Assembly: GCA_021298315.1 (NCBI GenBank)
Contig: JAJTFC010000020.1
Span: 1 to 64,000, forward strand
Direction: 5' to 3'
Source of the DNA: Planctomycetaceae bacterium
GTDB lineage: Bacteria; Planctomycetota; Planctomycetia; Pirellulales; Pirellulaceae
DNA length: 64,000 nt
The notes below the pieces were generated by a model that was given only the letters and a program-made list of their open reading frames with translations, was not told where the DNA came from and ran no database searches. Both the position numbers and the translations under genes were made by a program. Of the stretch, positions 1 to 64,000 are shown one piece after another; position 1 is the first letter of the stretch, and every line of letters starts with the position of its first letter.

Positions 1-1953
1 CATTTGTTTCGGGGGCTGTTGAGAGACCAAGCCGTTGCCTGTGACGGTCACAACATTGGCACCTCCCCCGGGTCCAAAATGCAACCGATGGTCCATTCCG
101 TAGGTGAATCCATGGACTCGGTGCTGTGGATTTCCCTCGGGAAATCCCGTAACCAGCACCACCTTTTCATCGCACTTGCCATCCCCATCGGTATCTCTGG
201 CAAAGAAGATGTCCGGCGCGCAAGCGATGATCACCCCGTCGCGCCAAGCGTAGATCCCTGCGGGGTAGTTCAGGCCATCGAGAAACATGGTGCTTTGATC
301 CATTACACCATCACCGTCGGTGTCGACCAAGGACTTGACACAACCAGTTTTCGGACCGCCCAATGGATAGTCTCCCATTTGGACCACCCAAACCTTACCG
401 TCTTTCCCCCAAGCGATCCCGACCGGATCGGTCACAAGCGGCTCGCTTGCAACGAGTTCGAGGGTGTAACCTTCGGGAACTTCCATCGTTGCCAGAGATT
501 GCTCGGGGCTTCTGGGTTGGTCTGCGGCCTGTTGCTGTTGGGTCAACTGCAAGACACGGTCGACGATTTTCTCCTCGGTTCCCGACTCCCAGCGTCCTGG
601 TTGACCGTAATAGAGCATCGAGCCATCGACTTCGTAGCCACCTTCGTCGCGCACCCGTTCGCTAGCGACATACGCGAAGACATCATCGACATAGCCAGCG
701 ACCCAAACATTGGCGAATTGACTCAGCTCTTTTTCGAGGCGGATCTGATAGTCGACAACGACCTCTCCCCCCATAAAGACCCAAGCTAGATCCTTGCCGA
801 AGCTCCATAGGTGCACGGGAGCCGGATAAGTCTCTGGGATCCGATCTTTTCGCGATAGGAGTTCGAGCCATTGGTTGGCAAAATTCCGTTCGTGAGCGGA
901 TCCACTTTTTTGCATCCCCTCGAGAGTCGCTTTGTTGGGGCGTTGGCTCGCCAAAGCGACCAGAACGAAAGCCGCATTGGTGGGCTTAGGCAATGCCTTG
1001 AGTTCATGACCTAGTACCTCTTGAACCGACGTAGCCATTTCGGCTCCGTGCTGTCGAGACAGTGCGATCGTGCCCCGCGGGCTTGGATTCGCATCGGCAC
1101 CGCATCCGATGATCGGCAAGGCGATGCATCCGGGGTTCTTCTCTTCGAGAATGGATGCTGAAATCCCACCCCAATCGCCACTGATCTTGTTGGCATCCGG
1201 GGAGATCGATGTGCTGTGGCATGCGTATTGGTACGAGACGGCGAGGAGTTTTCCTGTAAGGTCCCGCACACGCAGGATGCGCACGTTGCGATCGACCGGC
1301 CCCTCATCGACCGATCCAATTCCTACCCACTGCTTGTCCTTGAGCATTCTGCGGTTGATGGCAAACTCAGCCCTCCCGAGCCCATATTCGACCGTACCGG
1401 GCTTGAGGTTTGCGGCTGCATCGAGAACCGCCTTGGATATCCCCTCGATTGTCTTTTGGGTCGTGCGTAGCATCGCCGCATTTTCCTCTTGCGACATCGG
1501 TACCCCGAAAAGGTTTGGGATCAATCCGTCCAAGTGCGGAGCGGTATGGGAGTGGGTGGTGCAAAAGACGATACGCGAACGCGGAATCTTCAGCGTTGGT
1601 AGAACCCGTTCGAGCACCCGCTCGGTCATCACCGCCGAGATGCCGATCGCGTCGATCGACACGATTACCAGTGCATCATGGGTCGAAGAACCCGGAGCGA
1701 GGACCAAGGCTCTGGCGGACAAACGATCCTCGATTCCTTGGCTCGGGACCAACCGACTTGCATATCCGCTCAGGCGCACCGGCTCATCGGGCGTGATATC
1801 CACCTTGGAGGCTCCAACGAACCAAGCGGCATTTTCAGGCTCGGTTGCCGCTAGTAGGGAGCATGAAGGATTTACCGTCCCAAGAATCAACAGGAGGGAC
1901 ACGGAAACGAACGCGGTCAGGAAACGGTTCGCAATGATCAGGGCTTTCATCAT
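1..1953 (-). CDS. Neutral/alkaline ceramidase domain fused to a PVC-type beta-propeller (3' end outside window)
   Basis: The gene reads leftward off the window; 651 codons are visible with no stop. An N-terminal signal peptide (about residues 1-36) is followed by a neutral/alkaline non-lysosomal ceramidase-like domain (about 44-330). It opens with VGASKVDITPDEP, carries the zinc-type motif CTTHSHTAPH (H134, H136) and a SGDWGG segment that may hold the nucleophilic serine. From about residue 440 the start of a dehydrogenase-like beta-propeller appears (VPEGYTLELVASEPLVTDP, then DTDGDGVMD-type loops), as in PVC-specific membrane-bound dehydrogenases that usually end in a haem CxxCH domain. That C-terminal part is not visible. 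The protein is probably exported and acts on a lipid or a sugar/alcohol. ATG codons at 1953 and 1950 are both possible; GAGGTA lies just upstream. Domain calls are by motif; the substrate is unknown. Confidence 0.8.
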   Translation of the reverse strand, partial: MMKALIIANRFLTAFVSVSLLLILGTVNPSCSLLAATEPENAAWFVGASKVDITPDEPVRLSGYASRLVPSQGIEDRLSARALVLAPGSSTHDALVIVSIDAIGISAVMTERVLERVLPTLKIPRSRIVFCTTHSHTAPHLDGLIPNLFGVPMSQEENAAMLRTTQKTIEGISKAVLDAAANLKPGTVEYGLGRAEFAINRRMLKDKQWVGIGSVDEGPVDRNVRILRVRDLTGKLLAVSYQYACHSTSISPDANKISGDWGGISASILEEKNPGCIALPIIGCGADANPSPRGTIALSRQHGAEMATSVQEVLGHELKALPKPTNAAFVLVALASQRPNKATLEGMQKSGSAHERNFANQWLELLSRKDRIPETYPAPVHLWSFGKDLAWVFMGGEVVVDYQIRLEKELSQFANVWVAGYVDDVFAYVASERVRDEGGYEVDGSMLYYGQPGRWESGTEEKIVDRVLQLTQQQQAADQPRSPEQSLATMEVPEGYTLELVASEPLVTDPVGIAWGKDGKVWVVQMGDYPLGGPKTGCVKSLVDTDGDGVMDQSTMFLDGLNYPAGIYAWRDGVIIACAPDIFFARDTDGDGKCDEKVVLVTGFPEGNPQHRVHGFTYGMDHRLHFGPGGGANVVTVTGNGLVSQQPPKQM

Positions 1954-2261
1954 TACCTCACAAGTTGGATAAGAACATCGGACCAGATTATAACCGACGA
2001 AAAAGGGTCCGGGGGGATCCTATTGGAAAGGCTCTCCCGAAGATTTGCGGTTAAATGAAGCTCTAAGAGACTTGGTAGGTACGACGTTCGCATACCATCC
2101 TCGCAAACCGCACAAATTTGTCCCGAACCTCCGGCAGTATTCCTTAGCGTGATGAAGGCCAATCTGTCCAACCCGTCTGTCTGCTTTGTATTAGCGGCTA
2201 TGTGTAGCGATAAAAGCCGAACAGCCGGATCTCTACGGGAGATCCACTACTTTCACTGAGG

Positions 2262-2276
2262 TAGGCCTTCGGCCTA
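2262..2276. repeat. Short perfect hairpin TAGGCC-TTC-GGCCTA
   Basis: A six-base stem (TAGGCC/GGCCTA) with a three-base loop lies 128 bases before the uronate isomerase-like start. No T-run follows on either strand, so it is not a standard terminator. It could be a leader hairpin or an operator; function is unknown. Confidence 0.4.
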
Positions 2277-2318
2277 AGAGCGAGTACAATCGTTCAATCG
2301 ATTTCGAGCGCGAGCACC

Positions 2319-2334
2319 GTCCGCCGCGGCGGAC
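2319..2334. repeat. 16-bp perfect palindrome GTCCGCCGCGGCGGAC
   Basis: A fully symmetric 16-base GC palindrome lies 70 bases upstream of the 2405 start codon. It resembles a dimeric repressor operator, or a stem in the 5' leader. No regulator gene is adjacent. Confidence 0.4.
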
Positions 2335-2404
2335 TGAGCACGAACACGACGAGGAGCCAGTTCTCTCCCCCCTGCCCTTTTGCTTGCTATAAACGAGTTT
2401 CCCG

Positions 2405-3691
2405 ATGACTTTGACACATACCTTATTCGAAGCCCTCGACAGGGTCCCATTGGTCGACCCGCATTCGCATATCGATCCGCGTTCGCCCGCCTCGACGAAT
2501 ATCTCCGATTTGCTTGGATATCACTACTATACCGAATTGGCCCACAGCGCCGGGATGCCCCGCGAGAGGATTGAGGAGCCGGGGATTTCTTCCGAGGAGA
2601 AGGTAGCACGTTTGTTCGACCATTTGCACCATATCGATCACTCGGTTCAATGGTCTTGGTTCGTCGAGCTATCCAGAGAGCTCTTCGGTTTCGAGGGAGA
2701 TTGTATCGATCGGGGTAACTGGAGAGACCTTTACGATCTTTCCCTTAAAAAGATGGGGCAACCCGATTGGGAAGAGCAGGTGCTGCGCAAGAGCCATGTT
2801 GAGCGGATCTTTCTGACCAATGATTTCGACGACCCACTCGATGACTTCGACACCCACCGCTATGTACCTTGCCTTCGTACCGACGACTTGGTTTTTAACT
2901 TAGCCCAGGCAACAACCCGAGAGCGGTTGTCCAGAGCGACGGGCGTTTCCGTCGGAACACTGAAGGACCTGCGAGGCGCGATCGGTTCGTTGTTTACCCA
3001 TTTCAAGCAGAACCAAGTTCGAGCTTGTGCGATCTCGCTTCCACCGTGGTTTGCACCGAGAGCCATGGCCGTCGATGATGAATCGGCCCAAGTCGCCTTG
3101 AAACGTCTAGTTTCGAACCAAGATCCATCGCAAGCCGATCGAGAGACGGTCGCCTATTGGGTTTTCTGGCGATTGGCCGAGTTTTGTGATGACATGAAAT
3201 TGCCATTCGATCTGATGATTGGAGTCAATCGCAAGGTATATCCTGGAGGAGTCTACCAAGGGCAGGATTTGTATGATTCGCGATGGTCGATGATCCAGTA
3301 CAGCGCGTTGTTCAACGCATTTCCGAGGGTGAAGTTTCCGATCTCGGTACTCGCTTCGGTCAGCAATCAAGAGCTTGTCGACTACGCTTGGATTTTTCCC
3401 AATGTGATTGCAAACGGGCATTGGTGGTACAGCAACACACCAACGTTCATTCGCCACGACTTGCAAGCCCGAATCGATGCCATTCCCAGGAACAAGATCA
3501 TCGGTTACTACAGCGACGCTTATAAACTCGAATTCATCCTTCCGAAATATCGCATGTACAAGCGCATCCTAGCGCAAATACTTGCTGAAACGATCGTCGA
3601 GCAGCATGGCCGTTCCGAGTCGTTTGCTATCGATTTAGGGACACAGATCTTGCGCGGAAATGTCGATTCGATTTTCTTCGATCAAGAGTAA
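2405..3691 (+). CDS. Uronate isomerase-like amidohydrolase (UxaC family, divergent)
   Basis: This 428-residue cytoplasmic protein of the amidohydrolase superfamily fits the glucuronate/uronate isomerase family, which converts D-glucuronate to D-fructuronate. The N-terminal metal motif is DPHSHI (H20, H22). Near the C-terminus the WWYSN element (about 339) and GYYSDAYKLEF (D about 371) match the positions of the family's WW and TDSR elements. It is about 40 residues shorter than E. coli UxaC (about 470). No other hexuronate catabolism gene lies beside it, so the natural substrate may differ. It stands alone on the plus strand and converges with the next gene across only 15 bases. Confidence 0.75.
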   Translation: MTLTHTLFEALDRVPLVDPHSHIDPRSPASTNISDLLGYHYYTELAHSAGMPRERIEEPGISSEEKVARLFDHLHHIDHSVQWSWFVELSRELFGFEGDCIDRGNWRDLYDLSLKKMGQPDWEEQVLRKSHVERIFLTNDFDDPLDDFDTHRYVPCLRTDDLVFNLAQATTRERLSRATGVSVGTLKDLRGAIGSLFTHFKQNQVRACAISLPPWFAPRAMAVDDESAQVALKRLVSNQDPSQADRETVAYWVFWRLAEFCDDMKLPFDLMIGVNRKVYPGGVYQGQDLYDSRWSMIQYSALFNAFPRVKFPISVLASVSNQELVDYAWIFPNVIANGHWWYSNTPTFIRHDLQARIDAIPRNKIIGYYSDAYKLEFILPKYRMYKRILAQILAETIVEQHGRSESFAIDLGTQILRGNVDSIFFDQE

Positions 3692-3706
3692 TCCGGCACG
3701 GTTCGT

Positions 3707-4426
3707 TTAGGTTTCGAAATGGGTATCGTCTTGGAAACACCCGTCGATCCCCAATCGGTATTGGAAGGAATCGAACTGATCGATGTATCGATCCGTGCTG
3801 CTGTGGACATGCTCGGCTTCGGTGATGAACCTTAGATTTCCATCCGGGTACACATCGTACTTGATAAGAACCCTTTCGTAGAGTTCTTGTGGCGAGCCGT
3901 AACATATCAGTAGCTTATGTTCATCGAACTGGATTTCTTGCTTCCGCTGTGGGTTGACCACGGCGATTCCCGTACATCCATCGTTTAAAAGGATGTCTTC
4001 GAATTCGTACAACAGACTCGAGAGAACCGGTACATCGATATGCTCTCGAATGAAATCCTGGTGCTCACCGGTATCGCCATGATGGCTCGTCTCAAGAACT
4101 ACGTTGACGACATCGCCAAGGCAGCCGACGAGGTCGACAAACAGATCGAAAAGTCGCTCACGCGATGCTGAGGCGAGGATCACCGGAACTCGGGTTTTGG
4201 AGTCTGGATCGTTGTACTCATCGTGTCGAAATCCCTGGCGCGGGACAATTTGCATATTGTACGATGGACGAATCGCATCGGTCAGTTCGAAGGTGCCATA
4301 GCGTGCACGTTCCATGTGCGCCTCGAGTTCGTCAGGCGACAGGGAAGCAAAACTCGAAGTGGGGGTCGATCGAGACTCGCTGAAATTGCGTTTGCTCTGA
4401 CCGGAACGAAAGCCTGGGAAGCCCAT
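3707..4426 (-). CDS. Conserved hypothetical protein, 239 aa
   Basis: I do not recognise a domain. The protein has no signal peptide or membrane segment and is probably cytoplasmic. The first 35 residues are Ser/Arg-rich and look disordered. The rest is an acidic mixed alpha/beta sequence with regular hydrophobic spacing (for example RVPVILASASRERLFDLFVDL at about 79-99 and KLLICYGSPQELYERVLIKY further on), which supports a real gene. The distal half reads like a single small domain. It is transcribed alone, convergent with the uronate isomerase-like gene. The 276 bases upstream, between it and the next plus-strand gene, hold its promoter and nothing else I can identify. Confidence 0.6.
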   Translation of the reverse strand: MGFPGFRSGQSKRNFSESRSTPTSSFASLSPDELEAHMERARYGTFELTDAIRPSYNMQIVPRQGFRHDEYNDPDSKTRVPVILASASRERLFDLFVDLVGCLGDVVNVVLETSHHGDTGEHQDFIREHIDVPVLSSLLYEFEDILLNDGCTGIAVVNPQRKQEIQFDEHKLLICYGSPQELYERVLIKYDVYPDGNLRFITEAEHVHSSTDRYIDQFDSFQYRLGIDGCFQDDTHFET

Positions 4427-4702
4427 AATGATTTAACGATTGGGTGATGGAATGGTCATTCGGGTCGTCGAAACTTGAATCGAACTCGCCCGGAATATCC
4501 AAAAATAGGTCAGGCTCGTCCGCAAAGCACACAAAGTCCGTAAATTCTCGATCTTTTCTGTTCGCTACGATCGCTACGACCCGAACAGCACGAATTTTAG
4601 ATCCAAGAGTACAATCCCAATGGTTGGAGTCTCAAACCGACGGATCTCGATAAGGATCAGTGGTTCGAATTCAACGCGATTTCCCAAAGCGCTCGAAAGC
4701 CC

Positions 4703-6598
4703 ATGACGATGACCGATAACCGTTCTCACCCACCCGGATCCGTGGTTCTGGGTTTGTGTATTCTGGGTTTGCGTATGCTGGGCACATCTGTCCTTGCCAT
4801 CTGCTTTCTTCCCATTTCCGGTTGCGATTCGAGCCTAGATCGCTCCGAGGGCAAGGCGGCTCGAGCATCCGCAACCCGCGAGAAACTTGTCCGTGATATC
4901 GGGCTCCCCACGGTCGCAGTGCAGCGTGAGGTAACGCCCCGAGTGATCCCCGAGGCGAGTGTCACGACCAAGCCCCAAGCCGAGAAATCCGATCGGTCTG
5001 AAAGTTCGGCAACGAACCCATCGGGAGACGTAAGTAGCCCACAGACCGATACGGCCTTGGCCTCTGAGAACCGACAGCAATCGAACTTGGCAGGGGCTTG
5101 GATCGATACGGGGAATTTGCCTATGCTGCAGTGGGAGATCATCTATTTAGGGAATCGTCCTGTCGGTTACACACGACGAAGCATCGAGATAGCGACCCCG
5201 AAGCGAGTCGAGCAATTTGTAGATCTTAAGGACACGAAGTCCGCTACGCTGGTGTGCTTGGAGGCCGAAAGCCGTATCCGGATAAGCCGCAAGAGTTCCG
5301 ATCCGATCGATCAGACAGTTTTCCTGAGGACCCTTGAGAAGCTCGATGGTGAGCTGTTAGGTATCGAGGGAAATATCGACACAGGCGTTGTCAAGCGAAA
5401 ATTCGCTGGTAGCGTCCAAGACGGCGCGTTGAATATTCAAAGTACAGAAGATCGAGTTGTTTCGAGCAACAGCGTTCCGTGGGACCCGAGTTATCGTGGC
5501 CCATTTGCCATCGAGCAATCGCTGCGCAAGTCGCCGATGCAGATTAAGGAAGTTCGTGTAGTGAGGTATCTCGATCCCTTTCAAATGGCCGTGACAGAAA
5601 GTTCACTCGAGGGACTTTCCGAGGGCCAGACCGTAGACTTCGAGGGTCAGTTCGCCGACCGACTTGAGATTGAGAATCGTTCGACTACCCAGGGCCGTAC
5701 AACGAGTTCCTTGCTATGGACGGATCGTACCGGGATTGTCCGCAAGTCGTACACCGCTGGCATGGACCGCTTGTCCTTTGACTGCGATCCGGTCACAGCT
5801 CGGTATGTGATCTCCAAGGAGGAATTCGATGCATCCACCTTCAAGGACCTTCCGCTTTTGGGGTCCTTTGCGAAGCTTCCCGATGCGCAGCAGGGTGGGT
5901 TCCGTATCGCATCGGAATTCCTGCGATCCGACGGATCGATCAGCAGCAAAACCAACCAAACCGTCGAGAGAGTGAACGAAAAGACATGGGATATCCAGGT
6001 CCGTTTGGTGTCCGAGGATGGGGTTCCAGACACTGCCGACTTGCCCGGGCAAGACGCATTGGCCTCGACGGGAGTGATCGATTGGAAGGAGCCTACAATC
6101 CAGCGGTGGCTTTCTTCGCAGATTGCGACTCCGGATTCCTCGGCGAACACAGTTTCGAATGCTCTGAGCCAGCAGAGGCAAGTCCTTGCAGCAAAGACGC
6201 GAGCTTGGATATCGAAGAACATCGGTCGTACCGAACTCGACCGCACCCTCCAAACGGCGACGAGCACCTTGAGGAATCGCAAAGGGGATGCGATGGACCA
6301 AGCGATCTTGCTGTCAGGTGCCCTGCGTGGTTTGTCGATCCCGGCGCGCGTAGCGATCGGATTCCGGGCAGAGCCCTCGACTATCCGACCGACCTATCAT
6401 CTTCATCTTTGGGTGGAATACCACGATTCGATCCGTTGGATTCCGATCGATTCATTCCTTGAGACCGATACGGTTCCCATCGATCGAATTAAAATAACCG
6501 AGTCGACGATGCCGTCGCTCAACGCCTATGAGCCAATCCTCACAGCGATTCGATTAACATCAGATATGGAACTTACAGCCAGGACCCGGAAACCGTGA
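4703..6598 (+). CDS. Transglutaminase-like lipoprotein lacking the catalytic cysteine
   Basis: This 631-residue protein has a lipoprotein signal with lipobox ISGC (C41), a Ser/Thr-rich linker to about residue 130, a long beta-rich middle region and a C-terminal transglutaminase-core segment (about 495-600). The core reads RKGDAMDQAILL, where active members have a GDC(x)EHA-type motif, so the catalytic Cys is Ala (A530). The His (H568 in HLWVE) and Asp (D583 in PID) positions are kept, as is the IPARVAIGF strand. It is therefore probably a non-catalytic binding or scaffold protein in the cell envelope. Starts at 4703 or 4709 are both possible. Its stop overlaps the next start by four bases (GTGA), showing translational coupling to the membrane glycosyltransferase. 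Confidence 0.75.
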   Translation: MTMTDNRSHPPGSVVLGLCILGLRMLGTSVLAICFLPISGCDSSLDRSEGKAARASATREKLVRDIGLPTVAVQREVTPRVIPEASVTTKPQAEKSDRSESSATNPSGDVSSPQTDTALASENRQQSNLAGAWIDTGNLPMLQWEIIYLGNRPVGYTRRSIEIATPKRVEQFVDLKDTKSATLVCLEAESRIRISRKSSDPIDQTVFLRTLEKLDGELLGIEGNIDTGVVKRKFAGSVQDGALNIQSTEDRVVSSNSVPWDPSYRGPFAIEQSLRKSPMQIKEVRVVRYLDPFQMAVTESSLEGLSEGQTVDFEGQFADRLEIENRSTTQGRTTSSLLWTDRTGIVRKSYTAGMDRLSFDCDPVTARYVISKEEFDASTFKDLPLLGSFAKLPDAQQGGFRIASEFLRSDGSISSKTNQTVERVNEKTWDIQVRLVSEDGVPDTADLPGQDALASTGVIDWKEPTIQRWLSSQIATPDSSANTVSNALSQQRQVLAAKTRAWISKNIGRTELDRTLQTATSTLRNRKGDAMDQAILLSGALRGLSIPARVAIGFRAEPSTIRPTYHLHLWVEYHDSIRWIPIDSFLETDTVPIDRIKITESTMPSLNAYEPILTAIRLTSDMELTARTRKP

Positions 6599-8046
6599 GT
6601 GTCGATAAGATCGACATGACATTCGTTCGGAGATCGACTGCAGCGATCGTTGTTATTGCAATCGCACTGAGGATCGTTGCGGCATGGGTATGGCAATCGC
6701 AGTGCAGTTTGAACGACACGACTTTGAAGTTCGGAGACAGCCATTCGTATTGGACCATCGCCTCGAATATAGCCCTTGAGGGTCGATACCAATACGGTAG
6801 CGATCAGTCCAGAATATTTCGATCCCCGGCATACCCCCTATTTCTCGTTCCGTTCGCTTGGAGCGAACGTTGGTTTTCCGAGCAGCCCGCGCAAGTTCCC
6901 TTTGTGTTCGGTGCGAGAATCGCAGGGTGTCTCCTCGGAGGGTTCACCGTCTGGATCATGATGCGATGGACAAGGAGCATCGCAGGGACCTCATCCGGTG
7001 TTTTCGCTGGACTTTTGGCAGCGACCTACTGCGGTGCGGTGGGTATGAGCATCTTTGTGTTGAGCGAGGCGGTAGCTACACCACTTATGGTCCTCTCATG
7101 CTGGATGCTTTGGAGATCGACACAGCGGAATCCCGATCAAGATGCGTACTTCTGGACATCCCAGCGATGGCTTGCGACGGCCTATTCGGCTATTGCATTG
7201 GGGTTGGCGTGTTTAGCAAGGCCAAGTTGGGGGCTCTGGCCAGGGTTGGCTTTGCCGCTCGTTGCGTTTGCTAGCAAAAGCCGCGGGTTGTATTTTTGGA
7301 GAAACTGGTTGTTGCAGGGAATGTTTTTTTTCGGAATCCTGTGCTGTGTGATGGCCCCTTGGTGGGTACGAAACTACGCGATTACGGGCAAGTTTGTACC
7401 TTCGACGCTCCAGGTGGGAGCAAGCTTGTACGATGGTTGGCACCCAGGGGCAAGTGGCTCGAGCGATGAAAACATGGCGTTTTCGATCGAAGCCATGCAA
7501 CGAATCCTGAGAGAAGAGGCATTGCTAGCAAACTCATCCTCCGAGGTCGAGTCGACGCTGGAGTGGCGAATTGACCGGCGGTTGCATCGGGAGGCTTGGG
7601 GCTGGGCACGTGAAAATCCATCTGACGCTCTTCGTCTAGGATTGATAAAGTTACAAAAGACTTGGTCGCCGTTTCCCACTGCGCGTGAATTGTCGAATCC
7701 CATGGTTGTGCTTTGGGAGGCTGGCAGTTACTTGTTCATTTTGATCATGAGTGCGGTGGGTTTGTGGAGCTTGCGTGCAGACAGCAGGCGATGGACCGAA
7801 GCGTGTTGGTTCATCGCTCCGTGCGTTTACTTAGCATTGCTTCACATGGTTTTTGTCGGATCGGTACGGTACAGGCAACCGGGTGTATTGATACTGTGTG
7901 GTTTGGCGGGAATCGGCCTGAGTGCCGTTTGGACTAGATTCATGGTTAGAGGCCCCGGGGAGTCAATCCCTAGGGCCGATTTGAGTACGGATCGAGCAGG
8001 AAACGGAACGGATGCCGTCGGAAGCAGAGCCTTTAAGAAAAGCTGA
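6595..8046 (+). CDS. GT-C type membrane glycosyltransferase (ArnT/PMT-like)
   Basis: This 483-residue multi-pass inner-membrane protein has about ten hydrophobic segments and a periplasmic loop after the first helix carrying FGDSHSYW and FRSPAYPLFLVPF. That matches the Asp-containing first loop and R-S-P-A-Y-P element typical of family 39/83-like (dolichyl- or polyprenyl-phosphate-sugar dependent) glycosyltransferases. It likely transfers a sugar from a lipid carrier to an envelope acceptor. The GTG start overlaps the preceding stop by four bases, and its 3' end overlaps the next gene by 35 bases, so the three genes form one operon. Acceptor and donor cannot be read from the sequence. Confidence 0.75.
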   Translation: MSVDKIDMTFVRRSTAAIVVIAIALRIVAAWVWQSQCSLNDTTLKFGDSHSYWTIASNIALEGRYQYGSDQSRIFRSPAYPLFLVPFAWSERWFSEQPAQVPFVFGARIAGCLLGGFTVWIMMRWTRSIAGTSSGVFAGLLAATYCGAVGMSIFVLSEAVATPLMVLSCWMLWRSTQRNPDQDAYFWTSQRWLATAYSAIALGLACLARPSWGLWPGLALPLVAFASKSRGLYFWRNWLLQGMFFFGILCCVMAPWWVRNYAITGKFVPSTLQVGASLYDGWHPGASGSSDENMAFSIEAMQRILREEALLANSSSEVESTLEWRIDRRLHREAWGWARENPSDALRLGLIKLQKTWSPFPTARELSNPMVVLWEAGSYLFILIMSAVGLWSLRADSRRWTEACWFIAPCVYLALLHMVFVGSVRYRQPGVLILCGLAGIGLSAVWTRFMVRGPGESIPRADLSTDRAGNGTDAVGSRAFKKS

Positions 8047-11000
8047 CGTAACGAGATCCAAATCGGGCGGGCGCCTGAGTTGGATCCTCTTGCTTTGCGC
8101 GTCGGCTCTGATGGCCTACTATGTGGTTTTCGACAGGGTTGATCACACGTTAACCTCGGAGATCCAGAACCGGTTGCGCAAGCAGTTTCCTGGGCATTTC
8201 ATCCGTGTAGACCGCGCCCGTTTGGTTCCGGGCCAATCGATACTCATCGACGGCTTGAGCGTATGCAAATCGACCGAGCAGGGGATGCGGGACGTCATCA
8301 AGATCGCCAGGGTGCAGTGCAATGGGCCGATCGATTTGGTAGGGATCGTCCAAGGTCAGGCGATAGTCGACACAGTCGTCATCGATGGGCTGGAGTTGAG
8401 CATTTGGCCTAAATCGGATGGAAGTTGGAGTTTATCAGAGCTTTTCCGTGGTCCTTCTGGGTCGATCAAGATACCTACGGTGCAAGTCCGCTCTGGATTT
8501 TTGCGCATCGGGCATCCCACGGGTGAGCAGCGACGAGAGATCATCTGTCACGACCTTCAAGGCAGTTTCATTGAGCAGGCTATTGCGACAGAAGACCCCT
8601 TGGTGCACCATTTGCGCCATGAGATGCGAGCTACTTTATCGAGTAGCTATTTCTCCTTGCTTGAGCTCCATGCAGTGGGGAACCTTGCCGCCTCTCAATG
8701 GGATGTTCAGGGGACGATCTCCAAGCTGGATTACTCTTCGCAGTTGAGCGATCAGTTGCCGGGAGTGATCCGAGAGCGTATAGAAAAGCTCGAGGGGTTC
8801 TCGGGTCGCCTCGATACCAAGTTTCGTTGGGTCAAGGATCGCGAGCAGACGGATTTCAATGGCCACGTCCAGATCCAACAGGGGCGATTGCTTCATCCGG
8901 AGGTGCCCTACCCTTTGGACCAGATCTCCGGCGATTTGTACATCAAAAGGAATCTGCTTCAACTCAGGAATACCGTAGGTCGGTCGGGTCGTGCTTCGGT
9001 GTCGCTCGAATGCGATGTTTATGGACTAGGCGAGCAAGCACCTTTGACTGCGAAGGTAGGTGTCCGCAACTTGGCGCTCGATGAGCAGCTCTACAATGCT
9101 CTTCCTCAGGGGATCCAAGAGCATTGGAAACGGCTGGGTGTACAAGGAATTGTCGATGCGAGCGCTTCGATAGCCTACAACGGTCAGGACTGGGATCCGC
9201 ATGTGGTCGTACGGGCTGTCAACGGATCGGTCCATGCAGATTTTTTCCCTTATCCAATCCAGCGATTGGCTGGCGATTTCGAGTATCACAAGGGGGTGGT
9301 CCACGCGCCGGACTTGGTCGCTTATGCTGGAAACCAGAAGCTTCATGGGTCTTTAACCCTTTGGAAGTCCCAGCCTCGGTGGCTCATGGACATGAGTGTC
9401 GCGGCCGATGGACCGATCGCGATTGACGAGCCGTTGCTCCAAGCGTTGACACCGCGAGGTCAACCTCAGAGCGGCTTCCAACGCTTTGCTAACTCGCTTC
9501 ATCCGACCGGTACGGTATTGGTCAAAAAAGCGAGGTTTGTCCGATCGGCCGATCGGCCTGAGATCGTTTCTAGGTCGCTTGAATTGACCTTTTCGGAGTG
9601 CTCGATCCGCTACGATGGGTTTCGTTATCCGATCACCGAGATCAACGGACAAGCGACGTTGGACCACGATCGGTTGGTGCTCAAAGACTTTGTTGGACGC
9701 AACGATGGGGCCCGCATCCAGGGCTCTGGGGTTGCCAATTGCAGCAGTACGAGTCTCGAATCGGTGGACCTGGTGTTCCAGGCTTTCGGAGTGTCTCTTG
9801 ACGAAGAGCTCAAGCAAGCGTTACCCACGAGTGCGAGGAACCTTTGGGTGCAATTGCAACCGAGTGGGTCGATCGACAGGGTTGAGGTCAAAATCCAGCG
9901 TCCCAATTTGCGATCACCGATGGATCTGAAGGTGGCGATCCAAGAGTCACGAAATAGCGATCGGAGCATCACAGGCATGTCGCTCCATCCGCTCTCGTTT
10001 CCTTACGCGATGCACGAGATCGACTGTGTGGTCGATTTCCGTCCCGGACGGATCGACATTCGATCCCTTTCAGGAATCCATGATGCGAGCCGCGTCGAGA
10101 CCAACGGTCAAATCCGTCTCCATAGCGATGGTTCTTGGGATGGAATGCTCAATTGGCTTCCCACGTCGCGTTTAGTGGTCGATCAGGTGCTCATCGGTTG
10201 CTTGCCTCAAGTCCTCCGCGAGCCCATGACACGCTGGGGTTTTCGAGGTCCGGTTAGTATCACAGGATCGACGTATGTGGCCTCTCCCGAGGAGGGTCAC
10301 GCCTCGCTGCTTAGGGATTGGAACCTTCGAGCGGACTTGGAAGATGCGTCGATCGGAATCGATCACGTGAAAGGTTTGCGAGGGACCATTCAGATCTCAG
10401 GCGAGAACAGCAATCATTCAACCACCGCTTATGGTTCACTTGCTCTCGATGCATTGTCGGTTCGGGGAGTCGCCGTAACGGGGGTCGAAGGTCCCTTTGC
10501 ATTGAGCCACAACGTCCTCTATTTGGGACGCGATGCGAACGACTGGAATACGAAAAATCCCTTGGGACGGCGAATCGCATCGAGCAGCACGCCTGCAAAT
10601 CCGATGAATTCCCAAGCACCGGTCGTATCGGCGTCTTTCCAATCGAATGTCCGAAACAGCTTGGTCGAGCGACGAGACCAAGGTGCTGTTAGTTGGTTCG
10701 GTCCGAAGGCTGTTCAGCCGATCGAATTTCCCAACATGGATATAAGTGACAATGACATGCGAGCTCGGACCCTCAGCGGCACTCTGTTTCTCAGCGGGAT
10801 CGAACCGCTCAACGGCGACCGAGCGCATCTTCGCGTCCGATTGGTCGACGCCGATGTTCACGGAATGCTCGTCGACCTTGGAGAGACCGTTACGACGGCC
10901 AACGGTCGCTTGTTCATCGAGTGCGATGTCGACGGATCGATGGACAACCTCAATGCGGTTTCTGGGGCTGGCAAGGCTTGGTTGCGAGGTGCAAATCTCT

Positions 11001-11371
11001 ATGAGCTTCCCGCGATGATTCGCTTATTGAATCTTTTGGCCGTGCGCCCCGACCAAGGTGCATTCGATTCGGCGGATGTTGAGTTCGGAATCGACGGAGA
11101 TCGGATTCCGATCAAGAGCCTGCAACTCGATGGCGATTTGATCTCGATGCAAGGAAGGGGATCTGTGAATTTCCGAAGAGAATTGGATTTAGAATTGGTC
11201 GCCAATGTAGGTCGACGCGGCATTGTCGGAGCTTTGGTTCGACCTTTCACCCAAAACCCAAACGCCAATTGGATGCGTATCGAAGTCGGTGGCACGACGA
11301 GCAACCCTCAAATACGTCCCCCGATGCCTTTGCGGGATTCGCTCGACCAAGTGCTCCTTGAAGCCCCTTAA
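8012..11371 (+). CDS. AsmA/TamB-like large envelope protein
   Basis: This 1119-residue protein has a short cytoplasmic N-terminus, one membrane helix (about residues 23-41) and a very long beta-strand-rich periplasmic region with repeated stretches such as PYPLDQISGDLYIK, PYPIQRLAGDFEYHK and RYPITEINGQATLDHD. This repeating (F/Y)P(Y/L)...I.G...Y pattern is typical of the repeating-beta-groove AsmA-like proteins that form lipid-transport bridges. The C-terminal part (from about 930) ends with GRGSVNFRRELDLELVAN and NPQIRPP, matching AsmA-like C-termini. Operon position behind the transglutaminase-like lipoprotein and GT-C enzyme suggests an envelope-building role. The start at 8012 lies inside the previous gene. 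Confidence 0.75.
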   Translation: MPSEAEPLRKADVTRSKSGGRLSWILLLCASALMAYYVVFDRVDHTLTSEIQNRLRKQFPGHFIRVDRARLVPGQSILIDGLSVCKSTEQGMRDVIKIARVQCNGPIDLVGIVQGQAIVDTVVIDGLELSIWPKSDGSWSLSELFRGPSGSIKIPTVQVRSGFLRIGHPTGEQRREIICHDLQGSFIEQAIATEDPLVHHLRHEMRATLSSSYFSLLELHAVGNLAASQWDVQGTISKLDYSSQLSDQLPGVIRERIEKLEGFSGRLDTKFRWVKDREQTDFNGHVQIQQGRLLHPEVPYPLDQISGDLYIKRNLLQLRNTVGRSGRASVSLECDVYGLGEQAPLTAKVGVRNLALDEQLYNALPQGIQEHWKRLGVQGIVDASASIAYNGQDWDPHVVVRAVNGSVHADFFPYPIQRLAGDFEYHKGVVHAPDLVAYAGNQKLHGSLTLWKSQPRWLMDMSVAADGPIAIDEPLLQALTPRGQPQSGFQRFANSLHPTGTVLVKKARFVRSADRPEIVSRSLELTFSECSIRYDGFRYPITEINGQATLDHDRLVLKDFVGRNDGARIQGSGVANCSSTSLESVDLVFQAFGVSLDEELKQALPTSARNLWVQLQPSGSIDRVEVKIQRPNLRSPMDLKVAIQESRNSDRSITGMSLHPLSFPYAMHEIDCVVDFRPGRIDIRSLSGIHDASRVETNGQIRLHSDGSWDGMLNWLPTSRLVVDQVLIGCLPQVLREPMTRWGFRGPVSITGSTYVASPEEGHASLLRDWNLRADLEDASIGIDHVKGLRGTIQISGENSNHSTTAYGSLALDALSVRGVAVTGVEGPFALSHNVLYLGRDANDWNTKNPLGRRIASSSTPANPMNSQAPVVSASFQSNVRNSLVERRDQGAVSWFGPKAVQPIEFPNMDISDNDMRARTLSGTLFLSGIEPLNGDRAHLRVRLVDADVHGMLVDLGETVTTANGRLFIECDVDGSMDNLNAVSGAGKAWLRGANLYELPAMIRLLNLLAVRPDQGAFDSADVEFGIDGDRIPIKSLQLDGDLISMQGRGSVNFRRELDLELVANVGRRGIVGALVRPFTQNPNANWMRIEVGGTTSNPQIRPPMPLRDSLDQVLLEAP

Positions 11372-11389
11372 ACCAGCCTTCATAGGCAG

Positions 11390-11650
11390 GTGCAGGAATC
11401 ACACGCCCCGATGACTCGACCGATCGATTTGCCGCAAAACTCCTTGCGTTTGGAGCCGATTCGCAGGAATCGAACCGTAGACCAAGCCGCAGCGACTGGC
11501 CTCAGCTCAGAGCGGTATGGCAATGGAAAATTGCCCCGGCGAGCATCCCAACCGAATTCCTCCGAACCGGAATCTGCTCAAAGCCCGGCCCAAGACACCG
11601 TCGGTAACCCAGAAGACCGAGCCGACGGTTCGATCGACTATTTGGCCTGA
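11390..11650 (+). CDS. Doubtful small hypothetical ORF, 86 aa
   Basis: The ORF starts at GTG 11390 or ATG 11411, just after the AsmA-like gene and on the same strand. The product is polar, Arg/Ser/Pro/Gln-rich, without hydrophobic core, signal or motif (it ends SQPNSSEPESAQSPAQD...). That composition fits a disordered tail or chance reading of GC-rich DNA. I list it only because it could be co-transcribed with the operon. Confidence 0.22.
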   Translation: MQESHAPMTRPIDLPQNSLRLEPIRRNRTVDQAAATGLSSERYGNGKLPRRASQPNSSEPESAQSPAQDTVGNPEDRADGSIDYLA

Positions 11651-11670
11651 GTAGCTACCTGAGTAGCTAC
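11647..11670. repeat. Tandem duplication of CTGAGTAGCTAC
   Basis: Two exact copies of a 12-base unit lie head to tail just where the small ORF stops; the first copy supplies its TGA. Each unit contains GTAGCTAC, itself a palindrome. It is probably a slippage duplication. Confidence 0.5.
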
Positions 11671-11733
11671 AAAGAACGCGCTAAGGCATTAGAATGCACC
11701 GGACACGGCTATTCTTTTGTACCTTGGTTTTAT

Positions 11734-11738
11734 AGGAG
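11734..11738 (+). promoter_or_regulatory. Ribosome binding site AGGAG
   Basis: AGGAG lies six bases before the ATG at 11745. It is one of the few strong Shine-Dalgarno matches in this window and fixes the start of the secreted protein. Confidence 0.7.
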
Positions 11739-11744
11739 TTTGTC

Positions 11745-12524
11745 ATGCGTTTGGCCCTCTCGCTAGGCTCATTGTCTCGATTGTCGTTCGCCCTGATTTC
11801 TGCATTCTTCGTCGCGCAGTGTTTCACCATGGCACAAGCCCAGGACACAGCCAAGGCCATCGTCGATCCCTCGGGAACATGGCGATGGGAATACGATTTA
11901 GATGGCCAACAGTTCAAGGATCAAGTACGGCTGACCGTCGGGGAGACCATCAAGGACTCCAAGGACAAGGCGCTCAAGGGCAAGTACCAAAGCAGTTCAG
12001 GCCGCAAAATCGATATCGAGAACGGACGGGTTAGCGGCGATAAGGTCAGTTTTGAGTTCAAGATCAACTACCAAGGCATGGATGTCAAATTGGTATTCGA
12101 CGGAACGGTCAAAAAAGACACTCTCAATGGCACCGTTCAAGCTTCCACCGATGCAGGGAGTCGAGATCTCGATTGGACCGCGACGCGAAGCGTGCAGGCC
12201 GACGACGTCGTCGGAAAATGGAAACTTCGTATCGACGCGAACGGAAACGTCATGGAACCGATCTTGACGATCACCAAAGATGGGGATCAGCTCAAGGCCA
12301 ACTACGCGTTGGGAAATGACGTCAAGATCGACGCCAAGGACGTGAAGATCGAAAAGAATGAACTGACATTCACGGTGGAAGCTGACTTTCAAGGATCCCG
12401 GATTAAGGCGGACTTCATGGGAAGTCCACTGGGCGATAAGATCAAAGGATCGATCGACTATGCATTAGGCAATGACGTCGGTGAAGTCGAGTTCACAGGG
12501 GAACGACGCGACGATGCGATTTAA
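11745..12524 (+). CDS. Secreted protein with two tandem beta-rich domains
   Basis: This 259-residue protein has a signal peptide (about 1-32, ending AQA). Two similar domains of about 110 residues follow: the first begins DPSGTWRWEYDLDGQQFKDQ, the second DDVVGKWKLRIDANGNVMEP. Each continues with Lys/Asp-rich strands (KGKYQSSSGRKIDIENGRVSGDKVSFEF versus LKANYALGNDVKIDAKD...LTFTVEADF) and each ends near GTVQAS or KGSIDYALG. The pattern suggests a lipocalin/calycin-like barrel repeated twice, of a kind common in planctomycete secretomes. Ligand and role are unknown. It is transcribed alone and has a strong ribosome binding site. Confidence 0.7.
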   Translation: MRLALSLGSLSRLSFALISAFFVAQCFTMAQAQDTAKAIVDPSGTWRWEYDLDGQQFKDQVRLTVGETIKDSKDKALKGKYQSSSGRKIDIENGRVSGDKVSFEFKINYQGMDVKLVFDGTVKKDTLNGTVQASTDAGSRDLDWTATRSVQADDVVGKWKLRIDANGNVMEPILTITKDGDQLKANYALGNDVKIDAKDVKIEKNELTFTVEADFQGSRIKADFMGSPLGDKIKGSIDYALGNDVGEVEFTGERRDDAI

Positions 12525-12551
12525 ATCAATCGCATCGAATTCGGCTCGATT

Positions 12552-13520
12552 CTAACGGGCGTCACTGGTCAAACGAGCCTTGACGCCTTTCTTGGCACCG
12601 TAAGGTTCTTTGGCTTCGTCGGGCTGTTTTGCCAAAAGCCCAGAACCCTGGTCCTTGCCCTCTGAGGGTTTTGAGGGCTCCGACGGATCGGTCGCTTTGG
12701 CACGGTCCGAATCGAACCAGGGATGCGCGAAAGTGATTTGCGAGCGGGGGTCCACTCCGTTTGGCGAATCTCCCCTGGGGATTTCGTCGTTAAGAGATCT
12801 TTGACCATTGAATCGACGTCCGGCGAATCTAGGGCCGCGATAGATCGAGCCTTGCTGGATCGGACCGATCCCAAGAAACCAGGTATCCTTGGCATTGCTG
12901 CCAGCTTGGGCGATCCCCGACTGCCAGAGAGGTTCTCTGGTTTCGCGGTCGTAGGCGAACACAGCGATTTTCGAAGCGGCGCTTTTGACCTCTTTCTTGG
13001 CGAAAGAGACCTCAGGGATTGTCGGAAGCATGGGAGCGGCGGCCATCAAGGAAGAAGCACCGCCGAAGATATTCAGCGCTGGAATACCATAAGTCACATT
13101 GTGGCCGTCGGTACCCAGGGCTCCGCATCGAGCTTCGCAAATGATATCGGCGACGTCTTTGGTATCGACAATCTGGCAACCAGCGGCGGTCAGTTGCTGA
13201 CGAATCGAGCTGATCACGTAGTCCGATGTTACCAGGTTGGTCTGCATAGGAACACCCGGAATGGGCTTACCCGCCGAAGCCATGAAGGTGGTGTCGAGAT
13301 AGACTTTGTAGCCGGTCAATGGCCGGAAGTCGATCTTTGAAATGGTCGAATCGACAGCGTCGGACATGAGCAACTGCTCGGTCGCCGTCACCGATTTGGT
13401 GGTGCCGCATCCTGGCAAGGCCAAAGCAAGCAAGCTTCCGATAGCGAGGCTCAAGCTGGTGCGCTGGAACAAAAGGCGGATTGCAACGGTTTTTGATTGG
13501 TGCTGTAACGGTGTTTTCAT
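12552..13520 (-). CDS. Lipoprotein with a DUF4136-like core, 322 aa
   Basis: The signal ends with lipobox LPGC (C38), so the product is a lipoprotein. Residues about 60-215 form an alpha/beta domain with an FMASAG...VTSDYVISSIRQQLTAAGCQIVDTKDVADIICEAR-type region split over several strands, resembling envelope lipoproteins that compute a variable-stress term. The C-terminal 100 residues are low-complexity, rich in Asp, Pro, Lys and Ser, and probably disordered. Its ATG overlaps the stop of the upstream protease gene (ATGA), so the two are co-translated. The family is not known to me with certainty; the lipoprotein call itself is secure. Confidence 0.65.
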   Translation of the reverse strand: MKTPLQHQSKTVAIRLLFQRTSLSLAIGSLLALALPGCGTTKSVTATEQLLMSDAVDSTISKIDFRPLTGYKVYLDTTFMASAGKPIPGVPMQTNLVTSDYVISSIRQQLTAAGCQIVDTKDVADIICEARCGALGTDGHNVTYGIPALNIFGGASSLMAAAPMLPTIPEVSFAKKEVKSAASKIAVFAYDRETREPLWQSGIAQAGSNAKDTWFLGIGPIQQGSIYRGPRFAGRRFNGQRSLNDEIPRGDSPNGVDPRSQITFAHPWFDSDRAKATDPSEPSKPSEGKDQGSGLLAKQPDEAKEPYGAKKGVKARLTSDAR

Positions 13521-14806
13521 CGAAGGGACTTTGGCGCACTGGTTAGTTTCCAGCGAACTTGATTCTGTGCGTTGGCTTGAAGATTTCCTTGCGATTCCTG
13601 TCGCATCTTATCGATGAGCTGTTCGCTCGGGCGGTCGATGGTCAATTGGCGAGTGCTGCCCGAGGAGTCGGTTAAAATCACGGTCATGGTCGTCGGGGCT
13701 TGTACCGCAAGAGGCCTTTCAGGATTTCCAGGATTAGCGGCAGGAGACATCGGGAGCTTGAGCAAACCGAGTTTCTTGAGTTGTTCGTGGACGACGGGAG
13801 TTCCGCAATAGAGTCCTTCATCGAGTTGGGTGTCTGCTGCGAAGCAAACACCGACCAGTTCACCGCGCCGGTTGAACAACCCTCCACCACTGCGTCCTTG
13901 AACCGGTGCGCCAGCCGTTTCGATGTTCGCCGAACCGAGGTATCGGTTCAGCTTGGTCACTTGCGAATCGCGTCTCGAAGGAGCCTGGCCGTGGTCGCAA
14001 CCCATGCTATAGACCGGATCCCCTTGCGCAAGGTTCTCAACATGCTGTGCCACTTGGGCGACGGGGACGTATTGGTTTGGATGAAACAGCAAAAGGCCGA
14101 TATCGACGTCTTCGATTTGGTAGTCGATCAATTCGGCCCGATATTTTACGGGCGTTCCGTTTTCAAAGCGCTCGACGGTGATAATCGACTTGGGAGTTCG
14201 ATCCCGGAAAAGGTGTCCGCAAGTGAGCACTACGGCGCCTTGGGCATCGCACTGGATCACTGTTCCTGATCCGATTGCGTGCGAATCAGGCTCGTCCACC
14301 ATGATGCGTACTGTGGCTCGCGCAGGGTCCGATTGCAAAGGCTCGGGGGCTAGGGGAGGCACCGAGCGCCGCATAGGAACCAGTGAGTCGACATCGACTT
14401 TGGGCTTACTTTCGTTCGGGGCTAGAGGTGAGTTTTTGATCGAATCGGGTGCTGAGAAACGGATCATTCTCCGGTAGAGATCCGTCCAATTCACCGGTCC
14501 GAGAATGCGGTCGACTTCCCGACCGCCCTGCGTTAACACAGTTGTCGGAGCGGTGTGGATGCGCCACCGTTGGGTAACATGCGATTCGCGACGAGCATCG
14601 ACGCGACGAATGGCCCAGCCCATCTCGATGGCTTGTGCTGCGACTTGTTCCATCGATTGGCTATCTGGATGCTCCGGATCGACAAAAACAATCGCTAGGC
14701 AATCCCCAACCTGAGCCAAAGCCAAGGGGTTTGTTAGAATGCCGCAGGTTATCCAACTGAGAAGCATCCAGAATAATTTCGTTGTCGCTCGGTTTCTTGC
14801 AACCAT
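13517..14806 (-). CDS. Secreted trypsin-like serine protease with an N-terminal thioredoxin-like segment
   Basis: From the ATG at 14806 the product is 429 residues. A signal peptide (about 1-31) precedes a thioredoxin-like segment (about 35-118; FVDPEHPDSQS, TQRWRIHTAPTTVL) that lacks a CxxC pair. Then comes an S1-type protease domain (about 165-330) with the triad H198 (VLTCGH), D235 (EDVDIGLL) and S306 (GRSGGGLF). A 90-residue tail follows with no PDZ domain. The longer start at 14827 is possible, but AAGGAGG sits six bases before 14806. It is co-translated with the lipoprotein gene downstream. It is likely periplasmic; the thioredoxin-like part may act in substrate or redox sensing, which is inference. 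Confidence 0.8.
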   Translation of the reverse strand: MVARNRATTKLFWMLLSWITCGILTNPLALAQVGDCLAIVFVDPEHPDSQSMEQVAAQAIEMGWAIRRVDARRESHVTQRWRIHTAPTTVLTQGGREVDRILGPVNWTDLYRRMIRFSAPDSIKNSPLAPNESKPKVDVDSLVPMRRSVPPLAPEPLQSDPARATVRIMVDEPDSHAIGSGTVIQCDAQGAVVLTCGHLFRDRTPKSIITVERFENGTPVKYRAELIDYQIEDVDIGLLLFHPNQYVPVAQVAQHVENLAQGDPVYSMGCDHGQAPSRRDSQVTKLNRYLGSANIETAGAPVQGRSGGGLFNRRGELVGVCFAADTQLDEGLYCGTPVVHEQLKKLGLLKLPMSPAANPGNPERPLAVQAPTTMTVILTDSSGSTRQLTIDRPSEQLIDKMRQESQGNLQANAQNQVRWKLTSAPKSLR

Positions 14807-14812
14807 CCGGAT

Positions 14813-14819
14813 CCTCCTT
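14813..14819 (-). promoter_or_regulatory. Ribosome binding site AAGGAGG for the protease gene
   Basis: On the minus strand AAGGAGG is followed by six bases and then ATG at 14806. This decides the protease start against the in-frame ATG at 14827, which has no such site. Confidence 0.7.
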
Positions 14820-14917
14820 GATCCCATCCTAGGCTCAACTAGCCCACCGCTTCGGGGTCCATGGCACCCGAAATCCCATGCTCGGAAGTGTCCAAATTGA
14901 GTGCACTCAGGGCAAGA

Positions 14918-15847
14918 TCATTCCAGATCTTTTGATGGATTTGCTAGCGATTCGTTTGCTAGCAAAACATCCACGGCGACTTCGAGCAGCGTATGGCCGC
15001 CCCCGACGTAGACACCTTGGATGGGTGGAACATCGGCATAATCACGTCCCCACGCAAGGGTGATATGGTCCCAATTGGCGCGGATGTTGTTCGTTGGGTC
15101 CCAATCGATCCAACCGAGGTGGCCGAGAAAAACGCTGACCCAAGCGTGAGAGGCATCGGCACCGATCCGTTTGGATTCCCCTGGAGCGGGCACCGTGACG
15201 AGATAACCGCTGACATAGCGGGCTGGAATGCCGGCGGTTCTCATGCAGGAGATGAACACGTTGGCGAGGTCTTGGCAAACTCCGACCCTATTCTTTAGAG
15301 CCGTCAGGGACGGAGTTGTCACATCGGTCGAGCTGGGTTCGTAGCGGATGGATTGGTGGATGTGTTGATTGATCGAGTCGAGCAGTACGAGGCTATCGCA
15401 GGTCGGATCCCAGACCGACGAAAGAAAGGACTCGAACTGTTGGTCGATAGCGCAGTACCGCGAGGGGCCTAGGAATTCGAGCGATTGTCGGCACTCAGAG
15501 GTATTCGCTCGTCGGATATCGGCTTGGAGATCGCCGATCGAAAATCCCGCGAGTGGAATAAAGTGGGGCTCGGAGCGTTCGACGCCACAGAACGAGTGGA
15601 CACACATTTCGGCGTGTGGGCGTTCGATGCTAAAGAACTCCGTCGGGTTGCCGAAGCTATCGAAGCTAGTGGCTCGATAGTCTGGCTCGGGGGTGATTTC
15701 GATTGCCGAATGGAGGAGTTTTTGGCCGGCGACTTCCCGGGGTCGCAGGTGGAGTTGGTTATGGCACAGGGACGCTTGAAAACTGTGCCGGTAGTTGGTC
15801 CTGTGGGAGATCTGGTATTGTCGTGCCTGAAAACTGCCGCAGGACAT
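14918..15847 (-). CDS. Transglutaminase-like cysteine protease/amidase family protein
   Basis: This 309-residue protein has a bacterial transglutaminase N-terminal region (from QYQISHRTNYRHSF, about 10-90) followed by a transglutaminase core with an intact triad: C191 (VGVCQDLAN), H234 (DASHAWVSVF) and D250 (WIDWDPTNN). No signal peptide is visible, so it is probably cytoplasmic. The reading frame stays open upstream to 16327, but that part runs antisense through the methyltransferase gene; the ATG at 15847, just before the conserved N-terminal strand, is a better start. It is divergent from the methyltransferase, with a shared promoter region at 15848-15973. Unlike the protein at 4703, this one looks catalytically competent. 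Confidence 0.8.
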   Translation of the reverse strand: MSCGSFQARQYQISHRTNYRHSFQASLCHNQLHLRPREVAGQKLLHSAIEITPEPDYRATSFDSFGNPTEFFSIERPHAEMCVHSFCGVERSEPHFIPLAGFSIGDLQADIRRANTSECRQSLEFLGPSRYCAIDQQFESFLSSVWDPTCDSLVLLDSINQHIHQSIRYEPSSTDVTTPSLTALKNRVGVCQDLANVFISCMRTAGIPARYVSGYLVTVPAPGESKRIGADASHAWVSVFLGHLGWIDWDPTNNIRANWDHITLAWGRDYADVPPIQGVYVGGGHTLLEVAVDVLLANESLANPSKDLE

Positions 15848-15973
15848 TCGAAGCCGATCGGGAAATGGAGAAAACCTTGCTTCAAGCTCAGTCCCCCTAT
15901 GCATAGGAAGCCGAGCTTCGATTATTCTATCGACTCTTAGCAAGGTCCCAACCCCTTCCTCGAGTTCCAACCC

Positions 15974-16759
15974 ATGCAAACCGTCGAAGAAAGCATTTAC
16001 GATCACCCCGTCTACTACGACCTTATTTTCGGTAGCGATTGGGCAGCCGAGTACAAATTCCTCCAGGCGGCCTTTGCAAAGCATGTCAAGGGCAAGACGA
16101 AGCGGCTTTTGGAACCTGCTTGTGGGACGGGACGGTTGCTTTACCGCATGATCAAGGGTGGCTATCACTGCGCTGGCCTGGATTTGAACTCCAAGGCGAT
16201 CGAATTTTGCAACCAGAGGCTCAAGCGGCACGAGATCAAACCCACGGCCTTTGTCGCTGACATGTGCGATTTCCCGGTCGATAAGCCTTACGACGCTGCG
16301 TTCAATACCATCAACTCCTTTCGGCATCTATCCAGTGAGCAGCAAGCCGTCAAGCATCTGCGGGCCATGGCGTCGGCAGTGCGACCAGGTGGGATCTATG
16401 CGTTGGGGTTCCACCTAACCCCACTCGTCGGCCCGACGACCGATGAGGAGAGTTGGACCGCTCGGCGCGGTCACCTGCAAGTCAACACCCGCATGTGGCC
16501 TCGGGATAAAGATCCTAAAGCTCGCGTTGAGCGATTCAATATCCGGTTCGATATCTACCGACCGACCGGTTCGATGCGAATCGACGATTGTTTGGTGCTT
16601 CGAAGCTACACCTACAAGCAGTTTGCAGCTTTGGTCAAGAAGGTACCGACCTGGACGATTGAGGCCGCCTATGACTTCAGCTATGATATCGATGAGCCGA
16701 TCGAGGTCGATGAGACCACCGAAGACGTTGTTTACATCCTAAAACGCAATGCCCTTTGA
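15974..16759 (+). CDS. Class I SAM-dependent methyltransferase
   Basis: This 261-residue cytoplasmic protein has the SAM-binding motif I LEPACGTGRLLYRM (about 46-59), the acidic end of strand 2 (GLDLN), and the ADMCDFPVDKPYDAAFNTINS segment corresponding to motifs II/III. A GxxALGFHL strand follows the RPGG turn. The N-terminal part (DHPVYYDLIFGSDWAAEY) is typical of small-molecule methyltransferases of the Methyltransf_25 type. The substrate cannot be inferred. It is divergent from the transglutaminase-like gene; this pairing may be regulatory only. Confidence 0.8.
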   Translation: MQTVEESIYDHPVYYDLIFGSDWAAEYKFLQAAFAKHVKGKTKRLLEPACGTGRLLYRMIKGGYHCAGLDLNSKAIEFCNQRLKRHEIKPTAFVADMCDFPVDKPYDAAFNTINSFRHLSSEQQAVKHLRAMASAVRPGGIYALGFHLTPLVGPTTDEESWTARRGHLQVNTRMWPRDKDPKARVERFNIRFDIYRPTGSMRIDDCLVLRSYTYKQFAALVKKVPTWTIEAAYDFSYDIDEPIEVDETTEDVVYILKRNAL

Positions 16760-16809
16760 TCTTCGCGTTGCCGGTGAACACGGATCGAGCCTTTTCCCTT
16801 AATGGACAC

Positions 16810-17433
16810 TCAGGCCAAGCGCACGCAGTTCCCACCTGACGCTTTCGCCTCGTACAAAGCCCGATCTGCTCGATCTTGCCAATCCTCGATCGATTCCCCC
16901 TCGGTCCGCTGTGCGACCCCTAGGCTGCATCGAATGACGATCGAGTGCGAGCTGTCTGGAAATGGTGAGCTCCTTAGTCTTTCTAGCCAAAGCTCCACCG
17001 ATTCGATTAGCAGATCCGAGGGCTGCGCCGAGAGAATCGCGAACTCTTCTCCGCCCACCCTCGCCAAGATCGCACCCGAAGGCTCAAAGCCTATTCTGAG
17101 CCGGTCTGCGAACTCTTTGAGAACACGATCCCCTGCGCGATGCCCATAGCGATCATTGGTCTGTTTGAATTGATCCAGATCGAGCATCACCAAGGTTTGG
17201 GGTCCGGTCGGTACGAACATTCGCAAGGATCGATCCCATCCACGTCGATTCAAAAGGCCAGTTAAAAAATCGTGAAACGCTAGCTTTTGATCCCCTTGGG
17301 CCACTTGCAATTGCGTCTTGAGCAAACCGATTTGCTGCGATAGCCTGAAGGACCAGACGCCCAAGTACAGAGCGACAAGGCTGAGCAACACGCAAAGAAT
17401 TGCCAGCGATTGGTTGTTGGTGAACGACCCCAT
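16810..17433 (-). CDS. Membrane-anchored GGDEF diguanylate cyclase
   Basis: This 207-residue protein has one N-terminal membrane helix (about 9-29) with a short coiled linker, then a GGDEF domain with the active-site motif GGEEF (127-131), preceded by DFLTGLLNRRGW and DLDQFKQTNDRYGH. It would make cyclic di-GMP from two GTP. No RxxD inhibitory site is present at the usual place before the motif. There is no sensory domain, so activity may be set by expression or partners. It lies 29 bases behind uppS at the end of the purA operon, which is an unusual placement. Confidence 0.85.
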   Translation of the reverse strand: MGSFTNNQSLAILCVLLSLVALYLGVWSFRLSQQIGLLKTQLQVAQGDQKLAFHDFLTGLLNRRGWDRSLRMFVPTGPQTLVMLDLDQFKQTNDRYGHRAGDRVLKEFADRLRIGFEPSGAILARVGGEEFAILSAQPSDLLIESVELWLERLRSSPFPDSSHSIVIRCSLGVAQRTEGESIEDWQDRADRALYEAKASGGNCVRLA

Positions 17434-17462
17434 TTTTTGGAATGCTCTTCGACGAAGCTACC

Positions 17463-18233
17463 TTAGGCCAATCCTCCGAAACGTCGATCCCGTTTGACGA
17501 ACTCGCCGACGGCTTCGATCAGATCCTGTTTACCGAACTCAGGCCAAGCTTTGGGGGTGATCCAAATCTCGGAGTAGCTGATTTGCCAGAGTAAGAAATT
17601 ACTGATTCGCAATTCTCCGCTGGTTCGGATCAAGAGATCGGGATCTGGAAGAGTGCTTGTATAAAGATGTTGGGAGATAGTCGCCTCAGAGATGTCCCTG
17701 GGATTGAGGGTTCCATTAGCGACCTCTTGGGAGATTTCCCGAACCGCATCGACGATTTCCTGGCGGGCCCCATAGTTGATAGCAAGCACCAGCGTTTGTT
17801 TTGTCCCATGCTTGCACCGATCGATGGCTTGTTCCATCACATCCAGGACGTCTTGGCTCAATCCGTCTCGACGCCCGATGACCATCAGTCGCACTCCATT
17901 GGCGATAAGCCGCTTGGTTTGGTTGATGAGGTACGTTTTGAGGAGCCCCATCAAGAAGTCGAGTTCGTCTTTGGGTCGTTTCCAGTTTTCGTTGGAAAAG
18001 CAATAGAGAGTCAGGTAGGGGATTCCGAGTTCCCCGCAGGTTGTCAGGGCGACTTCGACGGAATTAGCGCCTTGGCGATGTCCTTCGATGCGTGGCAGTC
18101 CCCGAGTTTTGGCCCATCTTCCGTTGCCATCCATGATGATTGCAACGTGCTTGGGAAAGCGGGCCGGATCGATGGCTTCAAGGGAACCAGACTGATTATC
18201 GGCTTGTTTTTTTCGACCGAAGATGGCCATCAA
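17463..18233 (-). CDS. uppS: Undecaprenyl diphosphate synthase (cis-prenyltransferase)
   Basis: This 256-residue protein is close to the family's usual 250. It carries all hallmark motifs: HVAIIMDGNGRWA (Asp for Mg and diphosphate), LPRIEGHRQGA, YCFSNENWKRP, and the C-terminal PDPDLLIRTSGELRISNFLLWQ with YSEIW. It condenses isopentenyl diphosphate units to C55 undecaprenyl diphosphate, the carrier for peptidoglycan and for polysaccharides such as those made by the locus at 40-62 kb. Start at 18233 or at the next ATG. It lies 19 bases downstream of purA on the same strand. Confidence 0.93.
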   Translation of the reverse strand: MMAIFGRKKQADNQSGSLEAIDPARFPKHVAIIMDGNGRWAKTRGLPRIEGHRQGANSVEVALTTCGELGIPYLTLYCFSNENWKRPKDELDFLMGLLKTYLINQTKRLIANGVRLMVIGRRDGLSQDVLDVMEQAIDRCKHGTKQTLVLAINYGARQEIVDAVREISQEVANGTLNPRDISEATISQHLYTSTLPDPDLLIRTSGELRISNFLLWQISYSEIWITPKAWPEFGKQDLIEAVGEFVKRDRRFGGLA

Positions 18234-18252
18234 TCCAACCTTGTGAAACCGA

Positions 18253-19542
18253 CTACATCAGAAAGATCGTCTGCTCACGGTCTGGTCCAACCGAAAGGAC
18301 TCCTAGGGGAACCGAAATGAGTTCCGAGATGCGGTCCATGTACTTGCGGGCATTGGTCGGGAAATCTTTGAGTGTCCGCACCTTGGTAACATCTTGGTTC
18401 CAGCCGGGGAGTGTTTCGTAGATTGGCTTGCATCGCCGTAGCGTGTCGGCTTGGCTTGGAAGTCGATCGATACGTTGACCGTCGAGTTCGTAAGCCACAC
18501 AGACTTGAAGTGTTTCGAAATGACTTAGAACATCGAGCATCATCAGCGATAGATAATTCGCACCGCTGAGGCGGGCCGTGTACCGAACCGCTACTGCATC
18601 GAACCATCCACAGCGTCTTGGGCGACCTGTTGTCGTGCCATACTCACGTCCGATCTCACGAATCTTGTTACCGGTCGGGTCGAGCAATTCGGTCGGAAAG
18701 GGGCCACCGCCGACGCGAGTCGAATAAGCTTTTGCGACTCCGATCATACGCTCGATGGATCGGGGTGGAACCCCCGATCCGCTCGAAACTCCCACGCCAG
18801 AAGCGTTGCTGCTGGTGACAAATGGAAATGTACCGTGGTCGATATCAAGCAGCGAGCCTTGGGCTCCTTCCATCAGAAGCTTTTTGTTCGCATCGAGTTG
18901 ATCGTGGAGAAAGTAGGTTGTATCGCAGATCATGCTTCCGAGAGAATCGGCCCAAGATCTGCAAAGGGTGATGATTTTGTCGGCGTCGAGTTGTGCGATG
19001 TCTTCGGGGCTGGCCAAAGGTGCCAGTAGCGAACGCTTGGCTTGAACAATCTCTCGGATTCGGTCCGCTAGAAGAGGACTCACGAGGTCGGCCATGCGGA
19101 TCGCATGGGTTCGCCCCACTTTGTCGCGATAACAAGGACCGATGCCTCGGTTGGTTGTTCCTATGCTCTCCCCGCTTACGACCGTTTTGTTGATGGCTCG
19201 ATCCTCGATCATGTGCCAAGGCATCACCACGTGAGCTCGCTCGCTGATCATCAGATTGCTTCGGGGATTGATTCCACGCGACTCGAGCCCAGTGAGCTCT
19301 TGGATTAGCATATTCGGTTCGATCACCACCCCTGGGCAGATCACGTTCTGAATATGGCTTGAGAGAATTCCGGATGGGACATGATGCAGCTTGTAGACTT
19401 CCTTGCCCGTGACCACGGTATGGCCTGCATTCGCGCCACCTTGGTAACGAACCACTACGTCGTAGTTGGGGGCCAGAAGGTCGACGAGTTTCCCTTTGGC
19501 TTCGTCTCCCCATTGTAGGCCGATCACACAAGTCGCTGGCAC
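18253..19542 (-). CDS. purA: Adenylosuccinate synthetase
   Basis: From the GTG at 19542 the product is 429 residues, as expected for PurA (E. coli 432). It converts IMP, aspartate and GTP to adenylosuccinate in AMP synthesis. The N-terminus reads [20 protein letters not shown] with the GTP P-loop; the usual GDEGKGK is GDEAKGK here. [22 protein letters not shown] and the [10 protein letters not shown] element (typical TT(G/T)RPRR(C/V)GW) are all present. The reading frame is open to 19659, but those codons overlap the zinc-ribbon gene and do not resemble PurA. It is the second gene of a four-gene operon. Confidence 0.93.
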
Positions 19543-19613
19543 AGGTATTTCCCGTCTAAAAGTGGTCTGAAAAGTTCTAGAGTCTATGGCCTGTAGGCTT
19601 GGAGCGTCAAGGC

Positions 19614-19916
19614 TTAACCGCGGCCGCCCTCGCAGCAGGTCTCGCAGATCCTGTGACAACGGCTACAGTGGTACTTGGCTCGGATTTCGACCAGTTTGCC
19701 ACTACAGACTGGGCAACAAGGAATGCTTGACAGTTCCATGACGACCGGGTCCTGGCGAGTCGGTGTTGGCTCGGGGCTTGGAGTGCTTCTGGGATCCATA
19801 GTATTGCTGTTTCTTGTCGATTTCTTCGTTCGTTTTCTTCGGTCGATTCTTCCAAGGTCGCTTGAGGCGACCTTTTGTACCGAAGGTTTCCGAATTACCA
19901 TTAGCTCCGATCCCAA
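19614..19916 (-). CDS. Small zinc-ribbon protein
   Basis: The 100-residue product has a low-complexity, basic and Pro/Ser-rich first 60 residues, then a compact Cys-rich C-terminus. C68-x2-C71 and C84-x2-C87 fit a zinc ribbon, and C91, C94 and C95 may add to the metal site; it ends in EGGRG. It lies 71 bases before purA on the same strand and is probably its operon leader gene. A later start (codon 40 or 60) is possible because the N-terminus is poorly constrained. Function is unknown. Confidence 0.55.
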
Positions 19917-20087
19917 GGGAGTTGAGCGCGTTGTGCACTTAGCTCATCGAGGGGAGCCATCGTTGACTAGGTACAAACCGGGCAGAGATTGCCGCGAGTA
20001 TCTTAGCAGAAGTCCGGGTTGGTTTCGATCCGAAGGGGTATTCCAGAGTGAAATTCGCCAGATGGTTTTCTCAGATTAGGATTTTGT

Positions 20088-20759
20088 ATGACCCTTGAAC
20101 CGGACACCAACCGTCGGACCATCCGATGGCCCGCTTGGTTGCGGGCTGCGGTGTCGTTGGCCCTGGTCCTTCATTTCGGATTGATCTCGTTGGTCTACTT
20201 CTCGAACAACAGTTTGAGTCGCATGCCGATTGCCGACAATTTGCTTATAAAGATACAGCCATACCTTGTTGGCTTGGGCTGGTACACCGAGTTGCTTCCC
20301 ATGTCGATCGTCGGTTCGGAATCCTTCGATCGACCTGTCCAAATCGACTACCGCAGCGACCGCAGCAGCCGGACTTGGACTGCTTGGATCGATTCGGCCA
20401 GTTCGGACGCCCGCTGGAGGCGTCTTTCGCAACTTGCAGGCGCCCTTGCGAGCAACGAGGATGAGGAAGGCTTCGGATTGATCGCTCTTTCTTTGGTCCA
20501 GCGCGCCCGATCCCAGGGGTTGGAGATCGACCAAATTCGCTTTACTTCCAAGGACTCCACGGGCAAGGGCAACGGGATGCTTTATCAGGCAACCGTAATT
20601 CCATTGGCAAACGGGGAATTGACACTGGTGCCTTCGATGGACTCGACCAGGACCGTCCCGGTGAGGCGAGCACAAACTTCGTCGAGCAATCCGACAGGAG
20701 CGAGCAACCCTGGTACTAGAGATTCAGCGGAGTTGGGAGCGATGCGTGGAACGAACTGA
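20088..20759 (+). CDS. Hypothetical single-pass membrane protein, 223 aa
   Basis: An N-terminal positively charged segment is followed by one membrane helix (about residues 20-38; LRAAVSLALVLHFGLISLVYF). A periplasmic domain (about 45-180) contains LVGLGWYTELLPMSIVG and a beta-rich region, then a Ser/Pro/Thr-rich tail. No known domain is recognised. Its last 14 bases overlap the start of the HTTM gene, so the two are co-translated; it probably is the partner or accessory subunit of that membrane protein. Confidence 0.65.
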   Translation: MTLEPDTNRRTIRWPAWLRAAVSLALVLHFGLISLVYFSNNSLSRMPIADNLLIKIQPYLVGLGWYTELLPMSIVGSESFDRPVQIDYRSDRSSRTWTAWIDSASSDARWRRLSQLAGALASNEDEEGFGLIALSLVQRARSQGLEIDQIRFTSKDSTGKGNGMLYQATVIPLANGELTLVPSMDSTRTVPVRRAQTSSSNPTGASNPGTRDSAELGAMRGTN

Positions 20760-21660
20760 ACCGGCGAGCTTTGCGCATGGACTCAAGCAACTGCCAGAAA
20801 CCTGGAACGAGTTTTGGTTTTCTCCGGTGACTTTGGGCACAATGGACCGGGTAAGGCAGCTCTTTGGGCTGACCATTGCGTTTCAATTCGTGTCCTATCT
20901 GTTTTGGGTTCCCCAGTGGCTCTCGGGGGACGGCTGGCTAGGATCCCAAGCGGGTCGGTATTTGATCGGCCAAGGGATGCCCGATACAGGTAGCCAATAC
21001 CGCTGGTCCATCTTGTACTGGCTTACCAGTCCGTTGGCTGGCCAGGCAGTGTGCGTGATCGGATTCTTGGCGAGCGTTCTGATGTTCCTGGGAATTGGAC
21101 ATCGCAGCGCTCCGATTTTGGCTTGGGCTTGCATGATGATGGTTCATCATCGGGCCCCTTGGTTGACGATGCCATCGGAGCTCCTTATGTCCGCCGCACT
21201 TTTCTATTTGGCGATTGAGCCTGGTGCGTCGCTTTTGCTAAAGCGTTCGCACAAGGAATCCGCAGATCGATGCAGTGTGCTTGCCAACATCGCCCTACGA
21301 TGCCTGCAAATTCATTGGGTTTTATGGGTCGGATTGTCGCTTGCCAGCATGCTCCAGCAACCGGTTTGGTGGAACGGAGAAGCTCTTGGACTGCTTTCGG
21401 AGCAAGGCTCTGGGTGGTTCGGGAAGGTATCCAGGAGCTCTGAGCTCGGGCAATGCATCGGCTTGGCTTTCTTGATGCTTCATCCGTTAAGCTTGTTATG
21501 TCTTTGCAATCGAAGGTTTCGAAGTCTAGGGGTCCTTTTTACGATCCTCCTTGGAATGGGTTATATTCTCCTGACCGGTGACTTGCTCCTGGGTTTGATC
21601 GCTGGAGCATACGCTCTGGCATTCGTTCCAGAGAGCATTCGCGTAGGGGATATCCGTTGA
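20746..21660 (+). CDS. HTTM-domain membrane protein (vitamin K carboxylase-like fold)
   Basis: A GTG start gives a 304-residue multi-pass protein with about seven hydrophobic segments. The layout (GTMDRVRQLFGLTIAFQFVSYLF, RWSILYWL, MVHHRAPWLTMPSELLMSAALFYLAIEPG, LRCLQIHWVLWVGLSLASML) matches bacterial HTTM proteins related to the membrane part of gamma-glutamyl carboxylase, including the conserved HHR and LQIH-type elements. It overlaps the preceding gene by 14 bases. The substrate is unknown; quinone-linked chemistry is possible by family but not shown. Confidence 0.65.
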   Translation: MERTEPASFAHGLKQLPETWNEFWFSPVTLGTMDRVRQLFGLTIAFQFVSYLFWVPQWLSGDGWLGSQAGRYLIGQGMPDTGSQYRWSILYWLTSPLAGQAVCVIGFLASVLMFLGIGHRSAPILAWACMMMVHHRAPWLTMPSELLMSAALFYLAIEPGASLLLKRSHKESADRCSVLANIALRCLQIHWVLWVGLSLASMLQQPVWWNGEALGLLSEQGSGWFGKVSRSSELGQCIGLAFLMLHPLSLLCLCNRRFRSLGVLFTILLGMGYILLTGDLLLGLIAGAYALAFVPESIRVGDIR

Positions 21661-21746
21661 AAAATCTGATACAATCCTTGTTTTACTGAACTGCGTCAAA
21701 GCGATTTCCAAACGCAGCCGACCGAAACTCTCTCGATACAAGAAGA

Positions 21747-22754
21747 ATGGCAACTCAAGACGATTCCTCGTTGAAGCCTAAAACAACGCTCGGCCCAAGT
21801 CGCGAATCCGGCCGGATTCCAAGACGCGATGTGTTCAACGTAGCCGCAGGAGCCGTGGTCCTTGGCGCGACCATGAATTCCTCGTTGGTCTCCCAAGCAT
21901 CAACGCCCTCAACCAACCTCCCTGGAGTTTCAAAATTGAAATACTGTCTGAATACAAGCACCATTCATGGCGAAGTCATCCCGATTGTCGAACAGGTATC
22001 CATCGCTCAGAAAGCTGGGTACGACTCTTTAGAGATCTGGCTCAGGGATGTCGACAAATACACCTCTGCCGGGGGCAATCTCAGCGACTTGCGCAAGCGG
22101 ATGGCTGATGCGGGATTGACTCTCGAAAGCGCGATTGCCTTTGCACCTTGGATCTTGACCGACTTGGACGCACACAAAAAAGCGTTGGAGCAGGCCAAGA
22201 AGGAAATGGAGATTGTGGTGGCTCTAGGTGGCAAGCGAATTGCGGCCCCTCCTGCGGGCGCCGTCGATGGCGATTTGCTCAATCTCGATGTCGCTGGCGA
22301 GCGTTATCGAGCCCTGCTCGAGCTTGGACGAGCCGTCGGTTGTCTACCCATGCTCGAGGTGTGGGGTTTCTCCAAGAATCTATCGAAGTTATCGGAGGTG
22401 TTGCATGTAGCGGCCGCGGCCCAGCACCCGGATGCTTGTGTGCTGCCCGACGTCTACCATCTGTACAAAGGGGGATCGAACTTCAACGACCTTGGGTTGC
22501 TTGCTGGGACCAAGATTCCGGTGTTCCACATGAACGACTATCCGGACATGGTGCGAGACAAGATCTCCGATGCAGATCGGGTCTACCCTGGCGACGGTAT
22601 CGCTCCGATTGGCCAGATCTTAAAGACCGTTATGGCAAGTGGGTTCAACGGAGTGCTTTCTCTGGAGCTCTTCAATCGCGAGTACTGGAAGCTTGATCCG
22701 CTGGAAAATGCCACCGTGGGTCTGAAGAAGATGAAAAGTGTGTTGCCTGCGTAA
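21747..22754 (+). CDS. Secreted sugar phosphate isomerase/epimerase-like protein
   Basis: This 335-residue TIM-barrel protein belongs to the xylose isomerase-like/AP endonuclease 2 superfamily. An N-terminal twin-arginine-like signal (PRRDVFNVAAGAVVLG, about 25-40) indicates export by Tat. Barrel strands carry the metal-ligand candidates E in LEVWGF, D in VLPDVYHL, H in VFHMND and E in SLELFN. Such secreted isomerase-like proteins are expanded in planctomycetes and their substrates are mostly unknown. It stands upstream of the peptide transporter genes on the same strand with 65 bases between. Confidence 0.8.
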   Translation: MATQDDSSLKPKTTLGPSRESGRIPRRDVFNVAAGAVVLGATMNSSLVSQASTPSTNLPGVSKLKYCLNTSTIHGEVIPIVEQVSIAQKAGYDSLEIWLRDVDKYTSAGGNLSDLRKRMADAGLTLESAIAFAPWILTDLDAHKKALEQAKKEMEIVVALGGKRIAAPPAGAVDGDLLNLDVAGERYRALLELGRAVGCLPMLEVWGFSKNLSKLSEVLHVAAAAQHPDACVLPDVYHLYKGGSNFNDLGLLAGTKIPVFHMNDYPDMVRDKISDADRVYPGDGIAPIGQILKTVMASGFNGVLSLELFNREYWKLDPLENATVGLKKMKSVLPA

Positions 22755-22819
22755 TTGATACCGATACGAAACCCCTTTTGAAACTGAGCCAGTGAGTCAA
22801 GGCCTAGGAGATTTTTTGG

Positions 22820-24376
22820 ATGAGTAATACCCCAAGCGAGACCAATCCGTACGAGTCCACAGATCTATCCGACCAACGCGCAGGTCTCTCGACCAACGAA
22901 GTTCCCGGCTACGTCGCACCTCCGGCGGGGGAATACTTGGGTCATCCAAGTTCGCTTTGGATGCTCTTCTCGACCGAATTCTGGGAGCGATTCTGTTATT
23001 ACGGGATGCGCGCCATGTTGGCCGTGTACGTTGCGGATACGTTTTTCGGGAGTTTGGCCAAGGACCTCGCTGAGAAGCAAGCTAGCCTTACCTACGGAGG
23101 CTTTACTTCGTTGGTCTACGCCACGGGAATCTTCGGGGGACTCATCGCAGATCGATTTTTGGGATATCAGCGTTCGATCCTCCTGGGTGGATTTTTGATG
23201 GCCGTCGGGATGTTTCTGCTTCTCTTCAAAGATCTCAATACCTTCCTCATCGGACTGTCGATCATGGTGGCGGGTAACGGATTGTTCAAACCGAACATTT
23301 CGTCGATGGTTGGGAAGCTCTATTCACCGCAGGACCCACGTCGTGATTCGGGGTTTACCATCTTCTATATGGGGATCAACGCCGGAGCGTTCTTTGCACC
23401 GATCCTCTGCGCCTCGATGATCGGTGTGTGGTACGGTAGACAATATGGTTTTCTCGCCGCTGGAATCGGGATGATTCTCGGGATCATCATCTTCCAGTTC
23501 AATAAAGGGATGCTAGGGGCCGTTGGTCTTCCCCCCAAAGGACGTGAAGGTCTCGGACCGATCTTGATCGTTCTTGCTGGTGCCTTGGCGATTGTTCCGA
23601 TCATTTTTCTCTTGCTCAGCCAGAGCGCGTTGCTTGGCTATGTACTCATGGCGATGATGGTAGGCTTGATCGTCTATTTCATCGTCAGCGGCATCCAAAG
23701 TGGCGAGAAAGTACAGCTTCAACGCTACATCGCCATGATGGTTCTGTTCGTGGCAAATATTCTGTTTTGGGCATTGTTTGAACAAGCAGGATCCTCACTG
23801 AACTTTTTTGCTAGAGACTTCGTGCAGTCCCCTTTTGACTTCTCGCTCTTCCAGAGCTTCAATGCATTCTTCATCATCGCTCTTGCTCCTTTGTTTGCCA
23901 TGCTCTGGCCTTGGCTCGACAAGAAGGGCATGAATCCGTCCATTCCAGCGAAATTCGCGATCGCACTGTTTTGTGTCGGCTTGGGCTTCTATGTGTTGGT
24001 ATGGTCCATCAAGGGGACTGCTCCGAACGCTAAGGTCGCTTGGACTATCCTCGGAGTCACTTACTTGATCCATACCGTCGCCGAGCTCTGCCTCTCTCCG
24101 ATCGGTCTGTCCATGGTCACCAAACTGGCCAAACCGAGCGATGTCGGTATGGCGATGGGGGGTTGGTTTCTCTCCACGGCCATGGCGAACTATTTCGCAG
24201 GTTTGATCGCCGCGTTGGCATCCCAAGGCGGTGGGGGCCATGGCGAAAATGAAGTTCGCAACATGGATCAGTATGCGACCGTGTTCACGCAACTGTGGTG
24301 GCTCGGTGCAGGCTTCGGACTGCTCTATCTGGTGATTTCACCTTTCGTCAACAAGTTGATGCATGGCGTGAAATAA
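22820..24376 (+). CDS. POT/PTR family proton-coupled peptide transporter
   Basis: This 518-residue major-facilitator protein has the POT signature motif ExxER(F/Y) in TEFWERFCYYGMRAML (about 53-68), FxxxxxGGLIADRFLG in the first cytoplasmic loop region, and NGLFKPNISSMVG with the FYMGINAGAFFAP element in helices 4-5. It imports di- and tripeptides with protons across the inner membrane. About twelve to fourteen helices are visible. It is followed by the OPT transporter, so the stretch looks like a peptide-uptake locus. Confidence 0.9.
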   Translation: MSNTPSETNPYESTDLSDQRAGLSTNEVPGYVAPPAGEYLGHPSSLWMLFSTEFWERFCYYGMRAMLAVYVADTFFGSLAKDLAEKQASLTYGGFTSLVYATGIFGGLIADRFLGYQRSILLGGFLMAVGMFLLLFKDLNTFLIGLSIMVAGNGLFKPNISSMVGKLYSPQDPRRDSGFTIFYMGINAGAFFAPILCASMIGVWYGRQYGFLAAGIGMILGIIIFQFNKGMLGAVGLPPKGREGLGPILIVLAGALAIVPIIFLLLSQSALLGYVLMAMMVGLIVYFIVSGIQSGEKVQLQRYIAMMVLFVANILFWALFEQAGSSLNFFARDFVQSPFDFSLFQSFNAFFIIALAPLFAMLWPWLDKKGMNPSIPAKFAIALFCVGLGFYVLVWSIKGTAPNAKVAWTILGVTYLIHTVAELCLSPIGLSMVTKLAKPSDVGMAMGGWFLSTAMANYFAGLIAALASQGGGGHGENEVRNMDQYATVFTQLWWLGAGFGLLYLVISPFVNKLMHGVK

Positions 24377-24450
24377 CCTCTAGGTGGTATAGAACGCCAT
24401 TTTGTTTCGGGTTTAGTGGGTAGGGTTTGGGAAGAATAAGGCCTCGTCGC

Positions 24451-26727
24451 ATGCAAGAGAACCAGTCCGACTTCAAACCCTACATCGCCGACGAATCCAA
24501 TGTCCACGAGTTAACATGGTTTCCAGTGCTCATCGGAGCGTTGCTTGGAATCGTATTCGGAGCTTCGTCGATCTATCTGGTGCTCAAAGTTGGTCTGACC
24601 GTATCGGCCTCCATTCCGGTAGCCGTTTTATCGATCACTCTTTTTCGAGCGATCAGCCAAGTCACTGGGCTTCGAAAAACCACCATTCTGGAAAACAACA
24701 TCGTCCAAACCACCGGGTCGGCTGGGGAGTCGCTGGCCTTTGGTGTTGGACTGATCATGCCAGCCCTGCTTTTGCTTGGCTTTGATATCGATGTCGTACG
24801 GGTTATGACCATCAGCATCTTCGGCGGGTTGCTCGGGATCCTGCTGATGATCCCGCTTCGACAAGCCTTCATCGTCAAGCAGCACGGCAAACTCACGTTT
24901 CCCGAAGGTAGGGCGTGCGCCGAGGTCCTCCTGGCAGGAGAAAAGGGAGGGGCCACTGCCTCAATGGTTTTCGCCGGATTCGGACTTGGGTTCCTCTACC
25001 AGTTCGCCATGCAGGCACTTAAATTCTGGCGAGAAGAGGCGTCCATGCCTCTATTCTCAACCGTGGCGGGGAAAACCGTAGGACTCAAAGGCGCTGCGCT
25101 TTCGATCGAAGTGGCCCCGAGCTTGCTCGGTGTCGGTTACATCATCGGCCCGAAAATTGCGAGCATCATGGTTGCAGGTGGCGTTCTGGCTTACTTGGTC
25201 ATCGCTCCAATGATCGTGACTTTTGGCGAGGGATTAACCACGATTGTCGAACCCGGTACGAAGCTAATCCGGGACATGTCGCCCGGTGAATTGCGGTCCT
25301 CCTACATCCTCTACATCGGAGCAGGGGCGGTCGCGGCCGGTGGAATCCTGAGCATGATCAAGGCCATGCCAGTGATTCTTGGAGCCGTGGTGACCAGCTT
25401 TCGCGACTTGGTCTCAAGCCGATCAGGCCAAGGAACCCGTAAGCTTCGTACCGATACGGACTTGCCCATTCCATTGGTGCTCACTGCAAGTCTTATTCTC
25501 GTAGCATCCTTGATGGCCGTGCCGCAACTCGGCTTGGGCTTCGGGTTCACAGGACTAGTGGCCGCCATGATGATTGTCGTCTTCGGGTTCTTGTTCGTCA
25601 CGGTTGCGTCGCGTCTGACCGGCGAAATCGGCTCGTCGTCGAATCCGATCTCAGGAATGACGGTCGCTACGTTGCTCCTGACCTGTCTGATCTTGCTGGC
25701 GCTCGACGGCTTTGGTTGGCTCAGCATCAACAAGGAAATCAAGCTCACCGCCCTGACGATCGCTGGTGTGGTCTGCATCGCCTCCTCCAACGGCGGCAGT
25801 ACGGCTCAGGCTCTCAAGACCGGTCATTTGATCGGTGCGACCCCTAGATCCCAACAGATCGCCATCCTGATCGGTGCACTGACCAGCGCACTTGTCGTTG
25901 GTCTTGTTCTCTTAGCCTTGAACGAAGCCAACACAACCTATAGCAAAAATGCCGTCAAGCCTTACAAGGATATCAAACTCGATGTCACAGGCTTACCGAA
26001 AGACAACGTGCATTCGGGGGATTACTCGGAGGACAAAAACCAGTACTATGTCCTGAATCTCGGCAGAGCCGAGACCGACAAGGCTGTTCCGCCAGGCAGG
26101 TATTTGCTCGATGAGCAAGGAACCCCGGTGTACCTTGTCGACCCTGCGATCAACGGCAGTTTGAAGCAGGATGACGAGGGACGAGATGTTTCAAAAAGCA
26201 AGTTCGATGCGCCCAAAACAGTCTTGATGCAATTGATCATCGACGGCATTCTCGATCGGAGACTCCCATGGGGCCTGGTTTTGATCGGTGTCGTGATTGC
26301 CATCACGCTTGAGCTCAGTGGTGTGGCCAGTTTGCCGTTTGCCGTAGGGGTCTATCTGCCACTTTCAGCTTCGACACCCATCTTTGTCGGCGGGATCATC
26401 CGCTGGTTGGTCGATTCGTTCCATCGAGTCCCCAAAGACAAAGAGGACGATTCGAGTCCTGCGGTATTGCTGAGTTCCGGATACATCGCCGGCGGGGCGA
26501 TCGCGGCGGTTTTGATTTCCTTTTTGAACTTTAAAAAGGAATGGTTGGAAGCTTTGGACCTTTCCAATTGGCTCGGATGGGAAGAGAAGGGCAAGATGCT
26601 GGCAGAACAAGGGGATGTCTATCGTTCGTTCCTCTTTTCGCATGGCCCTGCCTTGATCGCTTTTGGGGCTTTGGCGGTGGTCCTACTGATCGTAGGCCTT
26701 CTTCGCAAGAAAAGTGCAATCGAGTAA
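24451..26727 (+). CDS. OPT family oligopeptide transporter
   Basis: From the ATG at 24451 the product is 758 residues, a multi-pass OPT-family symporter. The start region VHELTWFPVLIGALLGIVFG, the NNIVQTTGSAGESLAFG element and the FPEGRACAEVL element are characteristic. A soluble loop of about 110 residues (about 25925-26265) with YYVLNLGRAE and GTPVYLVDPAINGS interrupts the membrane domain before APKTVLMQLIIDG. A TTG eight codons earlier is in frame but has no support. It likely imports oligopeptides or metal-peptide complexes. The 3' end overlaps the next gene by 14 bases. Confidence 0.88.
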   Translation: MQENQSDFKPYIADESNVHELTWFPVLIGALLGIVFGASSIYLVLKVGLTVSASIPVAVLSITLFRAISQVTGLRKTTILENNIVQTTGSAGESLAFGVGLIMPALLLLGFDIDVVRVMTISIFGGLLGILLMIPLRQAFIVKQHGKLTFPEGRACAEVLLAGEKGGATASMVFAGFGLGFLYQFAMQALKFWREEASMPLFSTVAGKTVGLKGAALSIEVAPSLLGVGYIIGPKIASIMVAGGVLAYLVIAPMIVTFGEGLTTIVEPGTKLIRDMSPGELRSSYILYIGAGAVAAGGILSMIKAMPVILGAVVTSFRDLVSSRSGQGTRKLRTDTDLPIPLVLTASLILVASLMAVPQLGLGFGFTGLVAAMMIVVFGFLFVTVASRLTGEIGSSSNPISGMTVATLLLTCLILLALDGFGWLSINKEIKLTALTIAGVVCIASSNGGSTAQALKTGHLIGATPRSQQIAILIGALTSALVVGLVLLALNEANTTYSKNAVKPYKDIKLDVTGLPKDNVHSGDYSEDKNQYYVLNLGRAETDKAVPPGRYLLDEQGTPVYLVDPAINGSLKQDDEGRDVSKSKFDAPKTVLMQLIIDGILDRRLPWGLVLIGVVIAITLELSGVASLPFAVGVYLPLSASTPIFVGGIIRWLVDSFHRVPKDKEDDSSPAVLLSSGYIAGGAIAAVLISFLNFKKEWLEALDLSNWLGWEEKGKMLAEQGDVYRSFLFSHGPALIAFGALAVVLLIVGLLRKKSAIE

Positions 26728-27160
26728 GCAAGTGTTGAGCCTGCGTCTTTGGAACCAGTTGCAGACACTCTGGTGCTACCTGTGGCCCTCACCCTACACC
26801 CTTTTGGGGCTTCTTGTGTACTTGATTCCCATCCGAGGCAGTCGCAGTCTGATCGTGCATCGAGGCACCATCGGAGTCTTTGGGCCAGCCGTCGAACGCC
26901 TACTTATCAGGGCTCCCGTGCTAGGGGGTGCTGCTGCAATGACTTTTGGTCATGCGATTTTGGCACGTGACAAAGAAACGTTCATCGAGACGTGGAACCA
27001 TGAACGCGTCCATGTGGATCAATACCAACGATGGGGATTGCTCTTTGTACCGATGTATCTTGGAGTGGGTTTGTTGCTCAAGCTCCAGCGAAAGGACCCT
27101 TATTGGGACAATCCATTCGAAATCGAGGCGCGGCGATTGGGAGATGGCCTCGACTGCTGA
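26714..27160 (+). CDS. Small membrane protein with an HExxH metallopeptidase-like motif
   Basis: The 148-residue product starts at GTG 26714 (a second GTG lies at 26732). Two hydrophobic segments flank the motif HERVH (96-100), which fits the zinc-binding HExxH signature, and it is followed by VDQYQRWG...FVPMY and the DNPFEIEAR element where a third Glu ligand could lie. This layout (HExxH, then a membrane stretch, then NPFExEA) recurs in small uncharacterised bacterial proteins. It overlaps the OPT transporter gene by 14 bases, so a role in processing or gating imported peptides is plausible but is inference. Confidence 0.6.
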   Translation: MQSSKQVLSLRLWNQLQTLWCYLWPSPYTLLGLLVYLIPIRGSRSLIVHRGTIGVFGPAVERLLIRAPVLGGAAAMTFGHAILARDKETFIETWNHERVHVDQYQRWGLLFVPMYLGVGLLLKLQRKDPYWDNPFEIEARRLGDGLDC

Positions 27161-27213
27161 AGCCGTGGACGACTTACGACGGCCACGACGGCTGTTGACT
27201 CCCCCGAGAAGCC

Positions 27214-28479
27214 CTAGAGAATCCTGCACCAGTAGGCTTTGAGGTACCCGGTTTCTGGACAGTGAGTTGCGACCGGATGGTCCATCGCGGCCGATCGGGT
27301 TTCAAAAATCTGAACGACTCTGCCCCGAGCTCTTGTTCCGTCAGGATTCGTTCCGGTAGCTCTGGCGGCACTTTGGACCACTTGCATGAACGAAGGGCCA
27401 TCGAGCAGTCCGGCACAGCAGCAGGTCAGCAGGATCCCACCGGGTTTGACCAGTTGGATCGCAAGACGGTTCAAGTCGATATGCTTGCGTGTTCCCTCTT
27501 CGAGTTCGGTCCTGGATCGAATGAGTTTCGGAGGGTCGAGGACGACGATGTCGAATTGTCTGTTATTTCGAGCCATATCGCGCATGTAGGCGAACGCATC
27601 CGCATGGACATATCGGACTCGAACGTCATTGATATCAGCGTTTTTCTTGGCCATGACCAAGGCTTCTTCGTCAAGGTCGACTCCGACAACCTCGGAGGCT
27701 TGGCCCGATTTCGCGGCCGCGACGGAGAAGCCCCCGGAATAGCAACAAACATCGAGCACACTTTTCCCGGCGGCATGACTTGCCAGGATCGCGCGGTTCT
27801 CGCGTTGGTCGCAGAAAAATCCGGTTTTGTGTCCCGTACCAAAATGGATCCGGTACTTGACCTGGTTCTCTTCGATCGTCACGTACGCAGGAAACTGTTC
27901 AGACTTCGAATCCTGCCAGATTCCACCTTCTTGGCTCGTGAACTGAGGAGAGGGGCGAACCAATGCATGCTTGGTACCGAGCAAAGGATGCAAGCGTTCG
28001 AGAATCTCTGTGGCTCGTTGGGCCATTCCCAAACTGAAAACCTCGGCGCTTAGGCAATCCCCATATCGATCGACAACCAGCCCAGGGAATCCATCCGATT
28101 CGCCATGCAGGACTCGATAGGCATTGGTGGTTTTCGGAATCTGCAGAGTATGATGTCTAAGGTGGACTGCTTGGCTCAGGAGCGCATCCCAATCGGCAAG
28201 GGTCGGAAGCTGGGTTTGCCAGAAGTAGAGACGGACGGCGACCTCGGATCTAGGGTTATAGATCCCGTACCCAAAGAGGAGAGGCTCATGCTTTTGTTGA
28301 TTCTCGTTAGGGTCCATATCCGTCGCGTAGACGGCAACCCAATCTCCAGGTTGCGGGTTCCCCTCGGCCCGTTCGATTCGCTTTCGAAAGATATTCGGAT
28401 GCCTGCTTGGACGCGGCATGTACACCCTAGCGATGGGCTCCGAAGGATTGGGTACAAGCGCATTGATCGTATTTCGCAT
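27214..28479 (-). CDS. RlmI-like class I rRNA (cytosine-5) methyltransferase
   Basis: This 421-residue protein has an N-terminal PUA-like domain (RPSRHPNIFRKRIERAEG, then GDWVAVY), the central YRVLHGESDGFPGLVVDRYGD element and a SAM-dependent domain. DQRENRAILASHAAGKSVLDVCCYSGGFSV covers the motif I region and VLDPPKLIRS is the catalytic-type motif. That is the layout of RlmI, which methylates 23S rRNA C1962. One departure is HPNIF where HPWIF is usual. It is transcribed alone on the minus strand and converges with the HExxH gene. Confidence 0.85.
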   Translation of the reverse strand: MRNTINALVPNPSEPIARVYMPRPSRHPNIFRKRIERAEGNPQPGDWVAVYATDMDPNENQQKHEPLLFGYGIYNPRSEVAVRLYFWQTQLPTLADWDALLSQAVHLRHHTLQIPKTTNAYRVLHGESDGFPGLVVDRYGDCLSAEVFSLGMAQRATEILERLHPLLGTKHALVRPSPQFTSQEGGIWQDSKSEQFPAYVTIEENQVKYRIHFGTGHKTGFFCDQRENRAILASHAAGKSVLDVCCYSGGFSVAAAKSGQASEVVGVDLDEEALVMAKKNADINDVRVRYVHADAFAYMRDMARNNRQFDIVVLDPPKLIRSRTELEEGTRKHIDLNRLAIQLVKPGGILLTCCCAGLLDGPSFMQVVQSAARATGTNPDGTRARGRVVQIFETRSAAMDHPVATHCPETGYLKAYWCRIL

Positions 28480-28508
28480 AGAGGTTTTCGGTTCGTCCGA
28501 CGTAGAGG

Positions 28509-29720
28509 TTATCTTCGAAAGGATTGCAGGTCTGAGAGCAGAGCTTCAATCTCGCTTGAGTGCATGTCAACGCTTGGAACGGCATCGAGCAACAGTGAGG
28601 CTATTTGACGTAGCAGTAGTTGGACTTCCGGCACGCGATTGGCAATCTCGTTTTGTTGCCAGCGGTCTTCAGGAAAGCAGTAAACCTCCCCCAGACGTTC
28701 GTCGGAAAGCGAAATCCGGCCCTCTGGATTTCCAGTGGTATCGAATCTTGCACTCCATCGCTCGGTCCATATCGCGATTTCGTCGACTCCGGTTGCCCAA
28801 GCCAAATGGCCCTGAGGGCTCGTCTCGTGCGAACTAAACCTACCGCCTTCTTGGGTGATCGTTTCGATCCAACGCCCTAGATGACGCGGTTGGTGAAGTT
28901 GGCTTATTCGAATCCCAAGATCCATTTTCTGCGCAGGTCGAATGATCCAGGGGGTATGGAGACGTTCGGAGTATGCGTCAGCGATGGGGTAATTGCCGTT
29001 GATGAAACCCATCGATCGATCGCCAAGTCCAACGCGACGATGTTCACCGAGTGGAAACCCAAGTATTCCGGCCATGGAGATCCAGCAATTTTCGGAGATA
29101 CCGAACTCTTCGAGAGTCTGAAGGATCAGCCCTAAACCTTGATCGATGCAGATCGACTGCGCACCTGCACCGCAGGCGTAACCAAAAAGCAAATCAGGGT
29201 CGAAATCGGTTGAAAGGACTAGCTCTGGGGGGACCTGATCTAAAGGCGGATCGGGATCCTGACTGTCACACATGAGCTTTCGAAATTCATAGGGCGCATC
29301 CCAGGTTCCGTGCAAGCCTTTGGAGTGGATCCAGAGAAACGGTGTTTTGTGGCGTTGTTCAAGCCAACACTCCAGAGATTCCGTCAGGAGACGTTCAAAG
29401 GACTCCTGTTGCAAGGAGGGGCAGACCTCGATTCGGTCTAGCCCCTCATGTTGACGGAGCATTCCGATCGCTTGGAGGCTATCGCTAGCGACTAACCAGC
29501 CGTCGGGCTGCAGCCCTTGGAGGATCGCTTGTAAATTCGGTTCCAGATGGATCGAGTGCATCCAGAATTGGTCGAAGACCGTACCGTGCGCGGCAAGTCG
29601 GTCTACATTAGGCGTTGGAAGAAGCGCGTTGCCATAGCAACCAGCAAGATTCACTCCCCAGCCTTCGATCGTGACCAGTATGCCGCAAGGGTCGCCTATG
29701 CTATTTATTTTCAAGGGCAA
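28509..29720 (-). CDS. Degenerate sulfatase/alkaline phosphatase-fold protein
   Basis: This 403-residue protein keeps the sulfatase fold landmarks: LAGCYGNALLPTPNVDRLAAHGTVFD near the N-terminus and HSKGLHGTWDAPYEFR in the middle. The formylglycine motif C/S-x-P-S-R is replaced by residues 59-63 (LEPNL), and the DD metal-binding pair that normally precedes the GCYGN region is TIEG here. It therefore probably has no sulfatase activity. It has no clear signal peptide. Its start overlaps the end of the beta-propeller gene by 20 bases, so the two are one unit. It may be a binding or regulatory relative of sulfatases. Confidence 0.65.
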   Translation of the reverse strand: MPLKINSIGDPCGILVTIEGWGVNLAGCYGNALLPTPNVDRLAAHGTVFDQFWMHSIHLEPNLQAILQGLQPDGWLVASDSLQAIGMLRQHEGLDRIEVCPSLQQESFERLLTESLECWLEQRHKTPFLWIHSKGLHGTWDAPYEFRKLMCDSQDPDPPLDQVPPELVLSTDFDPDLLFGYACGAGAQSICIDQGLGLILQTLEEFGISENCWISMAGILGFPLGEHRRVGLGDRSMGFINGNYPIADAYSERLHTPWIIRPAQKMDLGIRISQLHQPRHLGRWIETITQEGGRFSSHETSPQGHLAWATGVDEIAIWTERWSARFDTTGNPEGRISLSDERLGEVYCFPEDRWQQNEIANRVPEVQLLLRQIASLLLDAVPSVDMHSSEIEALLSDLQSFRR

Positions 29721-30567
29721 ACCATTTAACTAAACCGCTTTCGGTCCATTTGAAGACGGCTTGAGCGTGCGGATCGACGATCGCGGGCTGATCATCGACG
29801 AGAAATAGACCGACAGGATTTTGCAACGGCTCACCGGAGACGACGAGCTTTGGTTCTTCTCCAAGTTTCCACGACCAGATCCCTTTTTTGTAGCCATCGC
29901 TTACCCAGATCTGATCCTTTGAGTTTACGACGACTTGGTGTGGAAATTCGAAAACTCGCTTGGAGACGATTGGCTCGATTTGGCCATCTTTTGAGATCCT
30001 CAGGAGCTGTTGCTCGTCCTGAGAGATCACCCAGATGCGGTCGGCATGATCGACAAAAACTCCGCGAGGGTTGACCTTGGCAAAGATCACTGGCTTCGAA
30101 CCTACGGCAGTTTGCTTCCACAAGACACGGCGTTCAAGATCAGCGATCAGGAGCGAACCATCGCTTAAGAAAGCCAAATCGACGGGAATGCCGATCGTAG
30201 CATCGAGTGTTCCAGTCCATTTGCCATCGGCATCTTTGCGGTAGACCTCGCGCGTCGCCGGATCCCCCAAAGCGATCTCCCCGGTGGGTGAAATCGCGAG
30301 GCAACGGACGGCATTGAGCGGTTGACGGAACTTATTGCTCCCGGGCACTTCAAGTTTGAGTTCGTTGTTTTGGTAGGTCCAAACTCCAGGCTTATTCCGA
30401 TCCACGATCCACGCAGTGCCGGATTTGTCGACGACAGCGTCCAATGGGTAGACTTTGGATGCTGGACGGGTGGAACTCGAAGTGGGAGAGGAAGGAGTCT
30501 GAGCATGAACCATCGCGTCGAGGCCGAGTAGATAGCCCAAAGCGAAAGAGAGGAGTTTCGGGTACAT
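29701..30567 (-). CDS. Secreted NHL/SMP-30-like beta-propeller protein
   Basis: From the ATG at 30567 the product is 288 residues; the frame is open to a TTG at 30588. A signal peptide ends near VHAQ. The rest holds about six repeats of the form (A/P)LDAVVDKSGTAWIVD, CLAISPTGEIALGD, DLAFLSDGSLLIAD, GVFVDHADRIWVIS, QVVVNSKDQIWVSD, a six-bladed propeller pattern of NHL/SMP-30 type. It lies in the periplasm or outside and binds an unknown ligand. It is co-transcribed with the degenerate sulfatase-like gene. Confidence 0.75.
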   Translation of the reverse strand: MYPKLLSFALGYLLGLDAMVHAQTPSSPTSSSTRPASKVYPLDAVVDKSGTAWIVDRNKPGVWTYQNNELKLEVPGSNKFRQPLNAVRCLAISPTGEIALGDPATREVYRKDADGKWTGTLDATIGIPVDLAFLSDGSLLIADLERRVLWKQTAVGSKPVIFAKVNPRGVFVDHADRIWVISQDEQQLLRISKDGQIEPIVSKRVFEFPHQVVVNSKDQIWVSDGYKKGIWSWKLGEEPKLVVSGEPLQNPVGLFLVDDQPAIVDPHAQAVFKWTESGLVKWFALENK

Positions 30568-30823
30568 GGTCCGGGGATGGCGATACAATTAAGGGTTCGC
30601 GATGGAGTAACCATTCATCGTCGCAGAGGATGCACCGATGATGGCAGTTCGGAGCGGGAACTGTCAAGAGAATTGTACCGTAGGAAAGCGACTAGAACCG
30701 ATAGGTCCACATGCAACGGGATAAAAACACGTTGCAAAACCAGAAATCACAGTTCAACCCTTGAGCGACAACAGTATGGCTCAACGGAGGACTTGAACAG
30801 AGGGTTTGATTGCTGTCTGGACT

Positions 30824-32026
30824 TTAGGGAACAACAGGCGATACGATGACTTGGGAATTGTCGTCATCCTCGTTGGCAACAGCCAAGCCTACCGCAGTCA
30901 GACCACCGATTAGCGCCAGCGGTAGGAGACCACCGCCGAATCCACCACCGATACCTCCACCTCCGCCACCACCTCCACCGCCGTTGCCTCCTGCGACTCC
31001 GCAACAACCGGACATTGGCAGCGGGCAGCAAGTTTCTTCGAAGGGGATCTCCGTTTGGGCGACCATCGAGGCCCCGAGGCAATCGCAAGAAGCCAGTTCG
31101 ACGTTCAAAGCTGGAACTGCATCTTGTTGGACCGAGGCATGAACGAATTTACGGCCGTCTTGAGCGATCGAAGTGCTCGAACCACTATCATCCCCCCCTT
31201 TGCCCACCGCGACAAAGCCAAGGGCGGCGATCCCTGCAGGCCCCGAAGCAACAAACCCGTAGTTTCCTGGTGGGATGTTATCGAAGCGGTAGTTTCCATC
31301 GCGATCTGCTCGAGTCTTTGCGACCTCATTACCGGCGTGGGTAAGGTAAATCTGCGTCCCGCTCAGGTCTCTACCACCACCGGGAACAGATACCCGTCCG
31401 CGAACACCGCCATTCTCGTCGATTGCAATGCGTCCGCTGTTCCAAAACTTTCTGCCTTCGCCGACGGGGTCTTTATCAAGTTGCTCGACGCCAGTGTTCC
31501 GTGGGATCGAACCGCTTCGGATGAGCGACACAATGCGATCGGTCGCAGGGGTTAGTGATCGTATTTGGATTCCGCTCGGCAGGTGCTTTCCTGCGGAAGG
31601 ATCAAGAATTGTCAGGGACATCACCGCCAGAGTGCTTGGATTTTGAGCAACCAGGGCGTAAACACCCGGCTTGATATCCGAGAAGCGAAAGGAACCGTCT
31701 TCGGCCGTGGTGACCCAAGCGACCCTTTGGCCATTTTGTACCAGAGCCAATTCGATTCCGCTTTGTTTGATTTGGTTTTCTCCTGCCGGAGTCCCAAGCG
31801 TCCCCCAAAACGATCCATCCGAAGCCAAATGAATCCACTGGTGATGGTTCAACCCATCCGCATATTGCTCAGTAGTTGCCTGCTCGAGTGGTGCTTGGAC
31901 TGCAGGCAGTGCAAGCGCCTCTGGAGCAGTCGCGACTGCGTCTTGTGCCAAGCTCCAGGTTCCTTGGGTGGTGAAAGCAAGAGCTAGCGAAGCGATCAGG
32001 TGCAAACGAAGGTTGGTTTTGGACAT
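30824..32026 (-). CDS. Surface protein with two Cna-B-like domains and a Gly-rich region
   Basis: This 400-residue protein has a signal peptide (about 1-28) and two carboxypeptidase-regulatory/Cna-B-like domains. They carry GTPAGE...VTTAEDGSFRFSDIKPGVYALVA and GRVSVPGGG...KTRADRDGNYRFDNIPPGNYGFVA; both share the DG(S/N)(F/Y)RF...I.PG.Y motif. A Cys-rich stretch (CDC, CC, CC), a run of about twenty Gly residues and a hydrophobic segment (LLPLALIGGLTAVGLAVA) precede a short acidic end. The tail may anchor the protein in the membrane. The family is widespread in planctomycetes but its function is unknown. Confidence 0.7.
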   Translation of the reverse strand: MSKTNLRLHLIASLALAFTTQGTWSLAQDAVATAPEALALPAVQAPLEQATTEQYADGLNHHQWIHLASDGSFWGTLGTPAGENQIKQSGIELALVQNGQRVAWVTTAEDGSFRFSDIKPGVYALVAQNPSTLAVMSLTILDPSAGKHLPSGIQIRSLTPATDRIVSLIRSGSIPRNTGVEQLDKDPVGEGRKFWNSGRIAIDENGGVRGRVSVPGGGRDLSGTQIYLTHAGNEVAKTRADRDGNYRFDNIPPGNYGFVASGPAGIAALGFVAVGKGGDDSGSSTSIAQDGRKFVHASVQQDAVPALNVELASCDCLGASMVAQTEIPFEETCCPLPMSGCCGVAGGNGGGGGGGGGGIGGGFGGGLLPLALIGGLTAVGLAVANEDDDNSQVIVSPVVP

Positions 32027-32390
32027 AGCGACGTTGGAAGTAAATCGATGCAGGAAAAAGTCCGTCTGGCTTCTAGTCTATTCCTCCGAAGCCTGCGTAC
32101 AAGGGAAATCGGAGCAAGTTGGGTCATGAATTTGGTAAATCAGGAAGGATATTCGGTCAGGTCATGAATCCAATTCCAATTTTAGCGATACCAATCGACT
32201 TGAATAAGCAGGGATGATACCTGGTGTTGTTCTCTGTTTTTTCGAAAGTCTGCGGCGTTGAGCTATACTTGCCCCAAAAGCTTACGCGGGTGGAATCCTG
32301 GATCGAGTCCAAGTCCCTGATAGCCGCTGCTTTTTTTCGCCGAGCTAACATAAACTTTGATTTTTCCTCACATCCAACGAAGTTTCAAGA
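32027..32390. other. Intergenic region between divergent genes
   Basis: About 360 bases between the Cna-B-like gene and the plus-strand sugar isomerase gene. It must hold both promoters. Apart from the possible promoter listed at 32241-32269 I see no gene and no notable repeat. Confidence 0.5.
32241..32269 (+). promoter_or_regulatory. Possible sigma-70-type promoter
   Basis: TTCGAA and TATACT are 17 bases apart about 120 bases before the start at 32391. The -10 is good but the -35 is a poor match, so confidence is low. Confidence 0.25.
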
Positions 32391-33302
32391 ATGAAAAAAC
32401 GGCCCCGGATCAGTGCCTTTCCAAAATGCTATCTCGAGGAGATATCCCAAAAACGGACCATGAGCGTTTTCGATTGGATCCAGATGGCCAAGGACCTACC
32501 AGCCGAGGGGCTGGAAATGTATGAAGGTTTTTTATGGGAGCTGACCGATTCGTTTCTGGGAAGATTGTCCGATGAGCTTTCCCGGTGCAATTTCGAGATG
32601 CCCATGCTTTGCTGTTCACCCGATTTCACCCATCCAGAGAGGTCCAAGCGGCTCGCAGCGGTCGAATACCAAAAGAAAATGATAGAGGTTGCCTTCAAAC
32701 TCGGGGGGGCCGGTACAGTTTGTCGAGTGCTCAGTGGACAAAGGTGGCCCGAGGTAGATCTTCAGCGAGGATTAGATTACGCCTCGGAGGGAATTTTGGC
32801 ATGTATTCCGACGGCGCAGTCGCTCGGAGTGGTGTTGGGAATCGAGAACCACTACAAGGACGGATTCTGGCTCTATCCTGAGTTCGCTCAGAAGATGGAA
32901 GTTTTTTTGGCGTTACTGGCTCGAATACCCGAATCCTCGAATTTCGGCGTCCAATACGATCCGAGCAACGCGGTCGTCGCGGGCGATGACCCTTTGGCGT
33001 TACTCGATGCAGTCTTGCCCAGGGTCGTCAGCATGCACGCGAGCGACCGATATCTTGCACCCGGAGCGAGTCTCGACGACCTGAAACATGCCGAGGGGAG
33101 TGCGGGGTACTCAAAACTGCTGCTTCATGGGGTAACGGGCAAGGGACTGAACAATTACCCAGAGATTTTTCGTCGGCTCTCTGCAAGTGGATACTCAGGT
33201 TGGATAAGCATCGAAGATGGGATGAACGGCATGGGGGAAATGCGAGAGTCACTTCTATTTCTCCAAGAAATGGTTCATACCTTCTATCCAACCACCGAAT
33301 GA
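32391..33302 (+). CDS. Sugar phosphate isomerase/epimerase-like TIM-barrel protein (cytoplasmic)
   Basis: This 303-residue TIM-barrel protein of the xylose isomerase-like superfamily has no signal peptide. Metal-ligand candidates are E in GIENHYKDG, D in QYDPSNAVVAGD, H in SMHASDRYL, and E in SIEDGMNGMG near the end. The VCRVLSGQRWPE segment corresponds to barrel strand 4. It is typical of planctomycete isomerase-like proteins; the substrate is unknown. It is transcribed alone, with 364 bases upstream and 223 bases before the PEP-CTERM genes. Confidence 0.8.
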   Translation: MKKRPRISAFPKCYLEEISQKRTMSVFDWIQMAKDLPAEGLEMYEGFLWELTDSFLGRLSDELSRCNFEMPMLCCSPDFTHPERSKRLAAVEYQKKMIEVAFKLGGAGTVCRVLSGQRWPEVDLQRGLDYASEGILACIPTAQSLGVVLGIENHYKDGFWLYPEFAQKMEVFLALLARIPESSNFGVQYDPSNAVVAGDDPLALLDAVLPRVVSMHASDRYLAPGASLDDLKHAEGSAGYSKLLLHGVTGKGLNNYPEIFRRLSASGYSGWISIEDGMNGMGEMRESLLFLQEMVHTFYPTTE

Positions 33303-33525
33303 ACGCCGCTAGCATCAGTTATCCTAACCCCACCAATCTGTCCTAACACCACCGCAAAAACCCCTGCAACCCTCCCATTCGCCCCGCTTAGCCTAAAACG
33401 CCCATGTTTCAGATTGCTAAATGGAAGTTTTTCTTGCTCGAAGCTTCGAGCGGTTTACCATGGAGTTGAATCGATTGCGATTTCGAAATACAACCCTCCA
33501 GCTCAAATGTTAGGACTTAGCCAGC

Positions 33526-34239
33526 ATGAATGCGATCAAAATCGCGGTGTTACTAAGTATTTTGATCGCATCAACCTTGTTGATTCCAGGAGCCCGGGCT
33601 GGCATAGCGACGAGTACGGTTGACCAGAATGGAACCAAGATTGGTTTCAATTCAAACAACGGATCCGCCTCGAAAATTGGGACTTTTGACTTCAACTTCC
33701 CGAACGGGCTAGGTGGACTAGACTTCATCGAAGCACGCATTCGTCTTTCCGTACAACTTCCGCCGGAAGCCATCGGCGACTTGGCTCCCCAGATCGTTTT
33801 CGCGAAGTTGGGTGAAACCAACCTAGACCAAGCGTTGATTACAGGCGATGCAATCCGAACTGACATTAGGATTTCTTACAATCTTTTTCCATCGGGTCTT
33901 GGTATCGTCGAGAAGCAAACCGACTTTGTAAATCTGACCAATGCTCAAAATCTGGCGTTGTCAGCGATCCTTGCGAGCGATCCGAGTTCCCGTCTAGACG
34001 CATGGTTAGTAAGCGATACTTTGACCGCCATCACGGTACCAGCGTTTGGTGAGTACGTTGATTTATCTGGCCCGTTTCCAATAGTGGTAATCACCAGATA
34101 CGATTCCACGCTAGACCTTAAGTTTGTTCCGGAGCCTTCCACAAGTATCGCCTTCACAGGATTGAGCCTCTGGCTTCTTCGTGGTGCAAGATCATGGAAG
34201 CGAAATCGGAACCTAAAATTTTCGAACAGCAAAGGCTAG
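33526..34239 (+). CDS. PEP-CTERM sorted protein 1
   Basis: This 237-residue protein has an N-terminal signal peptide (about 1-25, ending ARA) and a C-terminal PEP-CTERM sorting signal: VPEPST (201-206), a hydrophobic stretch (IAFTGLSLWLL), then an Arg/Lys-rich tail. Such proteins are recognised, cut and anchored by exosortase; two exosortase-family genes lie in this window. The mature part is Asn/Gly/Thr-rich and beta-like, with no known domain. It shares RLDxWLV and TVPA elements with the next gene, so the pair arose by duplication. The tail is long and basic for the family. Confidence 0.8.
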   Translation: MNAIKIAVLLSILIASTLLIPGARAGIATSTVDQNGTKIGFNSNNGSASKIGTFDFNFPNGLGGLDFIEARIRLSVQLPPEAIGDLAPQIVFAKLGETNLDQALITGDAIRTDIRISYNLFPSGLGIVEKQTDFVNLTNAQNLALSAILASDPSSRLDAWLVSDTLTAITVPAFGEYVDLSGPFPIVVITRYDSTLDLKFVPEPSTSIAFTGLSLWLLRGARSWKRNRNLKFSNSKG

Positions 34240-34244
34240 AATCT

Positions 34245-34883
34245 ATGTTCCGCTCCACCCTTTCGGTTTCGACGTCGGTTGGATCCTTGTTGTTGATCCT
34301 TTCGTCCTGGGGTATTGCAACTGCAGACATCATCAAGGAGTTCACTCAGCAATCGGGAGTTGCGGAGGATTTTGGGCTGCGAAGAGCGGTTTACCTCGGT
34401 CGCCTATTCAACGGCGTCGATGGAGGACCGTTCCGCCGGATGGACTCGATGTATGCGATCGTTACGCTAGCCCAAGCTACCAACGTGCAGTTATTCGCAG
34501 GTGACGGGAACTCGAATTTCGATTCCGCGTTCAGCCAGGGCAAGATGATCGATACGGGGATAAGAGTTAGCAATTCGAACCAAACAGACACTCAGGTGGT
34601 GTTTGTCCCGGGAAATCCCTCGAACACCCCTCCGTTTAAAATCGGCGTCCCGGCAGGGGTTGCGATCCACGACTCGCTTGCAGCCAACAACCGACTTGAT
34701 TTTTGGCTTGTTGGAATCACGAACTCTGGCTTCACGGTCCCTGCAAATGTCTCTGGGAATGTCGCGAACTTCTTTATCCAATTCGATCGCTCGACGGCGG
34801 TTCCAGAACCAGCATCGGTCTTGTTGGCCGGATCGGGTTTGGTTGCTCTACTGGCTAGAAGACGCCTTTGGCGATCGAAGTAG
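34245..34883 (+). CDS. PEP-CTERM sorted protein 2 (paralog of protein 1)
   Basis: From the ATG at 34245 the product is 212 residues; an upstream in-frame ATG at 34194 lies inside the previous gene and is less likely. A signal peptide (about 1-27) is followed by a domain with NNRLDFWLVG and FTVPANVSG elements that match PEP-CTERM protein 1. The C-terminus VPEPASVLLAGSGLVALLA plus RRRLWRSK is a textbook PEP-CTERM signal. Only five bases separate it from protein 1, so they are co-transcribed. It is exported and probably sorted by the exosortase at 53568. Confidence 0.85.
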   Translation: MFRSTLSVSTSVGSLLLILSSWGIATADIIKEFTQQSGVAEDFGLRRAVYLGRLFNGVDGGPFRRMDSMYAIVTLAQATNVQLFAGDGNSNFDSAFSQGKMIDTGIRVSNSNQTDTQVVFVPGNPSNTPPFKIGVPAGVAIHDSLAANNRLDFWLVGITNSGFTVPANVSGNVANFFIQFDRSTAVPEPASVLLAGSGLVALLARRRLWRSK

Positions 34884-34889
34884 ATCGCC

Positions 34890-36041
34890 CTACTTAGTAG
34901 GCGTTTTGCTAGGCGTTGGTTTTAGGTTCGCCAGGGTCAAAAGAGCGTACCCGGTTACAAGGTTAGGATCACCCTCCATCCATCGAGGTTCTGGGTTGGT
35001 CCAGGACCCGTCGACGTTTTGCGTTTTCTGTAATTGTTGGAGGATGTCCGACCTCCAAGAGCGGGAACCGGAGTCGGACTCAAAGGTATCTGCCCCGACC
35101 ATAGCAAGTGCCTTGGACATTGTCTGCAAGTAATAAAAGAGCCCTGCCGGGCCCATCCCCGGGTTGTTCGTAACGCTGTAGTTTTTCTTTAGGAACTTCG
35201 TAGCTGCCTTTACGCGAAAGTCATCAGGACCGACACCTGCATAAAGCATGCTTTTGAGGCCAGCATAGGTCATCGATGCGTAGGACCGCAGTCCCCCGGT
35301 GGCCTCATCTTTACCGGCCATGGATTCGCCACCTGCTGCTGGGGTGTAGTAAAATCCCCCGTCGTTGAGTTTCGACGCAAAAGGAGTATCGTTGGCTGGC
35401 GATTCCAAATTTTGGCAACGATTTACAAATGCTAAAGCTCTTTGGATCGCCGGATCGGAATCCTCGACTCCCGTCGAACGCAGGGCTTCGATAAAAAAAG
35501 CGGTGTTCGAAAGATCTGGTCGGGATTTACTACCGTAACCTGCTCCTCCGAAAGCCGGGTCCTTAGGACCAATCCCCTCCCCTTCATCCCATTGTTCCCC
35601 CTGAACAAATCGCTGGGCAGTTTTCAGGATATCGCTATAGGTCCCCGCTTGATTGGCTTTCGAAAGGGCCATAATCGCCAAACAGGTTTCGTAGTTCGCA
35701 TGCCTCGAACCTTCGGCATACAAACCGCCGTCGGGTCGTTTGGTATTCAGCAAATAGCTGATCGCTTTTTCCACCATCGGATCGTTTCCAGGTACTCCAG
35801 TGGACAATAGAGCAGCAGCGACAAGTCCGGTAACCCCAGGCCCGGCTTGGGAACTAAACGAGCCGTCGGTCCCCTGACTTTGCCTCAAAAAAGCGATCGC
35901 TGCGCGTTCCATACGCGTTTGCGCTTCGGTGTCGGTCGCAAGCTGCAAGCCAACTTTGGGTTCTTGTGCCGGGGCCATCGGGCAAAACTCGAGCATGACA
36001 AGCCCGGTAAGGCAAGTCAGCAATAATTCCTTTTTTTTCAT
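34890..36041 (-). CDS. Secreted prenyltransferase/squalene oxidase-repeat protein
   Basis: This 383-residue protein has a signal peptide (about 1-25) followed by repeats with the pattern AIAFLRQSQGTDGSFSS, AISYLLNTKRPDGGLYAE, QLQKTQNVDGSW. These are QW-like motifs of an alpha/alpha toroid related to prenyltransferases and squalene-hopene cyclases. It lacks the DxDD cyclase motif, so it is probably a binding or peptidoglycan/terpenoid-associated structural protein. Secretion and the repeats are secure; the activity is not. Confidence 0.75.
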   Translation of the reverse strand: MKKKELLLTCLTGLVMLEFCPMAPAQEPKVGLQLATDTEAQTRMERAAIAFLRQSQGTDGSFSSQAGPGVTGLVAAALLSTGVPGNDPMVEKAISYLLNTKRPDGGLYAEGSRHANYETCLAIMALSKANQAGTYSDILKTAQRFVQGEQWDEGEGIGPKDPAFGGAGYGSKSRPDLSNTAFFIEALRSTGVEDSDPAIQRALAFVNRCQNLESPANDTPFASKLNDGGFYYTPAAGGESMAGKDEATGGLRSYASMTYAGLKSMLYAGVGPDDFRVKAATKFLKKNYSVTNNPGMGPAGLFYYLQTMSKALAMVGADTFESDSGSRSWRSDILQQLQKTQNVDGSWTNPEPRWMEGDPNLVTGYALLTLANLKPTPSKTPTK

Positions 36042-36140
36042 TGGTAGCCTAAGATTTTCAGCGATTTCGGGAAAGATTCGTTTAACGCGGAGGCCTTAGT
36101 ATACGAGCAACCCACACCGGTCATCCACACAGACCCAAGC

Positions 36141-37316
36141 ATGGGGTGTACGATTGTCCAAATCGATGACAATTTTCATCACGAGGAGACCAATCCGATA
36201 CCCCTCGAGCCATCCAAAACCGTCATGATCCTAGCCGAGATAGCAAGAAAACAAATCGAGGATTTTGCTAAAGCTCAAGGTTTCCACTCCGTGGGCTTTG
36301 CAGCATCCGAAGAGGCTCGAACTTATCCGCAGTTTTGCGAATGGCTCGATCTCGGGTACGCAGCCTCGATGGGTTACCTGGAAAAACGAAGAAAGGCTTA
36401 CCAGAACCCCTCAGGGGTCTTGGCCGGATGCCGAACCGTCGTGCTTTTGACCCTTCCCTACCAAGGGCACTGCGGTACGAATTCGGTAATCAAGCTGGGC
36501 AGAAAAAGACGCCTAGGCCCCTTATCCAATCCGACCTTTGGATCCTATGCAGCGGCCAAAGTCGATTATCACGTTTGGATCCGCAGAAAGCTCAAGCCTC
36601 TGGTTCGAGAGCTTCGGACGATGTTTCCCAGATGCATGACGCGCGCTGTGGTCGACACGGCCCCCATCCTAGAGCGTCATTTTGCTAACCAATCAGGGCT
36701 TGGCTGGATCGGAAAAAACACGATGCTGTTAAATCGGCAGATCGGAAGTTATTTTTTCCTTTGTGCAATCCTCACTCAAGCCGACATCGCCGGTAACCAA
36801 GTTCCTCGGGCAAAGGACCATTGCGGGACGTGCACGGCATGTCTCGACGCATGTCCGACTGGTGCTTTCGCCTCGCCTTACGTGCTCGACGCGAATCGAT
36901 GCATCAGCTACTGGACCATCGAACATCGAGGTCAAATCCCTCAAGCCGTTCGTCCCTCCTTGGGGCCTTGGATTTTCGGCTGCGACATATGCCAAATGGT
37001 ATGCCCCTGGAATCAACGTATAAACGCCGTAATTCCGGAGGAAATCAAGCCTTTTGAAGTCCAAGAAAAATCCGATTGCTCCCACTGGCTGAGCTTGGAT
37101 CAAGACCGTTTCGACAATCTCTATCGCGACACGCCGTTTTGGAGAACGGGACTTTTGAGCATGCAACGCAACGCTCTGATCGTCGCTGCGAACCTTCGGG
37201 AGCCCTCCGCGTTTCCTTGGATCCAAAAATTCACGAACCATCCGAACCAGGATCTTGTGGAGCTAGCGCATTGGGCGATCGAAGAGTACCGATCAGGTAC
37301 AAATCAAGAGAAGTAG
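36141..37316 (+). CDS. queG: Epoxyqueuosine reductase
   Basis: This 391-residue iron-sulfur protein catalyses the last step of queuosine synthesis in tRNA. It shows the QueG signature: LGWIGKNTMLL, the two [4Fe-4S] motifs CGTCTACLDACP and CDICQMVCPWN, and the DTAPILERHFANQSGLGW segment. QueG is usually about 340-380 residues, so the first 28 codons before the ATG at 36225 may be untranslated; a start at 36225 would fit the family better. It is divergent from the alpha-toroid gene. Confidence 0.9.
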   Translation: MGCTIVQIDDNFHHEETNPIPLEPSKTVMILAEIARKQIEDFAKAQGFHSVGFAASEEARTYPQFCEWLDLGYAASMGYLEKRRKAYQNPSGVLAGCRTVVLLTLPYQGHCGTNSVIKLGRKRRLGPLSNPTFGSYAAAKVDYHVWIRRKLKPLVRELRTMFPRCMTRAVVDTAPILERHFANQSGLGWIGKNTMLLNRQIGSYFFLCAILTQADIAGNQVPRAKDHCGTCTACLDACPTGAFASPYVLDANRCISYWTIEHRGQIPQAVRPSLGPWIFGCDICQMVCPWNQRINAVIPEEIKPFEVQEKSDCSHWLSLDQDRFDNLYRDTPFWRTGLLSMQRNALIVAANLREPSAFPWIQKFTNHPNQDLVELAHWAIEEYRSGTNQEK

Positions 37317-37317
37317 A

Positions 37318-37335
37318 GGCTCTCGATCCAGAGCC
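37318..37335. terminator. Hairpin between convergent genes, possible bidirectional terminator
   Basis: GGCTCT-CGATCC-AGAGCC forms a six-base stem with a six-base loop, placed one base after the queG stop and six bases before the DUF971 stop. No T-run follows on either strand, so termination strength is doubtful. Confidence 0.35.
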
Positions 37336-37341
37336 GCTGCG

Positions 37342-37671
37342 CTAAGCGCTCGACGACTTTCTCAATAGCGCAAATCCGAAGATCCCTGAGCTGTGTCCGT
37401 CGGAGAACCGCACATTATAGGCGTAATTACCCACAGGATGCATCGAGTCGATCCGCAGAGGTTGTGCTTCCTGGAGGGGGATCACTTGAAGCAACCCACC
37501 ACTTCGATCGGCCTGACGCTCCTCAACCCCCTTTTTCTTTTCTTTGCAGGTCGCACAAGGACACGCAGACCTGAGTTCGACCGGGGTCCATTCGCAAGCC
37601 GACGAATCGCTCCATTGGATCTTGATACCACCGCGCTCTGTACGCTCGATTGAACAAGGAATGACGTCCAT
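37342..37671 (-). CDS. DUF971 (gamma-butyrobetaine hydroxylase-like N-terminal) domain protein
   Basis: From the ATG at 37671 the product is 109 residues. The fold is that of DUF971: IQWSDSSACEW near the N-terminus, LRSACPCATC, then PVGNYAYNVRFSDGHSSGIF. Cys residues in CPCATC may bind a metal. The longer reading frame to 37758 has no support upstream; AGGGCAGG lies just before the chosen ATG. Such small proteins often sit beside Fe-S or ubiquinone-related genes; the function is unknown. It converges with queG. Confidence 0.75.
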   Translation of the reverse strand: MDVIPCSIERTERGGIKIQWSDSSACEWTPVELRSACPCATCKEKKKGVEERQADRSGGLLQVIPLQEAQPLRIDSMHPVGNYAYNVRFSDGHSSGIFGFALLRKSSSA

Positions 37672-37783
37672 GGGGCCTGCCCTACTATTCCGCATGAGGT
37701 AACTTACGTCTAAAATCACATCCCAATTTAGGGTCGAGTCAAGTACGACGCAATCCACACCGCCGATTCAAGATGGTAGGCAG

Positions 37784-38740
37784 ATGAGATTTCCCTTCCG
37801 ACGATTATTCATTGCGGGCCATCAAGGAATGGTGGGCGCATCGGTCTGCCGATTGCTGCAAAACCAACACCCAGAAGTCGAATTGGTTCTACGGTCGCGG
37901 CAGGATCTTGATCTGACACAAGCCAGTGAAGTCGAACGTTTTTTTCAAGAAACAAAACCTGATGCGGTCATTTTCGCAGCCGCAAAAGTAGGCGGAATCC
38001 TTGCCAATGCCTCGTTCCCCGTCGAGTTTCTTTCCGAGAACGTTCGGATGGCCATCAACGCGATCGAATCGGCCCACCGAAACGGAGTCCAAAGGTTTCT
38101 GTTCCTAGGTTCGACATGCATCTATCCCAAGCATGCACCACAACCTCTGTGCGAGCCGAGCCTCCTTTCGAGTCCCCTCGAATCGACCAACGAAGCCTAT
38201 GCATTGGCAAAGATTGTCGGTTTGAAGTTGTGCCAGTACTACCGAACCCAATTCAAAGCGGTATACCACAGCGCCATGCCCACGAACCTTTATGGGCCAG
38301 TCGACAACTACCATCCCGAGCACAGCCATGTGATCCCAGGCCTGCTACGACGCATTCACGAAGCCAAAATGCAAAACGCCCCAAGTGTTACACTATGGGG
38401 GACGGGAACTCCCCGAAGGGAGTTCCTCTACGTGGATGATCTTGCAAGGGCACTGGTTCATCTTTTGACTCTCGAATCGCCCCCGGACTGGATCAACGTA
38501 GGGACCGGACAGGAAATCTCGATCCTGGAACTTGCAAAACGAATCGCCAAGACCGTTGGATACACCGGAAACTTCGGCCTAGATACCAGCAAACCCGACG
38601 GGACCCCCCTGAAACGTACCGACCCGAGCCTCATTTTTTCAACGGGTTGGAATCCCAAAATCGAACTCGATGACGGATTGGTTCGCACCTATCAGGATTT
38701 TCTAATTCGGATCGAACGAGGAAACCTACGTAGCAAATAA
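37784..38740 (+). CDS. fcl: GDP-L-fucose synthase
   Basis: This 318-residue NAD(P)-dependent short-chain dehydrogenase carries the N-terminal GHQGMVGASV nucleotide-binding motif and the active-site YALAKIVGL (Y-x3-K). The LYGPVDNYHPEHSHVIPGLLRR segment is characteristic of GDP-4-keto-6-deoxy-mannose 3,5-epimerase-4-reductases. With GDP-mannose 4,6-dehydratase just downstream it would make GDP-L-fucose, the donor for polysaccharide fucosylation by the locus that follows. Confidence 0.88.
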   Translation: MRFPFRRLFIAGHQGMVGASVCRLLQNQHPEVELVLRSRQDLDLTQASEVERFFQETKPDAVIFAAAKVGGILANASFPVEFLSENVRMAINAIESAHRNGVQRFLFLGSTCIYPKHAPQPLCEPSLLSSPLESTNEAYALAKIVGLKLCQYYRTQFKAVYHSAMPTNLYGPVDNYHPEHSHVIPGLLRRIHEAKMQNAPSVTLWGTGTPRREFLYVDDLARALVHLLTLESPPDWINVGTGQEISILELAKRIAKTVGYTGNFGLDTSKPDGTPLKRTDPSLIFSTGWNPKIELDDGLVRTYQDFLIRIERGNLRSK

Positions 38741-38811
38741 CCTCCACTCCCGGTATTCTATCGGCCGGTCGGGAAACCAGATGGCCAGCGGTTTTTATAG
38801 AAAGAATCTAA

Positions 38812-39830
<1,019 letters not shown>

Positions 39831-39859
39831 TTCTGCATCGATCCGCAGGATCCTCAACC

Positions 39860-40852
39860 ATGCGTGCTGTCATCACTGGAATCACCGGCCAAGATGGTTC
39901 GTACTTGACCGATTTGCTCTTAGCCAAAGGCTATGAGGTCCACGGAATCGTTCGCAGAAGTAGCACTCTACAAAGACCTAGGCTGGACCAACAGGTCCAC
40001 GACCAATCGATCTATGGAAAGCGGTTATTCCTCCACTACTCTGATCTTACCGATACTACATCGCTTCGACGTATCCTCAACCGGATCGTCCCCGATGAGT
40101 TTTATCACCTCGCGGGCCAATCCCATGTGGGGCTAAGCTTTGAAATCCCCGAGAGCACCTGCGAACTGACCGCCATGGGTACCTTGAGGATCCTGGAAAT
40201 CCTAAGGGACCTCTCACCCTCGCCTCGCTTCCTACACGCAAGTAGCCGAGAAATCTTCGGGACCCCTATCTGTTCACCCCAAAACGAAGACACCCCACTT
40301 AATCCAAACTCCCCCTACGGCGCCGCAAAAGCTTTTGCCAACCAATTGGTCAAGATCTACCGAGACTCCTTAGGCCTCTTCGGTTGCAATGCCATTTGCT
40401 ACAACCACGAGAGCCCAAGACGAGCAGAAAACTTCGTCACACGAAAAATCAGTATCGCCGCCGCATCGATCAAACTAGGACTCCAAAAAGAACTAGTCCT
40501 CGGCAATATCGACTCGTCTCGAGATTGGGGCTGCGCTCCTGAATTCGTCGAAGCCATGTGGCTAATGCTTCAGCAGCCAACCCCCAAAGACTATATCCTT
40601 GCCACAGGCAAAACCCATAGCGTTCGTGAATTTCTCGAGCTTGCATTCCAACATGTAGGACTCGATTGGAAAAAGTACTACCGCCACGATCCCCGGTTTC
40701 AACGCCCGGTTGAACCCGAAAATCTCAGGGGCGATGCAAGCCGTGCCTCAATCGAGCTTGGCTGGAAACCAAAAACATCCTTGGCTCAACTCGCCGCGAT
40801 GATGGTCGATCACGATTTGTCTCGACTCGAACAATCCATGCTTGAAAAGTAA
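39860..40852 (+). CDS. GDP-mannose 4,6-dehydratase-like protein, copy 2
   Basis: This intact 330-residue short-chain dehydrogenase/dehydratase starts [20 protein letters not shown] with the GxxGxxG motif. It has the YGAAK active-site motif and NHESPRRAENFVTRKIS, which are shared with copy 1. It forms GDP-4-keto-6-deoxy-mannose from GDP-mannose if it has kept the family's specificity; it is clearly diverged from copy 1 (HDPRFQRPVEPENLRGD versus [18 protein letters not shown]). It converges with the exosortase partner gene over a gap of ten bases. Confidence 0.82.
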   Translation: MRAVITGITGQDGSYLTDLLLAKGYEVHGIVRRSSTLQRPRLDQQVHDQSIYGKRLFLHYSDLTDTTSLRRILNRIVPDEFYHLAGQSHVGLSFEIPESTCELTAMGTLRILEILRDLSPSPRFLHASSREIFGTPICSPQNEDTPLNPNSPYGAAKAFANQLVKIYRDSLGLFGCNAICYNHESPRRAENFVTRKISIAAASIKLGLQKELVLGNIDSSRDWGCAPEFVEAMWLMLQQPTPKDYILATGKTHSVREFLELAFQHVGLDWKKYYRHDPRFQRPVEPENLRGDASRASIELGWKPKTSLAQLAAMMVDHDLSRLEQSMLEK

Positions 40853-40875
40853 CAGAGCCGTCTTAACGTTCTGTT
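40851..40875. terminator. Inverted repeat between convergent genes
   Basis: AACAGA (40851-40856) and TCTGTT (40870-40875) are complementary across a 13-base loop, at the end of copy 2 of gmd and the end of the exosortase partner gene. No T-run is seen; it is a weak candidate for a bidirectional terminator. Confidence 0.25.
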
Positions 40876-42299
40876 GGATCGATCGAACCCTCTACGACCC
40901 GCCATCGCTCCATACGCTCATGCAATTCCTGTTGATTCTTAGAAGCCTCCTGCATGGCTCCGATAAGGGGTTGGACAAGCTCTATGGTTGCCTGCTCGTA
41001 ACGGCAGGCTTGTTCAAGGTGCCAATCTCTTGATGCTTCGTCCCCTGAGAGTCCCTTGCAAAACGAAAGACTCAAATGGACCATCGGTAAGTCCAAGCCC
41101 TCGACGAGCCATTGCTGGAGCTGCTTTTGAAGTTCCAATAGCTCCGACTGAGGCCTCAGTAAGCTTCTAGCCATGATGTCTTGGACCCTTGGGCCTGCCC
41201 CACTGGTCCGAAGGAATTTCACCAAACAATAGGCAACTTCTCTAAGGTTTCTCGGTTCTTTCAAAGCGGCCTCGGCCCGTCGCTCCAGGGATGCGAGATA
41301 AGCATCGATCGAATCCTGATCCCGGTGGATCTTATACCCTTCCAAGTGGACCTGCTCTGCCCTGCCCCACTCGCCGAGCGCTTCATAAAGGTACGCAAGC
41401 TGCACGCGGTAGGCTCGATTCCATGGATCGGAACGCAGTCCGTCGGCTATGCGTTCAGCACCTGTTTTCAACACCGTCTGACGCTCTTGATCCTTTCCCA
41501 ATCGCTTCAACAATGAAGCAAAACCCAAGCTTTGAAAGACATCGGACTCAAAAACCTCGCGATACTTCGACTCTGCCTCGTCCAAGCGACCATCCCAAAA
41601 CGCCTTCATCGATTGCAACAAAACAATCTGTTCAGGTCGCACCCCGGAGGCCCTCTCCAGATGCCAATCCAACTCCTCGAGGAGCTCTCGGCGTTGGGAC
41701 TCCCCGAGGCTTGACTCCTCCAACTTTCCAACACATTGACTGGCTTTCCAATAATGCGCTATACCAAGTCCTGTGGAATCCCTTGGCGATAAACCTTCAA
41801 GAATCCGCTCGGCGGATCGTGCGTTTCCATTCTGAATTTCCACCAAAGAGTATAGGAACTTGCGGTCTGCGTTTGCAAACTCCATGTCTCCAATCCACCG
41901 CATCGCCGCCCGAACTCCTTTCGGTCCGTCTTGCTTGCTGTATGCATTTTGGACACGAGCCAGATATCGGTTTAGAATCCGCTCGCGATTGAACGCCACG
42001 AGCAAACAACTCGCAATCACGATCGATCCTAGCAACCAGAATGGGATGCTACAGAGAAATGCTCGCCGACGCTGCCCTCGGTAAAAGAACCCTGCAATCG
42101 GATAGCTAATTAGTTGTGCTAGAAGCCAGAAGAATTGGCCAAGTCTACGGTTCAACGATCTATAGAAACCAACGGGACGATCCGAATCTTCAAAGTTCCC
42201 ACGATCTAGGAAGCCTCCGAAAAAACGAAGCGTTATCTCCAATAGATCGGAGATCCATGCAATGATTCGAACGGGGAGATCCGTCAGAAATCTCAACAT
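40863..42299 (-). CDS. Membrane-anchored TPR-like protein, partner of the degenerate exosortase
   Basis: From the ATG at 42299 the product is 478 residues; the frame extends to 42491 but those codons overlap the exosortase-like gene. The N-terminal third has two or three hydrophobic segments (RIIAWISDLLEITLRFFGGF, FWLLAQLISYPIAGFFY, FWLLGSIVIASCLLVAF). It is followed by a long alpha-helical region with TPR-like spacing (SAERILEGLSPRDSTGLGIAHYWKA, SKYREVFESD, LAYLYEALGEWGRAEQ). It probably faces the periplasm. It starts 13 bases after the exosortase-like gene and is the last gene of the polysaccharide operon. Confidence 0.7.
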   Translation of the reverse strand: MLRFLTDLPVRIIAWISDLLEITLRFFGGFLDRGNFEDSDRPVGFYRSLNRRLGQFFWLLAQLISYPIAGFFYRGQRRRAFLCSIPFWLLGSIVIASCLLVAFNRERILNRYLARVQNAYSKQDGPKGVRAAMRWIGDMEFANADRKFLYSLVEIQNGNARSAERILEGLSPRDSTGLGIAHYWKASQCVGKLEESSLGESQRRELLEELDWHLERASGVRPEQIVLLQSMKAFWDGRLDEAESKYREVFESDVFQSLGFASLLKRLGKDQERQTVLKTGAERIADGLRSDPWNRAYRVQLAYLYEALGEWGRAEQVHLEGYKIHRDQDSIDAYLASLERRAEAALKEPRNLREVAYCLVKFLRTSGAGPRVQDIMARSLLRPQSELLELQKQLQQWLVEGLDLPMVHLSLSFCKGLSGDEASRDWHLEQACRYEQATIELVQPLIGAMQEASKNQQELHERMERWRVVEGSIDPTER

Positions 42300-42312
42300 A
42301 CAGCAAACTCCG

Positions 42313-43848
42313 TTATCGAATTGAATCGCCGATCGCTGCGTCGAAACCCATTTGCTTCTCGATCGCTTCAACCCATCGTGCATGCAACTCCTTTTGCTCC
42401 TCGTGCTGTTTCTCGGTAATCGGACGGACCGACTCGTGCACCAAGGAAACCTGTACGACCGGTCCGGGTAATGTCCTATCCCCGACGACACGAACCCCCT
42501 TGGTCACCACATAGGCTTCTTCAACTATCGATCGTTTCATCCCGAAGTGGAAACTGCCGTTGTCTTCCGATATTACACCATCGGTCTTCCAGCCATACCA
42601 TCGCCAAAGCCAATCTGGTTTTGGCAACGTAATCCAAATCCCATCGATACGAAGTTTCATGCTCCCCTCCCGGCTCTGCTCTGGGGTCAACTCCCACTCC
42701 CAATGATTCCAGCTTGGTGACTGTCGAAATACAGGGTTGAAACTTTCCGCTGATTTCGTTGCTGGTCCAAGCGTCCAACCCTCGACGCCCGACTCAAGCT
42801 TCAAAGACTCAACAGCCGAAATCGCTGCCGATTGTCGAAGATTCAACCCCTGCGCCCACTGGTTTTTGTAGATCGACCAACCGCCGAGAAAAGCAAGACC
42901 AACCAACATGGACCAAAGGGCAATCCAAGGAACTCTCGATTCAGGGAGATCGATGGCCTCGCGCAATTCATTTTTCCCTGGTTCTATAGAAATGTCCGAA
43001 TCCTTATCGCTAGATGGTCCAGAGAAAGCTGAGCAAAACTGATCACCGCTCCATGTGAGCAACAAGACGGTTGCAAAAAGGACTATAGACGAAGCTCCGC
43101 TTTGATAAAAAACTTTCGCCGATTGCCCATCTTGTATAATCGCGTCAACTGCGATCCAGGCCCCTTGGGCCACAATTGCCCAAAACAACAACACAACCAG
43201 TAAATAAAAGAATCGAAGAAAACGATACCCTTTGAAGAATCCATAGGCTATCACCAACAAGACCATCGGGTAGATAAGCCTAAGGCCAGAGCAGGACTCA
43301 TTCTGTAGAAAATCCGTACTGACCAACCCGAGCACGTTCCCCTTTGCAAAGTAGAACACCTTGTAAATATCCAGCAGACAGCCGGCAAAACTACTAGCCA
43401 GCCATTGTGCAAGCGAATGCATCCAAGGAGCAGTCTTCCATAACGACAGAGGTACCATACAAAGCAACAGCCCCATATAGAACAAGCGGTTCGTAGAGAA
43501 ACCCGCGAACAGGGCAATCAATGCGGCAACGCACAAGCCTGATCCACGAAAAACCCAAACCGGCTCATTGAAAAGAACTCCCCGAAGACACGCACCAACG
43601 GCAGCCGAAACGATCACCAAGAGAAATCGCACCCGCATCGACGACTCATCCGCATTCGCTCTTAAAAATGGAGTGCCGACTCCCGTCAAAACCATGAATG
43701 CAAAAACGAAAAAAAACAAAGCGATATCAATCGACAAACCCGCAAAAGCGATTTGCTTTAGTACCAACCCGATAGCGGGAATTTGCGTTGTTACTGCCGC
43801 GATTAGCAGTGCGATGGTAATCTTCTTATCCATTTGACCAATCGCCAT
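42313..43848 (-). CDS. Exosortase-family protein lacking the Arg/His catalytic residues
   Basis: This 511-residue protein has eight or so membrane helices, then a soluble C-terminal part of about 220 residues. The exosortase Cys motif is present (ESCSGLR, C186). In active members this Cys is followed by an Arg in an NxxR motif and a His in an HD(x)SG-like motif. Here the matching segments read VAQGAW (231 is Trp) and VFYQSGAS (248-251), and no His occurs from 186 to about 270. The C-terminal part (about 330-500) is not clearly EpsI-like. It is probably non-catalytic in sorting. It lies just downstream of the tyrosine kinase gene. Confidence 0.7.
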   Translation of the reverse strand: MAIGQMDKKITIALLIAAVTTQIPAIGLVLKQIAFAGLSIDIALFFFVFAFMVLTGVGTPFLRANADESSMRVRFLLVIVSAAVGACLRGVLFNEPVWVFRGSGLCVAALIALFAGFSTNRLFYMGLLLCMVPLSLWKTAPWMHSLAQWLASSFAGCLLDIYKVFYFAKGNVLGLVSTDFLQNESCSGLRLIYPMVLLVIAYGFFKGYRFLRFFYLLVVLLFWAIVAQGAWIAVDAIIQDGQSAKVFYQSGASSIVLFATVLLLTWSGDQFCSAFSGPSSDKDSDISIEPGKNELREAIDLPESRVPWIALWSMLVGLAFLGGWSIYKNQWAQGLNLRQSAAISAVESLKLESGVEGWTLGPATKSAESFNPVFRQSPSWNHWEWELTPEQSREGSMKLRIDGIWITLPKPDWLWRWYGWKTDGVISEDNGSFHFGMKRSIVEEAYVVTKGVRVVGDRTLPGPVVQVSLVHESVRPITEKQHEEQKELHARWVEAIEKQMGFDAAIGDSIR

Positions 43849-43963
43849 TTAACTTCATCCAATACGACGTTTCTAATGAAAGACGCGTCGATATCGTCGC
43901 GTCGCTTAACACAAGTCTATGGCCATCCTGTTTCACGAACTAGACTAAGTGACGGATGTAATT

Positions 43964-46450
43964 CTAAACCGATCGGTCGCTTGAAACACGATCTTCTTTA
44001 CGTACCTTGTCGGAATAATCTGAATATTTCTTGTCGTAATAGTTCTTGTAGGAGTACCCATGGTAATATGCACCTCGGTAATACGTTCCATATTCGTTGT
44101 AATATAGATTCTCGTCCATCCCATTGACGATAACACCGATCAGATTCCCATTGACCATGTTTAATCGACTCTTGGCCTTGTGTGCCGACAATACCACGCC
44201 CCGGCGAATTCGCAAGACCATAACGATACCATCAACGAGCCCGCAGATGGAGGTTGCGTCCGCAACAGGGATCACCGGTGGCGAATCGATCAAAACGAAG
44301 TCGAATCGACTTCTAAGCTCCCCGATAAACTCCAAAAAGGACTCCGAAGCGACGAGCTCCCCAGGGTTTTTTGGCCGCCCACCCGTGGTGACCAACCAGA
44401 GGTTTTTCTGAAAATCACAAGGCCTTAATGCCTCATCGAGGGTGCATTGCCCTTCCAAGTACTGCATCCCACCGGGCTCGAACTGGACGCCGAAGTTCTG
44501 CTGAACACGGGGACGCCGGTAATCCGCATCGACCAAGCAGACCCGTTTATTGGTCTGCGCTAACGATAGTGCTAAATTGGCAATCGTCGTCGATTTACCA
44601 TCTCCCGGAGATGGACTGGTGAACATGAAGACCTTACCACCGTTTTGCGCTGCGGTAAAAAGCAGAGATGTTCGAGCGGCTCGGAACGATTCGGACACCG
44701 ACGAATTCGGCTGGTGTGCAGCAACAAGCATCGGAGAGCCGGCAAACCCAGCAGGAACCTTGGATTTTTTAATCCTGGGGATTTTGCATAGCACAGGTGT
44801 ATTGAGATTTTCCTGAATGTCAATCGGTGTGCGATATGCAAGATCCGAGTGGTCAATAAGTACTGCCAATCCGCAGCCTAACAAACCACCTAGAGCGAGC
44901 CCACCGAGCAGGAACTTCCATAGCTTTGGAAAAACTTGGCTCGGGTACGAAGCTTCGTCGATGATCTTGACTCTTGTCGATGAGTAGGAGTTGGACATGG
45001 CACGCATGGCTGAAAGCCGTTCTAAGATCTGACCGACGGTATTGCGCCGCTCTTCGATCTGATCCCTCAACATGTTGACTTCCGTGATTTCCCCCGCGAT
45101 CACCTTGGACTTCTCCGTCAACTCTGCGATATCCTCCGCGATTCGATCCAAATTGTATTTTGAGCGCTCTCGTTGATTCGATAGCGATGCTGCATAGAGT
45201 TGGAGTATCTCGCTATCCCTCGTCCGGACCTCTTTGGATAATGCATTCGCGTACGACTGCAATAGTTCACTGTCGGCGTTTTGAGTACGTTTGGTTATCT
45301 CGGATCCTTTATTCTCAATATCTTGTTCGCTGGTCAAAAAGCCCCGCAGTGTTTCCAACTCCTGATTCAACCGGTTCCGCGTTGCGACCGCTGCTTGATA
45401 TTTCGCTTCTACAAATTCCACCTGAGGATGCTTTGCACCGTAGCGGGACATCGCCTCTGCTCGCTCGGAATCCATCGAAACGACCTCAGCATTTGCGGAT
45501 TCCATCCGCTGTTCGTAGCGAGTGAGCCTAAGCCTATCCTCCTCCGACATCCCGTTGAGGAAGTCCATTCCGCGGTCCTGTTTGTCCAAATTGAAGTACT
45601 TCCGCCCCTCGATGACCGCAAGTCTCAAAAGATCATCTCTCTGGGTTGCCGGATCCATTGCGGTTCGCAGTTGCTCGAGTTGCTGATCCGCGTCGCGAAA
45701 TTCCAGAAGAATCTCATCTCTCTCGAGCCGTAGCTTCTCGATCTCCGAAACATAAGGATTAACCCACCGCCCCTTGTCATTCTCCGCGGTCAAATTGAGC
45801 TCTTTGAGCAACTGGTAGTATCGATCCTGGTCCACCTTCTGATCATCGACGAGCGAGCGTTGCAGTCGTTCGATCAACTCGACAGACTCCTTGCCAGAAA
45901 TCTCCGAATCCTTTTCGATCGCCGAGATGTAGGAAGCCACGACTTGATTCAAAATGCCAGGCAAATCCTCTTTGACTTTACCCTCACAGATGATCTCCAA
46001 TGCATCCGAAGTCAGGTCCTTGCCTACAGGCGATACGGTCAACATTTCACGCAGATCTGCCATCGGCGAGTCGGCCCCACGGAACGAAACCAACTTGTCC
46101 AGCTGCCCGTTGCGGATCGCCTCGGCAAGCACCATTTGCCCAGAAAGCAAAACCCTATGTTTTTCCAGAGAAACAGTCTGAGGTACAACTTCCCCATTGA
46201 TCACGCTTGGAGGAGCCTGCACGAAAAGCATCAGTTTCATCACCGACGCATACACCGGTGTGACCTGAGTGTAGAGCAAGCACGCGACCGCAGCACCTAG
46301 GACCGAAAGAAGCACAATCACCGACTTACGACGCCATAACGCTCCGTAAAAGTCAATCGTTGGCATCGGAGGCTCGTCAGATGCATTGGACCCGCGACCA
46401 GCCGAGCCAGAATCCTCGAACCCGTACTGCAAATTAGGCTTATCCATCAT
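43964..46450 (-). CDS. Wzz/Wzc-type chain-length regulator with tyrosine autokinase
   Basis: This 828-residue bitopic protein has a Wzz domain (membrane helix about 43-62), a periplasmic coiled-coil region (about 190-490) and a second helix (about 511-532). The cytoplasmic BY-kinase has Walker A SPSPGDGKSTT (612-622), A' CLVDADYRRPR (638-648) and Walker B FDFVLIDSPPV. The C-terminus holds 13 Tyr in residues 783-812, the autophosphorylation cluster. In the coiled coil, the unit DSE(L/I)LQ(S/L)YAxxLS occurs twice (393-406 and 412-425), an internal repeat. It controls export and length of the polysaccharide. It stands 198 bases downstream of the glycosyltransferase gene. Confidence 0.93.
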   Translation of the reverse strand: MMDKPNLQYGFEDSGSAGRGSNASDEPPMPTIDFYGALWRRKSVIVLLSVLGAAVACLLYTQVTPVYASVMKLMLFVQAPPSVINGEVVPQTVSLEKHRVLLSGQMVLAEAIRNGQLDKLVSFRGADSPMADLREMLTVSPVGKDLTSDALEIICEGKVKEDLPGILNQVVASYISAIEKDSEISGKESVELIERLQRSLVDDQKVDQDRYYQLLKELNLTAENDKGRWVNPYVSEIEKLRLERDEILLEFRDADQQLEQLRTAMDPATQRDDLLRLAVIEGRKYFNLDKQDRGMDFLNGMSEEDRLRLTRYEQRMESANAEVVSMDSERAEAMSRYGAKHPQVEFVEAKYQAAVATRNRLNQELETLRGFLTSEQDIENKGSEITKRTQNADSELLQSYANALSKEVRTRDSEILQLYAASLSNQRERSKYNLDRIAEDIAELTEKSKVIAGEITEVNMLRDQIEERRNTVGQILERLSAMRAMSNSYSSTRVKIIDEASYPSQVFPKLWKFLLGGLALGGLLGCGLAVLIDHSDLAYRTPIDIQENLNTPVLCKIPRIKKSKVPAGFAGSPMLVAAHQPNSSVSESFRAARTSLLFTAAQNGGKVFMFTSPSPGDGKSTTIANLALSLAQTNKRVCLVDADYRRPRVQQNFGVQFEPGGMQYLEGQCTLDEALRPCDFQKNLWLVTTGGRPKNPGELVASESFLEFIGELRSRFDFVLIDSPPVIPVADATSICGLVDGIVMVLRIRRGVVLSAHKAKSRLNMVNGNLIGVIVNGMDENLYYNEYGTYYRGAYYHGYSYKNYYDKKYSDYSDKVRKEDRVSSDRSV

Positions 46451-46648
46451 CGACCGCCTTTGACCCTCAGGGAGCGTTTCGACTCCCGATATTTTCCACA
46501 GAGCTCCTAAAGCTAGCTTTCTGTCATCCGCGGTTTCATCTTAGGAAATCCAACGCCGAATGTCTACTCGAATCGGCGATTCGTCCAAGCTCCCTGCAAT
46601 GCTTCCGGTTATCGAGCTGCACAAAAGCCCTCATTTTCTCAAAGCCGC
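46451..46648. other. Gap inside the polysaccharide cluster with a small hairpin
   Basis: A 198-base gap before the kinase start is the largest one in the minus-strand cluster and may hold a second promoter. A perfect CGAATC-GGC-GATTCG hairpin lies at 46569-46583. No coding sequence is supported. Confidence 0.35.
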
Positions 46649-47395
46649 TCAAAAGTACTGGTAAATTTTCCTCAGTGGCTTGAGCAATCGCAGAGCCCAA
46701 GGAGGCCGCCACCCATTGACCGACCAAGCCTTTGCATCTTCTCGGTTAGCCTGCAATCGATTCGAAACCGATGCGTTGCTCAAGCCCCCGACCCGCATAC
46801 AGACAAGGGTCTGAGGAATGTACCGCATTGGGACTCCGTTGACGAGCATCATTCGAAGCAGCAACTCGTAGTCGGCGGCAAAATGGAAGTCATCGCGAAA
46901 CAGTCCGTGCCGAAGATAGCATTCCCTTCGGAAGTAAACCGTCGGGTGAGGCGGCATCCAACCCCAACGATACTTCGACACCCCGTAATCGCCGGACTTC
47001 CACCGACGCACCGTTCGGGTCGGTTCATGGCAATCGACATAGACCAAGTCCCCGTAGATCCCCATTGTCGAATGGTCCTCCGAAAACTCTTGAGCTATGT
47101 TTGCGACGACGTCGCGGTGAGCAAAAAAATCATCGGCATGCAGCAGCCCGACGACATCCCCGCTGGCCATTCGAATCCCTTTGTTCAACGCATCGTAGAT
47201 GCCTTGGTCCTTCTCCCGAACCTGTCTGTCGATCCGATCGGAATACTTCGAAATAATACTCTCTGTCCCGTCATTGGACATGCCATCGACAACGATGTAT
47301 TCGATATCCGGGTAGGTTTGCTCTAGAACCGAATCTAGGGTGTGAGAAATGGTCTCGACGCGATTATAGACCGCAGTGATGATCGATACTTTCAT
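46649..47395 (-). CDS. Family 2 glycosyltransferase (WcaA-like)
   Basis: From the ATG at 47395 the product is 248 residues; the start overlaps the preceding stop as ATGA. GT-A fold landmarks are KVSIITAVYNR at the N-terminus, QTYPDIEYIVVDGMSNDGT, DQGIYDALNKGI and the LLHADDF motif with the DxD-type metal site. The C-terminal part carries the FHFAADYELLLRM element of this subgroup. It transfers a hexose from a nucleotide sugar onto the growing repeat unit on the cytoplasmic side. Its exact donor is not known. Confidence 0.85.
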   Translation of the reverse strand: MKVSIITAVYNRVETISHTLDSVLEQTYPDIEYIVVDGMSNDGTESIISKYSDRIDRQVREKDQGIYDALNKGIRMASGDVVGLLHADDFFAHRDVVANIAQEFSEDHSTMGIYGDLVYVDCHEPTRTVRRWKSGDYGVSKYRWGWMPPHPTVYFRRECYLRHGLFRDDFHFAADYELLLRMMLVNGVPMRYIPQTLVCMRVGGLSNASVSNRLQANREDAKAWSVNGWRPPWALRLLKPLRKIYQYF

Positions 47396-48366
47396 AGACT
47401 TTCGACCCATGCGATCATCTGTGTTAGCCCCTGTTTCGCGCTTACACGCGGCGACCATCCTAGCAAGTGATGGGCCTTGGTTATGTCTGCGACGAAGAAA
47501 TCTTGGTCGCTCTGCCGACGTGGCAATCGTGTGTAGCTCAATCCATCGGATCGGCCGAGTAGATGCGAGAGTTGCTCAAAAAGCTCGATCAAACTCAAAC
47601 TGTTACTCATCCCACCTCCGATGTTGAATACCTCACCTGCACAGAGGCTTCTTTTCTCATAGGCAGTTTGGTAAAGGGATATCAGATCCTCACTGTGCAG
47701 GACATCCCGCACCTGTTTTCCCGTCCCTGAGATCGTAAATGGTACTACCTCAGCCCCTTTTCTTTTGCATGAGTCTTGCTCAATTGCCTGCTTAGCAAAC
47801 CAGCCAATCCAGCCTTGATCGGCCGTGGCATACTGCCGCCCTCCATAGATCGAAGAATGCCGAAACACGACCGTATCGAGCCCGAAATTCCTGTACCAAT
47901 CGCGCACGTACTGGTCTGCACTCCCCTTGGAACATCCATAAGGTGACGCGAAATCTAAAGGCATCGTCTCGTCGATCCCGTCGGGATACTCAGGGAGCAA
48001 ATACCTTGTCTCATTCTGGCTGTATTGCAGATGTCGCAAGTCCCCATATACCTTATTCGTCGAACTGAAGGCCACCAATGCCTTTGGCGACCATTTCCGA
48101 GTGCATTCGAGAACATGAACCGTACCTAAAGCGTTGGTTCTAAAATCGTAGAGCGGATCGGCTAACGACGTCGTCATCGCTACTTGACCCGCTAAGTGGC
48201 ACACGTAATCGAAGGGCCCGCGTTTCTGAAACACATCCGTCATCCGATCGATCGAGGCTACATCCATCTCGTGAAATTCAAGCTCCCGATCATGCTTGCT
48301 CGAATCCTGAAGCCACCGGAGATTTTCCCTAGATCCTGATTTCTGCATCTTATCGATGACCGTCAC
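47392..48366 (-). CDS. rfbE: CDP-paratose 2-epimerase (RfbE-like), 5' truncated
   Basis: This 324-residue reading frame closely fits CDP-paratose 2-epimerase: HLAGQVAMTTSLADPLYDF, STNKVYGDL, the Y-x3-K site in ASPYGCSKG, and FRHSSIYGGRQYATADQGW. It starts at the second beta strand (GTG 48366, MTVIDKMQ), so the N-terminal 25-30 residues with the Rossmann GxxGxxG NAD motif are absent. Codons just upstream still read DGAR, matching the family's strand, up to an in-frame TAA at 48391-48393. Only 53 bases separate it from rfbH. The product probably cannot bind NAD normally. Confidence 0.75.
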   Translation of the reverse strand: MTVIDKMQKSGSRENLRWLQDSSKHDRELEFHEMDVASIDRMTDVFQKRGPFDYVCHLAGQVAMTTSLADPLYDFRTNALGTVHVLECTRKWSPKALVAFSSTNKVYGDLRHLQYSQNETRYLLPEYPDGIDETMPLDFASPYGCSKGSADQYVRDWYRNFGLDTVVFRHSSIYGGRQYATADQGWIGWFAKQAIEQDSCKRKGAEVVPFTISGTGKQVRDVLHSEDLISLYQTAYEKRSLCAGEVFNIGGGMSNSLSLIELFEQLSHLLGRSDGLSYTRLPRRQSDQDFFVADITKAHHLLGWSPRVSAKQGLTQMIAWVESL

Positions 48367-48419
48367 TCTTGCGCCATCCTGCCGCCCGTGTTACTCGTAC
48401 TCTACTCGACTAAAAAAAC

Positions 48420-49901
48420 TTATTGGCCACGACAAAATGCTACGATCGTCGCGGTCACATATTCGATCATTTCCTCGGTTAGGCCAGGATAAGTCCCCAC
48501 AAAAAGAGCTTCCTTCATAATCCGATCGGCCCCCGATAGATCGCTGACGACTCGAATCGCTTGAGGATTCTCTTTACGCAAATTAGCAAACGCAGGCTGC
48601 CTGAGTAAGTTCCCCCCAAAAAGCATCCTGTTGCCGATCAACTTGGAATCCAAATGCTTCGCAAGATCGGTTCGCGTAAAACCCGCCGTGGACTTTACTC
48701 CAATCTTGAACCCAAACCAGGAGCATTCCGTTCGACAACCCGAAGAGTCCCAGGAAAAACCATTTTCCGCATCCCAATTCGAGGCATGGGTTGGTAACGA
48801 GAACTCGAGCACATCCTCCAAGCCTGCTAAACCACATCGAAGCAAATGCCAGTTCCGCTTACGTGCCTCGATAAACCGCTCCAGCTTTGCGAGCTGCTTG
48901 ATGCCAATCGCTGCTTGGATATCCAAGGGCTTGAGGTTGTACCCTAAGTGACTATAGATGTACTTGTGGTCATAACCATCGGGTAGCTCTCCTAGCTGCC
49001 AGCCAAAACGCTTGTTGCAAGTATTATCTTTACCCGACGGACACCAGCAATCCCTACCCCAATCCCGATAACTCTCTACGATTACCTTAAGCCCCGATTG
49101 CTTGACGATGTTGACCGCCCCACCTTCCCCCAAAGTCAGGTGATGCGGTGGATAAAAACTTTGTGTCGAAAGATCCCCCCAAGCTCCTGTGAATTTGCAA
49201 AGACTGCCGTCTGCTTGTCCAGACTCTTTCGGATACATCTCTTGCCAATGCGAATCGGCTGGCATGGTATACTTGCAGCCAAGGGCATCGCAGTTGTCTT
49301 CAACAAGCCAAAGCTGATGGTCGCGACAGAACTCTAAGGTCGTCCGAAGATCGAATGGATTGCCCAACGCATGGGCCATCATCACCGCTTTGGTCTTGCC
49401 CTTAGAATAAGCATCCTGCAGTTGCTCACATTTGGCGTTCCCAGTGATGGGATCGGCATCGATAAAAACAGCAGTCGCTCCGCACTGAAGAATCGGTGCG
49501 ACCGTCGTGGGAAAACCAGCCGCGACGGTGATCACCTCGTCTCCCGGAAGCAATCGCCGTTCCTTAGGTATTTTCGGGCTAGTCAAAGCAGAGATGGCGA
49601 GCAGATTCGCACTCGACCCCGAATTGACCAAAAGCGAATTCCTTACCCCTAGAAAATCGGCCAACGAACGCTCGAAACGATCCCCTTCAGGACCGAGAGT
49701 CAACCAAAAATCCAATACGCTATCTACGGCGGCCTTGACCTCGTCCTCATTGAAGACACGACCAGCATAGGGTACTGGGGTTTGACCAGGGACGAACTCC
49801 GAACGACCCAGAGCGTCTCCCGGAAGGTTGGAGCGGTGGTTCATCCGCGAATATTCGCCGACGAGCTTCTGGATCTCTTCTCGCAGTTCTTGGGCATTCA
49901 T
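48420..49901 (-). CDS. rfbH: CDP-6-deoxy-L-threo-D-glycero-4-hexulose 3-dehydrase (E1)
   Basis: From the ATG at 49901 the product is 493 residues. It is the PMP- and [2Fe-2S]-dependent dehydrase that removes the C3 hydroxyl in dideoxysugar synthesis. The PLP-fold motif SFYPPHHLTLGEGGAV has His in place of the usual aminotransferase Lys, as required for E1. The Fe-S cysteines DCWC...C follow the C-x-C-x7-C spacing. NSGSSANLLAISAL and AAGFPTTVAPILQCG are conserved. Reading frame upstream to 50042 overlaps rfbG and lacks homology. It is downstream of rfbF and rfbG in the order known from dideoxyhexose loci. Confidence 0.93.
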   Translation of the reverse strand: MNAQELREEIQKLVGEYSRMNHRSNLPGDALGRSEFVPGQTPVPYAGRVFNEDEVKAAVDSVLDFWLTLGPEGDRFERSLADFLGVRNSLLVNSGSSANLLAISALTSPKIPKERRLLPGDEVITVAAGFPTTVAPILQCGATAVFIDADPITGNAKCEQLQDAYSKGKTKAVMMAHALGNPFDLRTTLEFCRDHQLWLVEDNCDALGCKYTMPADSHWQEMYPKESGQADGSLCKFTGAWGDLSTQSFYPPHHLTLGEGGAVNIVKQSGLKVIVESYRDWGRDCWCPSGKDNTCNKRFGWQLGELPDGYDHKYIYSHLGYNLKPLDIQAAIGIKQLAKLERFIEARKRNWHLLRCGLAGLEDVLEFSLPTHASNWDAENGFSWDSSGCRTECSWFGFKIGVKSTAGFTRTDLAKHLDSKLIGNRMLFGGNLLRQPAFANLRKENPQAIRVVSDLSGADRIMKEALFVGTYPGLTEEMIEYVTATIVAFCRGQ

Positions 49902-50004
49902 CGTCTTAGAACCACTCCCTATTTTGCTCAAAGCCCATTTCGAAAACTCCAATAAGTTGACTTGTGGCGATCGCATAATCGATCGCGATTCCGTCAGCAA
50001 AAGC

Positions 50005-51114
50005 CTATACTTCGGTCCACGCCTGATTGAGCCTAGTGGCATCCTCTACGTAACGCTCGATACATCCTTGCGTAGCCACCTTTGGATCAAATCCGTCCTG
50101 TACCGATTGATACCAACTTGCCGTCTGTTGGACGCACGATTCGAATGACCATGTTGGCTTCCAACGCAACATATGATAAGCCTTATCAATCGAGAGATTC
50201 AGTCGCGAAGCTTCGTGGGGCTCCGTGGGATTCGAAGCGTCGACCCAGGTTCCGCCGGTATGCTTGAGGAAGCTATCGACCAATTGAGAAACACTGCGAT
50301 TGCTCTCAAGCTGCGGACCAAAATTGAACGCCGAGCAAAATAGCTTTGGATCGTATCCGCAAATATCTGGGTTCCCAAGATGGGCGGCAAGCCACAGATA
50401 ACCAGAAATCGGCTCTAAGACATGTTGCCAAGGCCTCGTCGCTTGGCGATTTCGAACCGATACGGGCTCCCCGGACTTCACAGATCGAACGATGTCCGGG
50501 ACGATTCTCTCGGGTGCCCAATCGCCTCCACCAATCACATTTCCTGCGCGTGCAGACGCAACCTTCACCAAGGAATCGGCACCGGAGAAAAACGAAGATC
50601 GATAAGCTGCTGTGACCAACTCCGCGCAACCCTTCGATGCACTGTAAGGATCATAACCGCCCATGGGATCCTCTTCCCGGTAGGCGTGCAGCCACTCTTT
50701 GTTCTCGTAGCATTTGTCCGTTGTTACGACCACGACGGAACATCGTTTGGAATATCCGACAAGAGCATCCAGCAAATTGACCGTCCCAAGAACGTTCGTT
50801 TCAAAAGTTTCCCTAGGCTTGCGATACGATGCTCTGACCAAGGGTTGTGCTGCAAGGTGGAAAATGTAGTCGGGCTGTGAACTCAAGATCGCCTGTGCTA
50901 AAGCTCCCGCATCGCGGATGTCTCCTCGGCCATCGCATTTGACAGTGTCAACAAGACGCAGATGATCGAAAAGCACCTCGTGGGATTCCGGCTCAAGCGA
51001 ATACCCAAAAACCTCCGCCCCGAGGGAAACCAACCAGGCTGTCAACCAACTCCCTTTGAAGCCGTTATGACCTGTGATGAAGACGTTTTTGCCTCGAAAT
51101 AAATCATGAAACAT
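50005..51114 (-). CDS. rfbG: CDP-glucose 4,6-dehydratase
   Basis: From the ATG at 51114 the product is 369 residues, a short-chain dehydratase. It has the NAD motif ITGHNGFKGSWL, HLAAQPLVRASYR, the TDKCYEN motif with the catalytic Thr, and the YSASKGCAEL Y-x3-K site. It converts CDP-glucose to CDP-4-keto-6-deoxyglucose. It begins one base after the rfbF stop and precedes rfbH by 103 bases (or less if rfbH starts upstream). The longer frame to 51258 runs through rfbF and is rejected. Confidence 0.93.
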   Translation of the reverse strand: MFHDLFRGKNVFITGHNGFKGSWLTAWLVSLGAEVFGYSLEPESHEVLFDHLRLVDTVKCDGRGDIRDAGALAQAILSSQPDYIFHLAAQPLVRASYRKPRETFETNVLGTVNLLDALVGYSKRCSVVVVTTDKCYENKEWLHAYREEDPMGGYDPYSASKGCAELVTAAYRSSFFSGADSLVKVASARAGNVIGGGDWAPERIVPDIVRSVKSGEPVSVRNRQATRPWQHVLEPISGYLWLAAHLGNPDICGYDPKLFCSAFNFGPQLESNRSVSQLVDSFLKHTGGTWVDASNPTEPHEASRLNLSIDKAYHMLRWKPTWSFESCVQQTASWYQSVQDGFDPKVATQGCIERYVEDATRLNQAWTEV

Positions 51115-51115
51115 G

Positions 51116-51901
51116 TTACTTATCCCAAACTTTCCAAGGCGCTTTGCCGTTTTCCCAAAGCTGCTGCAACTCGTTTCGATCCCTAAGTGTATCCATGGGA
51201 AGCCAAAATCCTCGATGTCGATACGCCGAGAGCATCCCTGATGCAGCCAGGTTCGCAAGCGGCTCGCGCTCCCAAACCGTCCGATCCCCCTGCTCGATGT
51301 AGTCGATCGCCGATGGCTCTAGAACAAAGAAACCACCATTGACCCAAGCTCCATCGCCTTCAGGCTTTTCCTGAAATACCGAGATTCGATTCGGATCATT
51401 TCTGGTAAAAGACAACGCTCCGTAGCGTCCAGGAGGCTGTACGGCCGTCAGCGTGGCCGCCGCCCCAGTTCGCCTATGAAAGGCAATCAATTCCTCGATG
51501 TTGATATCGGCAACTCCATCACCATAGGTCATGCAGAAGGTTTCCTGCCCAAGAAACCGCTCCACTCGCTTAAGCCGTCCACCGGTCATCGTCGCTTCGC
51601 CTGTATCGACGACCGTCACACGCCAAGGCTCAGCCTTCTTGTGAAGGACCTCGACGGTGTTGTTGCCCATATCAAAAGTCACATCCGACATGTGGAGGAA
51701 ATAGTTTGAAAAGTACTCCTTGATCATGTATCCCTTGTAGCCCGCACAAATGATGAACTCATGAATTCCAAAAGATGAATAGATCTTCATGATGTGCCAC
51801 AAAATCGGCATGCCTCCGATCTCGATCATCGGCTTGGGCCTCAGATGCGTCTCTTCCGAAATCCTTGTCCCCATCCCCCCTGCGAGTATCACTGCTTTCA
51901 T
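51116..51901 (-). CDS. rfbF: Glucose-1-phosphate cytidylyltransferase
   Basis: This 261-residue nucleotidyltransferase begins with the signature [24 protein letters not shown], followed by [13 protein letters not shown] and [13 protein letters not shown]. The [15 protein letters not shown] element fits CDP-glucose pyrophosphorylase. It makes CDP-glucose from CTP and glucose-1-phosphate, the first step to the CDP-dideoxyhexoses. It lies 48 bases downstream of the first exosortase partner gene and one base before rfbG. Confidence 0.95.
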
Positions 51902-51949
51902 CTTTTTCTTTCTCGAATCATAACTTGGGTCCTCTTTGCATGGAAGCTT

Positions 51950-53581
51950 CTACTTCGAAGGCTCCATGCTCGATCGCTTCTTGGCTTCCTGAAGCAGCCC
52001 ATCGATGAGCACTCTGTTGGGCGAGTTCGGACCAATGCTATCAAGATAGCCAATTGCAAGATCCCACTTCTGAAATCGCATCGCTAAAACCGCCGATCCA
52101 ATCTTTAGATCTAAGCTGTTGGGAAACGCTCGATTGAACGATTCGCAGATCGTCCCGAGCCCCTCCCATGGAACGCTTCTGGTACCGCTCGCCTGGATCC
52201 AATACGCCAATAGACCGACGATTCCTTCAAGATCCCTCTCGGAAAATCCAGGTAGCGACTCGTCGTGCCCCCGGCCTCGTTCCCCTTGGCTATTCATGAT
52301 CTGCTTGGTCCAGTCCAATACCACAAGAAAGGTATCTTCGGTACTTAGACCATCGACAACGAGAAGCTCAACCAAAGAATCAGGCCTCTGGGCTTGGTCC
52401 CCATCATAGTACTGGTCGAGCAAATCACGAACCTCGGGATGGTCCGATCCGATCCTGAGCATGGACCGCAAAACGGATCCAGAGAGAAGCTTACCATGAA
52501 CTCCCTCGGGGAAAGCAGACTTCGAGACCAGAGCACGAAGTTCGCTTGCGACAACAATATGCCTCAGCAACTGTTGATCTTCTGGGGGGACAGCTTCGAT
52601 GCGAGTAAGAACCGTTGCACTGGCTTCCTCGATTCCCGAGACAACCATCAAACAACGAAAGAAAGCATCGATCGCTTGAATCTTCATTTCGCTCGACCAT
52701 TCATTGCTCATGCGTTGCATGACCTGGGAGTGCTCCACAATCGCTTCCCTAGCAACTTGAATCGCACGCTGCGGATAGACACTCGCAAGTCCCTCGACCA
52801 ACCAAGCCTTGGTGATCAAATCACCCGGCGAGCTTGCATCGTTTGGAATACTCTTGCTCAAACTCGCTTCCAACCGTACGATCCCCGACTCCAAACGAGT
52901 TTTACGCTCCGCAACATCTAAAATTGGGGATGCTTGATGGGCATATTGAATGTCCAACCCCCCCACGATTTCCTCACTATCACACGGATCGATGCTGTTC
53001 GAAAGTTGGCCGACGCGATCGATCATCGAGGGCACTCGCATTCGATCGTCGCGGCAGTTCTGCCTAAGCTTGAGCAGGTAGTCACGGAGGATCCAAACCT
53101 TTGCCCAAGTCGCATCAGGTCCTTCGAGTCGCGTTGCGCTACGTATCGATTCCAGGGCGCGGTTTTTCGATCCGTTCACAAGCTCTTTCAATCGCTGGCC
53201 ATCTTCGCTGGAATCCGGTGGAATATTCGCGAGAATCTGCTTGCCAGTCCGATCGATCTCCAAGGCCACTTCTGCGTGCATTCGCCGATACCGAGCTTCC
53301 GCTGGCGAATGGACCATCAATCGCTCTGAGGCTAGCGTCGCTTTCCGCATCCTTACATACCACTGGATCGTACGACTAGATGGATTAGCAAATGGTACAG
53401 GTTCAAATTCAAAGTCCTGGGCGTCGACCACCATTGCTTCATAGCGGCTCGCGATATTCGGCTCGATAAAAAAAACGCTCAGAGCCATCGAGCTAAGAGT
53501 CACTCCCGCCAGAATCAAGGACGGAACTCCCCATCGCCAATACGTTTCTTTCGTTTCAGGAAGATTGTTACCTGGATCCAT
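51950..53581 (-). CDS. Membrane-anchored helical-repeat protein, partner of the canonical exosortase
   Basis: From the ATG at 53581 (AGGAG upstream; overlap of 14 bases with the exosortase stop) the product is 543 residues. A single membrane helix (about 17-37) is followed by a long alpha-helical region of degenerate repeats (IQWYVRMRKATLASERLM, AEARYRRMHAEVALEID, LITKAWLVEGLASVYPQRAI). It ends with a TPR-like tail (FNRAFPNSLDLKIGSAVLAMRFQKWDLAIGYLDSI). It most likely projects into the periplasm. I do not recognise a named family. The same layout appears in the other exosortase partner at 40863. Confidence 0.65.
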   Translation of the reverse strand: MDPGNNLPETKETYWRWGVPSLILAGVTLSSMALSVFFIEPNIASRYEAMVVDAQDFEFEPVPFANPSSRTIQWYVRMRKATLASERLMVHSPAEARYRRMHAEVALEIDRTGKQILANIPPDSSEDGQRLKELVNGSKNRALESIRSATRLEGPDATWAKVWILRDYLLKLRQNCRDDRMRVPSMIDRVGQLSNSIDPCDSEEIVGGLDIQYAHQASPILDVAERKTRLESGIVRLEASLSKSIPNDASSPGDLITKAWLVEGLASVYPQRAIQVAREAIVEHSQVMQRMSNEWSSEMKIQAIDAFFRCLMVVSGIEEASATVLTRIEAVPPEDQQLLRHIVVASELRALVSKSAFPEGVHGKLLSGSVLRSMLRIGSDHPEVRDLLDQYYDGDQAQRPDSLVELLVVDGLSTEDTFLVVLDWTKQIMNSQGERGRGHDESLPGFSERDLEGIVGLLAYWIQASGTRSVPWEGLGTICESFNRAFPNSLDLKIGSAVLAMRFQKWDLAIGYLDSIGPNSPNRVLIDGLLQEAKKRSSMEPSK

Positions 53582-55193
53582 CAGCGCGCTGGCTCCTGAG
53601 AAATCCAAGTGCTCTGGCAGATTTCGAGACGATCTGTGCTCGACTCTCAAGGAAAACTTTGCGAAGGAAGCCCAGTTGTTCCTCTGTTGGCAATGCGCTC
53701 GTGTAGGCGATTTGCTGAAACTGTAAGGTCAAGGGCTCATGCGCTCGATCACCAGGCCGTTCGCGGTTTAAAATGGTGTTTGTCCAACGTCCACCTTGCG
53801 TTCGAAACTCCACCGAGCCCTCGTACTTATACGGGTTTGCTTGCTGGTCGAAAAGGGAAAAATGAAGGATTGCAAGATCCCCCAGATCGTTTCTCAAAAC
53901 CGTCTCGAAGAATGAGACGCCGTCGATTTCAATCAACTCCGAACTCTCCCTGTTCCATCCTGAATTCATGTAGCACTCCCAAAGGGGGTGCCAACCCCGA
54001 AATGGAAAATCAAGGCTTAGGGTCAAACGTCCTAATTCGCTCGATAGCTCCCAGACCCGCGAATGCTGACCCAACATGTCGTTGCGATCCCGGTAAGCGG
54101 TGTGAAAACCTACGACTTGAGAACTGCTCGGTGCTATCAAGTCGGAGGCTCCCGGAAACACACCTGCCTCTTCTTGGGTAATGCTCGGTAAATCAGAACT
54201 CGCGTGGAACTCCATGACGGCCCGCACGCTCTCTGGAAAAAAAACAAACAAACACAATGGAAAAACAGCCCAACTCAATCCTAATCGCCCCGAGGAAGTC
54301 GTATCAGATTCCACAGTAACTCTTCTCTTCATGATTGTTTCAAAACCTTCCTCACTGGATGACCATCTCAAATGCAGATAGTTAAGAAACTGAACCGAAC
54401 TCCAGTGGACCCAAGCCGTAAATACAAAAACCCCAAGCCCCAAAAAAGTATGTATCGTTCCGTGCGATAAATCGATCCCAAACCACTCTAGTCCAATGAC
54501 GATCAGATAAATGCGAAGCAGATTTCCCAAGATCGCCCAAATCGGAACCGTTAAGATCGTGACCAAACTGACCCACCAATGGGCCCGCCCCAGGAGCAGT
54601 AGCACACCGGCAACTGCCATCAGAGCATACTGACTATCGACTCCACTACAGGCTTCCTCAACAAACAAAGGTTTGCTCGGAACCTCAATAATGTTGCCCC
54701 GCCGAACGTGCACGATATTCGTTAAATCCATCAAGCGACTGCATGCGAAGGATGAAAAGGATTGCAATCCGCTGATAAGTCGCTTGTCCCATCCCAAGGG
54801 TGCAGGCAATGTGACGACGAGCAATCCGCATATCCCGACGACTCGCAACAGACTCAGACCCGGTCTTGCGAGGAACGCCCATGTCCCTACCAGCATGATC
54901 GCCACGACGTGTGCCAACCAAGGACTCCCAAGATACAATGCCAGCATCGCTGAAAGCATAGATAGGATCCACGCTCCAATCACCCATGCACCAGGACGAA
55001 AATAGCCCTTGGACTCGTCGGATTGACCAAGAAAGTAGACGCAAGCGGCAATAGCCAAAGGAAAAAATTGCAAATGGGGCTTTTGCATCAAGATACGGCA
55101 TTGCATGTAAAGAAGTGGTGATAGTGCGATCAACGGCAATATCAGTGCAATCCAGTTCCATCGACTGAGGCGTTCTGGGTTATCGTTCGACAC
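53568..55193 (-). CDS. Exosortase with EpsI-like C-terminal domain
   Basis: This 541-residue polytopic protein, from a GTG start overlapping the preceding gene by 14 bases, holds the full exosortase triad. C182 lies in EEACSGVDSQY, R227 in LGNLLRIYLI, and H248 in GTIHTFLG. The C-terminal half after about 330 is soluble and looks EpsI-like (VGFHTAYRDRNDML, GWHPLWECYMNSGW, YKYEGSVEFRTQGG). It is probably the enzyme that cuts PEP-CTERM proteins at the sorting signal and ties protein export to polysaccharide production. Planctomycete exosortase type U is a likely match, but subtype is not proved. Confidence 0.85.
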   Translation of the reverse strand: MSNDNPERLSRWNWIALILPLIALSPLLYMQCRILMQKPHLQFFPLAIAACVYFLGQSDESKGYFRPGAWVIGAWILSMLSAMLALYLGSPWLAHVVAIMLVGTWAFLARPGLSLLRVVGICGLLVVTLPAPLGWDKRLISGLQSFSSFACSRLMDLTNIVHVRRGNIIEVPSKPLFVEEACSGVDSQYALMAVAGVLLLLGRAHWWVSLVTILTVPIWAILGNLLRIYLIVIGLEWFGIDLSHGTIHTFLGLGVFVFTAWVHWSSVQFLNYLHLRWSSSEEGFETIMKRRVTVESDTTSSGRLGLSWAVFPLCLFVFFPESVRAVMEFHASSDLPSITQEEAGVFPGASDLIAPSSSQVVGFHTAYRDRNDMLGQHSRVWELSSELGRLTLSLDFPFRGWHPLWECYMNSGWNRESSELIEIDGVSFFETVLRNDLGDLAILHFSLFDQQANPYKYEGSVEFRTQGGRWTNTILNRERPGDRAHEPLTLQFQQIAYTSALPTEEQLGFLRKVFLESRAQIVSKSARALGFLRSQRADGSR

Positions 55194-56025
55194 CCTGACC
55201 TCCTTGGAGTTCCTGCTGGCGAATCTCGGAAATTTTCAAGGCGATAAGATACTCATAGATGGATAGTAATCGGCAATAGTGATAGCCAGGAACCCCATCG
55301 AGAAAACCAGCTTTGAAAAAATACATGTAGACGAATCGAAGAAATCCCCTGCAGGGCAATCGAAACGATAACTCTTTTAAAGCCAAACGACGCAACGCTG
55401 GATCCCTCAACTGAAAGAGATCCGTCCAAGGAATCTTGCGCTGCCTTAAACTTCGAAGTGATTCAATCGCCTCATTCGTCGAGTACTTGTTGTGCTTGTC
55501 GACCCAAGCAGCAAGTCCTTTTCGGAAACTGTAATGGTGAAAGTGCCCTTTGAGTTCTCCGATCGCCCCCTGGACCACAGGAGTGCAATTGACGATTCGC
55601 TCCCATCGCACCATTTCAGGTCGATAAAGCCTTAACACCCATACTGGATAGATCCCGCAGTGCTTGATCCAACGATCCATGAAGTAATTTTTATATCGCA
55701 AGCGATAAGCGACATTCGTGTTCGTTGTGTCCAAGGCGATCGATTTCATTTCGCCGACCAAGTCCGATGGGAGGACTTCGTCGGCGTCCGAGCAATAGAC
55801 CCAAGGATACTTGTATTCGATCTGCGTACTTGCCCAATTGAGTTGCGCCGACTCATCGGCAAACCGACGCTCGATCACGCGGCAACCAGCCTGCTCTGCA
55901 ATTTGAACCGTTTGGTCCTTACTGCCTGAATCCAAAACTACAATATCATCGCACCATGAGAGAGACTCAAGGCAATGCGGCAGATTGATCTGCTCGTTGA
56001 GGGTCCGAATCAAAACCGAGATCAT
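55180..56025 (-). CDS. Family 2 glycosyltransferase (WaaE/KdtX-like)
   Basis: This 281-residue GT-A enzyme has the N-terminal MISVLIRTLNEQINLPHCLE, IVVLDSGSKDQTVQIAE, and the SDADEVLP metal-site motif. The latter part (GHFHHYSFRKG, KYSTNEAI, GFLRFVYMYFFKAGFLDG) matches the subgroup that adds sugars to lipid-linked or core saccharides. Its start overlaps the acetyltransferase stop by four bases and its end overlaps the exosortase start. It works on the cytoplasmic membrane face. Confidence 0.85.
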   Translation of the reverse strand: MISVLIRTLNEQINLPHCLESLSWCDDIVVLDSGSKDQTVQIAEQAGCRVIERRFADESAQLNWASTQIEYKYPWVYCSDADEVLPSDLVGEMKSIALDTTNTNVAYRLRYKNYFMDRWIKHCGIYPVWVLRLYRPEMVRWERIVNCTPVVQGAIGELKGHFHHYSFRKGLAAWVDKHNKYSTNEAIESLRSLRQRKIPWTDLFQLRDPALRRLALKELSFRLPCRGFLRFVYMYFFKAGFLDGVPGYHYCRLLSIYEYLIALKISEIRQQELQGGQGVER

Positions 56026-56609
56026 GAGACGCTTGGTTTCACTCGCCTTTGTTTTTTCACTATGGCTGGGTTGCCAGCTACCACTGTCCAGGGGGCAACG
56101 TCTTTACTGACTACGGCACAGGCGGCCACGACGGAACCTTCTCCAAGTCGAACCCCGGGACCTATAAACGCGCGTGCGCAAACCCAAGTTCCATTTTCGA
56201 TGACAATCGGCGCATGGGTCAACTCCATCTGTGGATCCGTTATATCGTGACTTCCGGTGCACAAAAACGCTTGCATACTCACCGTGCAATGCGAGCCGAT
56301 CTCGATACGATCGACCGAATAAACCTCGACCCCAGGCCCAATCGCTGTATGTTCGCCTACCTGCAACCTGGCTGGATCCCATATCACCGTCGTCGGATAA
56401 AGATAACTGCTCGATTCAAGCTTGGCACCAAACATTGTCAAAAGAAATCGCCGCCAGGCAAAAGCCCGTTTGGGACTCCAACGATAAAGACTCGATTGGA
56501 CCAATCCCCAGAGTAAACGCCGAAGTTTCGCACCCAAAGTGGCCCTGTTGATGTACTTCGACAAGTCCAGACCGCCGGCCGAAGTCGGATCACGGAATAT
56601 AGAGTTCAT
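56022..56609 (-). CDS. WcaF-like O-acetyltransferase (left-handed beta-helix)
   Basis: This 195-residue hexapeptide-repeat acetyltransferase has the subgroup's N-terminus (NRATLGAKLRRLLWGLVQSSLYRWSP) and repeated strands IGPGVEVYSVDRIEIGSHCTV, CTGSHDI, IENGTWVCARAFIGPGV, VVAACAVVSKDV, ending VAGNPAIVKK. It probably O-acetylates a sugar of the repeat unit, as WcaF in colanic acid. It overlaps the neighbouring glycosyltransferase genes on both sides. Confidence 0.88.
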   Translation of the reverse strand: MNSIFRDPTSAGGLDLSKYINRATLGAKLRRLLWGLVQSSLYRWSPKRAFAWRRFLLTMFGAKLESSSYLYPTTVIWDPARLQVGEHTAIGPGVEVYSVDRIEIGSHCTVSMQAFLCTGSHDITDPQMELTHAPIVIENGTWVCARAFIGPGVRLGEGSVVAACAVVSKDVAPWTVVAGNPAIVKKQRRVKPSVS

Positions 56610-57693
56610 ACGCCTCTTTCAACCGTTGAGCAATCGTTGGCCAAGCAAATTCATCGCGAGCCCACGCACGACCTCGCTGGCCCATCGCGTAGAGATCTTG
56701 CGAGCGGGTCGATGTAGCCTGCGCAAGGGCCTGAGTGATCCCTTCGACCGAGGGCGCAACCCACCACCCACACCGATGATCGATGAGCCCCTGCCAGGGT
56801 GCTCCCGTCGTGGTTACGACCGGCAATCGATACGCGAGTGCTTCGGCCACTGCGATCCCAAAATTCTCACTGAAGGTCGGCAAAATGAACAAATCCGAGC
56901 TCAAGAACGCGTTCGCTTTATCGTCCCCATAAACTGCATCCTGAAACGTCCAGCTCTTCTGTAAATCGTAACGCTTAACTTGCGATTCCACCCATTGCCT
57001 GTGCCCACATGCGTCGGGTCCGACAACCCGCATCTGCCAGCCCCGAGGGCGGACTTTTGCCCAGGCCTCGACGAGCATACCTAACCCCTTTTTCGGATGG
57101 ATTCGACTGAGAAAAAGTGCTGTTCGTACCGATGTCGAATCTCTTGGTGGTATTTCACGGTCCAGGCCCGAAAGGTCGGCCGGAAATTCGATGCCGTTCG
57201 GAAGAATTACCGTCTCATTGGTAAGTCCGAGTCGGGAGAACTGTTCGGCCTCGCTAGGGGCCGTTGCAAGCAGCATCGCGGAGTGTTTCAGATCATTCCG
57301 TTGGTACATCCACCATGCCAATCTTTTCTTCCACCTTCGGTGACTCATCGCCCAAGGTTCCAACATGCCGTGGGGAGAAAAGACGTAAGGAATCCGCAAT
57401 TGCCTTGCAAGTTTCGAAACCTTGTGTAAGTACCACTCCCAAACCCCATGGATATGCAGCGCCCCGATACTGTCCCGAGGCTCGACGGCAAGTAGATGCT
57501 CCAAGCTGGGATAGGATTTACTGGAACAAACAGCGTACCTTTTAGGATCATCCTTTGCATCGGGACAGACTAGCATCCCTTTCTGACCGCTGAGCCGCAG
57601 AGCCTCCATAAGCTGCGTGGCTGACAAGGAAGGCCCACCTCGGTCGAGCCGAGTCGAGGTAATCACGTGAATGACCGATTTACCTTTGAGCAT
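56590..57693 (-). CDS. Family 4 glycosyltransferase
   Basis: This 367-residue GT-B enzyme starts with KSVIHVITSTRLDRGGPSLS and has the subgroup's FSPHGMLEPWAM and NGIEFP elements. The donor-site region carries FLSRIHPKKGLGMLVEAW and LILPTFSENFGIAVAEALAYRLPVVTT. It makes a glycosidic bond with retention in the exopolysaccharide. Its stop overlaps the start of the acetyltransferase by 20 bases. Confidence 0.88.
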   Translation of the reverse strand: MLKGKSVIHVITSTRLDRGGPSLSATQLMEALRLSGQKGMLVCPDAKDDPKRYAVCSSKSYPSLEHLLAVEPRDSIGALHIHGVWEWYLHKVSKLARQLRIPYVFSPHGMLEPWAMSHRRWKKRLAWWMYQRNDLKHSAMLLATAPSEAEQFSRLGLTNETVILPNGIEFPADLSGLDREIPPRDSTSVRTALFLSRIHPKKGLGMLVEAWAKVRPRGWQMRVVGPDACGHRQWVESQVKRYDLQKSWTFQDAVYGDDKANAFLSSDLFILPTFSENFGIAVAEALAYRLPVVTTTGAPWQGLIDHRCGWWVAPSVEGITQALAQATSTRSQDLYAMGQRGRAWARDEFAWPTIAQRLKEAYELYIP

Positions 57694-58751
57694 CAGATAG
57701 CCTGCAAGTGCTCCGAAAGGACAACAGCACGTTGCTCCCAGGTATGCTTCGACAAATCGTACGCCACATCGGGCTGCCTAGCGCGAAGCATCGTCTCGTA
57801 AATCGCCTCGGCTAGAGCTTCGGGAGTCGGCTCGACATAGACAGCATGATCACCCAAAATGGATCTTACCTCGCCAACATCCGATGTGATCACTGGCCTT
57901 TGCGCTTGCGCGAACTGAAAACACTTAAATGGGCACCTTGCCAAATTCAATTCCTTACGACGTATCGGGAAGACCAAACAATGCGCCTCGCGGAGTTGTC
58001 TGAGCATCGGCTCCCAATCAAGGTAACCAGGAAACTCAAACTTCTCTAAGCCCAACTCAGCAACTCGCGCCTCGCAACGCTCAAGTTCGGCTCCTTTTCC
58101 TATCCAGCGGATAGGCACTTCTTGACCACGCCCACGCAGAACTCCTGCAGCTTCCACAAGAAGATCGTGATCCCAATTCGGATGAAGGCTTCCCATACCG
58201 ATGGCTACAGGTTGCATACCTTCAAAACCTGGGTTCGGAAACTCTTTAGGTAGGCAAGCATAAGGCAAGTACAGCGAGTCCTTGGCAAAGCGTGAGAGAA
58301 TATATCTCGAAAGCCACGAGCTTGCGGTGATGACTGCAGATGCGCGCCGAATCAACCACCGATCCCGAATTTGCTTGTACCATCGACGAATCGAATTCTG
58401 TTCGGCAAAGGTAGTCCAATCCTCCCAATCAAATACAAATTTTTGACGCTGATGGATCGTCGAAAGCATCATCGCTTTCTCTTTGGGATTAAGCATGTGC
58501 ACGAAGTCAGGTCGCTCTTGTCGAAGAATTCCCCCCAAGCTCGAAAGGATCTTCCTTGCACTTGGATCGTAAAAAACCCATTTGGACTTCTCGGAATGTT
58601 TGAACGCCCGATTCGATGGGGTGTCTGGAATCGCCACGTGTGCGTCCCATCCGAGTCTCCTTAGATGTACCGCTAGTTGCGACGCACGTATACAACCTGT
58701 CGTACTAAGGTCACCGAAACTGATGAAAAGGATCTTCCTAGGAGCCATCAT
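57693..58751 (-). CDS. Family 4 glycosyltransferase
   Basis: From the ATG at 58751 the product is 352 residues. The start overlaps the stop of the polymerase gene as ATGA; the frame is open to 59003 but the upstream codons run inside that gene. It has the N-terminal RKILFISFGDLSTTG, a RASAVITASSWLSRYI element and the donor site GMGSLHPNWDHDLLVEAA...FPIRRKELNLARCPFKCFQF. A single-base overlap joins it to the next glycosyltransferase. Confidence 0.85.
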   Translation of the reverse strand: MMAPRKILFISFGDLSTTGCIRASQLAVHLRRLGWDAHVAIPDTPSNRAFKHSEKSKWVFYDPSARKILSSLGGILRQERPDFVHMLNPKEKAMMLSTIHQRQKFVFDWEDWTTFAEQNSIRRWYKQIRDRWLIRRASAVITASSWLSRYILSRFAKDSLYLPYACLPKEFPNPGFEGMQPVAIGMGSLHPNWDHDLLVEAAGVLRGRGQEVPIRWIGKGAELERCEARVAELGLEKFEFPGYLDWEPMLRQLREAHCLVFPIRRKELNLARCPFKCFQFAQAQRPVITSDVGEVRSILGDHAVYVEPTPEALAEAIYETMLRARQPDVAYDLSKHTWEQRAVVLSEHLQAI

Positions 58752-60091
58752 CTCTTGGTATCGGTCGCGGAACGACGAAAAAATGACACTGCAAAAATAA
58801 GAAACGCCATACTCATAGGCCACGAAAACCTTGCGAAGGCATTTGGAGAAAATAAAACGTGCCAACAAAAATAAGGCACGTAGACCACCGCGATAGCCGT
58901 CATGCCGATCGAGCCCGTGATCAGTAATTGGTTTGACAGATAGAACGTTCGAAAGATCACATAAACCCAAAAAACGAAGCCTGCCAAACCTCCGAATACC
59001 CATGCACCAAGCAATACCGAGTGGACCGGCAGGATATCCTGTGCTAGTTTCTTAGGCGCTGATGCTCCGTAAATCTCGCGCATCTTCAAGAGATAGAGAC
59101 GTCGCAAATGCCCGGGATTAGCCCAAGACCCATGCCCTAGAATAGGTTTTTCATAAATCGCGTCTAGGGCAATGACCGATTCGTTCCTGGCCAACAACAA
59201 AACTTCCACAGGATTGTAAGGGTTCTTAGCCAAGTCGATCTGCATTTTTGCAGCTTTACCCAACGCACCGCTTTGTGCGTAGATCACATACAGCAAAAAA
59301 AGAGGAACCATCAACAAGGCACATATCATCAGTCCCGAACGCATCGAATAACGCAAATCCCCTCGGGAATGCGTTAGCTGCATCCACAAATAGAAGAAAA
59401 ACAAAGTGCTGATCAGAACCACAAGTCCATCGGATCGCCCGCCATACATGTTTGCTACGAGTCCATAAGCAATCCCGATCGGAAAAACCAACCAAGGATG
59501 GGATCGATAGAACAAAAACGCGAAAAGCGCGAAGGCAGGATGCGCCCATCCGGAGACATAAAAATCCCAGATATTCTCGGTATAACTTGAATTGCTACCG
59601 CCGAATCGATACAGCAGTCCAGCACTCAACACCCCTCCGGCACAGGCCCCCAAAAGCGTACCAAGGTGCTGGCTAGGGTTGCGACTATACAATCCGCAAA
59701 AAAACAAAAACGTCGTTAAAGTAAGGAAAACACTTCCCATGCCTCGGAGTGAATTTTTCATCGTCGTCGCGTTGTACAAGTCGCTCAAGCCCTGCGAAAT
59801 AAACCAAAGCACCCCTAAACCGACAATCGCTAACACCTCCCGGTTGCGGAGCGCTTTGAGTATCTGCTTCATGTAGAACGGATACAAAGCCAAAACAAGC
59901 AACTCACCAAATCGAAATGTGCCCACCAAATTCACCGGAATCACCATGCTTGCAGCAATCAGGAACGGAATCAGATTGCGTCTGTCCAACAGTAGACGCC
60001 AACCGTTGGATGCATCGATGCGTGGTATTTGCACCAGTGATTTTGATTGTCCCGGTACGAGAGACTCGGTAGCGAAAGTAGGTTGCATCAC
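58748..60091 (-). CDS. Wzy-like polysaccharide polymerase / O-antigen ligase-fold protein
   Basis: This 447-residue polytopic protein has about eleven hydrophobic segments and a large periplasmic loop (about 260-330) with the ARNESVIALDAIYEKPILGHGSW stretch typical of O-antigen polymerase/ligase family proteins. It probably joins undecaprenyl-linked repeat units in the periplasm. Start may be GTG 60091 or ATG 60088; the GTG overlaps the preceding stop. Confidence 0.75.
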   Translation of the reverse strand: MMQPTFATESLVPGQSKSLVQIPRIDASNGWRLLLDRRNLIPFLIAASMVIPVNLVGTFRFGELLVLALYPFYMKQILKALRNREVLAIVGLGVLWFISQGLSDLYNATTMKNSLRGMGSVFLTLTTFLFFCGLYSRNPSQHLGTLLGACAGGVLSAGLLYRFGGSNSSYTENIWDFYVSGWAHPAFALFAFLFYRSHPWLVFPIGIAYGLVANMYGGRSDGLVVLISTLFFFYLWMQLTHSRGDLRYSMRSGLMICALLMVPLFLLYVIYAQSGALGKAAKMQIDLAKNPYNPVEVLLLARNESVIALDAIYEKPILGHGSWANPGHLRRLYLLKMREIYGASAPKKLAQDILPVHSVLLGAWVFGGLAGFVFWVYVIFRTFYLSNQLLITGSIGMTAIAVVYVPYFCWHVLFSPNAFARFSWPMSMAFLIFAVSFFRRSATDTKR

Positions 60092-61035
60092 CGATTCCTT
60101 ATCGATTTCATTACGCCCTTGACACCCCGAGATCTAGCTTTTCCGAAGGCCCAGCGGATCGCATAAACGAGGGCAAAACCCAAAGCAACTCGGCCGCCTC
60201 GTTCTCGGACGACCTGCTCGTAAACCGAATTAAACACAGGCCTTACGAAACTTTTGACCCACAGTGTAGATCGATAGCGGTCATAAAATTCAGGCCGGTG
60301 TTTGTTGACGAAGTACCAACGAACCCATTCCCTCGGCAAATTGAGATCCCTTGCCTGGATCGTGATCGAACCCTCGTGGGCATGCATGACCACGAGCCGT
60401 TTATCAACGCATCGGACTATTGGATACCGAAGTGCGATCAGAAGGAATAGCAACTGATCAGGCCCCGCCCCGTGACTAGCATAATCAATCCCAAAGGGAT
60501 TGGGGATCTGATCTATCAGAGTCTCAAGCATGTCCTTTCGCCGAAACAATGTGCTCAAGGGGGAAATCAATTGAATCTCGCTGGGGTTTAGAAAAATTGC
60601 TGCCTCGAGCAACTCCTCCCTCGAGATAATCGATTTTGACTGAAAGCTCGATGCCCCATAGTACCCCCCCTGCCCTTGCACTGTATGACCGGTCATCACA
60701 TATGCGGTTTTCGCGTCGAACAAATCGAGGGTATCGACAAGAAAATCCGGCTCAAGCCGATCGTCAGAAAAGAGAAGATGGCAGTATTCGCCTCTAGCTG
60801 CCTCGATCCCTAATCGCCAGTTCCTTACCGGTCCAACGTTCCGATCATTTCGCAGACACCTTATCCGTGAATCCCGCTTCGCGTAGTCCTGTACGACGGC
60901 CCAAGTCCCATCCGTACTGCAATTGTCGATTACCACAATTTCGTGACCTTCGACCGATTGAGCCAGCGCTGATTCCATCGCAGGCTTGACCAACTCCTGT
61001 CGATTGTAAACCGGAATGACCGTACTGACTCTCAC
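60088..61035 (-). CDS. Family 2 glycosyltransferase
   Basis: This 315-residue GT-A enzyme reads RVSTVIPVYNRQELVKPAM, HEIVVIDNCSTDGTWAVVQDY, RNVGPVRNWRLGIEAARGEY and the metal-site SDDRLEPDF. Its GTG start overlaps the flippase stop by four bases, and its stop overlaps the polymerase start. It acts on the cytoplasmic side in repeat-unit assembly. The donor is unknown. Confidence 0.87.
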   Translation of the reverse strand: MRVSTVIPVYNRQELVKPAMESALAQSVEGHEIVVIDNCSTDGTWAVVQDYAKRDSRIRCLRNDRNVGPVRNWRLGIEAARGEYCHLLFSDDRLEPDFLVDTLDLFDAKTAYVMTGHTVQGQGGYYGASSFQSKSIISREELLEAAIFLNPSEIQLISPLSTLFRRKDMLETLIDQIPNPFGIDYASHGAGPDQLLFLLIALRYPIVRCVDKRLVVMHAHEGSITIQARDLNLPREWVRWYFVNKHRPEFYDRYRSTLWVKSFVRPVFNSVYEQVVRERGGRVALGFALVYAIRWAFGKARSRGVKGVMKSIRNR

Positions 61036-62342
61036 GGCTTAACCCCACATTGCTTTGTGCATCCCCACCAAACAAAAGGCGCAACAAGTCCAAACAGGGA
61101 TATCGATAAGGCACTGGAAATAAGTACCCCCGCAATCCCGAACCCCCCGATGCCGCAAAGCCAAATAGCAAGAGGTACGTTCAAGAGTGACGCAATGACT
61201 GAACAATAGATTTGCTCCTTGGTTCGACCCATCCCATTGAGCAAGCTGGCGTAGGCACTCCCCCAAATCACGACCCACGTATAAACCACCATGGTCACGC
61301 GTACCATAGGCGAGATCGTGATGCTAGAATCGATCAATGATTGGATCAACGGATTCATCGCGATCCCGATCACAATCGAAACGATTCCAAATGGTATCAT
61401 CAAAGCTGTCACGATCCGCCAAAGTCGAAGCATCATCGCTTGATCCCGTTTGGCCCACGCGGTTCCCGACAAAGCCCAAATCGGCCCAGTGCATAAACTG
61501 AACCCAGTGGTTGCCAATGCCGAAAGCCGCAATACCACATCGTACTCAGCCACCATCACCGGCCCAAGCATCTGCAGAACGATCAGCCGATCTGTCATGA
61601 AAATCACCATGTAGGTAATCTCGATCAACAGAAACGATATTCCTACTTTCGCAACTTCCAGAAAAATAACCCAAGAAGCGTCCGACCATCGCGGAACCAA
61701 GCTCGGAAACCAACGGAACAAATAGCTCGACTGAATCGCATATCCCAATGCAAAGAGAGCGAAGTTCGTCCCCGCCAATTCCGGCAATGTCACTCCGCGC
61801 CCCAACCAATTAGCCAAGAACAAATAGAAAAACAAACCGATCGAAGCTGCAAATCCAACCAACGATGTCGCCGAATTCCAATGCTTTGCATACAAAATCG
61901 CATGAACCACGCCTGACAATTGCGTCAAAACAAAGGTCAAAAAGCAAAAAAACACACTCCAAGCAATCGTACGATCCGAACCAGAACTCCGGAGCCACAA
62001 AGCCAACGGTAAATCCATCAGGAAAAGAAAAACCACCAAAACGCAAGCGATCAGCCCCCACAAAACCATTTGACCAAACAGTGTCGAAGACAAATATCGA
62101 CGCGCTAGCCGATCATCTCCTACACCCAACGATTCAATCAACTTGTTGCGAAGCCCCTTGCCAATCCCCAATTCCAAAACCATAACCCATATCACCAACG
62201 ACTGGAGCACCACCCAGACCCCATACTCGCCCTTACCCAAAGCTTTCATCAAAAGTGGCAGCATCGCAAACTGCAACACAAACGTGCTGAGTTTGAGCAC
62301 CGTCGACAATCCAACGTTCCGTAAGAAAACATCCCGCAACAT
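61032..62342 (-). CDS. Wzx-like polysaccharide flippase
   Basis: From the ATG at 62342 the product is 436 residues with about twelve to fourteen helices, typical of the MOP (Wzx/MATE-like) superfamily. The N-terminal FLRNVGLSTVLKLSTFVLQFAMLPLLMKALGKGEYGVWVVLQS is the family's GxxY/EYG region, given here in parts. It flips the lipid-linked repeat unit across the inner membrane. It is the first gene of the minus-strand cluster; the promoter would lie in 62343-62571. Confidence 0.85.
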   Translation of the reverse strand: MLRDVFLRNVGLSTVLKLSTFVLQFAMLPLLMKALGKGEYGVWVVLQSLVIWVMVLELGIGKGLRNKLIESLGVGDDRLARRYLSSTLFGQMVLWGLIACVLVVFLFLMDLPLALWLRSSGSDRTIAWSVFFCFLTFVLTQLSGVVHAILYAKHWNSATSLVGFAASIGLFFYLFLANWLGRGVTLPELAGTNFALFALGYAIQSSYLFRWFPSLVPRWSDASWVIFLEVAKVGISFLLIEITYMVIFMTDRLIVLQMLGPVMVAEYDVVLRLSALATTGFSLCTGPIWALSGTAWAKRDQAMMLRLWRIVTALMIPFGIVSIVIGIAMNPLIQSLIDSSITISPMVRVTMVVYTWVVIWGSAYASLLNGMGRTKEQIYCSVIASLLNVPLAIWLCGIGGFGIAGVLISSALSISLFGLVAPFVWWGCTKQCGVKP

Positions 62343-62571
62343 CGTCAATACCCAGAGCCCCCAATCCAAACCGCCACAGAATCAACTAGGCTTATACAAA
62401 GCTACGCCACGGTCGGTGGCACACGAGCCAACGATTTCTCTGATTCAGCCAGGGACTTAGACTCCCAATACCAATTTAGGTCACCCTTTAGTTCGGTAAA
62501 GCAGTACCAAACAGTTTCGCCAGAACAGGCAGAAAATTCTCTCCGGTCAGAAAACTTCCAAGTTCCTTAGG

Positions 62572-64000
62572 CTAAGCAAGCAACTCGGTCAAAACATGGC
62601 CGTGAACGTCCGTCAAACGCCGGTCAATTCCGTTGTGTCGGACTGTAAGCTTTGTATGATCGATTCCAAGAAGATGCAGAATGGTCGCATGGATGTCGTA
62701 GACCTGGGTCGGATTCTCCCGATCTAAAGGCTTGTATCCGAACGCATCACTTGGGCCGTAGCTTACCCCTCCTCGAATCCCGCCCCCGCACAACCAGTTC
62801 GTGAAGCAGTAAGGGTTATGGTCCCGTCCCCTACCCCCTTGGGAACTGGGCATCCGCCCGAATTCCGTTGTCCATAAAATCAGCGTATCCTCGAGCATCC
62901 CTCGTTGCTTGAGGTCCTGAATCAACGCCGCTGCTCCCTTGGCCATCCCCGTCGAGAGCGGTCCATGGTCCCGCTGTATATCCTCGTGAGAATCCCAATT
63001 ACGCCTCGGAAACCCATTGTCATTACCCGACCAAATCTGGATGAATCGAACTCCTCGTTCAAGCATCCTACGGGCCGCAAGACACTTACGCGAAAAATGG
63101 ACGGTCTCCTCCCGTGCATTGATTTCCTTTTCAAACGCCCCAGGGTTTTGATCGAGCCCGTAGAGCTTGAGGATATGCTCAGGCTCCTGAGAAAAATCGA
63201 GCGATTCAGGAGCGGCCAACTGCATCCTGGCTGCCAGCTCGTAGCTGCGAATGCGGGATTCGAGCCGTTGGTCTCCCGATCGCTCTTGCGCGTGGCGAGC
63301 GTTCAGTTCGGCCAACAACACCTGTCCGTCGGCCTGACTTCCGCCTGTGATGTAGGTGCCAGACTTGTGCGGACGCAGGTCTGCAATCGGATTTTCCGAA
63401 CCCGGATAAATGACCGTCCCACTGTGCTGGGCCGCCAAAAAAGCTGAATCCCAATTCTTTGTTCCGTTGCTTGCCAGCCCGCGGTGATCTGGAAAAACTA
63501 CGAATGTCGGCAGGTTATCGTTCAAGCTCCCGAGCCCGTAGCTAACCCATGCACCCATGCCAGGGAATCCTGGCAACTGAAAACCGGTCGCATGCAACAA
63601 GGTTGCTTGGCTGTGCACCCCGGTTTTTCCAACCACATTGTGGACAAATGCTAGCTCGTCTGCCACTTTCCCCAACTCGGACACTGGCTCGGAGAGCAAC
63701 CTGCCACTCTCGCCGTATCGCTTGAAATCCCATACGGGCTTGAGCCACGGTCCTAGTCCGTTCTGGAACGCTTCGACCGGTTCCCCAAAGTCACTTTCCT
63801 GCCCGTGTCGCTTGACCAACTCCTCTTTGAAATCGAACAAGTCCAGGTGGCTCGCCGCCCCTGCCATGAACAACTGCACGACACGCTTGGCCTTGGGCCT
63901 GTGATGCAATGCACTAAGACTCCCTCCGCTGCCGAGGCTATTTCCTGCGGCCTGATCCCCCATGGCACTACTAGCCCCGGCCTTATCGCGATCGAGCATC
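62572..64000 (-). CDS. DUF1501 protein (5' end outside window)
   Basis: A minus-strand gene whose upstream part runs off the right edge; an ATG at 63999 lies in frame but the true start is probably further right. It belongs to the sulfatase-superfamily DUF1501 family, abundant in planctomycetes: RPKAKRVVQLFMAGAASHLDLFD, FVHNVVGKTGVHSQATLLHATGF, RNWDSHEDIQRDHGPLSTGM, ILWTTEFGRMPSSQGGRGRDHNPY, then the C-terminal DIHATILHLLGIDHTKLT. Such genes are normally paired with a DUF1549/DUF1553 haem protein gene. A Tat-type signal is expected upstream of the window edge. Confidence 0.88.
   Translation of the reverse strand, partial: MLDRDKAGASSAMGDQAAGNSLGSGGSLSALHHRPKAKRVVQLFMAGAASHLDLFDFKEELVKRHGQESDFGEPVEAFQNGLGPWLKPVWDFKRYGESGRLLSEPVSELGKVADELAFVHNVVGKTGVHSQATLLHATGFQLPGFPGMGAWVSYGLGSLNDNLPTFVVFPDHRGLASNGTKNWDSAFLAAQHSGTVIYPGSENPIADLRPHKSGTYITGGSQADGQVLLAELNARHAQERSGDQRLESRIRSYELAARMQLAAPESLDFSQEPEHILKLYGLDQNPGAFEKEINAREETVHFSRKCLAARRMLERGVRFIQIWSGNDNGFPRRNWDSHEDIQRDHGPLSTGMAKGAAALIQDLKQRGMLEDTLILWTTEFGRMPSSQGGRGRDHNPYCFTNWLCGGGIRGGVSYGPSDAFGYKPLDRENPTQVYDIHATILHLLGIDHTKLTVRHNGIDRRLTDVHGHVLTELLA

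What the first reader, a model, noticed from the sequence alone, without database searches (positions are those of the whole stretch)
40863..55193. Duplicated module: exosortase-like gene followed directly by a membrane-anchored helical-repeat gene
Twice in one polysaccharide operon an exosortase-family gene is followed by a gene for a protein with N-terminal membrane segment(s) and a long TPR-like alpha-helical region (53568/51950 with a 14-base overlap; 42313/40863 with a 13-base gap). One copy is canonical, the other triad-less. The repeated gene order implies that the helical protein is a specific exosortase partner, which I do not know as a described component. This is the best candidate here for an undescribed system.
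Basis: partly seen in the sequence, partly recalled or inferred. Interest (0 to 1): 0.78.

Follow-up and report, generated by a model that had tools for sequence, protein, structure and literature searches.

The report
Exosortase with a dedicated TPR partner
In planctomycete and some verrucomicrobial bacteria, a membrane enzyme thought to cut and sort surface proteins (exosortase U) is usually encoded next to, and in rare cases fused to, a membrane-anchored helical-repeat protein that looks like its dedicated and apparently undescribed working partner.

Summary
Gene 53568-55193 is exosortase U (XrtU); 42313-43848 is a degenerate exosortase that keeps Cys but lacks Arg and His. Their downstream neighbours belong to one family: one N-terminal membrane helix plus an all-helical, TPR-related body.

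In the window's bacterial family, 82 of 106 exosortases with a same-strand downstream gene are followed by this family; 1 of 90 is preceded by it. In 246 genomes across the phylum, XrtU_C and strong partner hits occur in the same 4. In 199 genomes of the family, 108 have both and 77 neither. The two trees agree beyond within-genome shuffles (0 of 1000). Fusion genes exist, and the pair occurs in Verrucomicrobia.

Both window partners are divergent members. Degenerate exosortases with their own partner recur.

The NCBIfam and Pfam matches shown are mostly TPR families, none over a curated cut-off in the window partners, and my literature searches found no description. PrsT, a TPR protein of XrtA systems, is known, so I call this a new variant of a known kind. 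Most likely role: a periplasmic adaptor that presents PEP-CTERM proteins to XrtU or activates it. Partnership well supported; mechanism inferred.

The parts
53568..55193 (-). XrtU-type exosortase, 541 aa; EpsH domain at 54399-55127, XrtU C-terminal domain at 53619-54122; Cys182, Arg227, His248 present
   Evidence: NF033780 95.8 bits (cut-off 40), PF09721 90.2 bits; catalytic positions in alignments
51950..53581 (-). Partner 1: 543 aa, one N-terminal membrane helix (about residues 21-39), then an all-alpha body; divergent member of the exosortase-linked TPR family
   Evidence: ORF, hydrophobicity, iterated HMM, hhalign to main group 99.4%, AlphaFold2 model pLDDT 85.9, pTM 0.80
53568..53581 (-). 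14-base overlap between the end of XrtU and the start of partner 1
   Evidence: coordinates; the same -14 offset in L070, L071, L072 and L170
42313..43848 (-). Degenerate exosortase, 511 aa; keeps Cys (CSG), Arg aligned to Trp, His aligned to Ser; no XrtU_C match
   Evidence: PF09721 28.1 bits, alignment, dN/dS 0.26 and 0.21 against two relatives
40863..42299 (-). Partner 2: 478 aa, membrane helix about residues 85-103, helical body with weak TPR matches
   Evidence: hhalign to main group 100%, E 2.7e-48; dN/dS 0.14 and 0.12
43964..46450 (-). Wzc-like tyrosine autokinase and chain-length protein directly upstream of the degenerate exosortase
   Evidence: TIGR01007 138.8 bits, cut-off 108.05
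55180..56025 (-). Family 2 glycosyltransferase directly upstream of XrtU, overlapping its start
   Evidence: PF00535 45 bits, cut-off 23.3
34194..34883 (+). PEP-CTERM protein, a candidate exosortase substrate in the same window
   Evidence: PF07589 27.2 bits, cut-off 20.7; also found

Best explanation
XrtU and the protein encoded after it are two subunits of one protein-sorting machine. The partner is held in the inner membrane by a single helix and its helical-repeat superhelix lies in the periplasm beside the exosortase active site. There it binds PEP-CTERM precursor proteins and presents their C-terminal sorting signal to XrtU, and/or switches XrtU on, as TPR adaptors do for the periplasmic proteases CtpA and Prc. 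Supported by computation here: conserved gene pair, homology of the two window partners to one family, co-occurrence, co-divergence, natural fusion, helical-repeat fold. Inferred: physical contact, periplasmic side, substrate binding. In the window the second pair is a degenerate copy whose exosortase has lost Arg and His but is kept by selection, probably as a non-catalytic docking or regulatory version.
For: Family: HMMs iterated for six rounds from each window partner pick 92 of 888 ORFs each, 90 of them shared, 80 directly downstream of an exosortase in each run. Neighbour counts: set 1 82 of 106 downstream against 1 of 90 upstream; set 2 56 of 72 against 3 of 58, or 45 of 57 against 2 of 46 without the 15 loci on contigs shared with set 1; Verrucomicrobia 6 of 11. 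In 15 genomes held as single contigs, 22 of 27 strong partner hits (150 bits or more) lie right after an exosortase gene (coordinates compared by eye). Phylum: XrtU_C in 4 of 246 genomes, the partner at E 1e-25 in the same 4, one of them the window's own. Family: 108 both, 4 XrtU only, 10 partner only, 77 neither; by genus 33, 1, 1, 33. Co-divergence of 80 pairs: r 0.685 against at most 0.640 in 1000 within-genome shuffles. Fusion: L240, 1037 aa; L220, same kind, cut by the contig end. Fold: TPR superhelix behind a membrane helix; LbcA, the TPR adaptor of CtpA, is in the 50 Foldseek matches shown for the fusion. Five single-contig genomes without an EpsH hit over 170 bits carry 3 to 18 PEP-CTERM matches; the one genome without any exosortase hit has none.
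Against: 24 of 106 exosortases in set 1 and 16 of 72 in set 2 have another gene downstream; 15 of 121 and 16 of 88 have no same-strand downstream gene at all in the stretch. The set 1 profile was trained on set 1, and one of the 82, the chain-length-like gene after the EpsH gene on C110 (L007_5, E 3.6e-5), is probably a false match. 10 of 199 genomes have the partner without an XrtU hit, and the family has stand-alone members, three in the window's own genome (C48, C164, C110). The main group itself matches the giant TPR control at 97.1%, so part of its signal is generic TPR. Foldseek matches are generic (TM-score at most 0.44 in the 50 shown), and LbcA is not among the 50 shown for partner 1. 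pTM of the fusion is 0.59. The charge test for topology was inconclusive (51 against 56 of 131). Co-inheritance does not prove contact.
Confidence: 0.6

Rival explanations
1. The partner is functionally tied to XrtU but acts downstream: it takes over the cleaved protein and hands it to the polysaccharide or outer-membrane machinery (a scaffold rather than an enzyme subunit).
For: The pairs of the window lie in a polysaccharide locus. TPR proteins occur in exopolysaccharide export (BcsC and PgaA are among the weak NCBIfam matches). prsT, the TPR gene of XrtA systems, is needed for floc formation (PMC9850573, abstract and passages seen).
Against: Fusion to the exosortase and tight gene pairing fit a subunit at the active site better. 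Nothing here separates the two roles decisively.
Confidence: 0.27
2. The order is an inherited operon accident: two polysaccharide-operon genes that travel together with no specific functional link.
For: The window pairs lie in a large polysaccharide locus; some relatives of the partner stand alone.
Against: Upstream neighbours hardly ever belong to the family (1 of 90). Within-genome paralogue swaps lower the tree agreement in every one of 1000 shuffles. Co-occurrence holds by genus and across the phylum, also in genomes where an XrtU and a partner lie at separate places (G055, G285). One complete and one cut fusion gene.
Confidence: 0.04
3. The partner is simply the planctomycete PrsT, an already named component.
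For: Matches to TIGR02917 at E 1e-3 or better in 26 of 36 members, best E 3.7e-33; PrsT is also an exosortase-linked TPR protein; the main group matches the giant PrsT-like protein of C110 at 97.1%.
Against: The bit scores I saw are far under the 312.2-bit cut-off: 31, 50 and 57 for three single partners and 75 for the L240 fusion. The window partners do not match at E up to 1, and their groups give about 1% with the giant protein. 0 of 131 has a lipobox-like motif by a simple pattern. The giant TPR protein that matches PrsT at 122 bits lies two genes after the XrtA-like gene of the same genome, apart from the XrtU pair.
Confidence: 0.07
4. The second pair (42313/40863) is a decaying pseudogene pair with no function.
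For: Arg and His of the exosortase are lost; dN/dS of this exosortase is higher than that of XrtU.
Against: dN/dS is 0.26 and 0.21 for the exosortase and 0.14 and 0.12 for its partner (dS is over 1 in the second comparison). Related pairs stand on C83 and in six further genomes by coordinates (G177, G189, G123, G170, G010, G162). 26 of 200 exosortases with all three positions aligned are degenerate (23 distinct loci), and 18 of the 21 of these with a same-strand downstream gene have a partner.
Confidence: 0.04

Closest known systems
PrsT (TIGR02917), TPR lipoprotein of XrtA/PEP-CTERM systems
   Same: TPR protein genetically tied to exosortase genomes and to exopolysaccharide genes (PMC1569441, passages); prsT is needed for floc formation in Aquincola (PMC9850573, passages)
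   Different: Lipoprotein, not a signal-anchored protein. The paper's counts are prsK/prsR in tandem with prsT in 4 of 13 and near or adjacent to epsH in 3 of 13, so no tight pairing with the enzyme gene. Partner scores seen are far below its cut-off
EpsI (TIGR02914) and the cyanoexosortase B-associated protein (TIGR04533)
   Same: epsI lies directly downstream of epsH in Methylobacillus 12S, and the other gene is frequently directly downstream of crtB (PMC1569441 and PMC12188702, passages); functions unknown
   Different: Neither model matches the window partners at E up to 1. XrtU carries its own C-terminal domain and the TPR partner comes in addition
LbcA-CtpA of Pseudomonas aeruginosa and NlpI-Prc of E. 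coli
   Same: Works-like comparison only: a TPR protein partners a periplasmic processing protease, activates it and may deliver substrates (PMC8764530, abstract and passages); LbcA is in the Foldseek matches shown for the fusion
   Different: No sequence homology claimed; lipoproteins, soluble proteases, degradation rather than sorting; not in the matches shown for partner 1
Exosortase U (NF033780)
   Same: The window exosortase passes its curated cut-off
   Different: I saw only the model's title; it covers the C-terminal domain of the enzyme, not a partner gene

Membership tests
Exosortase U (gene 53568-55193) | C-terminal domain model NF033780 over its cut-off | tested here: met
   95.8 bits against 40
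Exosortase U (gene 53568-55193) | Catalytic Cys, Arg, His | tested here: met
   C182, R227, H248
Active exosortase (gene 42313-43848) | EpsH domain over Pfam cut-off | tested here: met
   28.1 against 25.7 bits
Active exosortase (gene 42313-43848) | Catalytic Cys, Arg, His | tested here: not met
   Cys kept; Arg aligned to Trp, His aligned to Ser
PrsT | Score over the TIGR02917 cut-off (312.2 bits) | tested here: not met
   no match for the window partners at E up to 1; 31, 50 and 57 bits in three relatives, 75 in the L240 fusion; for 36 members one search gives E-values only
PrsT | Lipoprotein signal | tested here: not met
   0 of 131 partners with a lipobox-like motif in the first 40 residues (simple pattern, ORF starts not curated)
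TPR proteins | TPR repeats by profile | tested here: inconclusive
   31 of 36 members match TPR_19 at E 1e-3; window partner 1 matches no Pfam family; partner 2 only below cut-offs
EpsI / CrtB-associated protein (TIGR04533) | Match to the NCBIfam models | tested here: not met
   not among the matches of either window partner at E up to 1
LbcA/NlpI-type protease adaptor | Binds and activates its protease | not testable with these tools
   needs biochemistry

The most novel reading that the evidence does not exclude
Exosortase U is not a lone enzyme but a two-subunit sorting complex whose TPR subunit reads the substrates. Catalytically degenerate exosortase-TPR pairs recur, in some genomes close to active ones, and act as built-in pseudo-enzyme modules that widen or gate the choice of surface proteins: a planctomycete and verrucomicrobial sorting apparatus of a composition not described before, as far as my searches reach.
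Probability: 0.3. Interest if true: 0.78.

Novelty: new variant of a known kind. Interest (0 to 1): 0.64.

Why it matters
How exosortases recognise and process their substrates is poorly understood (my own knowledge). A partner found next to the enzyme, co-inherited with it and in rare cases fused to it gives a concrete second component to purify, delete and solve. The fusion offers a single-chain target for structure work. The repeated degenerate pairs suggest that pseudo-enzymes are part of the system. In planctomycetes this bears on how the surface protein coat and the polysaccharide matrix are put together.

Tried and rejected
Considered and dropped: PrsT identity (scores seen far below cut-off, no lipobox found). 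Operon accident. Recent tandem duplication of one pair: partners 1 and 2 are each closer to the wider family than to each other, so it is not supported. Charge-based topology over 25 residues each side gave no answer (51 of 131 against 56 of 131); the periplasmic side is inferred from an even number of helices in the EpsH fold (recalled) and the extra helix before the C-terminal part. The partner 1 model gave only generic TPR matches. A search for XrtU by name listed three unrelated papers. An all-exosortase alignment with a slow method timed out and was repeated with a faster setting. VIA-align and the search of solved structures were not used.

Dropped rows and limits: genes were called by a simple longest-ORF script; neighbours under 110 aa were skipped in the counts. 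The 100 stretches of set 1 were mostly chosen around XrtU-like hits, a few around partner hits (L073, L080, L082). 15 of the 78 named loci lie on contigs of a length also in set 1. The 26 degenerate rows contain three repeats (L095_6 and L187_5, L094_8 and L178_8, L077_10 and L173_16), so 23 loci; a few alignments there may be off. In some searches only 6 or 7 candidate places per genome were scored. The XrtU list rests on one query at E 1e-10. Searches show 25 of 33 and 25 of 35 matched families. One search listed 25 of 640 papers and 20 of 32. L080_5 and L082_2 (family members) have no exosortase in the stretch fetched; the XrtU hits of those genomes are on other contigs. 'XrtA-like' means an EpsH score over 170 bits in a frame of 305-458 aa, or the C110 gene (184.6 bits); I did not test these against the XrtA model.
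Full report
WHAT IS THERE. XrtU (53568-55193) overlaps its partner (51950-53581) by 14 bases. The second exosortase (42313-43848) is followed after 13 bases by the second partner (40863-42299). XrtU passes the NCBIfam XrtU C-terminal model (95.8 bits, cut-off 40) and Pfam EpsH (90.2 bits); the second exosortase just passes EpsH (28.1 bits, cut-off 25.7). The upstream neighbours are a glycosyltransferase and a Wzc-like autokinase. The nearest named relative is a Pirellula MAG (88% identity in XrtU). The window's own genome carries a second, diverged version of both pairs on contigs C83 and C123.

THE PARTNERS ARE ONE FAMILY. I fetched 100 stretches from the window's family, mostly around XrtU-like hits, called ORFs in these, the window and three own-genome contigs, and iterated HMMs for six rounds from each window partner. 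Each run ended on 92 of 888 ORFs, 90 shared, 80 in each directly downstream of an exosortase. With no rows in common, hhalign joins the partner 1 group to the main group at 99.4% (437 columns) and the partner 2 group at 100% (391 columns). A giant TPR protein from the same genome, used as a control, gives about 1% with either partner group, but 97.1% with the main group, so the main group does carry generic TPR signal. Partner 1 against partner 2 gives only 54.6%, over the membrane helix and the part after it. Of 131 partners, 129 have a clear membrane helix in the first part, 4 have a further hydrophobic stretch, and 0 have a lipobox-like motif. TPR_19 matches 31 of 36 members; window partner 1 matches nothing. 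The most conserved stretch of the main group is C-terminal, around NNLA and TRGQI; neither window partner shows it in the alignment, so they are atypical members.

THE ORDER IS CONSERVED. In set 1 the family lies downstream in 82 of 106 cases (81 at E 1e-10, which drops one probable false match) and upstream in 1 of 90; 9 of 163 other ORFs of 400 aa or more belong to it. In set 2, from named genomes, the counts are 56 of 72, 3 of 58 and 8 of 217. Without the 15 loci on contigs shared with set 1 they are 45 of 57 and 2 of 46. Verrucomicrobia alone give 6 of 11. The commonest offset is a 4-base overlap (24 in set 1, 17 in set 2). In 15 genomes held as single contigs, 22 of 27 strong partner hits follow an exosortase gene. 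One of the other five (G105, L251) follows a 350-aa membrane protein that scores 22.7 bits with my XrtU profile and matches no NCBIfam family; the other four have none next door. Eleven EpsH hits over 170 bits in these genomes, which I take to be XrtA-like, have no partner hit of 150 bits beside them (compared by eye).

CO-OCCURRENCE. Across 246 genomes drawn from the phylum, XrtU_C occurs in 4 and the partner at E 1e-25 in the same 4, one of them the window's own. Of the five XrtU_C hits in the other three genomes, four have the partner within about 200 bases downstream by coordinates; G285 has one XrtU and one partner about 127 kb apart. Across 199 genomes of the family: 108 with both, 4 XrtU only, 10 partner only, 77 neither; by genus 33, 1, 1, 33 (lists, recounted; Fisher tests). 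Relatedness inflates p-values; the genus counts are the fairer ones.

CO-DIVERGENCE AND FUSION. For 80 pairs in 55 genomes, distances in the two trees correlate at r 0.685. Shuffling partners only among paralogues of the same genome gives a mean of 0.508 and a maximum of 0.640 in 1000 runs; in paralogue-bearing genomes alone it is 0.661 against at most 0.588. Nearest neighbours agree for 57 of 80. Natural fusions to this family: L240 (1037 aa, exosortase 273 bits, partner profile 232 bits) and L220 (exosortase 290 bits, start of the partner 36 bits, cut by the contig end). Two further exosortase-TPR fusions, L248 (1183 aa) and L249 (1172 aa) in single-contig genomes, belong to another exosortase subclass. 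Their TPR part scores only 60-69 bits with my partner profiles, and in L248 102 bits with PrsT, so I do not count them as this partner. AlphaFold2 on L240 gives a confident exosortase domain, a membrane helix and a TPR superhelix (mean pLDDT 89.6), but pTM 0.59 leaves their arrangement open. Foldseek finds generic TPR solenoids, among them LbcA, the adaptor of CtpA; for the partner 1 model LbcA is not in the 50 shown.

SUBSTRATES. The window's genome has 21 PEP-CTERM matches over the cut-off. Five genomes without an EpsH hit over 170 bits (G055, G103, G105, G130, G174) still have 18, 3, 12, 11 and 8 PEP-CTERM matches; G019, without an exosortase hit, has 0. So in those five only this exosortase clade is at hand for PEP-CTERM proteins. 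PEP-CTERM genes sit just before XrtU in G011 and G006.

DEGENERATE COPIES. Of 209 exosortase-like sequences, 174 have Cys, Arg and His, 26 lack at least one (23 distinct loci) and 9 are incomplete there; 18 of the 21 degenerate ones with a same-strand downstream gene have a partner. His is missing in 24 of the 26. In the window's copy Cys is kept. dN/dS against two relatives is 0.26 and 0.21 for this exosortase and 0.14 and 0.12 for its partner, against 0.16 and 0.13 for XrtU and 0.28 and 0.24 for partner 1 (dS over 1 in the second comparison). So it is under selection, somewhat relaxed.

KNOWN OR NEW. Exosortase-linked accessory proteins are a known kind: EpsI and PrsT (PMC1569441, passages), prsT needed for flocs (PMC9850573, passages), and a CrtB-associated protein in cyanobacteria (PMC12188702, passages). 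I found no description of this partner. The NCBIfam and Pfam matches shown are mostly TPR families. Searches for exosortase with Planctomycetes, tetratricopeptide, TPR, Rhodopirellula and archaeosortase, and for XrtU by name, listed nothing on it (listings with starts of abstracts; passages of six papers seen). Most subscription papers are not in that library. Hence 'new variant of a known kind'.

HOW IT MAY WORK. The partner most likely stands in the periplasm beside the active site and handles the substrate or switches the enzyme on; a role after cleavage is the main rival. Contact, side of the membrane and substrate binding are inferred, not shown.

Noticed in passing
L007 (own genome C110:8501-28500), 8975-10081 and 12490-17079: The EpsH gene of C110 (184.6 bits, XrtA-like) is followed by a 757-aa gene and then a giant 1529-aa TPR protein matching PrsT at 122 bits (cut-off 312.2). 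Frames of 1488-1678 aa with TPR matches lie near EpsH hits over 170 bits in eight single-contig relatives, about 7-9 kb away in seven and about 29 kb in G011.
   Followed up: partly
L248:4350-7901 and L249:4654-8172: Exosortase-TPR fusion proteins of about 1180 aa of another exosortase subclass in two single-contig genomes; the TPR part of L248 matches PrsT (102 bits) better than the partner family.
   Followed up: partly
L255:5200-6738, L256:5682-7271, L257:3656-5371 (own genome C48, C164, C110): Stand-alone relatives of the partner without an exosortase nearby; in C48 and C110 they lie beside similar 196-aa genes whose sequence reminds me of formaldehyde-activating enzyme (recalled, not tested).
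   Followed up: partly
own genome C83:49391-62628 and C123:17-844: A second, diverged version of both exosortase-partner pairs; the second XrtU seems split over two contig ends, with a TGA inside the C83 piece.
   Followed up: partly
L243:4345-7664 (-) and L251:4566-7249 (-): Very degenerate exosortase-like genes, each directly followed by a partner-family gene: 33.6 bits with TIGR02602 in L243, no NCBIfam match and 22.7 bits with my XrtU profile in L251.
   Followed up: partly
L215:7962-11626: In a Spartobacteria MAG a weakly partner-like membrane TPR gene (E 1.4e-8) lies directly upstream of the exosortase instead of downstream.
   Followed up: no
G055 C1:5693826, C1:6839324 and C1:992878: A single-contig genome with one XrtU and two partner-family hits (446 and 157 bits), none adjacent to it: a natural split of the pair.
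   Followed up: partly
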